Source of the DNA: Streptococcus cristatus ATCC 51100
GTDB lineage: Bacteria; Bacillota; Bacilli; Lactobacillales; Streptococcaceae
Direction: 5' to 3'
Assembly: GCF_011612585.1 (NCBI RefSeq)
Contig: NZ_CP050133.1
Coordinates: 620,001-684,000, forward strand
DNA: 64,000 nucleotides
A program made the translations under genes and the position numbers. The notes below the pieces were generated by a model. That model was given only the letters and a program-made list of their open reading frames with translations, was not told the DNA's origin and made no database searches. Position 1 is the stretch's first letter, and each line of letters opens with the position of its first letter. Shown in pieces: positions 1 through 64,000 of this stretch.

Positions 1-3000
1 CGGATGAGCTTGTGGCTACAGCTCAAGTAGAAAATAAGTCAGAAAATCAAGTCTCGGTGGGAACTTCTGAACCAGCGAAAACAGAAACTCAAGAGACTGT
101 CTCAGTAACGCCTTCTGCACCCGTGCAAGTAGAAAGTAAAGAGGCTATCACAACAACAGTTCCTGCGCCAGCACAGACAGAAACGCAAGGGGATAACCAA
201 GCCTCATTGAAATCTGCTACGCCTGCTGAGACAGAGGCAAGTCAAGCGACAGATTCGACTATTTTTAAAAATGCTCAGCCAGCTACAGGCACAAGCCAAC
301 CAGCTGCAGCCACTGCTCAACCTGCTTCAGCAAATGCAAGTCTAAATAAGAGCGCTTTAGAGAACTACCTCAAAAACTTGCGCAGCAAGGACTTTTCAAG
401 TAAGACAGACGATAGTCTAGAAATCTTGAATGGCGTAATGACGGCTGCTGATGGTGTGCTTCAAACTGCAACAAAGCAAGAAGAAATTGATAAGGTTTAT
501 CGCAATCTCGTGAACTTTGTCAATTCTGGTCTTCGTGATAAAAATCCGAAGTTCATCCCAGATCAGGATAAAACTCCTCGCTCAGCACTTTATGAGTTTG
601 AAAGTGCTACACCAGGAAAAACAACTCCGCTTGCTCTGAACTACTTGAAGCCAGAAGATACAAAAATCTACAAAAAGGGCGATAAAGTAAAGGCCATCCA
701 GCCAACTGAAACAACTTATGTAGAGTATGATGGAAGTGGTAGATGGACCTTTAAGGGCTATGACCATGATAGTCAGGTGATTGACAAAGATGATGTTTTC
801 TTCACAGGTAAGTGGGAATTTACGCCGACACCATATAAGGCTACCTATAGAGCGGTTAATGGCTCACCTGGAAAAACTCCGCCATCTTATGTTGCAAATT
901 GGAGTCCAGAAGATAGAAGAAGATTTGCTGAGGGTGAAGTAGTAAAAGCAAAAGAATTTCACTATGTTTTTTATACTTCAGAAGAATTTCCTAACCGAAA
1001 AGGCTATTGGGCTTTGACTGGCTTTGATGCTCCAAGTAAAGTGGCAAACAATGGCGATGTAGAGTTCGTAGGAACTTGGAAATACTTTGAGGATGTCACT
1101 GTATCCTACAAACCTATGAACCAGCACGATTTTGAGAATTTTTATCATTTACCAAGTAGTCCTAAGACCTCACGTGACGAATATAAATTACCTCTTCCTA
1201 AGGAGATAAAAGATCTAGAAAGTAGGCTATACGATTACAAGCTTTCTCTCAATCAGTTTGATGAACGCCATGAGTATTTACCTAAAGATATACTGGATAC
1301 GGTAGCAGCCTTGCTTCGCTACGATGAAGCTCAAAATCTCTACAAACCCTTCTATGATGCGGAAAATGAAGGAAATTGGACCTTTGAGGAAGATGTAGTA
1401 GATTTAACCTTCAGTCGTGAACTAGAGCGGGCGGCTACATATGGGGAAATACCAAAAGTTACAATACCATTGGAGTTTGTATTTAAAGGGGTTCCTCGGA
1501 AACCGACTTATGAGTTTATCAGCGATAGCTCAGATAAGCCTCTTCCAGCGGAAATTAATAATTTGAAGCCAACAAATATGCCTGAATGGGAGTATGCAAA
1601 GAGAAAGCAATACCCGAAAGGTGAGATGGTTCAGTCTGTTAGACCGATTCAAGAGTCCTACTATGACAAAACTAACAAGGGTACCTGGACCTTTAAAGGT
1701 TACGATTTTAAAGAAAAGCCAGTGAGCGAGTGGGATCACAAAGGATGGAACCTTAAGTTCACAGGTACTTGGACTTTTGTAGCAGACAAGTATTCAGAAA
1801 ACTATGAGTTCATCAGTAAGGATCCTAGCCTATCTCTACCAGAGGAAGTTAAAGCCCTAACGCCAAGTAATACAAATACCTATAATGATGGCGATACTGT
1901 AAATGCAGTAGCTCCCCTTAAGACGACCTACATGGACTTTGCCAACAAGGGAACTTGGAAATTTGAAGGCTATGACGCTGATAGTAAAGTGGTCAATAAA
2001 GATAAGGTCCTCTTTACAGGTACTTGGTCCTTCACACCACACAGAGATAAGGTTGTTTCCTTTAATTTTGTCAGTGATACTCCAGGGAAGACTATTCCTG
2101 ATGATTTGAAGGCACAAATCCCTGCTCCTATCACGACATCTCCAGATGAGTATTCTGATAATGTCAAGAATGTCCTTCGCGATTTTTACACATACACAGA
2201 TGAAGAAAATGATGGTACATGGGTTTCTAAGCAACCTGAGGAAGTGGAAAAGCCAACTGACGATGAGGACTCTACTTACACTCTCCACTGGACCTTTGAA
2301 CCGACCAAGCGTAGTGTTTATTATGACTTCTATACAGATTCAAAAGATGATTCTGGTCAAACGATCTATCCGCCATCAACTTTGTATAATCTAATCACTT
2401 ACGAAAGAGAATTTGTCAAGGGTGAAAAAGCTCGCGTTAAAATGCCATCTAAAACAAGATTTGAGGATCCTGATGGCCGAGGGACTTGGGTATTTGATGA
2501 CTACTATGAAGATGATAATACGACTATTTCTCCACGTGTGAAAACAGTCGAGGCAGGAGACGTTATCTTTAGAGGGAAATGGATTTTGGTTCCTACCAAT
2601 CAGTCTGATACGATCTATAGGGTAGAGTATAAATTTACTAACTCGACTCCTGCTTATCCTCTTCCAAATAAGATTCGCGATATGCTTCCAGCTGGCACTG
2701 ATTTCGTTGGACGAGCTGACGATTACAAAGATGCAAGCAAGCTTGACACATCTACAGTAACTGTTCCGACAGGTACTTGGACTTTCCATGGTTTTGATAC
2801 AGCTAAATACGGAAAAGCTATTGCAGGAACGAAAGTCAAAACCATAACTGGAACGTGGAGCTTTGAGCCAAATGGTGTCGACTATCAGTTCCAATCAACT
2901 AATCCTGATTTCGTATTACCAGATCATATCACCAAGTTGACTCCGAAAAACCCAATTGATTATAAGATGGGCGGTCTGTTCCTTACAGAAGTAGATGCTG

Positions 3001-6000
3001 AGCAACCAAGTGAAACGACTTATGTTGACACAGCAAACAAGGTAACTTGGACATTTGCAGGATACGATAAAGAAAAAATTGTTGTAGCAAAAGGCAGACA
3101 GACTTTCCTTGGAAGCTGGGTGCCTACTCCAAATCCAGAATATGTATTCAAATCTTCTGACGCGCGTGTTCCATTGCCACAAAGTATTTTGGGAATGCTG
3201 CCAAGTGATGAGGCTTCTTATAAGGTTGGAGACACCATTGTAGCCAAACAGCCTGCTAAAGAATCAGTAGTTGAAGAAGAAAAAGACTATGTCTGGACCT
3301 TCAAAGGTTACGATCAGAAGAATGCGGCCTATAATGGCAAGCGCGTGACATTTACAGGTATCTGGGAAGCAACGCCTAGACCGCATCATGTAAGCTATAC
3401 TTTTGAAAGCGAAACGGCTGGTGTTGATTTGCCTGAATTTATCCAGAAGAAAGCACCAAAAGACAGCTCAAGCTATTACAACACGCAAAAAGTTGTACCA
3501 GAAGAGCCGACAACAAAGACTTACAAAGATGATGTGAATGATGGTACCTGGACTTTCGCTGGTTATGATGCCAAAAGTAAGATTGTGAAAAAAGCTGATT
3601 TGACTTTCACAGGTAAGTGGGCCTTTGAAGCCAACAAGTATCAAGCTACTTATCGCTTCGAGAGCGCAACAGCAGGTAAGCAACTTCCAGCAGCCATCGC
3701 AGCATTGACTCCAAGCGACAGTGCAACTTATGTGAATGGTGCCTCTGTTTCCGCTCAGCAACCAGCGCAAGCGACCTACACAGACACAGTGAACGATGGC
3801 ACATGGACCTTCAAGGGCTATGATGCAGCTAGCGCCGTTGTTAACAAGGCTGATGTAGAGTTTGTAGGGAAATGGGCCTTTGAAGCCAACAAGTATCAAG
3901 CTACTTATCGCTTCGAGAGCGCAACAGCAGGTAAGCAACTTCCAGCAGCGATCGCAGCATTGACTCCAAGCGACAGTGCAACATATGTGAATGGTGCCTC
4001 TGTTTCCGCTCAACAACCATCTCAAACTACATACACAGATACAGTGAATGATGGCACATGGACCTTCAAGGGCTATGACGCAGCTAGCGCCGTTGTTAAT
4101 AAGGCCGATGTAGAGTTTGTAGGAAAATGGACCTTCGAAGCCAAGAAGTACCAAGCTACTTATCGCTTCGAGAGTGAGACAGCAGGTAAGGCTCTTCCAG
4201 CAGCCATCACATCATTGACCCCAAGCGACAGTGCAACTTATGAGAATGGTGCCTCTGTTTCCGCTCAACAACCATCACAAACCACTTACACAGATAGTGT
4301 GAATGACGGCACATGGACCTTCAAGGGCTATGATGCAGCTAGCGCCGTTGTCAACAAGGATAATGTAGAGTTTATAGGTAAGTGGGCCTTTGAAGCCAAC
4401 AAGTACCAGGCTACTTACAGCTTTGCAAGCGCAACAGCAGGTAAGCAACTTCCAGCAGGTATCGCAACGTTGCTTCCAAGCGACAGTGCAAGTTATGAAA
4501 ATGGCAATACTGTTTCCGCTCAACAACCATCTCAAACCACCTACACAGACCCAGTGAATGATGGCACATGGACCTTCAAGGGCTATGACGCATCTAGCGC
4601 CGTTGTCAACAAGTCCGATGTTGAGTTTGTAGGGAAATGGGCCTTTGAAGCTAATAAGTACCAAGCAAGTTACCGCTTCGAGAGTGAGACGGCAGGTAAG
4701 CAACTTCCAGCAGGTATCGCAACGTTGCTTCCAAGCGACAGTGCAAGTTATGAAAATGGCAATACTGTTTCCGCTCAACAACCATCTCAAACCACCTACA
4801 CAGACCCAGTGAATGATGGCACATGGACCTTCAAGGGCTATGACGCATCTAGCGCCGTTGTCAACAAGTCCGATGTTGAGTTTGTAGGGAAATGGGCCTT
4901 TGAAGCTAATAAGTACCAAGCAAGTTACCGCTTCGAGAGTGAGACGGCAGGTCAAGCACTTCCAGCAGCGATCGCAGCATTGACTCCAAGCGACAGTGCA
5001 ACTTATGTGAATGGTGCCTCTGTTTCCGCTCAACAACCATCACAAACCACTTACACAGATACTGTGAATGATGGCACCTGGACCTTCAAGGGCTATGACG
5101 CATCTAGCACCGTTGTCAACAAGGCTAATATAGAGTTTGTAGGAAAATGGGCCTTTGAAGCCAACAAGTACCAAGTTACTTACAGCTTCGAGAGCACAAC
5201 AGCAGGTAAGCAACTTCCAGCAGCCATCGCAGCATTGACTCCAAGCGACAGTGCAACTTATGTGAATGGTGCCTCTGTTTCCGCTCAACAACCATCACAA
5301 ACCACTTACACAGATACTGTGAATGATGGCACCTGGACCTTCAAGGGCTATGACGCATCTAGCACCGTTGTCAACAAGGCTAATATAGAGTTTGTAGGAA
5401 AATGGGCCTTTGAAGCCAACAAGTACCAAGTTACTTACAGCTTCGAGAGCACAACAGCAGGTAAGCAACTTCCAGCAGCCATCGCAGCATTGACTCCAAG
5501 CGACAGTGCAACTTATGTGAATGGTGCCTCTGTTTCCGCTCAACAACCATCACAAACCACTTACACAGATACTGTGAATGATGGCACCTGGACCTTCAAG
5601 GGCTATGACGCATCTAGCACCGTTGTCAACAAGGCTAATATAGAGTTTGTAGGAAAATGGGCCTTTGAAGCCAACAAGTACCAAGCTACTTACAGCTTCG
5701 AGAGCACAACAGCAGGTAAGCAACTTCCAGCAGCCATCGCAGCATTGACTCCAAGCGACAGTGCAACTTATGTGAATGGTGCCTCTGTTTCCGCTCAGCA
5801 ACCAGCGCAAGCGACCTACACAGACACAGTGAACGATGGCACATGGACCTTCAAGGGCTATGATGCAGCTAGCGCCGTTGTTAACAAGGCTGATGTAGAG
5901 TTTGTAGGGAAATGGGCCTTTGAAGCCAACAAGTATCAAGCTACTTATCGCTTCGAGAGCGCAACAGCAGGTAAGCAACTTCCAGCAGCCATCGCAGCAT

Positions 6001-7850
6001 TGACTCCAAGCGACAGTGCAACTTATGTGAATGGTGCCTCTGTTTCCGCTCAGCAACCAGCGCAAGCGACCTACACAGACACAGTGAACGATGGCACATG
6101 GACCTTCAAGGGCTATGATGCAGCTAGCGCCGTTGTTAACAAGGCTGATGTAGAGTTTGTAGGGAAATGGGCCTTTGAAGCCAACAAGTATCAAGCTACT
6201 TATCGCTTCGAGAGCGCAACAGCAGGTAAGCAACTTCCAGCAGCCATCGCAGCATTGACTCCAAGCGACAGTGCGACTTATGTGAATGGTGCCTCTGTTT
6301 CCGCTCAGCAACCAGTGCAAGCGACCTACACAGACACAGTGAACGACGGCACATGGACCTTCAAGGGCTATGACGCAGCTAGCGCCGTTGTCAACAAGGC
6401 TAATGTAGAATTTGTAGGTAAATGGACCTTTGAAGCCAACAAGTACCAAGCTACTTACCGCTTCGAGAGCGCAACGGCAGGTAAAGCTCTTCCAGCGGCT
6501 ATCACATCCTTGACTCCAAGCGACAGTGCAACATATGTGAATGGTGCCTCTGTTTCCGCTCAACAACCATCCCAAACCACATACACAGATACTGTGAACG
6601 ACGGCACATGGACCTTCAAGGGCTACGACGCAGCTAGTGCAGTTGTCAACAAGGCAAATGTTGAGTTTGTAGGAAAATGGGTCTTTGAAGCTAAGAAGTA
6701 CCAAGCTACTTATCGCTTCGAGAGCGAAACAGCAGGTCAAGCTCTTCCAGCAGCCATCGCCGCATTGACCCCAAGCGACAGTGCAACATATGTGAATGGT
6801 GCCTCTGTTTCGGCTCAACAACCATCCCAAACCACATACACAGATACTGTGAACGACGGCACATGGACTTTCAAGGGCTACGACGCAGCTAGTGCAGTCG
6901 TGAACAAGGCAAATGTTGAGTTTGTAGGTAAATGGGAATTCAAAGCAAATCCGAAAAATTCTGAAACTTATACGCCTCAGGTAACGGAAGAAATCATCAA
7001 GATTGGAGACAAACCAAACTTGATCGATAATGTGACGAACTTGCCAAGCCTTCCAGCTGGGACTAAGGTAGTCGATATCACGCCTGCGGGTCAAATAGAT
7101 ACTACAAAACCAGGTACTTATAGCGGTACAGTCCGTGTTGACTATCCAGATGGTTCTTCTACTGAAGTTTCTGTACCAGTTAATGTTTTGCCTGCACCGG
7201 TAACTGAAACCTATAAAGTGACTTACCGCTTCGAAAGTGCTACGGCAGACAATAACTTGCCAACAGAAGTATTGAGCTTACTTCCACAAAGTGGAACATA
7301 TACTACAAGTTCTTCTGCAGCGATTGCTTTTGTTCCAGAAGCACCGATGCCTGTAGAAGTGGCTGCTGCAAATGGTACTTGGAAATTCCTGGGCTATGAA
7401 AAAGTGGAAGAGGAGACAAGTTTGACCTTCGTAGGTAAGTGGGCCTTTGAAGCGAAGCAAGTTCCTAGTCCTCAACCACGACCGGAACCAGCACCGCAGC
7501 CGAAACCAGAACCTCAACCAGAACCAGCGCCACAACCGCAACCGGTTCCGAAACCAGAACCTCAGCCAAGTCCAGTTCCACCAGTGACTCCAGAAGTGAA
7601 GCCAACTCAAGAGACTGATTCAGAAGCTAAAGTTCAAACGGATCAGTTGGCGAAGAAGCCTGAAAGCAAACCTGTTCCAAATGCTAAGCCAGCTGTTCCA
7701 ACTCCTGCAGGAGATAAGACTAAACAAGCGACCTTACCAAATACAGGTAGCACTGCTCCAGTTTCAATCGCGGGAGCGACGACAAGTGCTCTTCTTGCGG
7801 GTCTAGGATTCATGATTCTTGGTCACAAGCGCAAAGATGATGAGGCTTAA
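1..7850 (+). CDS. Giant SHIRT-repeat LPxTG surface protein (5' end outside window)
   Basis: The reading frame is open to the window edge, so the signal peptide and true start are missing; about 2615 residues are visible. A Ser/Thr/Pro/Ala-rich N-terminal stretch leads into about 11 divergent SHIRT-type modules (roughly 570-3640). Each has a Y-x-F-x-S start, a GTWTFxGYD core and a final FxGKW. Then come about 13 almost identical 85-residue modules (255 bp each, about 3640-6950). A Rib-like domain (about 6960-7200), one more SHIRT module, a Pro/Glu/Gln-rich wall-spanning segment, LPNTG (7735-7749), a hydrophobic helix and a KRKDDEA tail follow. SHIRT arrays form rigid rods that hold an adhesive tip away from the cell wall (family knowledge). 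This is therefore a sortase-anchored stalk whose tip lies upstream. Ligand unknown. Confidence 0.93.
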   Translation, partial: DELVATAQVENKSENQVSVGTSEPAKTETQETVSVTPSAPVQVESKEAITTTVPAPAQTETQGDNQASLKSATPAETEASQATDSTIFKNAQPATGTSQPAAATAQPASANASLNKSALENYLKNLRSKDFSSKTDDSLEILNGVMTAADGVLQTATKQEEIDKVYRNLVNFVNSGLRDKNPKFIPDQDKTPRSALYEFESATPGKTTPLALNYLKPEDTKIYKKGDKVKAIQPTETTYVEYDGSGRWTFKGYDHDSQVIDKDDVFFTGKWEFTPTPYKATYRAVNGSPGKTPPSYVANWSPEDRRRFAEGEVVKAKEFHYVFYTSEEFPNRKGYWALTGFDAPSKVANNGDVEFVGTWKYFEDVTVSYKPMNQHDFENFYHLPSSPKTSRDEYKLPLPKEIKDLESRLYDYKLSLNQFDERHEYLPKDILDTVAALLRYDEAQNLYKPFYDAENEGNWTFEEDVVDLTFSRELERAATYGEIPKVTIPLEFVFKGVPRKPTYEFISDSSDKPLPAEINNLKPTNMPEWEYAKRKQYPKGEMVQSVRPIQESYYDKTNKGTWTFKGYDFKEKPVSEWDHKGWNLKFTGTWTFVADKYSENYEFISKDPSLSLPEEVKALTPSNTNTYNDGDTVNAVAPLKTTYMDFANKGTWKFEGYDADSKVVNKDKVLFTGTWSFTPHRDKVVSFNFVSDTPGKTIPDDLKAQIPAPITTSPDEYSDNVKNVLRDFYTYTDEENDGTWVSKQPEEVEKPTDDEDSTYTLHWTFEPTKRSVYYDFYTDSKDDSGQTIYPPSTLYNLITYEREFVKGEKARVKMPSKTRFEDPDGRGTWVFDDYYEDDNTTISPRVKTVEAGDVIFRGKWILVPTNQSDTIYRVEYKFTNSTPAYPLPNKIRDMLPAGTDFVGRADDYKDASKLDTSTVTVPTGTWTFHGFDTAKYGKAIAGTKVKTITGTWSFEPNGVDYQFQSTNPDFVLPDHITKLTPKNPIDYKMGGLFLTEVDAEQPSETTYVDTANKVTWTFAGYDKEKIVVAKGRQTFLGSWVPTPNPEYVFKSSDARVPLPQSILGMLPSDEASYKVGDTIVAKQPAKESVVEEEKDYVWTFKGYDQKNAAYNGKRVTFTGIWEATPRPHHVSYTFESETAGVDLPEFIQKKAPKDSSSYYNTQKVVPEEPTTKTYKDDVNDGTWTFAGYDAKSKIVKKADLTFTGKWAFEANKYQATYRFESATAGKQLPAAIAALTPSDSATYVNGASVSAQQPAQATYTDTVNDGTWTFKGYDAASAVVNKADVEFVGKWAFEANKYQATYRFESATAGKQLPAAIAALTPSDSATYVNGASVSAQQPSQTTYTDTVNDGTWTFKGYDAASAVVNKADVEFVGKWTFEAKKYQATYRFESETAGKALPAAITSLTPSDSATYENGASVSAQQPSQTTYTDSVNDGTWTFKGYDAASAVVNKDNVEFIGKWAFEANKYQATYSFASATAGKQLPAGIATLLPSDSASYENGNTVSAQQPSQTTYTDPVNDGTWTFKGYDASSAVVNKSDVEFVGKWAFEANKYQASYRFESETAGKQLPAGIATLLPSDSASYENGNTVSAQQPSQTTYTDPVNDGTWTFKGYDASSAVVNKSDVEFVGKWAFEANKYQASYRFESETAGQALPAAIAALTPSDSATYVNGASVSAQQPSQTTYTDTVNDGTWTFKGYDASSTVVNKANIEFVGKWAFEANKYQVTYSFESTTAGKQLPAAIAALTPSDSATYVNGASVSAQQPSQTTYTDTVNDGTWTFKGYDASSTVVNKANIEFVGKWAFEANKYQVTYSFESTTAGKQLPAAIAALTPSDSATYVNGASVSAQQPSQTTYTDTVNDGTWTFKGYDASSTVVNKANIEFVGKWAFEANKYQATYSFESTTAGKQLPAAIAALTPSDSATYVNGASVSAQQPAQATYTDTVNDGTWTFKGYDAASAVVNKADVEFVGKWAFEANKYQATYRFESATAGKQLPAAIAALTPSDSATYVNGASVSAQQPAQATYTDTVNDGTWTFKGYDAASAVVNKADVEFVGKWAFEANKYQATYRFESATAGKQLPAAIAALTPSDSATYVNGASVSAQQPVQATYTDTVNDGTWTFKGYDAASAVVNKANVEFVGKWTFEANKYQATYRFESATAGKALPAAITSLTPSDSATYVNGASVSAQQPSQTTYTDTVNDGTWTFKGYDAASAVVNKANVEFVGKWVFEAKKYQATYRFESETAGQALPAAIAALTPSDSATYVNGASVSAQQPSQTTYTDTVNDGTWTFKGYDAASAVVNKANVEFVGKWEFKANPKNSETYTPQVTEEIIKIGDKPNLIDNVTNLPSLPAGTKVVDITPAGQIDTTKPGTYSGTVRVDYPDGSSTEVSVPVNVLPAPVTETYKVTYRFESATADNNLPTEVLSLLPQSGTYTTSSSAAIAFVPEAPMPVEVAAANGTWKFLGYEKVEEETSLTFVGKWAFEAKQVPSPQPRPEPAPQPKPEPQPEPAPQPQPVPKPEPQPSPVPPVTPEVKPTQETDSEAKVQTDQLAKKPESKPVPNAKPAVPTPAGDKTKQATLPNTGSTAPVSIAGATTSALLAGLGFMILGHKRKDDEA
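570..3640 (+). repeat. Divergent SHIRT modules
   Basis: About 11 degenerate copies of the same 80-110 residue module, recognisable by the conserved GTWTF/GxWxF strand and the closing F-x-G-x-W. One copy near 1100-1500 is expanded and strongly diverged. They sit before the near-identical block and look like an older generation of the array. Confidence 0.75.
3640..6950 (+). repeat. Tandem array of about 13 near-identical 255-bp SHIRT units
   Basis: The unit start recurs every 255 bp (for example 3661, 3916, 4171). Subsets are identical at DNA level: the TYSFESTTAG type with ANIEF occurs three times in a row at about 5170-5930, and the PAQATYTDTV type with ADVEF recurs. Such identity indicates recent unit duplication or homogenisation, so copy number is likely to vary between strains. 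Confidence 0.92.
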
Positions 7851-7899
7851 AAGAGCATCTCTTTGTGTAAGCTTTGGCTAGTGCCTCAATCAACTAGTT

Positions 7900-7944
7900 A
7901 AGAGTCTTCTAAGTAGTGTTTGACTTAGAAGGCTCTTATTTTTC
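7900..7944 (+). terminator. Terminator after the SHIRT protein gene
   Basis: Inverted repeat AAGAGTCTTCTAAGT / ACTTAGAAGGCTCTT with an 8-base loop, followed by a T-run; 50 bp after the stop codon. Confidence 0.85.
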
Positions 7945-7972
7945 TGAGATTTATGGATTAAGCTAAGATTGA

Positions 7973-8003
7973 TTCACAAAAATTTAGGATTTTTTGGTAT
8001 AAT
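7973..8003 (+). promoter_or_regulatory. Probable degV promoter
   Basis: TATAAT at 7998-8003, preceded by a TGG-type extension and a weak TTCACA (7973-7978) 19 bases upstream, 32 bases before the degV start codon. Confidence 0.5.
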
Positions 8004-8035
8004 AGACTCAATAATAGGATAAAAGTAGGGAAAAT

Positions 8036-8869
8036 ATGGCAAAAATTAAAATTGTGACAGACTCTTCGATTACGATTGAGCCTGAACTAGCAAAAGATTT
8101 GAATATTACGATAGTTCCTTTGACAGTCATGATTGACGGTGTAGTCTACTCGGATGCAAATTTGAAAGAGGGAGAATTCCTTCGGTTGATGAAGTCTAGT
8201 AAAAATCTACCTAAGACTAGCCAACCACCAGTTGGAGTATTTTCTGAGGTTTTCGAAGATTTGTCAGCGGAAGATGTCCAAATTATCTCGATTCACATGT
8301 CTCATGCTTTATCTGGCACTGTAGAGGCAGCTCGTCAGGGTGCTACCTTGGCTAAGGCTGATGTAACGGTTGTCGATAGTTCTTTCACGGACCAAGCGAT
8401 GAAGTTCCAAGTCGTTGAGGCTGCTAAAATTGCAAAAGCTGGAGCGAATTTGGAGGAGATTTTAGAAAAACTTGAGGAAGTCAAAGCCAAGACGGAGCTA
8501 TACATCGGCGTATCAACCTTAGAAAATTTAGTCAAAGGTGGTCGTATCGGCCGTGTGACCGGTCTGATTAGCTCGCTTTTAAATATTCGTGTCGTCATGC
8601 AGATGACAAATCATACCTTGACTCCTATTGTCAAAGGAAGGGGCGCTAAAACCTTCAAGAAATGGCTGGATGACTTGAAAGAGTCTCTGAAAGAGAAGGA
8701 AATTGAAGAAATAGGAATTTCCTATGCGGGTGGACCAGAATTTGCCAATCAAATGAAGGAAGAGTTACAAGAGTTTGTTGAAAAACCAATCTCTGTCTTA
8801 GAAACAGGTTCCATCATCCAAACTCACACTGGAGAAAATGCATGGGCCGTTCTAGTTCGCTATAAATAG
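8036..8869 (+). CDS. DegV family fatty-acid-binding protein (FakB type)
   Basis: 277 residues, the usual DegV length. The N-terminal [10 protein letters not shown] strand-turn and the central SGTVEAAR segment are the conserved ligand-pocket features of the family. DegV/FakB proteins bind an acyl chain and present it to the FakA kinase, which feeds exogenous fatty acids into phospholipid synthesis; the specific acyl preference cannot be read here. A weak GTAGGGAAAA ribosome site precedes the ATG. It stands alone between the surface-protein terminator and hup. Confidence 0.88.
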
Positions 8870-8901
8870 AGTAAATTATTTGTAAAATGTCTGCTTAAGA
8901 C

Positions 8902-8930
8902 TTGACCTAGGCGCTTTTTTTAGATATGAT
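8902..8930 (+). promoter_or_regulatory. hup promoter with overlapping palindrome
   Basis: TTGACC (8902-8907), 17-base spacer, TATGAT (8925-8930). The -10 region lies inside the inverted repeat AGATAT-GATA-ATATCT. Confidence 0.7.
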
Positions 8931-8979
8931 AATATCTGTTAGGGTTATTAACCCAGAAAAAAATTGGAGGATTTGTTAA

Positions 8980-9255
8980 ATGGCTAACAAACAAGATTTG
9001 ATCGCAAAAGTGGCAGAAGCTACAGAATTGACTAAAAAAGATTCAGCAGCAGCAGTTGACGCTGTATTTGCAGCAGTTACAGAATACCTTTCAAAAGGTG
9101 AAAAAGTTCAATTGATCGGTTTTGGTAACTTTGAAGTTCGTGAGCGTGCAGCACGTAAAGGTCGCAACCCACAAACTGGTAAAGAAATCACAATCGCAGC
9201 TTCTAAAGTTCCAGCTTTCAAAGCAGGTAAAGCTCTTAAAGACGCTGTTAAATAA
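8980..9255 (+). CDS. hup: HU-like nucleoid DNA-binding protein
   Basis: 91 residues, the standard bacterial HU length. The N-terminal helices ([20 protein letters not shown]) and the arm motif [20 protein letters not shown], with the DNA-intercalating proline in the RNPQTG turn, are clear. HU bends and compacts DNA and is usually the only HU in streptococci, where it is essential (family knowledge). The ribosome site TTGGAGGA lies just before the ATG. Monocistronic: its own promoter at 8902 and a strong terminator at 9267. Confidence 0.97.
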
Positions 9256-9266
9256 GACAAAAATTA

Positions 9267-9312
9267 AAAGCCTACTGTATCAGCTTCCTAGCTTGTGCAG
9301 TAGGTTTTTTCT
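9267..9312 (+). terminator. hup terminator
   Basis: CCTACTG / CAGTAGG stem flanked by A-run and TTTTTT. Confidence 0.85.
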
Positions 9313-9451
9313 TATGTTTTGGTATAACATTAATCATCTGAACTTTCTAGAAGACATAGTATTTGTTTATTAGAGAAGGCAGCAAAAATCAGGATACTCC
9401 TTCTGATCAATTTAAAATATGATATAATGTAGCTAAGAAATGGGGGTAGCT

Positions 9452-10153
9452 ATGAATTTTAAAAGAGTAATAACCTTTTTAACCATGCTTGTGGCTGTTA
9501 TAGCTTTGACAGCTTGCTATTATCCAAGGAAAAGAGTTCCTAGGTCTGAAGCCTCTTCTGTCCAAAAGGTGAAAATACCAAAGAAATCAGAATCGACGAA
9601 AGCTACAGGCTCCAGTCAGCAAGAAAAATCAAAGAGTAGCCAGACCTCATCATCTAGTGCTCCAGCTTCTGAGAGTAAGGCGACAAGTTCGCCAGATGAA
9701 GTAACGGATGGTTTGCCTCAAGATGCACAGTCTGCCAATAAAGACAAGATCTATGCAACAGGTAATGCCAAGGTGTATTATCGTTCTTTTGAAGGAGGAT
9801 TTAGTGCTCAAACGCCTGATTTCAAAGGCTATACAGAGGAGCAAGTCAAAAAGGTTCTTGGCGAGCCAGAGGCCGTCATAAAGGATCCGAATTACATTAA
9901 GGACACTTTTAAAGCTCAGGAGTTAGAAAATATAAAAGAGCTCTATCGAGGTCAGCATGTGACGGAAGAGCAGGCAAAAGCTTTCTATGTAACAGCAGCG
10001 GATATTGCACAGGCAGCTAGCTTGAACCAAGACCATCAGTTGGAGAGTGACTATATTTTATATAGCTATAAGCAACATAAAATTAATCTGATTTTCTCTA
10101 AAGGAGAGTTGTATTATATGACTCCCAATCCTGATTATCTTTATTTTAAATAA
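9452..10153 (+). CDS. Putative lipoprotein of unknown function (possibly DUF4947-like)
   Basis: A hydrophobic leader ends in the lipobox LTAC, so the protein should be lipidated at that cysteine and held on the outer face of the membrane. A Ser/Lys-rich linker (about residues 35-85) precedes a globular C-terminal domain (about 95-233) with many aromatic residues. The start at 9452 is preferred over the in-frame ATG at 9440, because the GGGGG just downstream of 9440 makes a well-spaced ribosome site for 9452. I recall similar streptococcal lipoproteins as DUF4947, but cannot confirm it. Function unknown. Confidence 0.8.
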   Translation: MNFKRVITFLTMLVAVIALTACYYPRKRVPRSEASSVQKVKIPKKSESTKATGSSQQEKSKSSQTSSSSAPASESKATSSPDEVTDGLPQDAQSANKDKIYATGNAKVYYRSFEGGFSAQTPDFKGYTEEQVKKVLGEPEAVIKDPNYIKDTFKAQELENIKELYRGQHVTEEQAKAFYVTAADIAQAASLNQDHQLESDYILYSYKQHKINLIFSKGELYYMTPNPDYLYFK

Positions 10154-10223
10154 TCTTGGAAAATTCTTGCGCTAGTTTACTAGGCTTGCTATAATAGCTA
10201 AAACGAAATGAGAAGGAGCAAGG

Positions 10224-11495
10224 ATGAAAGCTTATACAAATGTCAATCTGGTGACCTGTGACAGCGCATTTCATGTTTATTGGGAAGGTTTACTTGTGGT
10301 TGAGGATGAACGCATTGCCTACTGTGGTCCCTATGACGAGGCCTGGCTAGAACAGTGCAGCGAGCTGGTGGATTATGAAGGAGCATGGATCATGCCAGGG
10401 CTGGTCAACTGCCATACGCACTCAGCCATGACCTTGCTGCGTGGGATTCGTGATGACAGCAATCTACATGAATGGCTGGAGGATTATATCTGGCCAGCAG
10501 AAAGCCAATTCACATCGGCTCTAACAACCAAAGCTGTCCAGCTGGCTCTAGCTGAAATGCTCCAATCGGGAACAACGACTTTTAACGATATGTATAATCC
10601 TCAAGGGGTGGAGATTGACCGAATCTATGAGACTGTGCGGCAGTCTGGTATGCGCTGCTATTTCTCACCAACCCTCTTTAGCTCAGAGTCGGAAACAGCC
10701 GAAGAGACTCTGGCACGTACTCGGGCCATTATTGAGGAAATCCTCGCTTATGAAGATGAAGATTTTAAGGTCATGGTGGCGCCGCATTCGCCCTATGCCT
10801 GTGACGAAGATCTACTCAAGGGCAGTCTTGAGCTAGCTCGTGAGCTGGATTTGAAGCTTCATATCCATGTGGCAGAGACTCAGGAAGAAAATAAAATCAT
10901 CCTGGAGCGCTATGGTAAACGGCCTTTGGCTTTCTTGAAAGAGCTTGGCTACTTGGAGCAGCCAGCCATTTTTGCTCACGGGGTTGAGCTCAATCCGTCA
11001 GAGATTGCGGATTTAGCGGCTTCTCCAGTCAGCATCGCCCACAATCCTATCAGCAACCTCAAGCTGGCTTCTGGTGTGGCTCCAGTGACAGACTTACTAG
11101 CCGCTGTGGTGACCGTTGGCTTAGCGACGGACTCTGTCGCTTCTAATAATAATCTGGACATGTTTGAAGAAGGTCGGACAGCAGCCCTCCTCCAGAAGAT
11201 GCGAGCAGGAGATGCGACCCAGTTTACGATCGAGCAGGCCTTGAAAGCTTTGACCATTGAAGGAGCCAAGGCACTAGGATTGGATAACAAAATTGGCAGT
11301 CTGGAAGCGGGCAAGCAAGCCGATTTCATTGCCATTCAGCCTAAGGGACGACTTCACCTCTATCCTTTGGAAAATATGCTGTCGCACCTAGTATACGCAG
11401 TCAAGGGTAGCGATGTTCAGGATGTCTACATTGCTGGGCAGCAGGTTGTCCGAGACGGCCAAGTGCTGACCGTTGATCTAGAATCGTTCCGTTAA
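10224..11495 (+). CDS. Amidohydrolase, MtaD/SsnA-type deaminase
   Basis: 423 residues with the metal-dependent amidohydrolase signature in order: NCHTHSAMTLLRG (first metal histidines), HIHVAETQEE, FAHGVEL and the late TDSVASNNNLDMFEE aspartate motif. Close relatives deaminate 5-methylthioadenosine or S-adenosylhomocysteine; others act on different purines, so the substrate is inferred only. AGAAGGAG lies 7 bases before the ATG. It ends at a strong terminator facing the convergent MFS transporter gene. Confidence 0.88.
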   Translation: MKAYTNVNLVTCDSAFHVYWEGLLVVEDERIAYCGPYDEAWLEQCSELVDYEGAWIMPGLVNCHTHSAMTLLRGIRDDSNLHEWLEDYIWPAESQFTSALTTKAVQLALAEMLQSGTTTFNDMYNPQGVEIDRIYETVRQSGMRCYFSPTLFSSESETAEETLARTRAIIEEILAYEDEDFKVMVAPHSPYACDEDLLKGSLELARELDLKLHIHVAETQEENKIILERYGKRPLAFLKELGYLEQPAIFAHGVELNPSEIADLAASPVSIAHNPISNLKLASGVAPVTDLLAAVVTVGLATDSVASNNNLDMFEEGRTAALLQKMRAGDATQFTIEQALKALTIEGAKALGLDNKIGSLEAGKQADFIAIQPKGRLHLYPLENMLSHLVYAVKGSDVQDVYIAGQQVVRDGQVLTVDLESFR

Positions 11496-11499
11496 ACAT

Positions 11500-11525
11500 A
11501 AAAGCCGAGTTTGTCTCGGCTTTTA
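11500..11525 (+). terminator. Terminator after the amidohydrolase gene
   Basis: AAAAGCCGAG-TTTGT-CTCGGCTTTT, symmetric with A- and T-runs, so it can act in both directions. Confidence 0.9.
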
Positions 11526-11582
11526 TACTAATCAGAAGAGCTCTTTTCACTTTCTGCTGGCTAACAGTTTCTTTGTCAAAGA

Positions 11583-11607
11583 AAAACTCTGGGTTACCCC
11601 AGAGTTA
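11583..11607 (-). terminator. Terminator of the MFS transporter gene
   Basis: Perfect AACTCTGGG / CCCAGAGTT hairpin; read on the minus strand it is followed by a T-run. Confidence 0.85.
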
Positions 11608-11616
11608 GTAATAGAT

Positions 11617-12810
11617 TTAAGCTTTCTTTGATTTAGAAATATAGAATAATTGTAGGACGATACCAAGGAGTGCCATACCAATAACGATGTAGAAAGCCAT
11701 TGAATAGTCTCCCTTGTTTGCTTGAGCAAGTCGAGCTCCCAACTGTGGTCCGGCAATAGCTGCAACACCATAGGCCGTGAACATCCAGCCGTAGTTTGTA
11801 CCGACGTTGGCCACGCCCCAATTTTCGGCTGTAATACCTGGGAAAGATCCAAGGAAGCCACCGAAGGATAGGGCGACAAGCATGACGCCTAAGATTGCAA
11901 GGATGCTTCCCTCCCCTTTAAAGAGAGCGGTCAGCGCCAAGCCACCAGCGACGGCGCCAAACATGGCGATTACAGTAGGGTAGCGCCCGATTTTGTCCGA
12001 TACAGCTCCCCAGAAGATTCGTCCAAAAGTATTGGCAATAGAAACCAGCATAACGAATAGAGTGGCTTCTCCAACTAGTTTATATTGGTCAGAGATAGAC
12101 GCTGCTGAACCGATAATCATCATACCACCAGTAGCACCTAAAATGTAGATGAGCCACAGCAACCAGAAGTTGCCTTCGCGTAGCATTTCTTTGTGAGTTT
12201 TTCCTGTCGGTGAAGAACTTCCTGCTGCTGGAGCAGCTACTGGAGCTTTTTCCATGACAAGAGAAGAGCAGCAGATAACGACAAGTAGGGCAATTCCCAG
12301 AACTTTAAATGTAGAATAAACGCCCATTGAAGCGATGAGAGTTTTGGCAAGTGGTCCGATGATTAGTGGTCCAAGTCCAAAGCCAGCAGCGGTTAAACCA
12401 CCCGCGAGCCCTTTTTTATCAGGGAACCATTTGGTAGCGACAGAAGTTGAAGCGCCATAGGCTGATCCGATACCGAGACCAAGGACAACCCCGTAGGTTA
12501 AGTAGAGTACAGGAAGAGAAGTTGCAAATCCTGTAGCAAACATACCAGCACCAAAGAGAATGCCTCCTAGAAAGACAAATTTCTTAGGGCCTAATGAATC
12601 GACTTTAGGTCCGAAAATAATCATGCCGATTGGCACCATTGCAAAAGAGATACTGAAGGCTAGAGAGGTTTGAGCTTGCACCCATCCTTGGCTAGCATTG
12701 GCTTCCAGCAGCGCTTTTTGAAAAACAGACCAGGCGTATCCAGCACCTAAAGAAAGGTTGGTTAAGATAGCTGCTGCTAAAATGAACCAGCGATTTGGTG
12801 TTTTTTTCAT
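11617..12810 (-). CDS. OFA family major facilitator transporter
   Basis: 397 residues with about 12 hydrophobic segments. The N-terminal NRWFILAAAILTNLSLGAGYAWSVF-like opening, the GLGIGSAYGASTSVATKWFPDKKGLAGG loop region and the GGFLGSFPGITAENWG segment place it in the oxalate/formate antiporter (OFA) family. Members move small carboxylates such as oxalate, formate, pyruvate or lactate; the substrate here is not known. It is divergent from perR across 340 bp. A cre-like site lies in that interval, suggesting carbon catabolite control. Confidence 0.88.
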   Translation of the reverse strand: MKKTPNRWFILAAAILTNLSLGAGYAWSVFQKALLEANASQGWVQAQTSLAFSISFAMVPIGMIIFGPKVDSLGPKKFVFLGGILFGAGMFATGFATSLPVLYLTYGVVLGLGIGSAYGASTSVATKWFPDKKGLAGGLTAAGFGLGPLIIGPLAKTLIASMGVYSTFKVLGIALLVVICCSSLVMEKAPVAAPAAGSSSPTGKTHKEMLREGNFWLLWLIYILGATGGMMIIGSAASISDQYKLVGEATLFVMLVSIANTFGRIFWGAVSDKIGRYPTVIAMFGAVAGGLALTALFKGEGSILAILGVMLVALSFGGFLGSFPGITAENWGVANVGTNYGWMFTAYGVAAIAGPQLGARLAQANKGDYSMAFYIVIGMALLGIVLQLFYISKSKKA

Positions 12811-12956
12811 AATGATATCCTCATTTATATATTTTTTCTAAAAAGTGATAGAAAACCAGCTGTACCCAAATAGTTGTCCTGCATGTTTCCTGCAAGGCAG
12901 GTAAAATAGCAGAAGTTTGGCTACAGAATTTCTTACTATAAAACTGATATATTAAA

Positions 12957-12970
12957 ATTAAGCGCTTACA
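12957..12970. promoter_or_regulatory. Candidate CcpA cre site upstream of the MFS transporter gene
   Basis: ATTAAGCGCTTACA on the plus strand. It matches the palindromic cre core AAGCGCTT and the TTACA half, with two mismatches at the other edge. It is upstream of the transporter start on the minus strand. Confidence 0.55.
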
Positions 12971-13065
12971 TATTTGTTAACATCTCTATCATATCGTGCT
13001 TTGAGGCAAAAATCTACTTAATTAAAATGAATAAGTCTATTAGGCAGATTAATATTTTTCCTTAT

Positions 13066-13080
13066 TTACAATCATTCTTA
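13066..13080. promoter_or_regulatory. Candidate PerR box
   Basis: TTACAATCATTCTTA matches the consensus TTATAATNATTATAA at 11 of 14 defined positions. It lies immediately upstream of the -35 region of the perR promoter. Confidence 0.55.
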
Positions 13081-13101
13081 ATAGAAAATCTATGTTTGTC
13101 A

Positions 13102-13110
13102 TGATATAAT
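13102..13110 (+). promoter_or_regulatory. perR extended -10 promoter
   Basis: TGATATAAT (extended -10 TGnTATAAT), 40 bases before the perR start; no good -35. Confidence 0.6.
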
Positions 13111-13150
13111 GGAAATAAGCTAGAATGAATGTGGATGGAGTATAGAGAAG

Positions 13151-13603
13151 ATGAATGAAGAGTATGAAAAGAATTACCAGGAAGTAATTGAACATCTGAG
13201 GCTGAAAGGTGTTCGAATCACAGAGACGAGAAAGGCCGTGATTGCTTTTATCATCAGCAGTCATGACCACCCTAGCACAGAGATGATTTACCAAGCCCTC
13301 TTGCCTGAATTTCCCAATATGAGCTTGGCGACTGTTTATAACAACCTAAAAGTGTTGATTGATGAGGGCTTTGTATCTGAGCTCAAAGTCCGAAATGACA
13401 CGACGACCTATTATGATTTTATGGGGCATCAGCACCTCAATGTCATTTGTGAAAAATGTGGTCGGATTGCGGATATGGACTTGGATTTGCCAGACGTTCA
13501 GCAGGAAGCAGCAGAGCAGACCGGTTATCAAATCACCAAGAGTCAGATGGTCGTTTATGGTATTTGTCCAGAGTGCGCCCAGCAAGAACAAGTGGCTAGC
13601 TAG
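13151..13603 (+). CDS. perR: Fur family peroxide-responsive repressor PerR
   Basis: 150 residues. An N-terminal winged helix includes SLATVYNNLKVLIDEGFV, the recognition region of Fur proteins. The metal/oxidation region GHQHLNVICEKC and the C-terminal CPEC provide the four cysteines of the structural zinc site. Streptococci usually have one Fur-family protein of this kind, acting as PerR: histidine oxidation by peroxide releases DNA and de-represses iron-storage and antioxidant genes (family knowledge). PerR rather than Fur or Zur is inferred. A PerR-box-like site upstream suggests autoregulation. It is 151 bp before gpmA. Confidence 0.85.
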   Translation: MNEEYEKNYQEVIEHLRLKGVRITETRKAVIAFIISSHDHPSTEMIYQALLPEFPNMSLATVYNNLKVLIDEGFVSELKVRNDTTTYYDFMGHQHLNVICEKCGRIADMDLDLPDVQQEAAEQTGYQITKSQMVVYGICPECAQQEQVAS

Positions 13604-13698
13604 AAGTCTTGAGTGAGAATTAATTTTTTCAAAAGTCTGAGCAAGTGGAAAATTTCACAAATATCTCACTGAGACTAGATTTTTGAGAGAAAATTTTG

Positions 13699-13730
13699 TA
13701 AAATAGAATAGATAAACGGGGCAAACCCCG
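13699..13730 (+). promoter_or_regulatory. gpmA -10 region and leader hairpin
   Basis: TGTAAAAT gives an extended -10 (TAAAAT at 13699-13704). It is followed in the leader by the short hairpin CGGGG-caaa-CCCCG and then AAAGGAGA before the start codon. Confidence 0.55.
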
Positions 13731-13754
13731 GAAAATAAAAGGAGAATCCATCTA

Positions 13755-14447
13755 ATGGTAAAATTGGTTTTTGCTCGCCATGGTGAGTCTGAATGGAACA
13801 AAGCTAACCTTTTCACTGGTTGGGCTGATGTAGATCTTTCTGAAAAAGGGACACAACAAGCAATCGACGCTGGTAAATTGATCAAAGAAGCAGGTATCGA
13901 ATTTGACCAAGCTTACACTTCAGTTTTGAAACGTGCGATCAAAACAACAAACTTGGCGCTTGAAGCAGCTGACCAACTTTGGGTTCCAGTTGAAAAATCA
14001 TGGCGCTTGAACGAACGTCACTACGGTGGTTTGACTGGTAAAAACAAGGCTGAAGCTGCTGAACAATTTGGTGATGAGCAAGTTCACATCTGGCGTCGTT
14101 CATACGATGTATTGCCTCCAAACATGGACCGTGATGATGAGCACTCAGCTCACACTGACCGTCGTTACGCTTCACTTGACGATTCAGTTATTCCAGATGC
14201 TGAAAACTTGAAAGTAACTTTGGAACGTGCCCTTCCATTCTGGGAAGATAAAATCGCTCCAGCACTTAAAGATGGTAAAAATGTATTCGTAGGAGCTCAC
14301 GGTAACTCAATCCGTGCCCTTGTAAAACACATCAAACGCTTGTCAGACGACGAAATCATGGACGTGGAAATCCCTAACTTCCCACCATTGGTATTCGAAT
14401 TCGACGAAAAATTGAACGTAGTTGCTGAATACTACCTTGGAAAATAA
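13755..14447 (+). CDS. gpmA: 2,3-bisphosphoglycerate-dependent phosphoglycerate mutase
   Basis: 230 residues, full length. The catalytic motif [20 protein letters not shown] carries the phosphohistidine (RHGE), and the second catalytic histidine is in [14 protein letters not shown]. It interconverts 3- and 2-phosphoglycerate in glycolysis. Optimal codon use and an AAAGGAGA ribosome site fit high expression. The gene ends at a terminator that also marks the left border of the accessory island. Confidence 0.97.
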
Positions 14448-14456
14448 TTGATGATA

Positions 14457-14480
14457 GAGCTCTGCCTAGCAGGGCTTTTT
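14457..14480 (+). terminator. gpmA terminator
   Basis: AGCTCTGC-CTA-GCAGGGCT hairpin (one G-T pair) followed by TTTTT. Confidence 0.8.
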
Positions 14481-14501
14481 CTCATTATTGGAGAAAAATT
14501 C
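14477..14501. repeat. 25-bp direct repeat, left border of island
   Basis: Identical to 29475-29499, just upstream of pbp2b. It contains its own hairpin, TTTTCTC / GAGAAAA, separated by 7 bases. The first IS110 fragment starts directly after it. Confidence 0.9.
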
Positions 14502-15239
14502 GGCTCTTTTCTACCATTTGTCAAGTCTATCAAGGCTTTAAGTAAAAAAAGAGATAAGACAGTAGCTATTCTGAGGTTACTGTCTTATTTTTAACACTTT
14601 TTGATCCATAAAAGGGCATGCTAAAAAACACCTTATCTGGTATTTTTGAAACAAGGTGTTACCATAATACGGCATAGACAGCCTTATCGATTTTGGGTCA
14701 AAGAATAATCGTAAAGTTTGTTATGCGTAATGAGGTAATACATTGTTCGAATGAGACGATGTATAGAGGCAATCGTAAGTGGCTTAGTTGAAGCTATTGT
14801 CGATTGTCTTTTTCGTTTCTCATAAAAGTCAGCGATATGGCAGGGATTGGTATGACTAGCTGAAGCGATGTTGTGAATGCACTTGAACAAGATTTTTCTG
14901 GCATAGGGATTACCTCGTTTAGTGATGTGTTCCTTAGCGAGAAAGTTCCTAGATTCATAGTGTCTCAGGTCAATGCCAATAAAAGCATTGAATTGATTGG
15001 TAGACTGAAAGCGATGAATATCTCCCAATTCGCCAATGATAGATGTCGCTGTGGTTTCTGCGATGCTAGGAATTGACCGTAAGATGTCATACTCTGGTAA
15101 AGGCTGAGCTAGAGCTACCATGTCGTTTAAGACAACTTGTCTGCGTTCAGAAAGACGAAGCAATTCTTGAGCATAGTAGCGAACCTCTTCAAGCATTGGA
15201 GAGGTTTTCTTGACCGCACAAAAAGATTGTTTAGCGAGT
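14502..15239 (-). mobile_element. Truncated IS110-family element (copy 1)
   Basis: This segment matches 27651-28388 over about 738 bp with only two differences noticed (15075 and 15123 areas). It begins with GGCTCT, the same terminal bases as copy 2, and keeps the 3' noncoding end and the C-terminal half of the transposase. It breaks off inside the transposase gene at about 15239, where a different reading frame begins. Confidence 0.92.
14684..15239 (-). pseudogene. IS110 transposase C-terminal fragment
   Basis: The frame keeps the Transposase_20-type C-terminal domain (IPSIAETTATSIIGELGDIH and TKRGNPYARKILF). It lacks the whole N-terminal DEDD catalytic domain. Codons continue in frame to the break at about 15239 with no start in register, so it cannot make an active enzyme. 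Confidence 0.92.
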
Positions 15240-15317
15240 GAGATAGCTGAGCCTTACCTTGATGAGCATATTGCCCAGCGCTGGTCTGATCTGGTTCGAT
15301 CGGCTCAGACCAACTAA
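15240..15317 (+). pseudogene. 3' remnant of an upstream gene, probably gtfA of the accessory Sec locus
   Basis: From the IS break an open frame reads EIAEPYLDEHIAQRWSDLV and six more residues, to a stop at 15315-15317, 30 bp before gtfB. In accessory Sec loci gtfA lies directly upstream of gtfB in the same direction, so this 25-residue tail is most simply the gtfA C-terminus. That identification is by position; 25 residues are too few for me to recognise the family by sequence. Confidence 0.55.
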
Positions 15318-15347
15318 GTAGGATTCAGAAAGAAAGGCATAACCACT

Positions 15348-16676
15348 ATGATTTGTTTGTTTGACCGCTATGATCAAGCAAGTTTTGATTTGTTACGTTC
15401 ATTAAAAGCAACAGGACTTGATTGTCCTGTTGTTGTTGTACAAGACGATGGCTATCTTTCACCAGATGTCGAGTCTCCTTACAGTTATTTTACAGGAGAT
15501 TTGGACACACCAGAGGGCCGTCCAATTTATTTTAATCTTGTCCCCAAACCGCATCTATGGGAGATTCGCTCTAGCAATGTAAATGGCGAAATCTTGGATA
15601 TGGGCAAGAAGCGTGCGAATATTTTCTATCGCCAACCGACACATGAAAGACGTGTGCGGGCTGTCGAATGGTTGGATACAGAGGGGCAAGTCCGAGCGGC
15701 AGATATCTACAATCGCAAAGGACGGCTTTTTGCACAAATAACCTACGACCAGACACAACGTCCGACCCATACTCGTTATTTTGACCAGAGCAATGTCGTG
15801 GTCATTATGGAAAATCATCTGACTGGTGATATCATCTTGACACTTGAAGGAAAGCGTCATATTTTTAAATCTAAACAAGAATTTGTCGTCTTTTATCTGC
15901 AATATCGTGGATATGATACAGATCGTATTATTTATAATTCTCTAGCAACCCCCTTCTTGGTGGCCTACGCTCTTCGTCCTAAAAATGGTCGTGCAGAAGA
16001 TGTTCTTTTCTGGCAGGAGCCTATCGGAGAAGCCTTACCTGGAAATATGAAAGTAGCTATGAAAATGCCTCATCGCAATATCCGCATCGCTGTTCAGGAC
16101 AGGCAGGTATATGAGAAAATTCAAAGCTTGGCAACACCGGAAGAAAAAGTCTATTTCCACAATATTGGTTATATTTATGATTACCAACGTCTTAATAATA
16201 TGAATCCAGAAGCCTTGATTTTGACCAATAGTGATCAGCTTGAGCAAATAGAGCAGCTCTTGACTCAGCTGCCAAATGTACATTTCCATATTGGAGCCAT
16301 CACAGAAATGTCTGGCCATTTGATGGGGCTCAATCGTTATCCGAATGTTTCGCTTTATCCAAATATTCGTCCGGCAAAGGTTGCAGAGCTTTTTGAGAGA
16401 TGTGACTTGTATCTAGATATCAATATCAGCGATGAAATTCTTAATGCTTGTCGCACAGCTTTTGAGAACAACATGTTGATTCTCAGTTTCACAAATACTT
16501 GTCATAGCCGTCGATTTATTGCGGATGATCACATTTACGCACCAGAAAATGTCTCAGGCATGGTGGATAAGATTCAAAGTGCCCTTGCCCATTCATCAGA
16601 GATGGAAGCAGCACTTACTAGACAGAAACAGGCTGCTAATCAAGCTAGTTTGGAGCAATATAAGGCCATTATTTAA
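15348..16676 (+). CDS. gtfB: Accessory Sec glycosylation protein GtfB
   Basis: 442 residues, close to the usual GtfB length. The N-terminus MICLFDRYDQ, the mid-region ENHLTGDIILTLEGK with IFKSKQEFV, FWQEPIGEALPGNM and the C-terminal YLDINISDEILNACRTAFENN match streptococcal GtfB. GtfB is the substrate-binding partner of GtfA; together they add the first GlcNAc to Ser/Thr of serine-rich-repeat adhesins in the cytosol before export (established knowledge). GAAAGG precedes the ATG. Its obligate partner gtfA is reduced to a short tail just upstream, so function depends on a GtfA made elsewhere. Confidence 0.9.
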   Translation: MICLFDRYDQASFDLLRSLKATGLDCPVVVVQDDGYLSPDVESPYSYFTGDLDTPEGRPIYFNLVPKPHLWEIRSSNVNGEILDMGKKRANIFYRQPTHERRVRAVEWLDTEGQVRAADIYNRKGRLFAQITYDQTQRPTHTRYFDQSNVVVIMENHLTGDIILTLEGKRHIFKSKQEFVVFYLQYRGYDTDRIIYNSLATPFLVAYALRPKNGRAEDVLFWQEPIGEALPGNMKVAMKMPHRNIRIAVQDRQVYEKIQSLATPEEKVYFHNIGYIYDYQRLNNMNPEALILTNSDQLEQIEQLLTQLPNVHFHIGAITEMSGHLMGLNRYPNVSLYPNIRPAKVAELFERCDLYLDINISDEILNACRTAFENNMLILSFTNTCHSRRFIADDHIYAPENVSGMVDKIQSALAHSSEMEAALTRQKQAANQASLEQYKAII

Positions 16677-16688
16677 CCAGATACATGA

Positions 16689-16715
16689 GAACTTGCTTTC
16701 GATGAGGGCAAGTTC
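16689..16715 (+). other. Intercistronic hairpin gtfB / asp4
   Basis: GAACTTGC / GCAAGTTC inverted repeat with an 11-base loop and only a short T-run. It may be a weak terminator or mRNA-processing hairpin between gtfB and the small membrane protein gene. Confidence 0.5.
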
Positions 16716-16746
16716 CTTTATGCAGATTTAGTAAGGGAGGACAATC

Positions 16747-16923
16747 ATGCCAGAGAAGCAAAAGGGAATTCTGCAGGAACATATCAACGAGCAACTAGAT
16801 AATCGTAGGAGACCGTTGAAAAGAGAGAAGCAAGAGTTTAGTATGATTGCAGTGTTAGGTGGCATTCTCTTTCTTATCACCCTCTTGGTCACAATCATCA
16901 TGCAGTTGGGACACTTTTTCTAG
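16747..16923 (+). CDS. asp4: Small membrane protein, Asp4-like (SecE-like accessory Sec subunit)
   Basis: 58 residues, ATG after GGGAGG. A charged cytoplasmic N-terminus of about 33 residues (MPEKQKGILQEHINEQLDNR) is followed by one hydrophobic helix of about 21 residues and a short end. In streptococcal accessory Sec loci, asp4 encodes a single-span SecE-like protein of about 60 residues directly after gtfB; size, topology and position all fit. No neighbouring SecG-like asp5 is seen. The assignment rests mainly on context. Confidence 0.72.
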   Translation: MPEKQKGILQEHINEQLDNRRRPLKREKQEFSMIAVLGGILFLITLLVTIIMQLGHFF

Positions 16924-16960
16924 GATTTTTTCTGGATGGAGGAGGTCTCTGGAAAAGATG

Positions 16961-16992
16961 AACCTTGACGAGCAAATCGTCAAGGTTTTTTT
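16961..16992 (+). terminator. Terminator after asp4
   Basis: Perfect AACCTTGACGA-gcaaa-TCGTCAAGGTT hairpin followed by TTTTTT. Confidence 0.92.
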
Positions 16993-17131
16993 GCCTCTAT
17001 CTAATTGAACTAGTGTGAAAGGGGGGAGTAGAGGTTCAAAAGATAATAAAACGCTTTCAACAATTTGAAGCTTAAAAGCGGATTTTCTGAAAAAATTAGC
17101 TATTTTCATTTGTTATTTTACATATAATTAC

Positions 17132-17160
17132 TTGAAAAAGGGAATCCGTTTTGGTAAAAT
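17132..17160 (+). promoter_or_regulatory. Promoter of the serine-rich-repeat adhesin gene
   Basis: TTGAAA (17132-17137), 17-base spacer, TAAAAT (17155-17160) with an upstream TGG. It predicts a leader of about 190 nt before the chosen start codon. Confidence 0.75.
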
Positions 17161-17354
17161 GATGAGTGGTATATACTGGATAAAAACGGCTGGTATATCC
17201 CAGATGGAATCTGCTTTTTCTGAGTCAAAGGGATAAAAACTGAAACTGACTGCAACTTTTATTAACTCTGGTTTTGGGAGGCAGCGCAATCTACACTTTG
17301 TTAATGGTCATGAGATTAACAAAGGGTCGCAATTGGATAAAAGAAAGGAATCGA

Positions 17355-20300
17355 ATGTTTCGAAGTAAAAAATTTAACAAAGATTTCGAGATCGTAGATG
17401 AGAAAAAGCGTTATAAGCTTTACAAGTCGGGTAAAAACTGGGTAAAAGCCTCGAATTCTCAATTGGATCTCTTCCGTATCGGTGGGATGGGCGAAGTTGT
17501 CTCTAGTACCCTGTCAGACACTGAAGAACTTGATCACGCATACCTTAGTTTTAACACGCTAGCGGGTATAGGGGGAATCCTGGCCGCGGGGGCTGCAGGA
17601 TTTGTGATGACTCAAGAGCAAACTGTTTATGCGGATGAAACATCTGAGTATACAGAAAAGGATAAAACAGTCATCGCAGCTGAACCGAAAGCGGCTGAAA
17701 CAAGTGCCAACTCAATCATCGCTCAAGCGCAAGCAGAAGTAAAGAAAGCTCAAGCAGAACAAGCATCTGCAACAGCTTCTGTATCAGTCAGTCAATCTGT
17801 TGAGGATCAAGCGAGTGCGAGTCAGTCAGTTTCAGTCAGTCAATCTGCCTCAGCAAGTCAGTCAGCTTCAGTCAGTCAATCTGCCTCAGCAAGTCAATCA
17901 GCATCAGCTCCTACATCAGTCTCAGCAAGTGCAAAAGCATCTGCATCAGTAAGCTCTACACCATCAGAATCAGCAAGCGCTCAAGCACCTGCCTCTGTAG
18001 TTGAGAGTGCATCAGTTGTTAGCGAACCATCAGCTCAGGCTTCTGTGTCTACCTCAGCTTCTGCATCGCTCAACCTTAAGGTCAACCCTGAGGTAAGTCT
18101 TGTATCAGGTAGTGCTAACCAAAGTTTGGCAAGTGCAGCTCTTAGCACAAGCCAAGCAGCAACGACAAGCAACAATATCGCAGCTGGTGTGATAGCGGAT
18201 AAGAACCAAGCCCAAGGCAAGGATACAACCAAGCAAGCTGAGAAAAACCAAAAGGTAGACAATACTGTAGCGACTGCACCAAAGACAGGGTATTCTGGAT
18301 TTAGAGCAAATCCGATCGATACTGGATCAAAAGAACCTTTCTTTCTAAATACCGATCCATATAGCATCAACTCTCCAGAAACAAGTGGTCGTTTAAATAG
18401 ACAACGGGTCTTTCTGGGACGAGCAGGTGTTCCTTTCTCGGTAACATATTACATGCATAAGTCTCAATTTGATGCGGACGAATATCCTTACGGTTCATAT
18501 AAGGATAGTGAGTTTGCAGGACTTTCTGCAAGAACAACTCTAGAGACTCGAAACTGGCAAGAAGCACAAGAGAAATATAATATTACCTCGGAAACAGGTC
18601 GTGTGGAAGTGGCTCCTGGACGTTATATTCCATATGTAACTTTCAAGAGTGATAATCCAAAAGCATTTAATAGTAGTGTCAATCTGGATGTGACCTTTGA
18701 TGGACGTAGCTTTCCTCAAACCAGCATATTCATGAACCTTACTACTACTCAGTTTAAGGGACCTGCTGTAACGTATGATGCTGAAGGGAAACAAGAAGCA
18801 CTGGCTCCTCTTGCAAAATATAAAGTAGGCGATAGAGTTAATGAAACTTTATATTTCCATAATGATAAACAGTATAGATATGAGCAAGATGCTAAAAATT
18901 CTATGCTTTTGTACACTGGTAATGGTGGTACAACCAAATATAGTGGCTTGAGGTATGTTACAGGGGTGGAAAGGCGTGCTGATTTCACCTATGTTCCAAA
19001 ACTCACTATTACAGGGACGGTTTTAACTGAAAATCCTAATGTACTCGTCAGACAGACTAATGGATCGGGAGGTAAGGATGCTGACTTCTTTACCTATCTA
19101 GGCCGTCCAGAAGAAGTTGTAACTGAGGCTGCGCAGGAGTCAATTATCAACAAGAGCAAAGACTCACTAATTCCTTCCCCTGAACCACTAGTTCCTGAGC
19201 TTGAAGTCGGTAAACGAGTTAATGAAACTTTATATGTTCATGATGGTAATAACAAAGGAGATAAGTCTGTTGGCTCTTGGCAAAGTTCTTACCTTGCAGA
19301 TCAAGCGGTTGAACTGATTCATGGTAAGAAAGAACTAGAAGCTCTTGGATTAACAGTTACTACTAAAAGCAATGAACCAGGGGCTGGTAAAACTGGCTAT
19401 ATCCCATCTATCCAAATTTCTGGAACGCCTACTGGAACAGGAACTGTAACACTCAAATATAAGATCACTGACGAAGCGGGACAGCTTAACTTTAAGGACA
19501 TTCAAGTAAATGTTAAAGAAAGCGGATCCCTTAGCCAATCAGTTTCAGCTTCTGTATCTGCAAGTCAAAGTGCTTCAGCATCTATCTCAGCAAGCATCAG
19601 TGCGAGCCACTCAGCATCAAGCTCAGTAAATGCTAGCCAAAGTGCATCAGCAAGCCAATCAGCCAGCGCATCCGTATCAGCTAGTCAAAGTGCTTCAACC
19701 TCAGTAAGCGCGAGCCACTCTGCGTCAATTAGTTCGAGCCAAAGCGCTTCAGCATCTATCTCAGTAAGCATCAGTGCTAGCCACTCAGCATCTGTATCAG
19801 CTAGCCAAAGCACTTCAGCATCAGTAAGCTCAAGTCAATCAGCTTCAGCTTCTGTAAGTGCAAGTCAATCAGCTAGCGCATCAGTATCTGTAAGTCAATC
19901 AGCTTCAGCTTCTGTAAGTGCAAGTCAATCAGCTAGCGCATCAGTATCTGTAAGTCAATCAGCTTCAGCATCTGTATCAGCTAGCCAAAGCACTTCAGCG
20001 TCAGTATCTGCAAGTCAATCAGCTTCAGCATCTGTATCAGCTAGCCAAAGCGCGTCAGCATCAGTAAGCTCAAGTCACTCAGCTAGCGCATCAGTATCTG
20101 TAAGTCAATCAGCTTCAGCATCAGTAAGTGCTAGTCACTCAGCATCTGTATCAGCTAGCCAAAGCGCATCAGTTTCTGTATCTGCAAGCCAAAGTGCTTC
20201 AACCTCAGTAAGCGCGAGCCACTCTGAGTCAATTAGTGCGAGCCAAAGTGCTTCAGCCTCTATCTCAGCAAGCATCAGTGCTAGCCAATCAGCCTCTGTA

Positions 20301-23300
20301 TCAGCTAGTCAATCAGCTTCAGCGTCTGTATCTGCAAGTCAAAGTACTTCAGCATCAGTAAGCGCAAGCCAAAGTGCCTCAGCTTCAGCATCTAACAACC
20401 AGAACTCAGCGTCTATCTCAGTAAGCGCGAGCCACTCTGCGTCAATTAGTGCGAGCCAAAGTGCTTCAGCCTCTATCTCAGCAAGCATCAGTGCTAGCCA
20501 ATCAGCTTCAGCGTCTGTATCTGCAAGTCAAAGTACTTCAGCATCAGTAAGCGCAAGCCAAAGTGCCTCAGCTTCAGCATCTAACAACCAGAACTCAGCG
20601 TCTATCTCAGTAAGCGCGAGCCAGTCTGCGTCAATTAGTGCGAGCCAAAGTGCTTCAGCATCTATCTCAGCAAGCATCAGTGCTAGCCAATCAGCCTCTG
20701 TATCAGCTAGTCAATCAGCTTCAGCGTCAGTATCTGCAAGTCAAAGTACTTCAGCATCAGTAAGCGCAAGCCAAAGTGCCTCAGCTTCAGCATCTAACAA
20801 CCAGAACTCAGCGTCTATCTCAGTAAGCGCGAGCCAGTCTGCGTCAATTAGTGCGAGCCAAAGCACTTCAGCATCAGTAAGTGCTAGTCAATCAGCTTCA
20901 GTATCAGCTAGCCAATCAGCCTCTGTATCAGCTAGTCAATCAGCTTCAGCGTCTGTATCTGCAAGTCAAAGTACTTCAGCATCAGTAAGCGCAAGCCAAA
21001 GTGCTTCAGCTTCAGCATCTAACAACCAGAACTCAGCGTCTATCTCAGTAAGCGCGAGCCAGTCTGCGTCAATTAGTGCGAGCCAAAGTGCTTCAGCATC
21101 TATCTCAGCAAGCATCAGTGCTAGCCAATCAGCCTCTGTATCAGCTAGTCAATCAGCTTCAGCGTCAGTATCTGCAAGTCAAAGTACTTCAGCATCAGTA
21201 AGCGCAAGCCAAAGTGCCTCAGCTTCAGCATCTAACAACCAGAACTCAGCGTCTATCTCAGTAAGCGCGAGCCAGTCTGCGTCAATTAGTGCGAGCCAAA
21301 GCACTTCAGCATCAGTAAGTGCTAGTCAATCAGCTTCAGTATCAGCTAGCCAATCAGCCTCTGTATCAGCTAGTCAATCAGCTTCAGCGTCTGTATCTGC
21401 AAGTCAAAGTACTTCAGCATCAGTAAGCGCAAGCCAAAGTGCTTCAGCTTCAGCATCTAACAACCAGAACTCAGCGTCTATCTCAGTAAGCGCGAGCCAC
21501 TCTGCGTCAATTAGTGCGAGCCAAAGCACTTCAGCATCTATCTCAGCAAGCATCAGTGCTAGCCAATCAGCCTCTGTATCAGCTAGTCAATCAGCTTCAG
21601 CTTCTGTATCTGCAAGTCAAAGTACTTCAGCATCAGTAAGCGCAAGCCAAAGTGTCTCAGCTTCAGCATCTAACAACCAGAACTCAGCGTCTATCTCAGT
21701 AAGCGCGAGCCACTCTGCGTCAATTAGTGCGAGCCAAAGCACTTCAGCATCTATCTCAGCAAGCATCAGTGCTAGCCAATCAGCCTCTGTATCAGCTAGT
21801 CAATCAGCTTCAGCATCTGTATCTGCAAGTCAAAGTACTTCAGCATCAGTAAGCGCAAGCCAAAGTGCCTCAGCTTCAGCATCTAACAACCAGAACTCAG
21901 CGTCTATCTCAGCAAGCATCAGTGCTAGCCAATCAGCCTCTGTATCAGCTAGTCAATCAGCTTCAGCTTCTGTATCTGCAAGTCAAAGTACTTCAGCATC
22001 AGTAAGCGCAAGCCAAAGTGTCTCAGCTTCAGCATCTAACAACCAGAACTCAGCGTCTATCTCAGTAAGCGCGAGCCACTCTGCGTCAATTAGTGCGAGC
22101 CAAAGCACTTCAGCATCTATCTCAGCAAGCATCAGTGCTAGCCAATCAGCCTCTGTATCAGCTAGTCAATCAGCTTCAGCATCTGTATCTGCAAGTCAAA
22201 GTACTTCAGCATCAGTAAGCGCAAGCCAAAGTGCCTCAGCTTCAGCATCTAACAACCAGAACTCAGCGTCTATCTCAGTAAGCGCGAGCCAGTCTGCGTC
22301 AATTAGTGCGAGCCAAAGTGCTTCAGCCTCTATCTCAGCAAGCATCAGTGCTAGCCAATCAGCCTCTGTATCAGCTAGTCAATCAGCTTCAGCGTCTGTA
22401 TCTGCAAGTCAAAGTACTTCAGCATCAGTAAGCGCAAGCCAAAGTGCCTCAGCTTCAGCATCTAACAACCAGAACTCAGCGTCTATCTCAGTAAGCGCGA
22501 GCCACTCTGCGTCAATTAGTGCGAGCCAAAGTGCTTCAGCCTCTATCTCAGCAAGCATCAGTGCTAGCCAATCAGCCTCTGTATCAGCTAGTCAATCAGC
22601 TTCAGCGTCTGTATCTGCAAGTCAAAGTACTTCAGCATCAGTAAGCGCAAGCCAAAGTGCCTCAGCTTCAGCATCTAACAACCAGAACTCAGCGTCTATC
22701 TCAGTAAGCGCGAGCCAATCTGCGTCAATTAGTGCGAGCCAAAGTGCTTCAGCCTCTATCTCAGCAAGCATCAGTGCTAGCCAATCAGCCTCTGTATCAG
22801 CTAGTCAATCAGCTTCAGCGTCAGTATCTGCAAGTCAAAGTACTTCAGCATCAGTAAGCGCAAGCCAAAGTGCCTCAGCTTCAGCATCTAACAACCAGAA
22901 CTCAGCGTCTATCTCAGTAAGCGCGAGCCAGTCTGCGTCAATTAGTGCGAGCCAAAGCACTTCAGCATCAGTAAGTGCTAGTCAATCAGCTTCAGTATCA
23001 GCTAGCCAATCAGCCTCTGTATCAGCTAGTCAATCAGCTTCAGCGTCTGTATCTGCAAGTCAAAGTACTTCAGCATCAGTAAGCGCAAGCCAAAGTGCTT
23101 CAGCTTCAGCATCTAACAACCAGAACTCAGCGTCTATCTCAGTAAGCGCGAGCCACTCTGCGTCAATTAGTGCGAGCCAAAGCACTTCAGCATCTATCTC
23201 AGCAAGCATCAGTGCTAGCCAATCAGCCTCTGTATCAGCTAGTCAATCAGCTTCAGCTTCTGTATCTGCAAGTCAAAGTACTTCAGCATCAGTAAGCGCA

Positions 23301-26300
23301 AGCCAAAGTGTCTCAGCTTCAGCATCTAACAACCAGAACTCAGCGTCTATCTCAGTAAGCGCGAGCCACTCTGCGTCAATTAGTGCGAGCCAAAGCACTT
23401 CAGCATCTATCTCAGCAAGCATCAGTGCTAGCCAATCAGCCTCTGTATCAGCTAGTCAATCAGCTTCAGCATCTGTATCTGCAAGTCAAAGTACTTCAGC
23501 ATCAGTAAGCGCAAGCCAAAGTGCCTCAGCTTCAGCATCTAACAACCAGAACTCAGCGTCTATCTCAGCAAGCATCAGTGCTAGCCAATCAGCCTCTGTA
23601 TCAGCTAGTCAATCAGCTTCAGCTTCTGTATCTGCAAGTCAAAGTACTTCAGCATCAGTAAGCGCAAGCCAAAGTGTCTCAGCTTCAGCATCTAACAACC
23701 AGAACTCAGCGTCTATCTCAGTAAGCGCGAGCCACTCTGCGTCAATTAGTGCGAGCCAAAGCACTTCAGCATCTATCTCAGCAAGCATCAGTGCTAGCCA
23801 ATCAGCCTCTGTATCAGCTAGTCAATCAGCTTCAGCATCTGTATCTGCAAGTCAAAGTACTTCAGCATCAGTAAGCGCAAGCCAAAGTGCCTCAGCTTCA
23901 GCATCTAACAACCAGAACTCAGCGTCTATCTCAGTAAGCGCGAGCCAGTCTGCGTCAATTAGTGCGAGCCAAAGTGCTTCAGCCTCTATCTCAGCAAGCA
24001 TCAGTGCTAGCCAATCAGCCTCTGTATCAGCTAGTCAATCAGCTTCAGCGTCTGTATCTGCAAGTCAAAGTACTTCAGCATCAGTAAGCGCAAGCCAAAG
24101 TGCCTCAGCTTCAGCATCTAACAACCAGAACTCAGCGTCTATCTCAGTAAGCGCGAGCCACTCTGCGTCAATTAGTGCGAGCCAAAGTGCTTCAGCCTCT
24201 ATCTCAGCAAGCATCAGTGCTAGCCAATCAGCCTCTGTATCAGCTAGTCAATCAGCTTCAGCGTCTGTATCTGCAAGTCAAAGTACTTCAGCATCAGTAA
24301 GCGCAAGCCAAAGTGCCTCAGCTTCAGCATCTAACAACCAGAACTCAGCGTCTATCTCAGTAAGCGCGAGCCAATCTGCGTCAATTAGTGCGAGCCAAAG
24401 TGCTTCAGCCTCTATCTCAGCAAGCATCAGTGCTAGCCAATCAGCCTCTGTATCAGCTAGTCAATCAGCTTCAGCGTCAGTATCTGCAAGTCAAAGTACT
24501 TCAGCATCAGTAAGCGCAAGCCAAAGTGCCTCAGCTTCAGCATCTAACAACCAGAACTCAGCGTCTATCTCAGTAAGCGCGAGCCAGTCTGCGTCAATTA
24601 GTGCGAGCCAAAGTGCTTCAGCATCTATCTCAGCAAGCATCAGTGCTAGCCAATCAGCCTCTGTATCAGCTAGTCAATCAGCTTCAGCGTCTGTATCTGC
24701 AAGTCAAAGTACTTCAGCATCAGTAAGCGCAAGCCAAAGTGCCTCAGCTTCAGCATCTAACAACCAGAACTCAGCGTCTATCTCAGTAAGCGCGAGCCAG
24801 TCTGCGTCAATTAGTGCGAGCCAAAGTGCTTCAGCATCTATCTCAGCAAGCATCAGTGCTAGCCAATCAGCCTCTGTATCAGCTAGTCAATCAGCTTCAG
24901 CGTCAGTATCTGCAAGTCAAAGTACTTCAGCATCTGAATCAGCAAGCACAAGCATGAGCAACAGCGTGTCCGCCTCAATCAGTGCATCTGAATCAGTAAG
25001 CACAAGCATGAGCAACAGCGTGTCTGCTTCAATCAGTGCTTCAGTATCAGCAAGCACAAGCATGAGCAACAGCGTGTCTGCCTCAATCAGTGCAAGCCAA
25101 TCAGCAAGCACAAGCATGAGCAACAGCGTGTCTGCCTCAATCAGTGCTTCAGTATCAGCAAGCACAAGCATGAGCAACAGCGTGTCTGCTTCAATCAGTG
25201 CTTCAGTATCAGCAAGCACAAGCATGAGCAACAGCGTGTCTGCTTCAATCAGTGCTTCAGTATCAGCAAGCACAAGCATGAGCAACAGCGTGTCTGCTTC
25301 AATCAGTGCTTCAGTATCAGCAAGCACAAGCATGAGTAACAGCGTGTCTGCCTCAATCAGTGCATCTGAATCAGCAAGCACAAGCATGAGCAACAGCGTG
25401 TCTGCTTCAATCAGTGCTTCAGTATCAGCAAGCACAAGCATGAGCAACAGCGTGTCTGCTTCAATCAGTGCTTCAGTATCAGCAAGCACAAGCATGAGCA
25501 ACAGCGTGTCTGCTTCAATTAGTGCATCTGAATCAGCAAGCACAAGCATGAGCAACAGCGTGTCTGCTTCAATCAGTGCTTCAGTATCAGCAAGCACAAG
25601 CATGAGTAACAGCGTGTCTGCCTCAATCAGTGCATCTGAATCAGCAAGCACAAGCATGAGCAACAGCGTGTCTGCTTCAATTAGTGCATCTGAATCGGCA
25701 AGCACAAGCATGAGTAACAGCGTGTCTGCCTCAATCAGTGCAAGCCAATCAGCAAGCGCGTCAGTATCTGCAAGTCAAAGTACTTCAGCATCTGAATCAG
25801 CAAGCACAAGCATGAGCAACAGCGTGTCAGCGTCAATCAGTGCTAGCCAATCAGTAAGCACAAGCATGAGCAACAGCGTATCAGCGTCAATCAGTGCCTC
25901 AGTATCAGCAAGCACAAGCATGAGCAACAGCGTGTCTGCTTCAATCAGTGCTTCAGCATCAGCAAGCACAAGCTTGAGTAACAGCGTATCAGCGTCAATC
26001 AGTGCTTCAGCATCAGCAAGCACAAGCATGAGTAACAGCGTGTCAGCATCAATCAGTGCATCTGAATCAGCAAGCACAAGCTTGAGCAACAGCGTGTCTG
26101 CCTCAATCAGTGCAAGCCAATCAGCAAGCGCGTCAGTATCTGCAAGTCAAAGTACTTCAGCATCTGTATCAGCTAGCCAATCAGCAAGCACAAGCATGAG
26201 CAACAGCGTGTCTGCCTCAATCAGTGCAAGCCAATCAGCAAGCACAAGCATGAGCAACAGCGTGTCTGCCTCAATCAGTGCTTCAGTATCAGCAAGCACA

Positions 26301-27557
26301 AGCATGAGCAACAGCGTGTCTGCTTCAATCAGTGCTTCAGTATCAGCAAGCACAAGCATGAGCAACAGCGTGTCTGCTTCAATCAGTGCTTCAGTATCAG
26401 CAAGCACAAGCATGAGCAACAGCGTGTCTGCTTCAATCAGTGCTTCAGTATCAGCAAGCACAAGCATGAGTAACAGCGTGTCTGCCTCAATCAGTGCATC
26501 TGAATCAGCAAGCACAAGCATGAGCAACAGCGTGTCTGCTTCAATCAGTGCTTCAGTATCAGCAAGCACAAGCATGAGCAACAGCGTGTCTGCTTCAATC
26601 AGTGCTTCAGTATCAGCAAGCACAAGCATGAGCAACAGCGTGTCTGCTTCAATTAGTGCATCTGAATCAGCAAGCACAAGCATGAGCAACAGCGTGTCTG
26701 CTTCAATCAGTGCTTCAGTATCAGCAAGCACAAGCATGAGCAATAGCGTGTCTGCTTCAATTAGTGCATCTGAATCAGTAAGCACAAGCATGAGCAACAG
26801 CGTGTCTGCTTCAATCAGTGCTTCAGTATCAGCAAGCACAAGCATGAGTAACAGCGTGTCAGCCTCAATCAGTGCATCTATCTCAGCAAGCACAAGCATG
26901 AGCAATAGCGTGTCAGCCTCAATCAGTGCTTCAGTATCAGCAAGCACAAGCATGAGCAACAGCGTGTCTACTTCAATCAGTGCATCTGAATCAGCAAGCA
27001 CAAGCATGAGCAACAGCGTGTCTGCTTCAATCAGTGCATCTGAATCAGTAAGCAACAACTCAAGTAGTACTTCAGTTTCAACAAGTACTTCAGTAAGCTT
27101 GAGTAACAGCGTAAGTACATCTACATCACTTAGCAATAGCGTTTCAAACAGTTTGAGTACAAGTGCGTTACAACAATCTAACTCATTCAGCTATAGTAAG
27201 GGTGAGCCAACAAGCGAATCTAAGCCAGAGTTTAACCTTCCTAGCTACCTTGAATCTGTAAGTGCAAGTGAGTCAGTCTCAACAAGCACAAGCATGAGTG
27301 ACAGCGCAAGTACCTCAGCTAGCTTGTCCGACAGTGCTTCAATCTCAAGTGCTACAAATCACTCTCAAGCACCTAAGCCACAGCCTGCACAACCAGGACA
27401 AGTCAAAGTTACTCCAAACGCTAAGGCTTTACCAAATACAGGAACTGCAAGTAACCAATTTGCTGGTCTTGGATTAGGAGTAGCTGCCTTGGTAACTGCC
27501 TCTCTTCTTGGTAAGAAGAAGAGATCAGCAGCTTCTGAAATGGATTTAGAAGACTAA
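17355..27557 (+). CDS. Serine-rich-repeat glycoprotein adhesin (GspB/Hsa/SrpA class), LPNTG-anchored
   Basis: 3400 residues. The ATG at 17355 follows AAAGAAAGGA; an in-frame TTG at 17274 has no support. An accessory-Sec signal peptide carries the KxYKxGKxW motif (K21-W29), then an [15 protein letters not shown] hydrophobic core ending near residue 95. A short serine-rich region (about 139-240) precedes a non-repetitive ligand-binding region (about 306-722) containing two VGxRVNETLY modules. A huge second serine-rich region (about 722-3300) follows, then LPNTG (3359-3363), a hydrophobic helix and a KKKR tail. Such proteins are O-glycosylated in the cytosol, exported by SecA2/SecY2 and bind host or bacterial ligands. 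I cannot see a clear Siglec-type motif, so the ligand is unknown. Confidence 0.95.
19520..24940 (+). repeat. Serine-rich repeat block A (SASxSxSASxS with NNQN punctuation)
   Basis: Degenerate [13 protein letters not shown] units. From about 20390 they are organised into a higher-order 71-residue (213-bp) unit, each beginning with NNQNSASIS; for example the ctaacaacc motif recurs at 20581 and 20794. Variants swap Q for H and A for T or V at fixed positions. Confidence 0.92.
21104..24620 (+). repeat. 1656-bp higher-order tandem duplication inside the adhesin gene
   Basis: Diagnostic variants recur at a constant offset of 1656 bp: the GTCTGC at 21275 and 22931, the AGTGTCTCAG variant at 21651 and 23307, GCGCGAGCCACTCTG at 22495 and 24151, and CCAATCTGCG at 22715 and 24371. 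1656 bp is 552 codons, so the frame is kept. I found no mismatch at the sites checked; I did not compare every base. Confidence 0.85.
24940..27050 (+). repeat. Serine-rich repeat block B (18-residue [14 protein letters not shown] units)
   Basis: About 39 copies of a 54-bp unit, [16 protein letters not shown] followed by a variable V, E, Q or A. Two short islands of block-A type sequence interrupt it (about 25740-25800 and 26110-26170). Codons are nearly fixed, pointing to recent expansion. Confidence 0.92.
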
Positions 27558-27615
27558 GTTCCAAAAATCGGCTACAATGAAATTTTGTTGATATCATTTT
27601 AGCGATGAAAATAAG

Positions 27616-27648
27616 AACCCCGGATGGCTCAAGGCTATCTGGGGTTTT
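27616..27648 (+). terminator. Adhesin gene terminator
   Basis: AACCCCGGATGG / CTATCTGGGGTT hairpin with loop CTCAAGG, then TTTTT. IS110 copy 2 begins directly after it. Confidence 0.88.
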
Positions 27649-27650
27649 TC

Positions 27651-27832
27651 GGCTCTTTTCTACCATTTGTCAAGTCTATCAAGGCTTTAAGTAAAAAAAG
27701 AGATAAGACAGTAGCTATTCTGAGGTTACTGTCTTATTTTTAACACTTTTTGATCCATAAAAGGGCATGCTAAAAAACACCTTATCTGGTATTTTTGAAA
27801 CAAGGTGTTACCATAATACGGCATAGACAGCC
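27651..27832 (-). ncRNA. Candidate IS110/IS1111 guide RNA (bridge RNA / seekRNA) region
   Basis: The 182-bp noncoding end downstream of the transposase stop holds two hairpins: GATAAGACAGTA / TACTGTCTTATT (27702-27738) and AACACCTT / AAGGTGTT (27776-27809). IS1111-group elements encode their target-choosing RNA in this 3' noncoding end. The segment is conserved in copy 1 (14502-14683). The first hairpin could also simply be a transposase terminator. Confidence 0.45.
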
Positions 27833-29111
27833 TTATCGATTTTGGGTCAAAGAATAATCGTAAAGTTTGTTATGCGTAATGAGGTAATACATTGTTCGAA
27901 TGAGACGATGTATAGAGGCAATCGTAAGTGGCTTAGTTGAAGCTATTGTCGATTGTCTTTTTCGTTTCTCATAAAAGTCAGCGATATGGCAGGGATTGGT
28001 ATGACTAGCTGAAGCGATGTTGTGAATGCACTTGAACAAGATTTTTCTGGCATAGGGATTACCTCGTTTAGTGATGTGTTCCTTAGCGAGAAAGTTCCTA
28101 GATTCATAGTGTCTCAGGTCAATGCCAATAAAAGCATTGAATTGATTGGTAGACTGAAAGCGATGAATATCTCCCAATTCGCCAATGATAGATGTCGCTG
28201 TGGTTTCTGCGATGCCAGGAATTGACCGTAAGATGTCATACTCTGGTAAAGGCTGAGCTAGAGCTACCATATCGTTTAAGACAACTTGTCTGCGTTCAGA
28301 AAGACGAAGCAATTCTTGAGCATAGTAGCGAACCTCTTCAAGCATTGGAGAGGTTTTCTTGACCGCACAAAAAGATTGTTTAGCGAGTTTTATCAGTTTA
28401 TCAGTCAGGTAAGCAATACGCTTTTCAGAGATGCGTTTGGAGGTAGATTGACGGATAATCTCATACAAGTCACTTTGAGATAGGCTTAATACAAACTCTT
28501 TACATGGAAAAGCTATCACTAAGTTCCAATATTGCTCTCCAGTTGGTGTGGATAAGAGATTTTCCAATTCAGGAAAGGTGACTTGTAGGACCTTGTGCAG
28601 ACGGTTTTTAGCTCGAACAAGATCTTCAGTCATATTTTGATAGAAACGGCTTAAATCACGCAGGTGTTGATAAACTTCTTCCTGCACGTAAGTTGGTTTA
28701 CGATTGTGCACAAGCTGAGATTTAGCCAACTTTTCAGCGTCAATTTTATCTGTTTTACGAACTCGCAGACTGTCCAATTGCTAGCCGTATATAAGCGTAA
28801 CCAGATTCCTCAAGAAAGGCCTGAAGACGCCGAGAATAGACGCCTGTGGCCTCAAATATAATCTCAGGGTTATGAACAGTTTTCAAGTCCCCCAACAGGC
28901 GATTGAATCCAATGGCATCATTGAGTATGGTGTAGCCATGAACCTTCTCACCGTTGACTAAAATTGCCACCTCAGAACTTGTTTTACTTACATCCATTCC
29001 AAATACTGCACGCATGACATTACCTCTTTTGTCTTGAATAATTCCATGTTTTAGTGATTTTATTTTCAATACGCGACGTTTAGCGTCCCACATACTTTGA
29101 TCAAACTCCAC
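27833..29111 (-). pseudogene. IS110-family transposase, frameshifted
   Basis: Two overlapping frames. 29111-28755 has the N-terminal DEDD domain (FGMDVSK, IFEATGVYSRRL) and ends out of frame in GYAYIRLAIGQSASS. 28777-27833 continues with LDSLRVRKTDKIDAEKLAK and the C-terminal domain (IPGIAETTATSIIGELG). In intact relatives a short NPLEAKK-type segment joins these, so a deletion of about 20 bases near 28775-28795 would explain the shift. The deletion size is inferred from family memory. Confidence 0.88.
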
Positions 29112-29164
29112 CTAAAACAAGGTGTCTTGCCAATTTGTCAAGCGACGTCTAGCGCCATAGAGCC

Positions 29165-29260
29165 CTACGACTTTACAAGACACCACTACTTTAACATAAA
29201 GAAAAAGTAGTGAGTACTCTCTTCCGTCGGAGATTTCTTCACTACTAATCTTAGTATGTT
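29165..29260. other. Short hairpin-rich spacer between IS110 copy 2 and ISL3 remnant
   Basis: Two overlapping inverted repeats share the CACTACTTT/AAAGTAGTG arm (about 29190-29215) and GTAGTGA / TTCACTAC (about 29208-29247). No gene. It could be the edge of another decayed mobile element. Confidence 0.45.
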
Positions 29261-29261
29261 T

Positions 29262-29473
29262 GTCAACTGTAGTGGGTTGTTGAAAAGTTACAACCTGGAG
29301 AGGACCAAATTTGTTCTCTCCTTTTTGATATTCAAAGCGACGAGAATTCTAGTTTTAAAGTTGTCAAAGTTCCGAAAGCTAAAAGCGTTGCGTTTGAGTA
29401 GGTAAGATCTAAGGCGTTTATAATTTTAGATCCATAATTCCTACAGTGGTTTTACCCACTACAGAAATTATAG
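29262..29473 (-). mobile_element. ISL3-family insertion sequence remnant
   Basis: Starts with TTTGTCAACTGTAGTGGGTT, which resembles an ISL3/IS1167-type end. It contains only the last 43 codons of a transposase on the minus strand (29416-29288), with FRNFDNFKTRILVALNIKKE and a stop after LVLSRL. The right edge is an inverted repeat around 29434-29471 that again contains the complement of CTGTAGTGGGT. The interior of the element is deleted. Confidence 0.78.
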
Positions 29474-29474
29474 A

Positions 29475-29499
29475 TTTTCTCATTATTGGAGAAAAATTC
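29475..29499. repeat. 25-bp direct repeat, right border of island
   Basis: Identical to 14477-14501. Downstream of it the sequence runs straight into the pbp2b promoter region. Confidence 0.9.
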
Positions 29500-29547
29500 T
29501 TTTTCGATCCTTTTAGATTTCCATGCTTCATTGCTGGGGAAATGTGG

Positions 29548-29553
29548 TAAAAT
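29548..29553 (+). promoter_or_regulatory. pbp2b -10 region
   Basis: TAAAAT preceded by TGTGG (extended type), 34 bases before the start; no convincing -35. Confidence 0.45.
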
Positions 29554-29586
29554 AAAAGATAGATTTTTACGAGAATGAGAGAAGAA

Positions 29587-31632
29587 ATGTCTAAGAGGAA
29601 ATTTGATAGCCATTCTATCACAGGCCGACTCTACCTTCTATTTGGAATTGTCGGAGCCTTATTTTTGGTGCTGATCGCTCGTCTGGGCTACATGCAGGTC
29701 GTCAATCAAGAATTTTATACAGATAAATTAGCTAAAGCAAGTAAAACAAAGATAAAATCGAGTTCGGTTCGTGGGCAGATCTATGAAGCTTCAGGCAAGC
29801 CCCTGGTGGAGAACACAACCAAGCAAGTGGTGACCTTTACGCGAGATAATAAACTGACAGCAGAAGAAATCCGTGAAACAGCACAAAAGTTACTGCAGTA
29901 TGTGTCCGTGTCTGACCTAAAGGTGACCGAGCGCCAAGAAGTTGACTATTATCTGGCGGATAATAAAGTTTACCGAGAAGTGGTTGAAAAATTACCCAAG
30001 GAAGAAAAATTTGATACAGATGGCAATCGTTTACCTGAAGCCAAGATCTATAAGGCAGCAGCGGAGAGTATTGATCCAAGCCAGCTAGGCTATACAGATG
30101 AGGAAAAGAGGATTATCGCTCTATTTAGCCAGATGAATGCTGTTCCAAACTTTTCAACAGGGACGATTCAGACGGATGATTTGACGACGGAGCAGGTCGC
30201 TACGATTGCGTCCATCGGCAAAGAGCTTCCGGGTATTAGTATTTCAACCAGCTGGAACCGGAAAGTTTTGGAAACATCGTTGGCTTCAATTGTTGGTCAA
30301 ATTTCAACCGAAAAAACAGGTCTGCCAGCTGAGGAAGCGGATGACTATGTCAAGAAGGGCTATTCTCTGAATGACCGAGTGGGAATTTCTTATCTGGAAA
30401 AAGAGTATGAGTCTGTTTTACAAGGAAAACGAGCAGAGAAAGAAATTCGGCTGGACAAAAATGGCAACATGGAGAGCGTTGAGACCATTTCTGAGGGAAG
30501 CAAAGGGAACAACCTGAAGCTAACCGTAGATCTGACCTTCCAGCAGGGTGTTGAGGATATTCTTAGAAATGCCTTTAATATGGAGCTAGCCAAGGGCAAC
30601 GCCACCTATTCAGAAGGTGTCTATGCCGTGGCTATGGATCCCAATACGGGGTCAATCTTGGCCCTGGCTGGTGTCAAGCACGATCTGGAAACAGGCGATA
30701 TCTCAGCGGATGCGCTGGGTACCATTACAAATGTTTTCGTTCCAGGTTCTGTCGTCAAGGCGGCTACCTTAACCGCTGGTTGGCAGTACGGAGCTATTTC
30801 TGGGAATCAATCCTTGGTCGATCAGCCGATTCTTTTCGCGGGTTCTGCTCCCATCAATTCTTGGTTTACGGCCTATGGTTCTCGCTCTATTACAGCGGTG
30901 GAGGCGCTGGAATATTCGTCTAATACCTATATGGTTCAGGTGGCCCTAAATATGCTTGGGACTCCGTATAGCCCAAATATGGCCTTAGGAACCAACAACG
31001 TCGATGCTTCAATGAAAAAACTCCGTTCGACTTTTGCAGAATATGGTCTAGGGACTGAGACAGGAATTGATTTACCGACAGAATCTACAGGCTATATTCC
31101 CAAAAACTTCACAGTCAGCAATTATATTACGGATGCTTTTGGTCAGTTTGATAACTACACACCACTTCAGTTGGCTCAATATGCGTCGACAGTAGCCAAT
31201 AACGGTAAACGGGTAGCTCCGCATCTGGTTGAAGGTATTTACGCCAACAATGACCAAGGTGGACTGGGAGACTTGATTGAGAAGAAGGAAACAAAAGAAT
31301 TAAATCAGGTCAATATTTCTGAGGAAAATATGGCTCTGATAAAACAAGGTTTCTATCAGGTGGTTAATGGATGGAGTGGCTTTACAACTGGACGGACGAT
31401 TGCGCAGGGCGCTATGGTTTCTATCAGCGCCAAAACAGGTACTGCTGAAACCTTTGTCAACGGTGGTACATCTGCTATCAACACCAATGTTGTATCCTAT
31501 GCACCAAGCGATAATCCTAAAATAGCTGTAGCCGTGGTATTTCCGCACAATACTGACCTTTCCTCAACGGTCAGCCACAGTATCACCCGTGATATTATCA
31601 ACCTTTATAACCAACAGCACCCTATGAATTAG
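29587..31632 (+). CDS. pbp2b: Penicillin-binding protein 2b (class B transpeptidase)
   Basis: 681 residues. The start at 29587 ([10 protein letters not shown]) matches known PBP2b starts and has a close GAGAGAAG site; an ATG at 29575 is less likely. An N-terminal membrane helix is followed by the dimerisation domain and transpeptidase domain with all three motifs in order: SVVK ([11 protein letters not shown]), SSN (EYSSNTYMV) and KTG (SAKTGTAE). It crosslinks peptidoglycan during peripheral elongation and is a main beta-lactam target. The Thr after SSN, a known resistance position, is unchanged. It heads a pbp2b-recR-ddl-murF block. Confidence 0.96.
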
Positions 31633-31682
31633 AAAGGAAAAGCAGTAGAATCGGATCAAGATTTTACTGCTCAACTATTATT

Positions 31683-32279
31683 ATGCTTTATCCAACTCCT
31701 ATCGCTAAATTGATTGATAGCTTTTCCAAACTGCCGGGGATCGGCATCAAGACAGCTACTCGTCTGGCCTTTTATACCATCGGGATGAGTGACGATGATG
31801 TCAATGAATTTGCCAAAAATCTACTAGCTGCCAAGCGTGAGCTGACTTACTGCTCTATCTGTGGCAATCTGACGGACGATGATCCTTGTGCTATCTGTAC
31901 GGATCAAACGCGCGATCAGACTGTGATTCTGATCGTTGAGGATAGCCGCGATGTGTCTGCTATGGAAAATATCCAAGAATACCACGGCCTTTATCATGTT
32001 CTCCACGGCCTCATCTCCCCCATGAACGGTGTAGGACCAGATGACATCAACCTCAAGAGTCTCTTGACTCGCTTGATGGACAGCCAAGTGACGGAAGTGA
32101 TTGTGGCTACTAATGCAACGGCTGACGGAGAAGCGACTTCTATGTATATTTCTCGAGTGCTCAAGCCTGCAGGCATCAAGGTGACTCGTCTGGCCCGCGG
32201 ATTGGCTGTCGGCGCTGATATCGAATACGCAGACGAAGTGACCCTGCTCCGAGCGATTGAAAATCGGACAGAATTGTAA
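31683..32279 (+). CDS. recR: Recombination mediator RecR
   Basis: 198 residues. N-terminal helix-hairpin-helix ([16 protein letters not shown]), a zinc finger of four cysteines ([16 protein letters not shown]) and a Toprim domain ([24 protein letters not shown]). RecR works with RecO and RecF to load RecA at gapped DNA. It lies 50 bp after pbp2b. I see no strong Shine-Dalgarno sequence before the ATG. Confidence 0.97.
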
Positions 32280-32285
32280 GATGAA

Positions 32286-32327
32286 AGAAAGATTTCCTGC
32301 TGAAAAACAGCTTTGGGAGTCTTTTTT
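32286..32327 (+). terminator. Probable recR terminator
   Basis: Imperfect stem AAGATTTCCTGCTG / CAGCTTTGGGAGTCTT followed by TTTTTT. Confidence 0.6.
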
Positions 32328-32427
32328 CTATTCAAAAATGCGGGGAAATATGGTATACTGAAACAGTCTAAAAAGAAGATGGGGCAACCCAAAATGAACT
32401 TATAGCTAGAAATGTTAGGATAAGATA

Positions 32428-33474
32428 ATGGTCAAACAAACCTTGATTTTACTATACGGTGGCCGCAGTGCTGAGCGAGAAGTTTCAGTCTTGTCGGCTG
32501 AGAGTGTCATGCGAGCTATCAACTATGACAAATTTTCTGTCAAGACTTATTTCATCACAAAAGCTGGCGATTTTATCAAGACGCAGGAATTCACAGAAAA
32601 GCCGTCTGCAGATGAAAAGCTCATGACTAATGCAACGGTTGATCTTTCACAGCAAGTCAAACCGAGTGATATTTATCAGGAAAATGCAGTTGTCTTTCCT
32701 GTTCTTCATGGTCCTATGGGCGAGGATGGCTCTATTCAAGGCTTTCTTGAAGTGCTGCGGCTTCCTTATGTGGGCTGCAATATCTTGTCTTCAAGTGTTG
32801 CCATGGACAAAATCACTACCAAACGTATTCTGGAATCTGCTGGAATCCCACAGGTTCCTTATGTAGCAGTGATTGAGGGTGAAAATCTGGAAGAAAAAAT
32901 TGCCGAAATCGAAGAAAAATTGACTTATCCGATTTTTACCAAACCGTCTAACATGGGCTCTAGTGTCGGTATTTCTAAGTCTGATAATCAAGAGGAGCTG
33001 CGGGCGGCGTTGGATTTGGCCTTCAAGTACGACAGCCGTGTCTTGGTTGAGCAGGGAGTCAATGCGCGTGAGATTGAGGTTGGTCTCTTAGGAAATTATG
33101 ACGTTAAGAGTACCTTGCCGGGCGAAGTGGTCAAAGATGTGGCTTTCTACGACTATGAAGCCAAGTATATTGACAATAAGATTACCATGGATATTCCTGC
33201 AAAAATCTCGGATGAGGTTATTTCAGTCATGCGTACGAATGCTGAGACAGCCTTTCGTGCCTTGGGCGGACAGGGATTGGCGCGCTGCGATTTCTTTTAT
33301 ACCGAAGAGGGGGACATCTTCCTCAATGAGCTCAATACCATGCCTGGCTTTACTCAATGGTCTATGTATCCCTTACTTTGGGAAAATATGGGACTGCCTT
33401 ATTCTGAGTTGATTGAGAAATTGGTAAATCTAGCTGAAGAGGCCTTTGCTAAGAGAGAAGCGCATCTTTTATAA
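32428..33474 (+). CDS. ddl: D-alanine--D-alanine ligase
   Basis: 348 residues. N-terminal [33 protein letters not shown], the ATP-grasp loop [13 protein letters not shown] and the metal-binding [12 protein letters not shown] are all present. It joins two D-Ala using ATP, providing the dipeptide that MurF (next gene) adds to the UDP-MurNAc tripeptide. It is separated from murF by a promoter-like site and hairpin. Confidence 0.97.
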
Positions 33475-33477
33475 TTA

Positions 33478-33549
33478 TGATATAATAGAGGGACTGAGAT
33501 GACAGACTGAGTGTTCAACATTTGGTCTGGGCTCACTCCCTTCTTTTTT
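33478..33549 (+). promoter_or_regulatory. Extended -10 promoter followed by terminator-like hairpin ahead of murF
   Basis: TGATATAAT (33478-33486) is followed by a long inverted repeat, GGGACTGAG (33490-33498) with CTCACTCCC (33532-33540), an inner CAGAC/GTCTG pair, and TTCTTTTTT. Read through from ddl it is a terminator. Read from the local promoter it could be an attenuator or a short RNA of about 55 nt. Confidence 0.55.
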
Positions 33550-33578
33550 GGGAAAAAGCGGAAAAATGAGTTGAAAAC

Positions 33579-34952
33579 ATGAAATTAAATTTATATGAAA
33601 TAGCAGAAGTCTTGGCTGCCAAAAATGATGTCACTCAGTTTGAAAATGTGACTTTTCGAAATGCTGAATTTGACAGCCGTTTGATTGAGGCGGGGGATCT
33701 TTTTATCCCGCTTAAGGGCGCGCGTGACGGCCATGACTTTATCGCGACAGCTTTTGCTCAGGGAGCTGCAGCTACCTTGTCTGAGCGTCCAATAGCAGAA
33801 GGACCTTACGTCTTGGTCGATGATGTGCTGGCGGCCTTTCAAGGCTTGGCTCAATACTATCTGGAAAAGACAGGCGTAGATGTGCTAGCTGTGACGGGCT
33901 CCAATGGGAAGACCACAACCAAGGATATGCTGGCTCAGCTACTGGCTACTAGCTACAAAACCTATAAAACCCAGGGCAACTATAATAATGAAATCGGTCT
34001 GCCCTACACGGTGCTCCACATGCCAGACGACACAGAAAAGCTAGTTTTGGAAATGGGACAGGATCATTTGGGAGATATTCATCTTCTGTCTGAAATTGCC
34101 AAGCCAAAGACTGGCATTGTGACCTTGGTTGGTGAAGCTCACTTAGAATTTTTCGGAAGCCGTACGGAGATTGCTAAAGGCAAGATGCAAATTGCAGATG
34201 GCATGAGGAAAGGTGGTCTGCTCTTGGCTCCAGCTGACAAGATTGTCAATGACTTTCTGCCAGACCAGCAAAAAGTAGTCCGCTTTGGTCCCGATGCAGA
34301 TATTTGTCTGACGCGTCTAGAAGAGCGCAAGGACAGCTTGACCTTTGAAGCGAATTTTATGGAGCTGGTGATTGACTTGCCCGTGACTGGCAAATACAAT
34401 GCGACCAACGCTATGATCGCCTCTTACGTTGCCTTGCAGGAGGGTGTCAGTGAGTCGGCGATCCGTCAGGCTTTTGCCCAGCTGGAATTGACCCGCAATC
34501 GAACCGAGTGGAAGAAGGCGGCTAATGGGGCCGATATCCTGTCAGATGTCTACAACGCCAATCCAACAGCCATGCGTCTGATTCTTGAGACTTTTTCAAC
34601 GATTCCAGCCAGTCAGGGCGGCCGCAAGGCTGCGGTATTAGCCGATATGAAAGAGCTGGGAGCTGACTCCAAGCTCATGCACGGAGCCATGATTACCAGT
34701 CTCAATCCAGAGATTATAACCGATCTTTTCCTCTATGGAGAGGATATGGAAGCCCTCTATGTCTATGCTCGGGAAATCTATCCACCAAATCGGGTGCATT
34801 ATTTTGTCAAAAATGCTGACAAAGACCAGTTTGAAGATTTGACCAAGACCGTTAAGACTTGGTTGCAATCTGCCGACCAAATCTTGCTCAAGGGCAGTAA
34901 TTCTATGAAGTTGGATAAACTAGTGGAGGCCTTGGAGCATGGGGACAAGTGA
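33579..34952 (+). CDS. murF: UDP-N-acetylmuramoyl-tripeptide--D-alanyl-D-alanine ligase
   Basis: 457 residues. The P-loop VTGSNGKTTTKDML, the LEMGQDHLGDI segment and YNANPTAMR are Mur-ligase motifs. It adds D-Ala-D-Ala to the UDP-MurNAc tripeptide, the last cytosolic peptide step. Its 3' end overlaps the NUDIX gene by 14 bp, so the two are co-transcribed. Confidence 0.96.
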   Translation: MKLNLYEIAEVLAAKNDVTQFENVTFRNAEFDSRLIEAGDLFIPLKGARDGHDFIATAFAQGAAATLSERPIAEGPYVLVDDVLAAFQGLAQYYLEKTGVDVLAVTGSNGKTTTKDMLAQLLATSYKTYKTQGNYNNEIGLPYTVLHMPDDTEKLVLEMGQDHLGDIHLLSEIAKPKTGIVTLVGEAHLEFFGSRTEIAKGKMQIADGMRKGGLLLAPADKIVNDFLPDQQKVVRFGPDADICLTRLEERKDSLTFEANFMELVIDLPVTGKYNATNAMIASYVALQEGVSESAIRQAFAQLELTRNRTEWKKAANGADILSDVYNANPTAMRLILETFSTIPASQGGRKAAVLADMKELGADSKLMHGAMITSLNPEIITDLFLYGEDMEALYVYAREIYPPNRVHYFVKNADKDQFEDLTKTVKTWLQSADQILLKGSNSMKLDKLVEALEHGDK

Positions 34953-35550
34953 TACAGCTTTAATTTTGCAACGACTGCTGGCTATAACGGATACAGGTTT
35001 GTCTTTTGCAGCAAGTGACTTTGATCGAGAACGCTATACGGATATCAGAGACAATCTGAATCAGCTGCTTAGCGAGACCAGTCATCTGGAACCGGATGAG
35101 CTGTCTGACTTGCTCCGTCCGACAGATTTTTATGCGACTCCTTTGGTCGATGTCCGAGCTTTTATCGTTCAGCAGGGCAAGATTTGTCTAGTACGAGGAC
35201 AGCAAGAGGAGACATGGGCTCTGCCGGGTGGTTTCTGCGAAGTAGGCTTATCTCCCAAAGAAAATATAGTAAAAGAAATTCAGGAAGAAACGGGATTTCA
35301 AGCTAGCGTAGTGCGCTTGCTGGCTGTCTTTGATAGCAATAAATTTCAGCCACAAAGTAAGCAGTATGTCAAGCTTGTGTTTGAATGTCAGCTGAAAGAG
35401 GGAGATTTTCACCCCAATTTAGAAATTGCCGAGCTGAGTTTCTTTGCCCCACAGAATTTGCCTCTTTTATCCGAGAAAAGGATAACAAAAGAGCAGATGC
35501 AGCTTCTCTGGGATATTTATCAGAATCAGCAAGAACAATATATAGACTAG
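34939..35550 (+). CDS. NUDIX hydrolase with N-terminal helical domain
   Basis: 203 residues. About 60 N-terminal residues form a helical segment seen in one NUDIX subgroup. The NUDIX box is at about residues 97-119 (GFCEVGLSPKENIVKEIQEE plus TGF). The usual REUXEE reads KEIQEE, a conservative Lys for Arg change that keeps the metal-binding glutamates. Such enzymes cleave nucleoside diphosphates linked to another group; the substrate is unknown. It overlaps murF by 14 bp. Confidence 0.85.
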   Translation: MGTSDTALILQRLLAITDTGLSFAASDFDRERYTDIRDNLNQLLSETSHLEPDELSDLLRPTDFYATPLVDVRAFIVQQGKICLVRGQQEETWALPGGFCEVGLSPKENIVKEIQEETGFQASVVRLLAVFDSNKFQPQSKQYVKLVFECQLKEGDFHPNLEIAELSFFAPQNLPLLSEKRITKEQMQLLWDIYQNQQEQYID

Positions 35551-35741
35551 ATTGAAGTTGATGCTGACTAGATGCTTATATCCAGTAGACCAGATAATCT
35601 AGCTCAATCTGTCCAGAGTTGTAATGGCCAGAAGCTATTACTCTAGGAAGTTGAAAACTTTTTGAAAAAAATTAAGGACTTTGCTAGGAAGAGCAAGCCC
35701 AGTGGCCTTAAAAATTATTTATTAGGATGAAAATTTAAAAG

Positions 35742-36434
35742 ATGAATTTACTAGATTTTTTTACTAGTCACAAAACAGAACCGCCTGTGATGACGCCTTT
35801 TGCTTATATTCTGCTTTTGATGAGCCTAGTGTCCGTCATCTATGTTGCTAGTCGTTATTTTGAACAAAAGAAAGTGCAGACTTTTTTTAGAGTTGCCCAA
35901 ATCGTGCAATTAGTCTCTTTGTATGGCTGGTACTTGGTTATTCAGGAGCCTTTGTCGGAGAGTCTCCCCTTGTATCATTGCCGAGTCGCTATGTTTGCTG
36001 TCTTGCTACTGCCAGATAAAGTAGCTTATAAGCAATATTTCGCCTTATTGGGAGTATTTGGACCGATTTGCGCCATTGTCTATCCGATTTTGGACCCCTA
36101 TCCATTTCCGCATATCACGCTATTTTCATTTTTCATCGGTCATTTAGCCCTTTTAGGCAATTCGATTATTTACCTGATGAAGCATTATGATAGACTAAAT
36201 CTGTCCTATCGCCGTATCGTAGAAATCACCTTTGGCTTAGATTTCCTCATCTTACTTGGAAATATTGCATTCGGGGGCAACTACGGTTTCTTAAAGGAGC
36301 CACCTCTGGTAGGAGATCATGGTATGCTTGGCAACTATATGATCGTGTCTGTGGTCTTAGCGACTGCCTTGCTTCTATTTTCTTACTTGTTCAAAGAAAT
36401 GAAGGAAAGACAGGCAGAGCGATTGACCCAATAA
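35742..36434 (+). CDS. TIGR02206/YwaF-type integral membrane protein, copy 1
   Basis: 230 residues with about 7 hydrophobic helices. Conserved features are an EPP start motif, LPLYHCR at the end of a helix, LLPDK, a GNSIIYLMKHYD loop and GGNYGFLKEPP near the C-terminus. Related proteins are annotated as YwaF or TIGR02206, with no proven function. It is followed after 108 bp by a paralogue, so the pair arose by tandem duplication. Confidence 0.75.
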   Translation: MNLLDFFTSHKTEPPVMTPFAYILLLMSLVSVIYVASRYFEQKKVQTFFRVAQIVQLVSLYGWYLVIQEPLSESLPLYHCRVAMFAVLLLPDKVAYKQYFALLGVFGPICAIVYPILDPYPFPHITLFSFFIGHLALLGNSIIYLMKHYDRLNLSYRRIVEITFGLDFLILLGNIAFGGNYGFLKEPPLVGDHGMLGNYMIVSVVLATALLLFSYLFKEMKERQAERLTQ

Positions 36435-36542
36435 AGATTGGAAGAGGAAATGATTTCTCTAGCAACTAGGAAAATTCTGCCTAGATTTTCAATCTGACTG
36501 CGAGTTTGAACATACAGATTTTAAAAGTAGAAAGGAAACTGG

Positions 36543-37223
36543 ATGCATCATTTTTTGACTACCAACCAAACTGAACCACCCTTTGTTTCAGCATTGGCCT
36601 ATTCTTTGATGATGGCATTGCTTTTGCTGTCTATCTACGCATCGATAAAATACCATAAGAATCCTAGCTTTATCAAAAGCATGAAAATTCTTCAATTGTG
36701 CCAACTGGCAGTTCTTTATAGCTGGTATGTGGGTTTTCAGCTTCCTCTTGCAAATAGTCTGCCTTTGTACCATTGCCGTTTGGCCATGTTTGCGGTGGTC
36801 TTTCTGCCAGATAAATGGCCCAGCAAGCAGTATTTCGCTCTTTTAGGAGCCAGCGGGGCAGTCTTCGCCCTCGGCTATCCAGTCTTTGATCCTTATGATT
36901 TCCCGCATATTACCAGCTTCTCTTTCCTGATTGGTCACTATGCCCTCTTGGTTAATTCCCTGATTTATCTGATGAATCACTACGACAAGACCCAGCTCAA
37001 GAAATATACGATTGTCCTCTATACTTTTGTGCTTGATGCCTTTCTTGTCGGTGTTAATCAAGTGACGGGTGGGAATTACGGTCTGCTAAAAAGCCCGCCT
37101 TTTATCAGCCAGCACAATCTTTTAGTAAAATATCTAGCTGTGTCGATTATTTTGTCCGCTACCTTGCTTCTTTTTGATGAAATATTTAAGAAACGGTGGA
37201 AAAAGCAGCTAGAAATTGTTTAA
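36543..37223 (+). CDS. TIGR02206/YwaF-type integral membrane protein, copy 2
   Basis: 226 residues, same fold and motif order as the gene upstream: TEPPF, LPLYHCRLAMFAVVFLPDKW, PHITSFSFLIGHYALLVNSL and GGNYGLLKSPP. The two differ at many positions, so the duplication is old. The absolutely retained YHCR and GGNYG motifs suggest a shared active or binding site in the membrane. Function unknown. Confidence 0.75.
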   Translation: MHHFLTTNQTEPPFVSALAYSLMMALLLLSIYASIKYHKNPSFIKSMKILQLCQLAVLYSWYVGFQLPLANSLPLYHCRLAMFAVVFLPDKWPSKQYFALLGASGAVFALGYPVFDPYDFPHITSFSFLIGHYALLVNSLIYLMNHYDKTQLKKYTIVLYTFVLDAFLVGVNQVTGGNYGLLKSPPFISQHNLLVKYLAVSIILSATLLLFDEIFKKRWKKQLEIV

Positions 37224-37232
37224 AATGAAATT

Positions 37233-37270
37233 TTGTAGCTCCTGTCAAGTTTAGTTGGCAGGACTTTTCT
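37233..37270 (+). terminator. Terminator after the membrane protein pair
   Basis: TCCTGTCAA-gttta-GTTGGCAGGA stem followed by CTTTTCTT. Confidence 0.75.
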
Positions 37271-37400
37271 TAAATCTGATTTTAATCTCACTCTTTGCAA
37301 TTTTCCTCTTTAGCAGTGTCATTGTCAAATTTTAAGACAAATTTGACAAAAATAAAGAATAGAATCGCTGGAAAGAGCGATTTTTATGTTCTTCAGATAA

Positions 37401-37429
37401 TTGAAAAAAAGCGCTAAATCCGCTATAAT
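37401..37429 (+). promoter_or_regulatory. prfC promoter
   Basis: TTGAAA (37401-37406), 17-base spacer, TATAAT (37424-37429); 90 bp leader to the start codon. Confidence 0.75.
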
Positions 37430-37518
37430 AGGTAGGTTGAAAGGATTAGAATATTCCAATGTAAAATATAAAAATACTGACATTCACCATTATCCTAAAA
37501 TGAAAGAAAGAGAAGAAA

Positions 37519-39063
37519 ATGACTTTACAAGAAGAAATTAAGAAACGACGTACCTTTGCCATTATTTCCCACCCAGACGCGGGGAAAACGACCATCACTG
37601 AGCAGTTGCTCTACTTTGGGGGCGAAATTCGTGAGGCTGGTACTGTAAAAGGTAAGAAGACAGGGACTTTTGCCAAGTCTGACTGGATGGATATCGAGAA
37701 ACAACGTGGGATTTCGGTAACCTCATCTGTTATGCAGTTTGACTACGACGGCAAACGCGTCAATATCCTAGACACACCAGGGCACGAGGACTTCTCTGAA
37801 GATACCTATCGGACCTTGATGGCGGTGGATGCTGCGGTCATGGTCGTGGACTCTGCCAAGGGTATTGAGGCCCAAACCAAGAAATTGTTTGAGGTTGTCA
37901 AACACCGTGGAATTCCCGTCTTTACCTTTATGAACAAGCTGGACCGTGATGGACGTGAGCCACTAGACCTCTTGCAAGAATTGGAAGAAGTCTTGGGCAT
38001 CGCCAGCTACCCTATGAACTGGCCAATCGGGATGGGGAAAGCCTTTGAGGGTCTCTATGACCTCTATAACCAACGTTTGGAGCTCTATAAAGGGGATGAG
38101 CGTTTTGCTAGTTTAGAAGACGGAGACAAACTTTTTGCGAGCAATCCTTTCTATGAGCAAGTCAAGGATGATATCGAACTCTTAAATGAAGCAGGAAACG
38201 AGTTTTCAGAGGAAGCTATTTTAGCTGGTGAGTTAACCCCAGTCTTCTTCGGTTCAGCCCTGACTAACTTTGGGGTGCAGACCTTCCTTGAGACCTTCCT
38301 CAAGTTTGCTCCAGAACCTCATGGACACAAGAAAACAGACGGAGAAATTGTGGATCCTTATGACAAGGATTTCTCAGGATTCGTCTTTAAAATCCAAGCC
38401 AACATGGACCCTCGTCACCGTGACCGTATTGCCTTTGTCCGTATCGTATCGGGGGAATTTGAGCGCGGTATGAGTGTCAATCTGCCTCGTACTGGGAAGA
38501 CTGCTAAACTGTCGAATGTTACTCAGTTTATGGCGGAAAGTCGTGAGAATGTAACCAATGCCGTAGCAGGAGATATTATCGGAGTTTACGATACCGGTAC
38601 TTATCAAGTTGGGGACACCTTGACGGTTGGAAAAAATAAGTTTGAATTTGAACCACTGCCCACCTTTACACCTGAGATTTTCATGAAAGTTTCTGCTAAG
38701 AACGTCATGAAGCAAAAATCCTTCCACAAGGGGATTGAGCAGTTGGTTCAAGAGGGAGCCATTCAGCTTTATAAGAATTACCAAACAGGCGAGTACATGC
38801 TGGGCGCCGTCGGCCAACTCCAGTTTGAAGTCTTTAAACACCGCATGGAAGGCGAGTACAATGCAGAAGTGGTTATGAGCCCAATGGGTAAAAAGACGGT
38901 TCGTTGGATCAAGCCGGAAGACCTAGACGAGCGCATGTCTTCAAGCCGCAATATCTTGGCCAAAGACCGCTTTGACCAACCAGTCTTCCTCTTTGAAAAT
39001 GACTTTGCCCTCCGCTGGTTTGCGGACAAGTATCCAGATGTAGAGTTAGAAGAGAAGATGTAA
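37519..39063 (+). CDS. prfC: Peptide chain release factor 3
   Basis: 514 residues. Translational GTPase motifs G1 ([10 protein letters not shown]), G3 (DTPGHEDF) and G4 (NKLDRDG) are followed by the RF3-specific domains ([20 protein letters not shown]). RF3 uses GTP to recycle RF1/RF2 from the ribosome after termination. It has its own promoter at 37401. Confidence 0.97.
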
Positions 39064-39380
39064 ATCGTTACAAATGACTAGCAACATAAAGTTGCTGTCA
39101 TTTGACGGTAACCGCTATGGCGGTTTACCTAAACGCTTCACTAGGAAAGTAAGCGTAGTGCCTAACTGCCTCACTAACTCATCGGTGAACAAAAATCGTT
39201 TCCGCCTCTTCGTGTCGTAGCTAGTGATTTGATTTAGCTAACTTCCTTACAGCTATATTTAAAAGATGATTAGACTTGATGGCTTTCTTGTCAGGACATG
39301 GGAGCTTTGGCTATGAGGATAAGTGTGGACGTTAGGCGTGAGCTATTAGACAATCATTCTAGATCCCAGAAAGGAGTTCT
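39064..39380 (+). other. Structured 317-bp intergenic region prfC / corA
   Basis: Contains a series of inverted repeats: AGCAAC-ataaa-GTTGCT (39080-39096), GGTAACCGC/GCGGTTTACC (39106-39128), and an ACGCTT...AAGCGT pair around 39133-39155. No open frame with a ribosome site is evident. The first hairpin could end prfC; the rest is unexplained. Confidence 0.5.
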
Positions 39381-40292
39381 ATGTTTCTGGAAAGAAAACT
39401 AAAAGACCAATCTGTCTGGATCAACATTGACTCAGATGATGTTAAAAAGAATGGGCAGATTTATCAGGATTATAATATCGACCTTGAAACCATCGAATAT
39501 GCGCTGGATAAAAACGAGCGAGCTCACATGGACTACAATCGCGAGAATGGGACGGTTCTTTTCATCTATAATGTGCTAAATTTAGCGACAGAGAAGGACT
39601 ACTATGAGACTATTCCGATGACTTTCGTGGTGCAGCAGGATCGTCTTATCACCATCAGCAATCAAGACAATGCCTATGTGGTTGATATCATGAAGGCTTA
39701 CACGGAGCATCATGAGCCTGTGTCAGTCTATAAGTTTCTTTTTGCCAGTCTAGAGTTGATCTCCAATTCCTACTATCCGGTCATAGAGCAGATGGACAAG
39801 CGAAAGGATGAGCTTAACAGACTTTTGCGTCAAAAGACCACCAAAAAGCAGCTGTTTGCTCTATCGGACTTAGAAACCTCCATGGTCTATCTAGTAGCAG
39901 CATCCAAGCAAAATAGTATACTGCTGGAGCATATCAAGAGCCATGCTGTTTATCGTGGCTTTGATGAACTAGAAACCGAGCAGTTTGAAGATGCCATGAT
40001 TGAGGCACGTCAGCTGGTGTCAATGACGGATTTAATTGCTCAGGTTCTTAGCCAGCTTTCGGGCTCCTACAATAACATCCTGAACAACAATCTGAATGAT
40101 AATTTGACTGTCTTGACCATTATTTCAGTTCTTCTGGCAGTTTTAGCAGTCATCACTGGCTTCTTTGGTATGAATGTCCCACTGCCTTGGGCAACGGACA
40201 AGAATGCCTGGCTCTACATTGTCACCATCAGTATTGTTCTTTGGGTTCTTCTGACCAAGCTTCTCAACTGGGTGGTCAATAAAGAGCGATGA
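39381..40292 (+). CDS. corA: CorA family magnesium/divalent cation channel
   Basis: 303 residues. A soluble N-terminal funnel domain is followed by two C-terminal membrane helices. The signature GMN loop is present (GFFGMNVPLPWATDKNAW), and the protein ends in the basic VVNKER. It forms pentameric channels for Mg2+ (and in some members other divalent ions) driven by membrane potential. Ribosome site AAAGGAG. Monocistronic. Confidence 0.93.
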   Translation: MFLERKLKDQSVWINIDSDDVKKNGQIYQDYNIDLETIEYALDKNERAHMDYNRENGTVLFIYNVLNLATEKDYYETIPMTFVVQQDRLITISNQDNAYVVDIMKAYTEHHEPVSVYKFLFASLELISNSYYPVIEQMDKRKDELNRLLRQKTTKKQLFALSDLETSMVYLVAASKQNSILLEHIKSHAVYRGFDELETEQFEDAMIEARQLVSMTDLIAQVLSQLSGSYNNILNNNLNDNLTVLTIISVLLAVLAVITGFFGMNVPLPWATDKNAWLYIVTISIVLWVLLTKLLNWVVNKER

Positions 40293-40309
40293 ATAAAATA
40301 CATTAAACG

Positions 40310-40336
40310 AATGAGGCTTTCGAGCCTCATTTTTTT
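40310..40336 (+). terminator. corA terminator
   Basis: AATGAGGCTTTCGAGCCTCATT perfect hairpin followed by TTTTT. Confidence 0.92.
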
Positions 40337-40414
40337 GTGGTGTTAGCTGGAGTGAGTTTTATATTCTATTTATGAAAAATAGAGAGAAAATTTCTTGTAT
40401 ACTAGGACAAAAAG

Positions 40415-40443
40415 TTGAAAACCTGCTTTCAAAGTAGTATAAT
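40415..40443 (+). promoter_or_regulatory. Promoter of the ABC transporter pair
   Basis: TTGAAA (40415-40420), 17-base spacer, TATAAT (40438-40443). Confidence 0.78.
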
Positions 40444-40472
40444 AATCTTAGTATCATAACAGGAGGTTTCAT

Positions 40473-41366
40473 ATGCTGCATGTAGAAAAACTAGAAAAAA
40501 GTTTTGGGCAAAAGCAAGTGTTGTTCGGTATTGATTTTGAAGCCCAGCCGGGGCATATCCTTGGTTTGATTGGGAAAAACGGTGCTGGGAAAACAACGAT
40601 TTTTCACAGTATTTTGCGCTTCCTAGACTATAGTGGAGAGATTCGTTTCGAAGGGCAGGCTATTGAGCAGGAGACCTATAGCAGGATTGGCTATCTGCCA
40701 GAGGAAAGAAGCTTGATGCCCAAGCTGACGGTCTTTGAGCAAGTGCGCTATCTGGCAAATCTAAAAGGAGTGCCGACCGCTGTTGTTAAAGAAAAACTGC
40801 CCCAGTGGATGAAAAAACTCCAGGTCAAGGGGAAATTAACCGACAAAATCAAGAGTTTGTCTAAGGGGAACCAGCAAAAGGTTCAGCTGATTATCACGCT
40901 TTTGCATGAGCCAGACTTGATCATCTTAGATGAGCCTTTCAGCGGTCTGGATCCTGTCAATACTGAAATTCTAAAGGAAGTCATTATTGAGGAGAAAAAG
41001 CGCGGAGCGACGATTATCTTCTCGGATCATGTCATGACAAATGTGGAAGAGCTGTGCGATGATGTCCTGATGATTCGTGACGGGCAAGTGGTCCTCAATG
41101 GGGATGTACAGGCAGTCCGCAACCAATATGGCAAGACTCGTCTTTTCGTTTCAAGTGACCTGTCCCAGGCTGAATTAGAAGCCCTGCCCCATGTTGTCAA
41201 GGCGACACAGACCAAGCAAGGAATCTGGAAATTGATTTTGGACGACGAAACAGCTGGTCCTGAATTGTTTAGTCGCTTGACTAAGGGAAACTATGTAGCA
41301 ACTTTCGACCAGCAGGCACCGACAATTGATGAAATTTTTAAATTAGAATCAGGGGTGGAAGTATGA
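40473..41366 (+). CDS. ABC transporter ATP-binding protein (YhaQ/NatA-like)
   Basis: 297 residues. Walker A GKNGAGKTT, ABC signature LSKGNQQKVQ, Walker B LIILDEP and the H-loop (IFSDHVM) are intact. A C-terminal extension of about 80 residues is typical of ABC-2 exporters of the NatA/YhaQ type. It overlaps the permease gene by 4 bp, so the two form a complex. The transported molecule is unknown; Na+ or drug extrusion is only an analogy. Confidence 0.9.
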   Translation: MLHVEKLEKSFGQKQVLFGIDFEAQPGHILGLIGKNGAGKTTIFHSILRFLDYSGEIRFEGQAIEQETYSRIGYLPEERSLMPKLTVFEQVRYLANLKGVPTAVVKEKLPQWMKKLQVKGKLTDKIKSLSKGNQQKVQLIITLLHEPDLIILDEPFSGLDPVNTEILKEVIIEEKKRGATIIFSDHVMTNVEELCDDVLMIRDGQVVLNGDVQAVRNQYGKTRLFVSSDLSQAELEALPHVVKATQTKQGIWKLILDDETAGPELFSRLTKGNYVATFDQQAPTIDEIFKLESGVEV

Positions 41367-42577
41367 AACAAATGTTAATCGTCATCAAAGAAACCTACCT
41401 GCGTCATGTCAAGTCTTGGAGTTTTGTCTTTATGGTCTTGTCTCCTTTTCTCTTTCTTGGGCTAAGCTTGGGGATTGGCTATCTGCAGGGAAGCTCCATA
41501 GCCTCTTCTCAAAAGGTAGCAGTGCTGACCCAGCTTGATTCTGTCAGAGAAGTTTTAAGAGCTGAAGATCAGCTGACCTTTGATTACAAAGATGAAGCCG
41601 CAGCCAAGCAGGCTGTAAAAGATAAGAAAATCGCGGGCTATCTGACGATTGAGGAAAGAGATGGACAGCTTTCTGCCACCTACTATGCAGAAACCAGTAT
41701 GAATACTGCAACGAAAATGGCTCTTTCTAATTCCCTTATCCAGGTTCAGCAGGCTTTAAACTTGGCTCAGGCCAATTTATCAGATGAGCAGAGTCAGATT
41801 CTTGCGCGGACAGTCCAGTTTGAAGAAAAAATTGATGAAAATAAAGAAAGCAAGAAGATGGTTCAGACCTTTGCTGCAATGGGGCTGGGCTTACTGCTCT
41901 ATATGATTCTGATTACTTATGCCAGCGTTACTGCCCAAGATGTGGCCAGTGAAAAGGGTACAAAAATCATGGAAGTTATCTTCTCTAGTATTAAGGCAAC
42001 CGATTATTTCTATGCTCGTATGATTGGGATTTTTGCGGTGATTCTTAGCCATCTAGGCATTTATGTGCTTGGTGGGTTGGCAGCCCTTCTCTTTGCGAAC
42101 AGGATTCCACTTGTATCTCAAGTCTTGAAGAGCAATCCGGCTATTCAGCAGTATATCGGAGAAGCTGTTTCCTTGAATACTCTAGCTTTTGTAGCAGTTA
42201 GTATCTTTATGTATGTCGTCTTGTCGGCCTTTCTTGGTTCCATGGTGGCACGAGCAGAAGATACAGGAAAAGTCCTTTCGCCAGTTATCATGCTGATTTT
42301 AGTCGGCTTCATGGGAGTTTCAGCTTTGGGGGCAGCAGGAGATAATGTGATTTTGAAGGTTGGTTCTTATCTTCCTTTCATCTCAACCTTTTTCATGCCT
42401 TTCCGAGCTATCAATGGTTATGCGACCAGCTTGGAAGCTTGGATTTCTCTAGGAATTACAGTTGCTTTTGCGGTTATGATGACAGTTTTCATCGCGCGAA
42501 TCTACTCCAGCCTTGTCCTGCAGACGGATGATTTGGGAGCTTGGAAGACCTTCAAACGTGCTTTAAAATATAAATAA
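41363..42577 (+). CDS. ABC-2 type transporter permease (YhaP/NatB-like)
   Basis: 404 residues. One N-terminal helix, a large extracytoplasmic domain (about residues 45-170) and five to six C-terminal helices: the ABC2_membrane_3 layout. The conserved DVASEKGTKIMEVIFSS stretch after the first internal helix is characteristic of NatB/YhaP proteins. It is translationally coupled to the ATPase gene by the 4-bp overlap. Confidence 0.9.
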   Translation: MKQMLIVIKETYLRHVKSWSFVFMVLSPFLFLGLSLGIGYLQGSSIASSQKVAVLTQLDSVREVLRAEDQLTFDYKDEAAAKQAVKDKKIAGYLTIEERDGQLSATYYAETSMNTATKMALSNSLIQVQQALNLAQANLSDEQSQILARTVQFEEKIDENKESKKMVQTFAAMGLGLLLYMILITYASVTAQDVASEKGTKIMEVIFSSIKATDYFYARMIGIFAVILSHLGIYVLGGLAALLFANRIPLVSQVLKSNPAIQQYIGEAVSLNTLAFVAVSIFMYVVLSAFLGSMVARAEDTGKVLSPVIMLILVGFMGVSALGAAGDNVILKVGSYLPFISTFFMPFRAINGYATSLEAWISLGITVAFAVMMTVFIARIYSSLVLQTDDLGAWKTFKRALKYK

Positions 42578-42581
42578 ATCA

Positions 42582-42620
42582 CAACTTCACTGGAGTCATC
42601 TGGTGAAGTTCTCTTTTTGT
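42582..42620 (+). terminator. Terminator after the ABC pair
   Basis: AACTTCACTGG / CTGGTGAAGTT hairpin followed by CTCTTTTTG. Confidence 0.8.
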
Positions 42621-42706
42621 ATTTTAATTTAATATTTTGAATAATAGGGCTAGGTAAAAAGTGGAATTTATGGTAAAATAGTACAGACAAAACAAGGAGT
42701 AGAAAA

Positions 42707-43432
42707 ATGGTAGAACCTAAATATAAGCGTATTTTGATTAAACTATCTGGAGAAGCTTTGGCTGGCGAAAAAGGTGTGGGTATCAATATCGCCACTGTTC
42801 AAAAGATGGCTGAAGAAATCAAGGAAGTCCATGAACTGGGCATTCAAATTGCCTTGGTTATCGGTGGCGGTAATCTTTGGCGAGGCGAGCCGGCAGCAGA
42901 AGCAGGCATGGATCGTGTTCAAGCGGACTATACTGGCATGTTGGGAACAGTTATGAATGCACTTGTAATGGCAGATTCTCTGCAGCAAGTGGGCGTTGAC
43001 ACTCGCGTTCAAACAGCAATTGCCATGCAGCAGGTAGCTGAGCCTTATATTCGTGGACGTGCTCTTCGTCACCTAGAAAAAGGTCGGATTGTTATTTTCG
43101 GTGCTGGTATTGGTTCACCATATTTCTCAACAGATACGACAGCTGCTCTGCGGGCTGCGGAAATTGAGGCAGACGCTATTCTCATGGCTAAAAATGGTGT
43201 AGATGGAGTCTACAATGCCGATCCAAACAAGGATAAAACAGCTGTGAAGTTTGATGAATTGACCCACCGTGACGTTATTAACAAAGGCTTGCGTATCATG
43301 GATTCGACTGCTTCTACCCTTTCTATGGACAATGACATTGACCTAGTCGTCTTTAACATGAATGAACCTGGCAATATCAAACGAGTGGTCTTTGGCGAGC
43401 AAATCGGGACAACTGTCTCAAATAATTTATAA
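42707..43432 (+). CDS. pyrH: UMP kinase
   Basis: 241 residues. Amino-acid-kinase fold motifs [22 protein letters not shown], and the [13 protein letters not shown] segment are those of bacterial hexameric UMP kinase. It phosphorylates UMP to UDP for pyrimidine and cell-wall precursor supply. Its stop is 19 bp from frr, a pairing conserved in bacteria. Confidence 0.96.
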
Positions 43433-43451
43433 AAATCAGGGAGAAAAGAAA

Positions 43452-44009
43452 ATGGCAAATGCAATTGTAGAAAAAGCAAAAGAAAGAATGACCCACTCGC
43501 ACCAAAGCTTGGCGCGTGAATTTGGTAGCATCCGTGCAGGCCGCGCTAATGCTAGCCTTTTGGATCGTATCCATGTGGAATACTATGGAGTAGAGACACC
43601 GCTTAACCAACTCTCTTCTATCACAATTCCAGAAGCGCGTGTTCTTTTGGTGACACCTTTTGACAAGTCTTCTATCAAGGATATCGAGCGTGCGATCAAT
43701 GCCTCTGACTTAGGTATCACACCATCTAGCGACGGATCTGTCATTCGTTTGGTTATTCCAGCTCTGACGGAGGAAACTCGTCGTGAATTGGCTAAAGAAG
43801 TGAAAAAAGTCGGTGAAAATGCTAAGATTGCGATTCGTAACATCCGCCGCGACGCTATGGACGAAGCAAAGAAACAGGAAAAGGCTAAAGAAATCACTGA
43901 AGATGAATTGAAAGTTCTTGAAAAGGATATCCAAAAAGTCACTGATGATGCAGTGAAGCATATCGATGACATGACAGCGACTAAAGAAAAAGAACTTCTA
44001 GAAGTTTAA
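43452..44009 (+). CDS. frr: Ribosome recycling factor
   Basis: 185 residues, the standard length. The ATG at 43452 follows GGGAGAAAAG; a longer in-frame extension upstream overlaps pyrH and is not real. Motifs [17 protein letters not shown] and the C-terminal helical [11 protein letters not shown] and DVQK-like bundle identify it. With EF-G it splits the ribosome after termination. Co-transcribed with pyrH. Confidence 0.97.
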
Positions 44010-44020
44010 TATTTTAGCAG

Positions 44021-44060
44021 AATCAAAACTCAGTTGGCCTAGGCTGGCTGAGTTGTTTTA
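44021..44060 (+). terminator. pyrH-frr terminator
   Basis: AAACTCAG...CTGAGTTGTTTTA hairpin with a paired CCAGCC/GGCCTAGG-type interior. Confidence 0.75.
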
Positions 44061-44108
44061 ACATAAAAATCCTTGCGATTAGAAGAGGCAAGGTAGAAGT
44101 AGGACTAT

Positions 44109-44963
44109 ATGAACACAAATCTTGCTAGCTTCATCGTGGGGATTATCACAGATGAAAACGATCGTTTTTACTTTGTCCAGAAGGATGGACAAACCTATGC
44201 CCTTTCTAAGGAAGAAGGGCAACATGAGCTCGGTCAATCTGTCAAGGGTTTTGCCTATAGCGATATGAAGCAGAAGCTTCGCCTGACGACTCTTGAAGTC
44301 ACAGCTACCCAAGAGCAGTTTGGCTGGGGAACAGTGACGGAGGTTCGCAAGGATCTCGGCGTCTTTGTCGATACCGGTTTGCCAGATAAGCAAATCGTCG
44401 TGTCACTAGACATCTTGCCAGAAATCAAGGAACTTTGGCCTAAGAAGGGCGACCGCCTCTATATTCGTCTGGATGTGGACAAGAAAGACCGCATCTGGGG
44501 TCAACTGGCTTATCAGGAGGATTTCCAGCGTCTGGCTCGTCCTGCCTACAATAACATGCAGAACCAAAACTGGCCAGCCATCGTTTATCGCCTCAAGCTT
44601 TCTGGTACCTTTGTCTACCTGCCAGAGAATAATATGCTGGGCTTCATCCATCCGAGCGAGCGCTATGCAGAGCCACGTCTGGGGCAGGTCTTGGACGCAC
44701 GAGTGATTGGCTTCCGTGAAGTAGACCGCACCCTTAACCTCTCCCTCAAGCCTCGCTCCTTTGAAATGCTGGAAAATGATGCTCAGATGATTCTGACTTA
44801 TCTGGAGAGCAACGGCGGCTTCATGACTTTGAACGACAAGTCTTCACCAGACGACATCAAGGCTACTTTTGGCATTTCCAAAGGCCAGTTTAAAAAAGCC
44901 CTGGGCGGTCTCATGAAAGCCGGTAAAATCAAGCAAGATCCGACTGGGACGGAGCTGGTTTAA
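44109..44963 (+). CDS. cvfB: S1-domain RNA-binding protein CvfB
   Basis: 284 residues. Tandem S1-like domains (RKDLGVFVDTGLPDKQIVV; LPENNMLGFIHPSER) and a C-terminal winged helix (TFGISKGQFKKALGGLMKAGKI) match CvfB/YitL. CvfB regulates virulence-factor expression in staphylococci and streptococci at the RNA level. The stop codon is directly followed by the yozE start. Confidence 0.9.
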   Translation: MNTNLASFIVGIITDENDRFYFVQKDGQTYALSKEEGQHELGQSVKGFAYSDMKQKLRLTTLEVTATQEQFGWGTVTEVRKDLGVFVDTGLPDKQIVVSLDILPEIKELWPKKGDRLYIRLDVDKKDRIWGQLAYQEDFQRLARPAYNNMQNQNWPAIVYRLKLSGTFVYLPENNMLGFIHPSERYAEPRLGQVLDARVIGFREVDRTLNLSLKPRSFEMLENDAQMILTYLESNGGFMTLNDKSSPDDIKATFGISKGQFKKALGGLMKAGKIKQDPTGTELV

Positions 44964-45179
44964 ATGAGAAAATCTTTTTACAGCTGGCTAATGACAGAGC
45001 GCAATCCTAAAAGTAATAAGCCCAAAGCTATTTTGGCGGATTTGGCTTTTCAGGACACGGCCTTTCCCAAGCATACGGATGATTTTGATGAGGTCAGTCG
45101 TTTTCTGGAGGAGCACGCAAATTTTTCCTTTAACTTGGGCGAGTTTGATGCGATTTGGGAAGAATATCAGGCCCATTAA
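44964..45179 (+). CDS. YozE family (UPF0346) small protein
   Basis: 71 residues. The N-terminal [11 protein letters not shown] motif and [21 protein letters not shown] are conserved in the UPF0346/YozE SAM-like family. The start codon abuts the cvfB stop with no gap, implying translational coupling. Function unknown. Confidence 0.88.
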
Positions 45180-45269
45180 GTGGATAGTGGCTAGGGATAG
45201 TCATTTTCTGCTTGCTTTGATATAATAAAGATAATTCATTCAAAAAAATAAAGTAGAGAGGTTCTTTGT

Positions 45270-46268
45270 TTGCAGGAACATTCAGTAGAATTGAAACTGG
45301 GCCATCCAGATGATGCCTTTCATCTCTTTGGCTCTAATGAACGCCATCTGCGCCTGATGGAGCAGGAATTAAATGTCACCATCCATGCCCGAACCGAGAT
45401 TGTGCAGATTCTGGGCACGGAGGCCGCCTGTGAGGAGGCTCGCCAGGTCATTCAGGCTCTCTTGGTCTTGGTCAATCGTGGTATGACTATCGGAACGCCC
45501 GATGTGGTAACAGCCATTACCATGGTCAAAAATGACGAGATTGATAAGTTTGTAGCTCTTTATGAAGAAGAGATTATCAAGGACAGCTATGGCAAGCCGA
45601 TTCGGGTCAAGACACTTGGCCAGAAAATCTATGTGGACAGTGTTAAAAATCATGATATCGTCTTTGGTATCGGGCCAGCTGGAACAGGGAAGACTTTTCT
45701 AGCGGTGACCTTGGCCGTGACAGCTCTCAAGCGTGGGCAGGTCAAACGCATCATCTTGACGCGACCAGCGGTAGAAGCCGGTGAGAGTTTGGGATTTCTG
45801 CCTGGTGACCTTAAGGAAAAGGTAGATCCTTATCTGCGACCGGTCTATGATGCCTTGTATCAGATTTTGGGCAAGGACCAGACGACGCGTCTGATGGAGC
45901 GAGAAATCATTGAGATTGCACCCCTGGCCTATATGCGGGGGCGGACGCTGGATGATGCTTTTGTCATTCTGGATGAAGCGCAGAATACCACCATCATGCA
46001 GATGAAGATGTTTCTGACACGTCTCGGCTTCCAGTCCAAGATGATTGTCAATGGTGACATCAGTCAGATTGATCTGCCTCGCAATGTTAAGTCTGGCCTC
46101 ATTGACGCTCAAGAGAAATTGAAAAATATCTCCCAGATCGATTTTGTGCATTTCTCAGCCAAGGATGTGGTTCGCCATCCAGTAGTGGCGCAAATTATCC
46201 GTGCCTATGAACCTCCAGCTCCTAAGAAAGAGGATAGTGAAGTAGCTGAAGACAAAAGCACTAGCTGA
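45270..46268 (+). CDS. phoH: PhoH family ATPase
   Basis: 332 residues from a TTG start 8 bases after GAGAGG. Walker A GPAGTGKTFLAV, Walker B AFVILDEAQNTT and the GESLGFLPGDLKEK segment mark PhoH. The N-terminal 80 residues form a KH-like domain. PhoH proteins are RNA-linked ATPases, often encoded near ybeY, which is not seen here. Convergent with nrdF. Confidence 0.93.
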   Translation: MQEHSVELKLGHPDDAFHLFGSNERHLRLMEQELNVTIHARTEIVQILGTEAACEEARQVIQALLVLVNRGMTIGTPDVVTAITMVKNDEIDKFVALYEEEIIKDSYGKPIRVKTLGQKIYVDSVKNHDIVFGIGPAGTGKTFLAVTLAVTALKRGQVKRIILTRPAVEAGESLGFLPGDLKEKVDPYLRPVYDALYQILGKDQTTRLMEREIIEIAPLAYMRGRTLDDAFVILDEAQNTTIMQMKMFLTRLGFQSKMIVNGDISQIDLPRNVKSGLIDAQEKLKNISQIDFVHFSAKDVVRHPVVAQIIRAYEPPAPKKEDSEVAEDKSTS

Positions 46269-46279
46269 GGATAAATGAT

Positions 46280-46318
46280 AAAAAACGACTAACTTGATGA
46301 GCAAGTTAGTCGTTTTCT
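46280..46318. terminator. Bidirectional terminator phoH / nrdF
   Basis: AAACGACTAACTT-gatgagc-AAGTTAGTCGTTT with A- and T-runs on both sides, between convergent genes. Confidence 0.92.
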
Positions 46319-46330
46319 AGTGTCTGCAAA

Positions 46331-47296
46331 TTATTTGGTTAAACCGTAGTTGTAGTCATCGTCTTGCATGGCTTCAACTTCACCAAGAAGGTAACCATTT
46401 CCGACTTGAGAGAAGAAGTCGTGGTTAGATGTTCCTGTTGAGATTCCGTTCATGACGATTGGATTGACATCGTCTGCTGAATCTGGGAAAAGTGGATCCT
46501 GTCCTAGGTTCATGAGGGCCTTGTTGGCATTGTAACGAAGGAAGGTTTTCACTTCTTCGGTCCAACCAACACCGTCATAGAGACTTTCTGTATAACCCTC
46601 TTCATTCTCGTAGAGAGTGTAGAGCAGATCGTACATCCATTCTTTGAGTTTTTCTTGCTCTTCTTCTGGCAATTCGTTGAAACCAAGTTGGAATTTGTAA
46701 CCAATGTAAGTTCCGTGAACAGACTCATCACGGATGATCAGTTTGATGATTTCCGCAACGTTGGCCAGTTTGTTGTTACCGAGATAGTAGAGGGGTGTAA
46801 AGAAACCAGAGTAGAAGAGGAAGGTTTCAAGAAAAACACTGGCAATCTTCTTTTCAAGGGGGCTACCATTGAGGTAGATTTCATTGATAATTTCTGCTTT
46901 TCTTTGTAGGTATGGGTTTGTGTTAGTCCATTCAAAGATTTCTTCAATTTCAGCCTTGGTATTCAAGGTAGAAAAGATAGAAGAGTAAGATTTTGCGTGA
47001 ACGGACTCCATAAATTGGATGTTGTTGAAGACGGCTTCTTCGTGGGCAGTACGGACGTCCTTGCGTAGGGCATCTACACCAGATTCAGATTGGAGGGTAT
47101 CCAGCAATGTCAATCCTCCGAAGACCTTGCCGACCAAGTCTTTTTCTTTGTTTGATAGTTTTCTCCAGTCGTCTAGGTCATTTGACAAGGGGATACGCGT
47201 ATCGAGCCAGAATTGCTCCGTCAGCTTTTCCCAAGTTGATTTGTCAATGACATCTTCGATAGCATTCCAGTTTATGGCTTTATAGTATGTTTCCAT
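46331..47296 (-). CDS. nrdF: Class Ib ribonucleotide reductase small subunit
   Basis: 321 residues. Di-metal carboxylate and histidine ligands are visible in the helices around ESVHAKSYSSIF and IIRDESVHGTYIGYKF. NrdF holds the Mn/Fe-tyrosyl radical that drives NrdE. NrdF is encoded 126 bp after nrdE with a hairpin in the gap. The flavodoxin NrdI that normally assembles the Mn cofactor is not in this cluster. Confidence 0.96.
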   Translation of the reverse strand: METYYKAINWNAIEDVIDKSTWEKLTEQFWLDTRIPLSNDLDDWRKLSNKEKDLVGKVFGGLTLLDTLQSESGVDALRKDVRTAHEEAVFNNIQFMESVHAKSYSSIFSTLNTKAEIEEIFEWTNTNPYLQRKAEIINEIYLNGSPLEKKIASVFLETFLFYSGFFTPLYYLGNNKLANVAEIIKLIIRDESVHGTYIGYKFQLGFNELPEEEQEKLKEWMYDLLYTLYENEEGYTESLYDGVGWTEEVKTFLRYNANKALMNLGQDPLFPDSADDVNPIVMNGISTGTSNHDFFSQVGNGYLLGEVEAMQDDDYNYGLTK

Positions 47297-47330
47297 GATA
47301 ATCTCGCTTTAAACTTCTAATACTTGCTTA

Positions 47331-47361
47331 TGTCGCCGATGGAATGATTTCCTTGGCGACA
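47331..47361 (-). other. Intercistronic hairpin nrdE / nrdF
   Basis: TGTCGCC-gat-GGAA-tgat-TTCC-tt-GGCGACA: a two-level hairpin in the 126-bp gap, without a T-run on the coding strand of nrdF. Confidence 0.65.
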
Positions 47362-47422
47362 TTGCGATAGGTGTTTTTTTATTTTGTTGAATTTAAATGG
47401 TGTAATTGTAAATTGTTACTTA

Positions 47423-49582
47423 CTAGATCACACAGCTTTCACATTGGTTAGCTCCTACTTCGCCGCCATCGTCAGTAAAGGTGCGGACGTAGTAGATGGA
47501 CTTGATTCCCTTGTTGAAGGCATAGTTACGCAGGATAGAAAGGTCACGGGTTGTTTGCTTGCTTTCTTTTTTCCACTCGTAGAGGCCCTTAGGAATATCG
47601 CTGCGCATAAAGAGTGTGAGTGAAAGTCCTTGATCCACGTGCTCAGTTGCGGCTGCATAGACATCGATCACCTTGCGCATGTCCATGTCATAGGCGCTGG
47701 TGTAGTAAGGAATGGTCTCAGTTGACAAACCTGCCGCAGGATAGTAAATCTTACCGATTTTCTTTTCCTGACGTTCTTCGATCCGCTGAGTGATTGGATG
47801 GATTGAAGCAGAAACATCGTTGATGTAGCTGATAGAACCATTTGGTGCAACAGCTAGGCGGTTTTGGTGGTAGAGACCGTCCGCTTTTACCTTGTCACGA
47901 AGTTCTGCCCAGTCAGCAGCGGTTGGGATAAAGATATCTTTGAAAAGTTCCTTCACACGGTCAGACTTAGGTACAAATTCACCCGTCAGGTATTTGTCAA
48001 AGTAAGTGCCGTTGGCATAGTCAGATTTTTCAAAGTTGTGGAAGGTCACGCCACGCTCACGAGCGATATTGTTAGACTCAACTAAAGTCCAGTAGTTCAT
48101 GAGCATGAAGTAGATGCTGGTGAACTCTACAGCTTCCGCTGATCCATAATCGATCAGCTGCTGTGCCAAGTAGCTGTGCAGTCCCATAGCTCCCAGACCA
48201 AAGGTATGCGCCAGACTGTTACCGTTGTCGATAGAAGGCACAGCTGTGATGTGTGAGCTGTCAGTGACAAAGGTCAAGGCGCGTGTCATAGTCCGGATGG
48301 ATTTTCCGAAGTCAGGCGAAGTCATCATATTGACGACGTTAGTAGAACCCAAGTTACATGATACATCTGTTCCTAAGTGTAGATACTCTTGAGCATCATT
48401 CAAGAGGCTAGGCTCCTGAACTTGTAGGATTTCTGAGCAAAGGTTGCTCATGATGATTTTACCGTCAATTGGATTGGCACGGTTAGCTGTATCGATATTT
48501 ACGACATAAGGATAGCCAGACTCTTGTTGGAGTTTAGAAATCTCTGTTTCCAAATCACGGGCCTTGATCTTAGTCTTGGTGATATTAGGATTGGCAACTA
48601 GCTCATCGTATTTCTCTGTGATATCGATATAGGCAAATGGTACACCGTATTCACGTTCGATTGAGTAAGGGCTGAAGAGATACATATCTTCATTCTTGCG
48701 CGCCAATTCATAGAACTTATCTGGAATGACAACACCGAGTGAGAGGGTTTTGACCCGAACTTTTTCGTCAGCATTTTCTTTTTTGGTAGAAAGGAAAGCG
48801 ATGATATCTGGGTGGAAGACATTGAGGTAAACAACTCCAGCTCCCTGACGTTGGCCCAGCTGGTTAGAATAGGAGAAGCTATCTTCAAACAGTTTCATAA
48901 CAGGAACAACGCCAGATGCAGCTCCTTCATAACCCTTGATAGGCGCTCCAGCTTCTCGCAGATTGCTGAGGGAAATACCGACCCCACCTCCGATACGAGA
49001 CAATTGCAGGGCAGAGTTAATGGAGCGGCCGATTGAGTTCATGTCATCAGTTACTTGGATGAGGAAACAAGAAACCAATTCACCACGACGAGCCCGGCCA
49101 GCATTGAGGAAGCTTGGTGTAGCCGGTTGATAGCGCTGGTGGATGATTTCATTAGCAATATCCTTGGCAATGGCTTCATCTCCGTTGGCAAAGTAGAGGG
49201 CGTTGAAGAGCACCCGATCTTCCATGCTTTCCAAATAGTATTCACCATCATTTGTCTTCAGTGCATACTGGTTATAGAATTTATAGGCAGCCATGAAAGA
49301 TTTGAACTTGAAATCTTGAGCATGGATAAAAGCAGACAATTCTTCAATGTATTCAGGAGAATAGAGTTGGATAAATTCTTTTTCCAAGTAGTTCTCTTCG
49401 ATTAAGTATTGAATTTTTTCAGTAATAGAAGCAAACTTCATCGTGTTTGGTTCAACATTTTCTTTAAAGAAGGCTTCCAAGGCTTCTTTGTCTTTGTGAA
49501 GCATGATTTGCCCATTGACTGGACGGTTGATTTCGTTATTTAGACGGAAGTAAGTCACATCTTCTAAGTGTTTGAGTCCCAT
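47423..49582 (-). CDS. nrdE: Class Ib ribonucleoside-diphosphate reductase large subunit
   Basis: 719 residues. SCFLIQVTDDM (active-site cysteine region), SNLCSEILQ with its radical-site cysteine, SCNLGSTNVVNM and the mobile C-terminal redox tail CESCVI are all present. NrdE reduces ribonucleoside diphosphates to dNDPs using electrons from NrdH and a radical from NrdF. AAAAAGGA precedes the ATG. Second gene in the nrdHEF operon. Confidence 0.97.
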   Translation of the reverse strand: MGLKHLEDVTYFRLNNEINRPVNGQIMLHKDKEALEAFFKENVEPNTMKFASITEKIQYLIEENYLEKEFIQLYSPEYIEELSAFIHAQDFKFKSFMAAYKFYNQYALKTNDGEYYLESMEDRVLFNALYFANGDEAIAKDIANEIIHQRYQPATPSFLNAGRARRGELVSCFLIQVTDDMNSIGRSINSALQLSRIGGGVGISLSNLREAGAPIKGYEGAASGVVPVMKLFEDSFSYSNQLGQRQGAGVVYLNVFHPDIIAFLSTKKENADEKVRVKTLSLGVVIPDKFYELARKNEDMYLFSPYSIEREYGVPFAYIDITEKYDELVANPNITKTKIKARDLETEISKLQQESGYPYVVNIDTANRANPIDGKIIMSNLCSEILQVQEPSLLNDAQEYLHLGTDVSCNLGSTNVVNMMTSPDFGKSIRTMTRALTFVTDSSHITAVPSIDNGNSLAHTFGLGAMGLHSYLAQQLIDYGSAEAVEFTSIYFMLMNYWTLVESNNIARERGVTFHNFEKSDYANGTYFDKYLTGEFVPKSDRVKELFKDIFIPTAADWAELRDKVKADGLYHQNRLAVAPNGSISYINDVSASIHPITQRIEERQEKKIGKIYYPAAGLSTETIPYYTSAYDMDMRKVIDVYAAATEHVDQGLSLTLFMRSDIPKGLYEWKKESKQTTRDLSILRNYAFNKGIKSIYYVRTFTDDGGEVGANQCESCVI

Positions 49583-49676
49583 AATTTTCCTTTTTCTAAA
49601 ATGTCTTTTGCTTTTACAAAATAAACGGCTCCTACGAATGATAGGAGCGGCAACAAAGCTCTAAATACTGGCGAGA

Positions 49677-49895
49677 TTATGATAATTTTTTAAGTTTACC
49701 AGGCTGGAAACCAGAAAATGCTTCAGTTGGTGTTTGAATAACAGGCGCTGCATTGAAACCGAGGCTTTTAACATGGTCGATGTATTCTGGTTGCTCATCA
49801 AGGTTGATTTCGCGATATTCTACATTGTTGGTATCAAGAAAACGCTTGGTCATCTTGCATTGAACACAATCGTTTTTAGAGTAAATAGTTACCAT
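49677..49895 (-). CDS. nrdH: Glutaredoxin-like redoxin NrdH
   Basis: 72 residues. Redox motif CVQC near the N-terminus (NDCVQCKMTKRFL) and GFNAAPVIQT, the cis-proline loop. NrdH is the dedicated electron donor to NrdE, itself reduced by thioredoxin reductase. First gene of the operon, with a near-consensus promoter and NrdR-like boxes upstream. Confidence 0.96.
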   Translation of the reverse strand: MVTIYSKNDCVQCKMTKRFLDTNNVEYREINLDEQPEYIDHVKSLGFNAAPVIQTPTEAFSGFQPGKLKKLS

Positions 49896-49943
49896 TAGAT
49901 GATTCCTCTATACTTTCATTTTCTTAAATTTAAATCTGAAACT

Positions 49944-49972
49944 AGTATATCTAAAAGCGAATTCGATGTCAA
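49944..49972 (-). promoter_or_regulatory. nrdHEF promoter
   Basis: On the minus strand: TTGACA (49972-49967), 17-base spacer, TATACT (49949-49944), about 50 bases before the nrdH start. Confidence 0.85.
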
Positions 49973-49980
49973 CAGTTTTG

Positions 49981-50038
49981 AACTAAATATTGTATGATAT
50001 TTTCTTATAGCAACTATTGAGATACAATATATAGTGTG
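49981..50038. promoter_or_regulatory. Paired NrdR-box-like operators upstream of nrdHEF
   Basis: ATACAATATATAGTGT (50023-50038) differs from the consensus ACACWATATATWGTGT at one position. A second, weaker box, GAACTAAATATTGTAT (49981-49996), matches 9 of 10 core positions. The cores are 42 bp apart, four helical turns, and lie just upstream of the nrdH -35. NrdR is the ATP/dATP-sensing repressor of ribonucleotide reductase genes. Confidence 0.82.
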
Positions 50039-50039
50039 T

Positions 50040-50337
50040 AAAACATCGAAATAAAGATAAATAACCACAAGGAGTAACAGCGCTTACTGTACTTTAAGCG
50101 AAGCTAGACCAAGAAGAATTCATTATAAGGAAGAAAGCCTTGAAACTATTTCGGAAAGAGAGGGAGTTGACGATTGAATCTACTATTTTAAAACAGAATT
50201 CATTTTCAAAGTCTAACGAAATATTTTGTAAGCGGGCTATAAAATTCTTGAAAAAGATTTCAAAAAGTGATATAATATCAACTTGTAAGGGTTATCACTT
50301 TAACTCAAAAAGAATTATTTTAAAGGAGAGTCTAACT
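50040..50337 (+). other. Leader region upstream of ptsH
   Basis: About 300 bp. It contains an inverted CGCTTA/TAAGCG pair around 50078-50099, a cre-like AGCGCT core near 50079, and the ptsH promoter at its end. An in-frame upstream extension of HPr from a TTG at 50140 exists but starts before the promoter, so it is not expected to be translated as part of HPr. Confidence 0.6.
50248..50276 (+). promoter_or_regulatory. ptsHI promoter
   Basis: TTGAAA (50248-50253), 17-base spacer, TATAAT (50271-50276). Confidence 0.85.
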
Positions 50338-50601
50338 ATGGCTTCTAAAGATTTCCACATTGTGGCAGAAACAGGTATTCACGCGCGTCCAGCAACATTG
50401 TTGGTACAAACAGCTAGCAAATTTGCTTCAGATATCACTCTTGAGTACAAAGGTAAATCAGTAAACCTTAAATCAATCATGGGTGTTATGAGTCTTGGTG
50501 TTGGCCAAGGTGCTGACGTTACAATCTCAGCTGAAGGTGCAGACGCGGATGATGCTATCGCTGCTATCTCAGAAACAATGGAAAAAGAAGGATTGGCATA
50601 A
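50338..50601 (+). CDS. ptsH: Phosphocarrier protein HPr
   Basis: 87 residues from the ATG at 50338, after AAAGGAGAG. The phosphorylated histidine is His15 in [13 protein letters not shown], and the regulatory serine phosphorylated by HPr kinase is Ser46 in [10 protein letters not shown]. HPr passes phosphate from enzyme I to all PTS EIIA domains, and as HPr-Ser-P it is the co-repressor of CcpA. That links it to the cre site at glgB. ptsI follows after 4 bp. Confidence 0.98.
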
Positions 50602-50605
50602 GAAA

Positions 50606-52339
50606 ATGACAGAAATGCTTAAAGGAATTGCAGCATCTGACGGTGTTGCTGTTGCTAAGGCATATCTATTAGTTCAACCGGATTTGTCATTTGAGACTGT
50701 TTCAGTCGATGATACGAATGCAGAAGAGGCTCGTTTGGATGCAGCTCTTGAAGCTTCACAGAACGAGCTTTCTGTTATCCGTGAGAAAGCAGTAGATAGC
50801 CTTGGTGAAGAAGCAGCTCAAGTATTTGACGCTCACTTAATGGTACTCGCTGACCCTGAAATGGTTGGTCAAATCAAAGAAACGATCCGTACTAAGAAAG
50901 TAAATGCGGAAGCTGGTCTGAAAGAAGTTACAGACATGTTTATCGCTATTTTTGAAGGTATGGAAGACAATCCATACATGCAAGAACGTGCGGCAGATAT
51001 TCGTGACGTAACGAAGCGTGTTTTGGCAAACCTTTTGGGCAAGAAATTACCAAATCCAGCTTCTATCAATGAAGAATCAGTTGTAATTGCACATGACTTG
51101 ACTCCTTCTGATACAGCTCAATTAGACAAGAAATTTGTTAAGGCGTTTGTAACCAATATCGGTGGACGTACAAGCCACTCTGCAATCATGGCGCGTACGC
51201 TTGAAATCGCAGCGGTATTGGGAACAAATAATATTACTGAACTCGTTAAAGACGGCGATATCATCGCAGCTAATGGTATCACTGGTGAAGTAATCATTAA
51301 CCCAACTGAAGAGCAAGCAGCAGCATTTAAGGCAGCTGGTGAAGCTTATGCGAAGCAAAAAGCTGAATGGGCTCTCTTGAAAGATGCTCAAACAGTGACT
51401 GCCGATGGCAAACACTTTGAACTCGCTGCTAACATTGGTACACCAAAAGACGTTGAAGGTGTCAATGCAAATGGTGCTGAAGCCGTAGGTCTTTACCGTA
51501 CAGAATTCCTTTACATGGATTCACAAGACTTCCCAACAGAAGACGAGCAGTACGAAGCATACAAGGCTGTACTTGAAGGAATGAATGGTAAACCTGTTGT
51601 CGTTCGTACAATGGATATCGGTGGAGATAAGGAACTTCCTTACTTCGATATGCCGCATGAAATGAACCCATTCCTTGGTTTCCGTGCATTGCGTATCTCT
51701 ATCTCTGAAACTGGTGACGCTATGTTCCGTACACAGATCCGCGCTCTCTTGCGTGCTTCTGTCCATGGACAATTGCGCATCATGTTCCCGATGGTTGCTC
51801 TCTTGACAGAATTCCGTAAAGCTAAAGCAGTTTACGAAGAAGAAAAAGCGAAATTGCAAGCTGAAGGCGTTGCTGTAGCGGATAATATCCAAGTGGGTAT
51901 CATGATTGAAATTCCAGCGGCAGCAATGTTGGCGGATCAATTTGCCAAAGAAGTTGACTTCTTCTCTATCGGTACTAACGACTTGATCCAATACACAATG
52001 GCTGCCGACCGCATGAACGAACAAGTTTCATACCTCTACCAACCATACAACCCATCAATCCTTCGCTTGATCAACAATGTTATTAAGGCTGCTCACGCTG
52101 AAGGCAAATGGGCAGGTATGTGTGGGGAAATGGCCGGTGACCAAACAGCTGTGCCGCTTCTTGTCGGAATGGGCTTGGATGAATTCTCTATGAGTGCAAC
52201 TTCAGTTCTTCGGACTCGTAGCCTTATGAAGAAATTGGATACGAAGAAGATGGAAGAACTTGCACAACGCGCATTGACTGAATGTGCAACGATGGAAGAA
52301 GTTCTTGAACTTGAAAAAGAATATCTTGACTTCAATTAA
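50606..52339 (+). CDS. ptsI: PTS enzyme I (phosphoenolpyruvate-protein phosphotransferase)
   Basis: 577 residues from the ATG at 50606; an upstream in-frame extension overlaps ptsH and is rejected. The phosphohistidine lies in [12 protein letters not shown], and the PEP-binding C-terminal barrel shows [23 protein letters not shown] and [18 protein letters not shown]. It starts the sugar phosphotransfer chain by taking phosphate from PEP. Operon with ptsH. Confidence 0.98.
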
Positions 52340-52351
52340 TCTGAAAATTAA

Positions 52352-52378
52352 GATCAGGAAATTTTCCTGGTCTTTTTT
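52352..52378 (+). terminator. ptsHI terminator
   Basis: AAGATCAGGAAA / TTTCCTGGTCTT hairpin followed by TTTTT. Confidence 0.85.
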
Positions 52379-52517
52379 ACTTTTCTTCAGCGTCATAGTA
52401 GACCTAGTGTAGAAAGTGAGACTCGATGAAAAATCGAGAAATATGGAGAGTTCATATAAACAAAAGAAAATGATTTGTGAAATTTGTGAAAAATTTCCTT
52501 AAATTTATAAAATTTAG

Positions 52518-52545
52518 TTGAAATTTTCAGAAAATTTGATAAAAT
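52518..52545 (+). promoter_or_regulatory. gapN promoter
   Basis: TTGAAA (52518-52523), 16-base spacer, TAAAAT (52540-52545). Confidence 0.65.
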
Positions 52546-52574
52546 GATACTTAATAACATTTTGGAGGGGACAC

Positions 52575-53999
52575 GTGACACAATATAAGAACTATATAAA
52601 TGGAGAGTGGAGAGCTTCTGAAAATGAAATCACCATCTCATCTCCTATCAATAATGAGATTTTAGGAACTGTGCCTGCCATGAGTCAGGCAGAGGTTGAT
52701 TATGCGATGGCGAGCGCCCGTGCGGCTTTGCCAGCTTGGCGCGCTCTTTCAGCGGTTGAACGTGCGGCTTATTTGCATAAGGCTGCGGATATTTTGGAGC
52801 GTGATCAGGAGAAAATCGGCGAAATTCTGGCAAAAGAAGTTGCTAAGGGCATTAAAGCGGCAGTCGGAGAGGTAGTCCGAACAGCAGACTTGATTCGCTA
52901 TGCAGCTGAAGAGGGGATTCGTATTCACGGTCAGGTTATGGAAGGCGGGGGTTTTGAAGCTGCCAGCAAGAAAAAACTAGCTGTAGTCCGCCGTGAGCCT
53001 GTAGGAGTTGTATTGGCTATTGCGCCATTTAACTACCCAGTTAATCTGTCTGCTTCTAAAATTGCTCCTGCCCTTATCGGCGGAAATGTCGTGATGTTTA
53101 AGCCACCTACTCAAGGTTCAATCTCTGGTTTGCTCTTGGCTCAGGCTTTTGCTGAGGCAGGTCTGCCTGCTGGTGTTTTCAATACCATCACTGGCCGCGG
53201 TTCAGAAATCGGAGACTACATCATTGAGCATAAGGAAGTAAACTACATTAACTTTACTGGCTCCACTCCAATCGGTGAGCGCATCGGTAAGTTAGCTGGT
53301 ATGCGTCCAATTATGTTAGAATTGGGTGGTAAGGATGCTGCAGTTGTGCTGGAAGATGCCGACTTGGAGCATGCAGCTAAGCAGATTGTTGGCGGAGCAT
53401 ACAGTTATTCCGGTCAGCGCTGTACGGCTATTAAACGTGTCATTGTCATGGAGAGCGTAGCAGATAAATTAGCGGCGCTGATTAAGGCAGAGGTAGAGAA
53501 ACTGACGGTTGGGGATCCCTTTGATAATGCGGATATCACACCAGTCATTGATCATGCATCAGCAGATTTCATCTGGGGCTTGATTGAAGATGCTCAAGAA
53601 AAGGGAGCGTCAGCCTTGACAGAAATCAAACGTGAAGCAAATCTCATCTGGCCTGCCTTGTTTGACCATGTGACACTAGATATGAAATTAGCTTGGGAAG
53701 AGCCATTTGGTCCTGTTCTTCCGATTATTCGTGTGACTTCCCTTGAAGAGGCTATTCAGATTTGTAACCAGTCAGAATTTGGCCTGCAATCTTCAGTATT
53801 TACAAATGATTTTCCGAAAGCATTTGAAATTGCTGAAAAATTGGAAGTGGGTACTGTACACATCAATAACAAGACCCAGCGTGGTCCAGATAACTTCCCA
53901 TTCCTTGGTGTTAAGGGGTCTGGAGCCGGAGTGCAAGGGATTCGGTACAGTATCGAAGCGATGACACAAGTGAAATCCATCGTGTTTGATGTGAAATAA
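52575..53999 (+). CDS. gapN: NADP-dependent non-phosphorylating glyceraldehyde-3-phosphate dehydrogenase
   Basis: 474 residues from a GTG start 4 bases after GGAGGGG. Aldehyde-dehydrogenase motifs: FTGSTPIGERIG (cofactor loop), catalytic Glu in LELGGKDAAVV and catalytic Cys in SGQRCTAIKR. GapN oxidises glyceraldehyde-3-phosphate directly to 3-phosphoglycerate and makes NADPH, the main NADPH source in streptococci lacking the oxidative pentose pathway. Its position next to ptsI is conserved in the genus. Confidence 0.96.
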   Translation: MTQYKNYINGEWRASENEITISSPINNEILGTVPAMSQAEVDYAMASARAALPAWRALSAVERAAYLHKAADILERDQEKIGEILAKEVAKGIKAAVGEVVRTADLIRYAAEEGIRIHGQVMEGGGFEAASKKKLAVVRREPVGVVLAIAPFNYPVNLSASKIAPALIGGNVVMFKPPTQGSISGLLLAQAFAEAGLPAGVFNTITGRGSEIGDYIIEHKEVNYINFTGSTPIGERIGKLAGMRPIMLELGGKDAAVVLEDADLEHAAKQIVGGAYSYSGQRCTAIKRVIVMESVADKLAALIKAEVEKLTVGDPFDNADITPVIDHASADFIWGLIEDAQEKGASALTEIKREANLIWPALFDHVTLDMKLAWEEPFGPVLPIIRVTSLEEAIQICNQSEFGLQSSVFTNDFPKAFEIAEKLEVGTVHINNKTQRGPDNFPFLGVKGSGAGVQGIRYSIEAMTQVKSIVFDVK

Positions 54000-54379
54000 T
54001 GAGAAAGGCGGCTTTGTGCGGCCTTTTTTCTTACATTGATGAACTTGTAATTCTATAACAAGTGTTCGAACAATATAAAAATAAGCAAGCCTTTATATTT
54101 TCGATTACTTATCATTTTAAAATGTAAATTTACATATTGGTCTATACAAATTTTAACCGTTTTATCTCTATTTTTATATCAAATAATTAAGGTAAAAGCC
54201 TGTAGAATTAGTATTTCATGAGATCTTCTTCAATGGCCTGTTGATATAGTAATTCATTCTTTTGAAGGAATTGGGCTTTTGAAATTTTTGATATAGTTTT
54301 TGGAAATTTACTTGAAAAATATAAGAAAATGGGGTAAAATAGAAACATAGAAAACGCTTACAAATAGAAAGGTGACTAA
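54000..54379 (+). other. Intergenic region gapN / glgB
   Basis: The first 30 bp hold a gapN terminator (AAAGGC...GCCTTTTTTC hairpin, 54003-54031). The middle 280 bp are very AT-rich with small palindromes but no gene I can support. The last 70 bp carry the glgB promoter and cre site. Confidence 0.7.
54312..54362 (+). promoter_or_regulatory. glg operon promoter with CcpA cre site at the transcript start
   Basis: TTGAAA (54312-54317), 17-base spacer, TAAAAT (54335-54340). AGAAAACGCTTACA (54349-54362) fits the cre consensus TGWNANCGNTNWCA at all but the first position and starts about 8 bases after the -10, where bound CcpA would block transcription. Confidence 0.82.
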
Positions 54380-56293
54380 ATGGACAAAAAAGAAGCATTA
54401 AGAACCTTTACAACAGGTGAAAACTTTCATTTGCAGCATTATTTGGGAGTGCATCAGGATGTGGTGGATGGCAAGGCTGGCTACACCTTTAGAGTCTGGG
54501 CTCCAAATGCGCAGAATGTGCATCTGATTGGAGATTTTACCAACTGGTATGGAGAGCAGATTCCTATGACTCGCAATGAAGGTGGTGTATGGGAAGTCTT
54601 CACGGAGTTGCCTAAGGAAGGAGATATTTACAAGTACAATATCAAACGCAGTAGTGGTCAGGAAATCTTGAAAATTGATCCGCTGGCTATCTATTTGGAA
54701 GAGCGCCCGGGTACGGGAGCTATTGTTCGGACTATTCCAGAGAAGAAGTGGCAAGATGGACTTTGGCTGGCTCGGAGAAAGCGTTGGGGCTTTTTTTCAA
54801 GACCGGTCAATATCTATGAAGTGCATGCTGGATCTTGGAAACGCAATCCTGACGGCAGTCCATATTCTATGGCTCAGCTTAAGGAGGAGTTGATTCCTTA
54901 TCTGGTCGAAATGAACTACACGCACGTTGAGTTCATGCCGCTCATGGCCCATCCTTTGGGACTCAGCTGGGGTTACCAGCTCATGGGCTACTTTGCCTTT
55001 GAGCATACTTATGGAACGCCAGAGGAATTTCAGGACTTTGTCGAGGAATGTCACTTGAATAATATTGGTGTCATTGTGGACTGGGTTCCAGGTCACTTTA
55101 CCATCAATGACGATGCCTTGGCCTACTATGATGGAACACCAACCTTTGAGTACCAGGATCATGACCGAGCTCATAACTATGGCTGGGGTGCCTTGAATTT
55201 TGATCTAGGAAAAAATGAAGTGCAATCTTTCTTGATTTCTAGTATCAAATTCTGGATTGATTTCTACCATCTAGATGGGGTTCGTGTGGATGCGGTTAGC
55301 AACATGCTCTATCTAGACTACGATAGTGGTCCTTGGCAGCCAAACAAGGACGGCGGTAACCGTAACTATGAAGGCTATTATTTCTTGCAGCGTTTGAATA
55401 CAGTTATCAAGCTGGCTCATCCAGATGTCATGATGATTGCTGAAGAGAGCTCGTCCGAAACCAAGATTACGGGCATGAGAGAGATGGGCGGTCTGGGCTT
55501 TGACTTCAAGTGGAATATGGGCTGGATGAACGATATTCTGCGTTTCTATGAAGAAGACCCGATTTACCGCAAGTACGATTTTAATCTGGTGACCTTCAGC
55601 TTTATGTATGCTTTTTCTGAAAATTTCCTCTTGCCTTTCTCTCACGACGAAGTCGTTCATGGTAAGAAGAGCATGATGCATAAGATGTGGGGTGACCGCT
55701 ATAATCAATTTGCTGGTCTCCGCAACCTCTTGACCTATCAAATCTGCCATCCAGGCAAGAAATTGCTCTTTATGGGTTCAGAATTTGGTCAATTCCTAGA
55801 GTGGAAGTCAGAAGAGCAGCTGGAATGGTCAAATCTGGACGATCATATGAATAAGCAGATGCAAACCTTCACTTCTGCCCTCAACGCCTTTTATCGAGAT
55901 AATCGTCCGCTTTGGGAGATTGATCTTAGCTACGATGGCATCGAAATCATTGATGCCGACAATACCGATCAGAGCGTCCTTTCCTTTATTCGTAAGACGG
56001 AAAAAGGAGATATGCTGGTCTGTGTATTCAACATGGTGCCAGTAGAGCGCAAAAACTTTACCATTGGTGTGCCAGTGGCAGCTGTTTATGAAGAAGTATG
56101 GAATACTGAATTAGAGAAATGGGGAGGTGTTTGGAAAGAACACAACGAAACAGTTCAGTCTCAAGAGGGACTATGGAAAGATTATCCGCAGACCTTGACC
56201 TTTACGCTACCAGCTTTGGGAGCAAGTATTTGGAAAATCAAGCGTCGTGTGAATGTTCGTAAAAATGCTAAAAAAGATTCCACAAAGGAGTAG
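54380..56293 (+). CDS. glgB: 1,4-alpha-glucan branching enzyme
   Basis: 637 residues. An N-terminal carbohydrate-binding/E-set domain ([17 protein letters not shown]) precedes a GH13 barrel with [18 protein letters not shown] (nucleophile Asp), MIAEESSSE (acid/base Glu) and [10 protein letters not shown]. It makes alpha-1,6 branches in glycogen. First gene of glgBCDAP; the stop is 3 bp before glgC. Confidence 0.97.
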
Positions 56294-56296
56294 GAT

Positions 56297-57439
56297 ATGA
56301 AGAATGAAATGCTAGCTTTGATTCTTGCCGGTGGGCAAGGAACTCGTCTTGGAAAGCTCACACAAAGTATTGCGAAACCAGCAGTACAGTTTGGTGGTCG
56401 TTATCGTATTATTGATTTCGCGCTGTCGAACTGTGCCAACTCTGGGATTAACAATGTCGGTGTGATTACCCAGTACCAACCACTTGCTTTGAACAGTCAC
56501 ATCGGGAACGGTTCAAGCTGGGGCTTGGATGGTATCAATACAGGTGTATCTATTCTTCAGCCTTACTCTGCCAGTGAAGGAAATCGTTGGTTTGAGGGAA
56601 CTAGCCACGCTATTTTCCAAAATATTGACTATATTGACAGCATCAATCCTGAATATGTTTTAATCCTATCTGGAGACCATATCTACAAGATGGACTATGA
56701 TGATATGCTCCAATCCCACAAGGATAACAGCGCTAGTTTGACGGTTGCCGTCTTGGATGTGCCTCTCAAGGAGGCTAGCCGTTTTGGTATCATGAATACC
56801 GACGCTAACAATCGGATCGTTGAATTTGAAGAAAAACCAGAAAATCCTAAATCTACCAAGGCTTCTATGGGAATCTATATCTTTGACTGGCAACGTCTCC
56901 GCAATATGCTGATTGCTGCTGAAAAGAGCAATGTAGATATGTCCGACTTTGGTAAGAATGTTATCCCTAACTATCTTGAATCTGGCGAAAGTGTTTATGC
57001 TTATGAATTTAACGGCTACTGGAAAGACGTTGGTACGATTGAGTCACTTTGGGAAGCTAATATGGAATACATTAGTCCAGAAAATGCTTTAGACAGTCGT
57101 GATCGTCAGTGGAAAATTTACTCACGTAACTTGATTTCACCACCAAACTACCTTGGTGCAAATGCTCATGTTGAAGATTCTTTGGTAGTTGACGGCTGTT
57201 TTGTGGATGGAACTGTTAAGCATTCTATTCTTTCAACAGGCGCTCAAGTTCGTGAGGGTGCAGAAGTCACTGATTCTGTCATTATGAGTGGCGCTATCAT
57301 TGGTCAGGGAGCTAAGATTAAACGTGCGATCATTGGTGAGGGTGCTGTTATTTCTGATGGTGTGGAGATTGACGGGACAGATGAAGTGCAAGTAGTCGGA
57401 TATAATGAAAAAGTGGGGGTACCAACAGATGAAGATTGA
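56297..57439 (+). CDS. glgC: Glucose-1-phosphate adenylyltransferase catalytic subunit
   Basis: 380 residues. The nucleotide-binding signature [38 protein letters not shown] and a C-terminal left-handed beta-helix ([20 protein letters not shown]) are complete. It makes ADP-glucose from glucose-1-phosphate and ATP, the committed step of glycogen synthesis. Its end overlaps the glgD start by 11 bp. Confidence 0.97.
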
Positions 57440-58568
57440 TAAATATTCAGCGATTTTAGGAAATACGGTCGGTTTCCACGACATGTCAACCTTAACAGAA
57501 CATCGTCCAGTTGCTAGTTTGCCATTTGGTGGGAAATACCGTTTGATTGACTTCCCACTGTCTAGTCTTGCTAATGCTGGTGTTCGTAGCGTCTTTGGTA
57601 TCTTCCAACAAGACAATATCAGCTCTGTCTTTGACCATATTCGTTCAGGTCGTGAGTGGGGCTTGTCTACACTTTTGAGCCACTACTATCTAGGCATTTA
57701 CAATACTCGTGTAGAAAGTAGCACAGTTGGTAAGGAATATTATGAACAGTTATTGACTTATCTGAAGCGCTCAGGCTCTAACCAAACTGTAGCCCTAAAC
57801 TGTGATGTATTAATCAATATTGACCTTAATCAGGTCTTCCACTTGCATAACACAACCCAGCAACCGATGACAGTGGTTTACAAGAAATTGCCATCTAAAG
57901 ATATTTCAGATGTCAATGCAGTTCTGCAAGTCAGTGAAACAGACCATGTCCTAGGGCATAAGCTGCATAGTGATAGAGACGAGGGCGAGCTCTTCAATAT
58001 GTCTACAGATATTTTTGTAGTAGATACGCCTTGGTTGATTGAAAAATTGGAAGAAGAAGCCCAAAAAGAATTCCCACAAAAACTGCGCTATGTTCTTCGG
58101 GACTTGGCAGCTGAAGTTGGAGCTTTTGCTTACGAGTATACAGGTTATCTGGCAAATATTTACTCTGTTGAATCATACTATAAGGCCAATAAAGATATGC
58201 TTGATCGGCAGAAATTCTACTCTCTCTTCTCACCAAATCAAAAGATTTATACAAAGGTGAAAAACGAAGAGCCGACTTACTATGCAACAGGATCGAAAGT
58301 AAATCGCTCTCAGTTTGCGTCAGGTAGTATTGTAGAAGGTGAAGTTGTAAACTCTGTTATTTCGCGGAATACAAGAATTTTAGCGGGTAGCAGTGTCAAA
58401 GACAGTCTCCTCTTCCCGCGCGTTGTCGTTGGAAAAAATGCAGTGGTAGAATATGCAATTGTGGACAAGGGCGTTGAGATTGCTGAAGGAGTTGTCGTTC
58501 GAGGGACAGCTGAACATCCAGTTGTCCTGAAGAAAGGTCAAAAAGTTACAGAGGACATCGTTTCATGA
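57429..58568 (+). CDS. glgD: Glucose-1-phosphate adenylyltransferase regulatory subunit GlgD
   Basis: 379 residues from the ATG at 57429, which follows GTGGGGG; an ATG at 57405 is possible but deeper inside glgC. It is homologous to GlgC but the GGxGTRL catalytic loop is replaced ([12 protein letters not shown]), the hallmark of Firmicute GlgD, which forms a hetero-oligomer that activates GlgC. A beta-helix end is present. Overlaps glgA by 4 bp. Confidence 0.95.
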
Positions 58569-59995
58569 AAATTTTATTTGTAGCAGCAGAAGGGGCACCT
58601 TTTTCAAAGACGGGTGGTTTGGGGGACGTTATCGGCGCCCTCCCCAAATCCTTGGTCAAAGCTGGTCATGAAGTGGGGGTTATTCTGCCATATTATGACA
58701 TGACGGATGCTAAATTTGGTGATCAAGTTGAAGACCTCTTCTCTTTTGAAGTCAGTGTCGGTTGGCGTCGGGAATATGTCGGTGTCAAAAAGATTGAGTT
58801 GGAAGGTGTCAACTTCTACTTTATCGATAATCAGCATTATTTCTTCCGTGGACATGTCTATGGTGATTTTGATGACGGTGAACGCTTTGCTTATTTCCAA
58901 TTAGCAGCAATCGAACTGATGGAGCGCATTGACTTTATTCCAGATGTTCTCCATGCGCACGACTACCATACGGCCATGATTCCTTTCTTGGTCAAGGAAA
59001 AATACCGCTGGATTCAGGCCTATAACAACATCAAGACAGTACTGACTATTCATAATTTAGAGTTTCAGGGACAATTTCCGGATAGCATGCTTTGGGAACT
59101 CTTTGGTGTCGGCTATGAACGTTATGCAGACGGCACTCTCCGTTGGAATGACTGCCTCAACTGGATGAAGGCGGGCATTCTCTATGCAGATCGCGTGACA
59201 ACTGTTTCACCGAGCTATGCCAACGAAATTCGGACAGCTGAGTTTGGCTGCGGTCTGGATCAGATTCTTCGGATGGAGTCAGGCAAGCTGGTCGGCATTG
59301 TCAATGGTATCGATACAGATATCTACAATCCAGAAACCGATAAATTGCTGGCTTACCACTTTAACAAAGATGATTTGACTGGGAAATTGGAAAATAAACG
59401 AGCTCTTCAAGTAAAAGTAGGCTTGCCAGTTCGGGATGATGTTCCTGTCGTTGGTATCGTCTCTCGATTGACACGTCAAAAAGGTTTTGATTTGGTGGTG
59501 GAAGAGCTGCATAATCTGCTTCAGGAAGATGTGCAAATTGTGCTACTTGGAACAGGTGACCCTGCATTTGAACGGGCCTTCGCTTGGTTTGGCCAGGCTT
59601 ATCCTGAAAAATTATCCGATAATATCCTTTTTGATGTTACTTTGGCTCAGGAAATCTATGCAGCCAGTGATATTTTCCTTATGCCGAGCCGCTTTGAACC
59701 TTGCGGTCTATCTCAGATGATGTCTATGCGTTACGGGACACTGCCACTGGTTCATGAGGTTGGTGGTTTGCGTGATACGGTTGAACCTTTCAATGTCTAT
59801 AGTGGACAGGGAACAGGCTTTAGCTTCAATAACTTCTCTGGTTATTGGCTAACATGGACTTTCAAAGAAGCCCTCAATCTTTACTGGCATGACCAAGAAG
59901 CTTGGCATAGTCTGCAAATACAGGCGATGGAAAGAGATTTCTCTTGGGATACAGCCAGTCAAGCATACAGTGATTTATATGAGTCACTACTCTAG
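58565..59995 (+). CDS. glgA: Glycogen synthase (ADP-glucose)
   Basis: 476 residues, a GT5/GT-B enzyme. [13 protein letters not shown] is the ADP-glucose-binding start, [13 protein letters not shown] follows, and the C-terminal [18 protein letters not shown] carries the conserved catalytic Glu. It extends alpha-1,4 chains. Start overlaps the glgD stop by 4 bp. Confidence 0.97.
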
Positions 59996-60014
59996 TATGT
60001 TGCATTAGAACAGC

Positions 60015-60045
60015 AATCCTCTCTTGTTTCTGACAAGAGAGGATT
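60015..60045 (+). other. Intercistronic hairpin glgA / glgP
   Basis: AATCCTCTCTTGT-ttctg-ACAAGAGAGGATT, a perfect 13-bp stem without a proper T-run. More likely an RNA-stability or processing element than a full terminator. Confidence 0.7.
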
Positions 60046-60119
60046 TGTCGGGTAAGTGGTCTTTCTCATGTTGACATCTTATCCAGACGGATGCTTTTCC
60101 CTAAAAGAAAGAAAGTTGA

Positions 60120-62525
60120 TTGGTAAAAATGGAATTAAATAAAGAACAGTTTATCCGAGATTTCAAGGATACTTTGCACGAACGACAGCTGATTAAGATT
60201 GCGGATGCTACACCTGCCGAGCTTTTTCAAGCACTCGCTAGTACCATTCGTAAATATATTACGCCACTGTGGTTGGAGCGCCGCAATAAACTCGTGGAAC
60301 AGCAGCAAAAAACAGCTTATTATTTCTCAATTGAGTTTCTGCCGGGACGTATGCTGGAAACTAACCTACTCAATTTGGGCATTCTCAATACGGTCAAGGA
60401 AAGCTTTGCTGAGCTAGGAGTTGATTTTGAGGATGTAAAAAATGCTGAGCACGACATGGCGCTGGGAAATGGAGGCCTTGGTCGCTTGGCAGCGGCTTTT
60501 ATGGACTCGCTAGCTACAACGGGCTATCCAGGTTTTGGAAATGGGATTCGCTATCGCTACGGTCTTTTCAAGCAGAGAATCGTGAATGGCTATCAGGTGG
60601 AAATTCCAGATGATTGGTTTGGCAGTCTGGGCAATGTCTGGGAAACCCGTAAGGATCACGGCATTGTGGATGTTAAAATCTTTGGTAATGTCTACTTGCG
60701 TGCCAATGAAGAAGGCCGCATTGTACCGGTTTATGAGAATTCTAAAACTTTGCGTGCTGTGCCTTATGACGTGCCTCAGATTGGCTTTGGCAATGACAAT
60801 ATCAACAATCTCCGTCTATGGGATGTTGAAATCCCAGAAGAATACGAACTGGACTATCCAACTATTGAAGCCCGTCGACGGGTGCAGGATATTACAGCCA
60901 TTCTCTATCCAGACGATTTTAGCTACGAAGGAAAAGAACTGCGCCTGATTCAGGAATACTTCATGACCAGCGCAGGGCTGCAAACCATTATCAAATCCTA
61001 CCTCAAGCAAGGTCGTCCGCTCAAGGATATTCATGAGAAGGTTTCTGTCCATATCAACGATACCCACCCAGCAGTTGCGCCAGCTGAGTTTATGCGCCTT
61101 TTGCTGGATGACTATGGTCTCGAGTGGGCAGATGCTTGGAATGCGACGGTCAAGACTATGAGCTACACCAACCACACCATTCTGTCTGAAGCTTTGGAAA
61201 AATGGGATGCGGAGCTCTTCAAGAATGTCCTGCCACGGGTTTATCAAATTATCCTAGAAATAGACAATCGCTATGTGGCTGAAATGGCTGGACGTGGACT
61301 TGATCCGCAAGTCATCGAAAACACTCGGATCGTCAAGGACAATCAAGTCCACATGGCTCACTTGGCTATCATCGGTGGTCATTCAATCAATGGTGTTGCC
61401 AAACTCCACACCGAACTGCTCAAAGAAGACACCTTGCGTGATTTCTACAGTATTTATCCAGAGAAGTTTAATAACAAAACCAATGGGATTATTCAGCGCC
61501 GCTGGCTGCAGATTGCGGACCAGCCTCTGTCAGCTGAGATTGATAAGCTGATTGGTAAGGGCTGGAGAAGTGATATCCATGAGCTGCGCAAGCTTTTAGA
61601 ATTCAAGGATGATCAGCAAGTGCTGGGCGATTTCTACCGAGTGAAGCAAGAAGCTAAGGCTCGTCTGGCTGACTTCATCAAGGAATCAACAGGAGTAGAA
61701 GTTTCTACAGAAGCTATCTTTGATGTGCAGGTAAAACGCCTCCACGCCTACAAACGTCAGCTGCTTAACTTGCTTCATATCATCAAGCTTTATTGGGACC
61801 TCAAGGACAATCCAGACAAGGACATGGTACCGCGCGTTTTTATCTTCGGTGCCAAGGCTGCTCCAGGCTACCACTTTGCCAAGTCGGTCATCAAGCTAAT
61901 CAATGAAGTAGCCAATCTGGTCAACAAGGATGAAAGCCTGCAAGGCAAACTCAAGGTTGTTTTCCTAGAAAACTACCGGGTCAGCCTGGCTGAGCTCATC
62001 ATTCCAGCAGCAGATGTATCAGAGCAAATTTCTCTGGCTTCCAAGGAAGCTTCTGGTACTTCCAACATGAAGTTCATGATGACAGGTGCCATTACCCTAG
62101 CTACACTGGACGGAGCCAATATCGAAATCAAGGATGAAGTCGGTGACGACAACATTGTCATCTTCGGGATGGACAAGGACCAAGTTTACGAGCACTATGC
62201 CCGCCATGATTACTACTCACGCGGTGTCTATGAAAGCAATCCAGACATTCGTCTGGTGGTCGACACCTTTGTTAATGGAACGATTCCAAACGTTCGTGAA
62301 GAAGGCTCTGAAATCTACGAAGCCCTTATCACCCACAATGATGAATACTTCCTCTTGGAAGACTTCCATGCTTACATGGAAGCTCAAGAGAAGATTGATG
62401 CTCTCTATCGTGACAAAGAAAAATGGGCCCGCATGAGCCTGATTAACATCGCTACATCTGACAAGTTCACCTCAGATGATACCATTGAGCAATATGCCAA
62501 GGAAATCTGGAACTTGGAGAAATAA
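60120..62525 (+). CDS. glgP: Glycogen phosphorylase
   Basis: 801 residues from the TTG at 60120, or 798 from the ATG at 60129; the AAAGAAAG site just upstream fits the TTG better by spacing. The glycogen/maltodextrin phosphorylase signature with the PLP lysine is KEASGTSNMKFMMTGA, and ALGNGGLGRLAAAF and INDTHPAV are also conserved. It releases glucose-1-phosphate from glycogen ends. It closes the glg cluster, separated from glgA by 124 bp with a hairpin. Confidence 0.96.
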   Translation: MVKMELNKEQFIRDFKDTLHERQLIKIADATPAELFQALASTIRKYITPLWLERRNKLVEQQQKTAYYFSIEFLPGRMLETNLLNLGILNTVKESFAELGVDFEDVKNAEHDMALGNGGLGRLAAAFMDSLATTGYPGFGNGIRYRYGLFKQRIVNGYQVEIPDDWFGSLGNVWETRKDHGIVDVKIFGNVYLRANEEGRIVPVYENSKTLRAVPYDVPQIGFGNDNINNLRLWDVEIPEEYELDYPTIEARRRVQDITAILYPDDFSYEGKELRLIQEYFMTSAGLQTIIKSYLKQGRPLKDIHEKVSVHINDTHPAVAPAEFMRLLLDDYGLEWADAWNATVKTMSYTNHTILSEALEKWDAELFKNVLPRVYQIILEIDNRYVAEMAGRGLDPQVIENTRIVKDNQVHMAHLAIIGGHSINGVAKLHTELLKEDTLRDFYSIYPEKFNNKTNGIIQRRWLQIADQPLSAEIDKLIGKGWRSDIHELRKLLEFKDDQQVLGDFYRVKQEAKARLADFIKESTGVEVSTEAIFDVQVKRLHAYKRQLLNLLHIIKLYWDLKDNPDKDMVPRVFIFGAKAAPGYHFAKSVIKLINEVANLVNKDESLQGKLKVVFLENYRVSLAELIIPAADVSEQISLASKEASGTSNMKFMMTGAITLATLDGANIEIKDEVGDDNIVIFGMDKDQVYEHYARHDYYSRGVYESNPDIRLVVDTFVNGTIPNVREEGSEIYEALITHNDEYFLLEDFHAYMEAQEKIDALYRDKEKWARMSLINIATSDKFTSDDTIEQYAKEIWNLEK

Positions 62526-62548
62526 GGCTCTTCATAAAACATGAATAC

Positions 62549-62582
62549 TAAGAGATTGGGGCTTGAGTCTCAGTCTCTTTTG
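62549..62582 (+). terminator. Probable glg operon terminator
   Basis: Imperfect AAGAGATTG...CAGTCTCTTTT hairpin after glgP. Confidence 0.6.
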
Positions 62583-62667
62583 CTATCCATCTACCATCTT
62601 ATCTAGAAATATGCTATAGTAGAGAAAGTATGAGAATTCGACTTTTTGAAAAGCAGGGTAAGCAAGC

Positions 62668-63168
62668 ATGAAAGACTACGCGATTTTTTATCAACAATTA
62701 ACGGCTCCCTTTCGCAGTTGTCCTAGGATAGTGAAAGGGATGGCTTATTTTAATAGGGGGATGACTGTTTTTATGCCTCTGGTGTATGGATTGGTCTTGA
62801 TTGATGCCTTTCTGACGGAAGGTTGGAAAGGGCTGCTTGCTTTTTTTCTCCTTCCAGCTATTGGATTTGGTCTCTTGTCAGCGATTCGTAAATGGCTGAA
62901 TCAAGCACGCCCTTACGAAAAATGGTCTATTCAACCCTTGCTGGCCAAGGATACATCAGGCAAGTCCATGCCCAGTCGACATGTCTTTTCGGCGACAGTG
63001 ATTTCCATGTGCCTGCTCTACTTTTTCTGGCTGCCGGGACTTATCTGCCTCTTGCTTTCAGCAGGGTTAGCTGCAGTGCGCGTGATTGGCGGAGTGCACT
63101 ATCCAAAGGATGTAGTGATAGGATACCTTTGCGGAATTTGCTGGGGAGCTTTAGTCTTTTTATTATAA
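62668..63168 (+). CDS. PAP2 family membrane phosphatase
   Basis: 166 residues with several hydrophobic helices. The three acid-phosphatase motifs are present: KWLNQARP (KX6RP), SMPSRH (PSGH-like with Arg for Gly), and RVIGGVHYPKDVV (SRX5HX3D-like, with Val-Arg at the start). Members dephosphorylate lipid phosphates such as undecaprenyl pyrophosphate or phosphatidate. The substrate here is not known; the Arg in PSRH is common in Gram-positive members. Confidence 0.88.
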   Translation: MKDYAIFYQQLTAPFRSCPRIVKGMAYFNRGMTVFMPLVYGLVLIDAFLTEGWKGLLAFFLLPAIGFGLLSAIRKWLNQARPYEKWSIQPLLAKDTSGKSMPSRHVFSATVISMCLLYFFWLPGLICLLLSAGLAAVRVIGGVHYPKDVVIGYLCGICWGALVFLL

Positions 63169-63171
63169 ATG

Positions 63172-63194
63172 TCTGGCGAGAGCCAGATTTTTCT
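63172..63194 (+). terminator. Terminator after the PAP2 gene
   Basis: TCTGGC-gaga-GCCAGA hairpin followed by TTTTTCTT. Confidence 0.8.
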
Positions 63195-63214
63195 TTGTAA
63201 AGTAAGTTGAGGAG

Positions 63215-63244
63215 TAGACAAAGTGCCCGAGTCTATATTATAAT
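63215..63244 (+). promoter_or_regulatory. manA promoter
   Basis: TAGACA (63215-63220), 18-base spacer, TATAAT (63239-63244). Confidence 0.6.
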
Positions 63245-63316
63245 GTAAGCAGTACCAAACTTTTATCATCAAGGATTGCCTGATTTTGGATGTAAAAAAT
63301 ATTTAAGGAGACTATT

Positions 63317-64000
63317 ATGTCAGAACCGTTATTTCTAGAGTCTGTGATGCAGGAGAAAATTTGGGGCGGCACTAAGCTGCGTGATGTTTTTGGCTATGAA
63401 ATCCCCAGCGACCATGTGGGAGAGTATTGGGCAATTTCGGCTCATCCGAACGGTGTCTCAACCGTCAAGAATGGCCGTTTTGCAGGTCAGAAGCTAGATG
63501 CGCTCTATGCCGAGCACCGTGAACTCTTTGGCAATCGTCCAGAGCCCGTCTTTCCACTTTTGACAAAGATTTTGGATGCCAATGACTGGCTCAGCGTTCA
63601 GGTCCATCCAGATGATGCCTATGGATTAGAGCACGAAGGAGAGCTTGGCAAGACAGAATGCTGGTATGTTATCGCTGCAGACGAAGGGGCAGAGATTATC
63701 TACGGTCATAATGCCCAGAGCAAGGAAGAGTTGCGCCAGCAGATTGAGAGCAAGGACTGGGACCATCTTCTGACCAAAATTCCAGTCAAGGCTGGTGACT
63801 TCTTCTATGTACCAAGTGGCACCATGCATGCCATTGGTTCAGGCATTCTGATTTTAGAAACTCAGCAGTCTAGCGATACTACTTATCGGGTCTATGACTT
63901 TGATCGTAAGGACGATGCAGGCAATCTTCGTGAGTTGCATTTGGAGCAATCGATTGATGTTTTGACTATCGGAGAGCCTGCTAATAGCTGTCCCGTTACT
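63317..64000 (+). CDS. manA: Mannose-6-phosphate isomerase, class I (3' end outside window)
   Basis: 228 residues visible, frame still open at the window end. Zinc-binding motifs QVHPDD and GKTECWYV, and the catalytic-region VPSGTMHAIGSGILILETQQ, are those of the short Gram-positive ManA type (about 310-320 residues). It interconverts mannose-6-phosphate and fructose-6-phosphate for mannose use. AAGGAG precedes the ATG. Confidence 0.95.
   Translation, partial: MSEPLFLESVMQEKIWGGTKLRDVFGYEIPSDHVGEYWAISAHPNGVSTVKNGRFAGQKLDALYAEHRELFGNRPEPVFPLLTKILDANDWLSVQVHPDDAYGLEHEGELGKTECWYVIAADEGAEIIYGHNAQSKEELRQQIESKDWDHLLTKIPVKAGDFFYVPSGTMHAIGSGILILETQQSSDTTYRVYDFDRKDDAGNLRELHLEQSIDVLTIGEPANSCPVT

Follow-up and report, generated by a model that had tools for sequence, protein, structure and literature searches.

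Background

The serine-rich repeat proteins (SRRPs) of streptococci are usually encoded together with the accessory Sec genes, according to extracts of two reviews (PMC7661464, PMC6973325). The same extracts mention that gtfAB is encoded elsewhere in Streptococcus salivarius (PMC7661464) and that in some strains the cluster is incomplete or is accompanied by a second one (PMC6973325). In Streptococcus cristatus, tufts of fibrils enable adhesion to Corynebacterium matruchotii, as stated in an extract of one paper (PMC9446765). The arrangement reported here is not described in the titles and abstract openings among the matches listed for S. cristatus SRRPs, secA2, SrpA and fibrils, nor in those listed for translocatable units and IS110, nor in those listed for accessory Sec or SRRP genes with insertion sequences, direct repeats or gene transfer.

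Another class of relevant elements is the IS26-style translocatable unit, or pseudo-compound transposon, of which Tn7086 is reportedly an example. A passenger together with part of an IS enters beside a resident IS, and direct repeats are left. For the adhesin itself, the nearest named protein is SrpA, which is said in the title of a 2005 report by Handley et al. to be a serine-rich fibril-associated protein of S. cristatus. The adhesin described here, SRRP1, is likewise a serine-rich protein of that species, and SrpA may be either SRRP1 or the second SRRP at 1.653 Mb.

The window analysed is a stretch of 64,000 bp, positions 620001–684000 of the single contig of 2,031,205 bp that forms the genome of S. 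cristatus ATCC 51100. It resembles the streptococcal SRRP glycosylation island in that an SRRP with KxYKxGKxW and LPXTG motifs is present and that secA2, secY2, asp1-3, gtfA and gtfB are in the genome. Unlike that island, the adhesin is some 784 kb from the operon, and therefore not linked to it, and has a second gtfB and an asp4-like gene of its own. The likeness to an IS26-style unit lies in a passenger beside part of an IS, in entry alongside a resident IS copy and in the direct repeats. It differs from such a unit in that its IS110 lies within an ISL3-type element, the repeat is longer than the IS110, and the transposase is broken in two carriers. The cassette fits two unlike sites because its second homology arm is the end of the accessory Sec operon.

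Results and discussion

The insert between gpmA and pbp2b

Coordinates are those of the window unless a genome position is given. The left neighbour of the insert is gpmA, encoding phosphoglycerate mutase (13755–14447, plus strand; NCBIfam PRK14117, 522 bits, cut-off 421), which adjoins the insertion site in all eight genomes compared, and the right neighbour is pbp2b, encoding PBP2B (29575–31632, plus strand; NCBIfam strep_PBP2B, 1135 bits, cut-off 975). The whole insert is bracketed by two identical 25-bp direct repeats at 14477–14501 and 29475–29499 (plus strand). Each of the four strains whose site is uninterrupted has this 25-bp sequence once, and strain DD08 has it twice, where it brackets the nest of IS elements in the absence of the cassette. 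ISL3 elements are not known to make target duplications as long as these repeats.

The insert opens with the left end of an ISL3-type element (14499–14647), the first three bases of which are common to the 25-bp repeat. This is followed by an IS110 fragment (14648–15239, minus strand) that retains 592 of 1456 bp and encodes the C-terminal part of the transposase, by a gtfA tail of 25 codons and a stop (15240–15317, plus strand), and by a second gtfB (15348–16676, plus strand) that is open over 442 aa and scores 539.2 bits with TIGR02919 (cut-off 338.3). The next gene, of 58 aa (16747–16923, plus strand), is asp4-like by position and size, and has no match in NCBIfam or Pfam. Upstream of the adhesin there is a promoter-like site, TTGAAA-17-TAAAAT with an extended -10 (17132–17160, plus strand), which is a weak candidate because nine such sites were found against a mean of 8.1 in shuffled sequences, no real excess.

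SRRP1 itself (17355–27557, plus strand) is 3400 aa long from the ATG at 17355, with the listed open frame beginning further upstream at TTG 17274. It has the features of an SRRP adhesin: a KxYKxGKxW signal (TIGR03715 / PF19258), an LPXTG anchor (PF00746) and serine-rich repeats. Its 3' flank (27562–27647, plus strand) contains a terminator-like hairpin, recognized by eye, and abuts the IS end in both arrangements described below. The sequence then continues, as judged by sequence comparison, with a right-hand copy of the ISL3-type left end (27648–27796), a full-length IS110 (27797–29252, minus strand) and the ISL3-type right end (29253–29474). The IS110 transposase is split into two frames of 314 and 118 aa, as it is in strain BCC41, and is intact at 432 aa in DD08. 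The left and right parts of the ISL3-type element are contiguous, with no IS110 between them, in another genome (G285:C13:470-762), and a full relative in the ATCC 51100 genome encodes an ISL3 transposase. A further IS110 copy stands at a contig end, beside an ISL3-type right end, in Marseille-P6264 (G241:C2:249041-250236). Elsewhere in the window, positions 3–7850 hold a 2615-aa frame, in which a 255-bp repeat is listed 13 times; this large repeat protein is cut by the window edge.

The junction of IS110 and gtfA

Positions 14499–15239 and 27648–28388 differ by two mismatches in 741 bp, with identity breaking off at 15239; the initial 149 bp or so of this left piece, all of which had been called IS110, is the left end of the ISL3-type element that hosts it. 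The frame that starts at the next base ends 30 bp 5' of the gtfB start, and its 78 bp are 99% identical in nucleotide sequence to the 3'-terminal stretch of the intact gtfA (genome 1419588–1419665). The initial annotation had placed the break at this point from the sequence of the window alone and had taken the frame as probably the C-terminus of GtfA, joined directly to a broken IS110, with gtfB, an Asp4 gene and the adhesin as neighbours. The comparisons bear out each of these readings, with the asp4-like gene identified as above.

GtfA is represented in the window by its last 25 codons only, and the TIGR02918 cut-off of 574.6 bits is passed at one place in the genome, the gtfA at 1.42 Mb (742 bits). 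Searched on its own, the 25-aa tail has no match among solved structures, and its single match by sequence, to a phage at E=10, is meaningless. There is no convincing microhomology at the 15239/15240 joint by eye.

A misassembly across IS110 copies had been named as a finding that would overturn the initial reading. A 32-mer spanning it was found, with two or fewer mismatches, in 6 of 284 Streptococcus genomes, and the same pattern read backwards in none of the 284. Since five further assemblies share the junction, misassembly is ruled out.

The accessory Sec operon at 1.42 Mb is complete

The accessory Sec genes that the initial annotation had taken to be missing, secA2, secY2, asp1-3 and a full gtfA, are all present in a complete operon at about 1.418–1.436 Mb on the minus strand. 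The order is a GT8 glycosyltransferase gene (identified by Pfam), secY2, asp1, asp2, asp3, secA2, a serine-rich frame, a GH1-like gene, a 289-codon frame, gtfA, gtfB and a 58-codon asp4-like gene, followed by holA and sodA. The products of secY2, asp1-3, secA2, gtfA and gtfB all score above the cut-offs of the curated accessory Sec models. Window positions 15240–16923, which comprise the gtfA tail, gtfB and the asp4-like gene, duplicate the 3' end of this operon with 94.8% identity over 1684 bp.

No SRRP with both a KxYKxGKxW signal and an LPXTG motif adjoins the operon in the ATCC 51100 genome. Two loci in the genome pass the signal model: SRRP1 and, at 1.653 Mb, a second SRRP (genome 1653342, minus strand; frame of about 4450 aa). 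This second SRRP is also distant from the operon, and it is found in all eight S. cristatus-group genomes.

The serine-rich frame between secA2 and the GH1-like gene (genome 1423486–1426443, minus strand) is 985 aa long and 35% serine. It has neither a KxYKxGKxW signal nor an LPXTG motif, and no Pfam match at E 0.001. A similar frame is present at the same position in the six further S. cristatus-group genomes in which this region was read (33–35% serine) and in two of three S. oralis genomes (29–32% serine), the third being masked by Ns. A conserved serine-rich protein without a visible export signal inside this operon merits separate study.

Arrangements in eight genomes

The two sites were mapped in S. 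cristatus ATCC 51100, BCC41, BCC51, A52, A53, DD08 and S22 and in Marseille-P6264, which is recorded as Streptococcus sp. Identities of 92.8–96.7% over eight genes suggest that ATCC 51100 belongs with this group. Matches in S. oralis CR140 (gtfB 93% identical), in further S. oralis genomes, in S. vestibularis and in lactobacilli were left uncounted.

In A52, A53 and P6264 the cassette is at the operon, with SRRP1 between asp4 and holA and the gpmA site uninterrupted. One contig of each reads secA2...gtfA-gtfB-asp4-SRRP1, so that the adhesin shares it with secA2, gtfA and gtfB. A second contig has the order SRRP1 3' end, IS piece, gtfA tail, damaged gtfB, asp4, holA. SRRP1 is divided between the two contigs, both of which end in its repeats, and the join at the operon site is accordingly inferred from the flanks. 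A large inversion between the inverted gtfB copies was rejected for these three strains, in which the scar is preceded by the adhesin 3' end and not by gpmA.

The cassette is at gpmA, inside an IS110, in ATCC 51100, BCC51 and BCC41. The operon of ATCC 51100 and BCC51 is closed (asp4-holA) and the cassette follows gpmA. BCC41 has the pieces of the gpmA site, with contig breaks inside both gtfB copies. As both copies are cut by contig ends, an inversion between them may account for that strain, against which stands the adhesin 3' end there, which does continue into a full IS110 and then pbp2b.

The remaining two strains have closed operons. DD08 has the IS110 alone at gpmA, and the site is uninterrupted in S22. 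Overall, the gpmA site is without accessory Sec genes in five of the eight genomes, uninterrupted in four and occupied by the IS only in one. The non-repeat region of SRRP1 is matched with E 0 in the six carriers; the best matches in DD08 (E 2.7e-6) and S22 (E 3.7e-4), for which assembly completeness is not stated, are weak.

In a tree of eight genes BCC41 groups with A52 with support of 1.00 and DD08 with A53 with 0.70, while a deeper node has 0.42; these are recombining bacteria, DD08 is without secA2, and the S. oralis outgroups contribute three of the eight genes. Because BCC41, with the cassette at gpmA, groups with A52, the states of the arrangement are interleaved on the tree.

History of the cassette genes

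Among the asp4-like copies, the end CACTTTTTCTAG is present in five of six copies on the adhesin side and in none of eight on the holA side, and the end CAATTCTT(T/C)TA in seven of eight copies on the holA side and none of six on the adhesin side. The last bases of asp4 thus track the neighbour, adhesin or holA, and not the chromosomal site. The exceptions are the gpmA-site copy of BCC41 and the holA-side copy of P6264. These two, and the gpmA-site copy of BCC51, have S. oralis-like ends.

The gtfB copies do not sort by site when identity along the gene is compared. Of the five other cassettes, four have a damaged second gtfB: A53 and P6264 carry an in-frame deletion, A52 has lost the start and BCC51 has a frameshift. 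In the fifth, BCC41, the gene is broken by contig ends. Such varied damage fits a copy that is dispensable, and is consistent with the second gtfB being hitchhiking homology and not a required gene.

Over 18274–19399, SRRP1 is 94–100% identical to S. oralis BCC10, 86–97% to P6264 and 88–99% to A52. Elsewhere the match to BCC10 is lower, at 75–78% over 17824–18273 and 81–88% in the region upstream; from 18274 on, S. oralis WB01 is 39–50% identical. These uneven identities make SRRP1 a mosaic. The pbp2b stretch is 67–70% identical over the matched parts in the five S. oralis genomes searched. This divergence, the identity to BCC10 and the S. oralis-like asp4 ends together indicate that the adhesin has crossed between species. 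Contigs C3 and C1 of BCC10 both begin with SRRP 3' ends that have the same terminator-like flank and then an ISL3-like end, and at least one of the two is not the SRRP of the operon.

Probable relocation by homologous recombination

The segment in the window is a gain, made up of a duplicated operon end and an adhesin, and not the remnant of a loss. We consider it likely that the adhesin cassette was relocated between the operon and gpmA sites by homologous recombination, probably as a circle. The cassette would consist of the IS110 fragment, gtfA tail, gtfB, asp4-like gene and SRRP1. At one site, recombination across the direct repeats would free it as a circle or amplify it in tandem; the cassette would then enter the other site by means of the second repeat, either within the cell or after DNA uptake. 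Exit would thus be by one pair of repeats (gtfB-asp4) and entry by another (IS110), and homologous recombination would have placed the cassette in the IS110 between gpmA and pbp2b. The circle is proposed from the arrangements, and a tandem array would serve equally well.

Both occupied arrangements have the joints SRRP1-IS, IS/gtfA tail and asp4-SRRP1 in identical cyclic order, and differ in the point at which that order is opened, inside the gtfB-asp4 repeat in one and inside the IS repeat in the other. Such a pattern is the hallmark of a cassette that is excised through one homology and reinserted through a different one. The occupied sites are circular permutations of each other, given the operon-site order inferred above, and the empty sites carry one homology arm. 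Such a process predicts that gpmA-site strains have closed operons and that there are receptive sites without a cassette, and the genomes show both. Each state also complements the other site, in that operon-site strains have an uninterrupted gpmA site and gpmA-site strains have asp4 closed onto holA. Operon-site strains are IS-free at gpmA, which means that they are not derived from gpmA-site strains by a simple move within a single cell. Transfer between strains, or movement in the opposite direction, is therefore needed.

Because two different homology arms are carried, the cassette could re-enter at either site. A reversible shuttle of the adhesin, free of any transposase, with exit from and re-entry at the operon or the IS110 site, is possible, and we put it forward tentatively.

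The strongest alternative, although we think it unlikely, involves no circle: the scar and both arrangements would stem from linear DNA that was taken up and joined by homology at one end and illegitimately at the other, and from later exchange of whole alleles between strains. Streptococci take up DNA, and the greater closeness of SRRP1 to S. oralis BCC10 than to P6264 over 18274–19399 points to exchange between species. We reason, however, that two linear crossovers cannot interconvert the arrangements, because the order is permuted, and that a simple one-ended model would place the illegitimate joint on the opposite side of the homologous anchor.

Movement of the adhesin by transposition of IS110 or a composite IS element, as might be suggested by the IS copies in one orientation that flank it, is improbable. 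The left IS110 copy is without 864 of its 1456 bp and the right copy has a split transposase frame, so this is not a composite transposon. No cassette with clean IS110 ends was seen at further sites in the genomes examined. Nor are the 25-bp repeats a target duplication made by the unit, since they flank the cassette-free IS in DD08. The repeat at gpmA extends beyond the IS110 end into the ISL3 end, and this, with the split transposase in ATCC 51100 and BCC41, favours homologous recombination over transposition.

The deletion proposed in the initial annotation, from inside IS110 to inside gtfA with loss of the Sec core of an operon at gpmA, has a real broken IS110 fused to a gtfA tail in its favour but is refuted for ATCC 51100 by the intact operon at 1.42 Mb and the Sec-free gpmA sites in other strains, and the scar is also at the operon locus of the three strains that keep secA2, gtfA and gtfB in the part of that locus examined.

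Conclusions

Is this locus half of an export system? The question shifts instead to a giant adhesin that moves apart from its exporter. At gpmA, SRRP1 would be glycosylated and exported in trans by the operon at 1.42 Mb, and would be expressed from its own upstream region, which moves along with it. Since the asp4-SRRP1 intergenic region travels with the cassette, the adhesin may keep its own promoter. An adhesin locus without an adjoining secA2 therefore need not be dead. Homologous relocation of the cassette offers a testable route for the exchange of fibril adhesins among oral streptococci. If the reversible shuttle is true, the export machinery would remain in place while S. cristatus populations gained, lost or swapped a fibril adhesin, with S. 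oralis as a further partner in such swaps.
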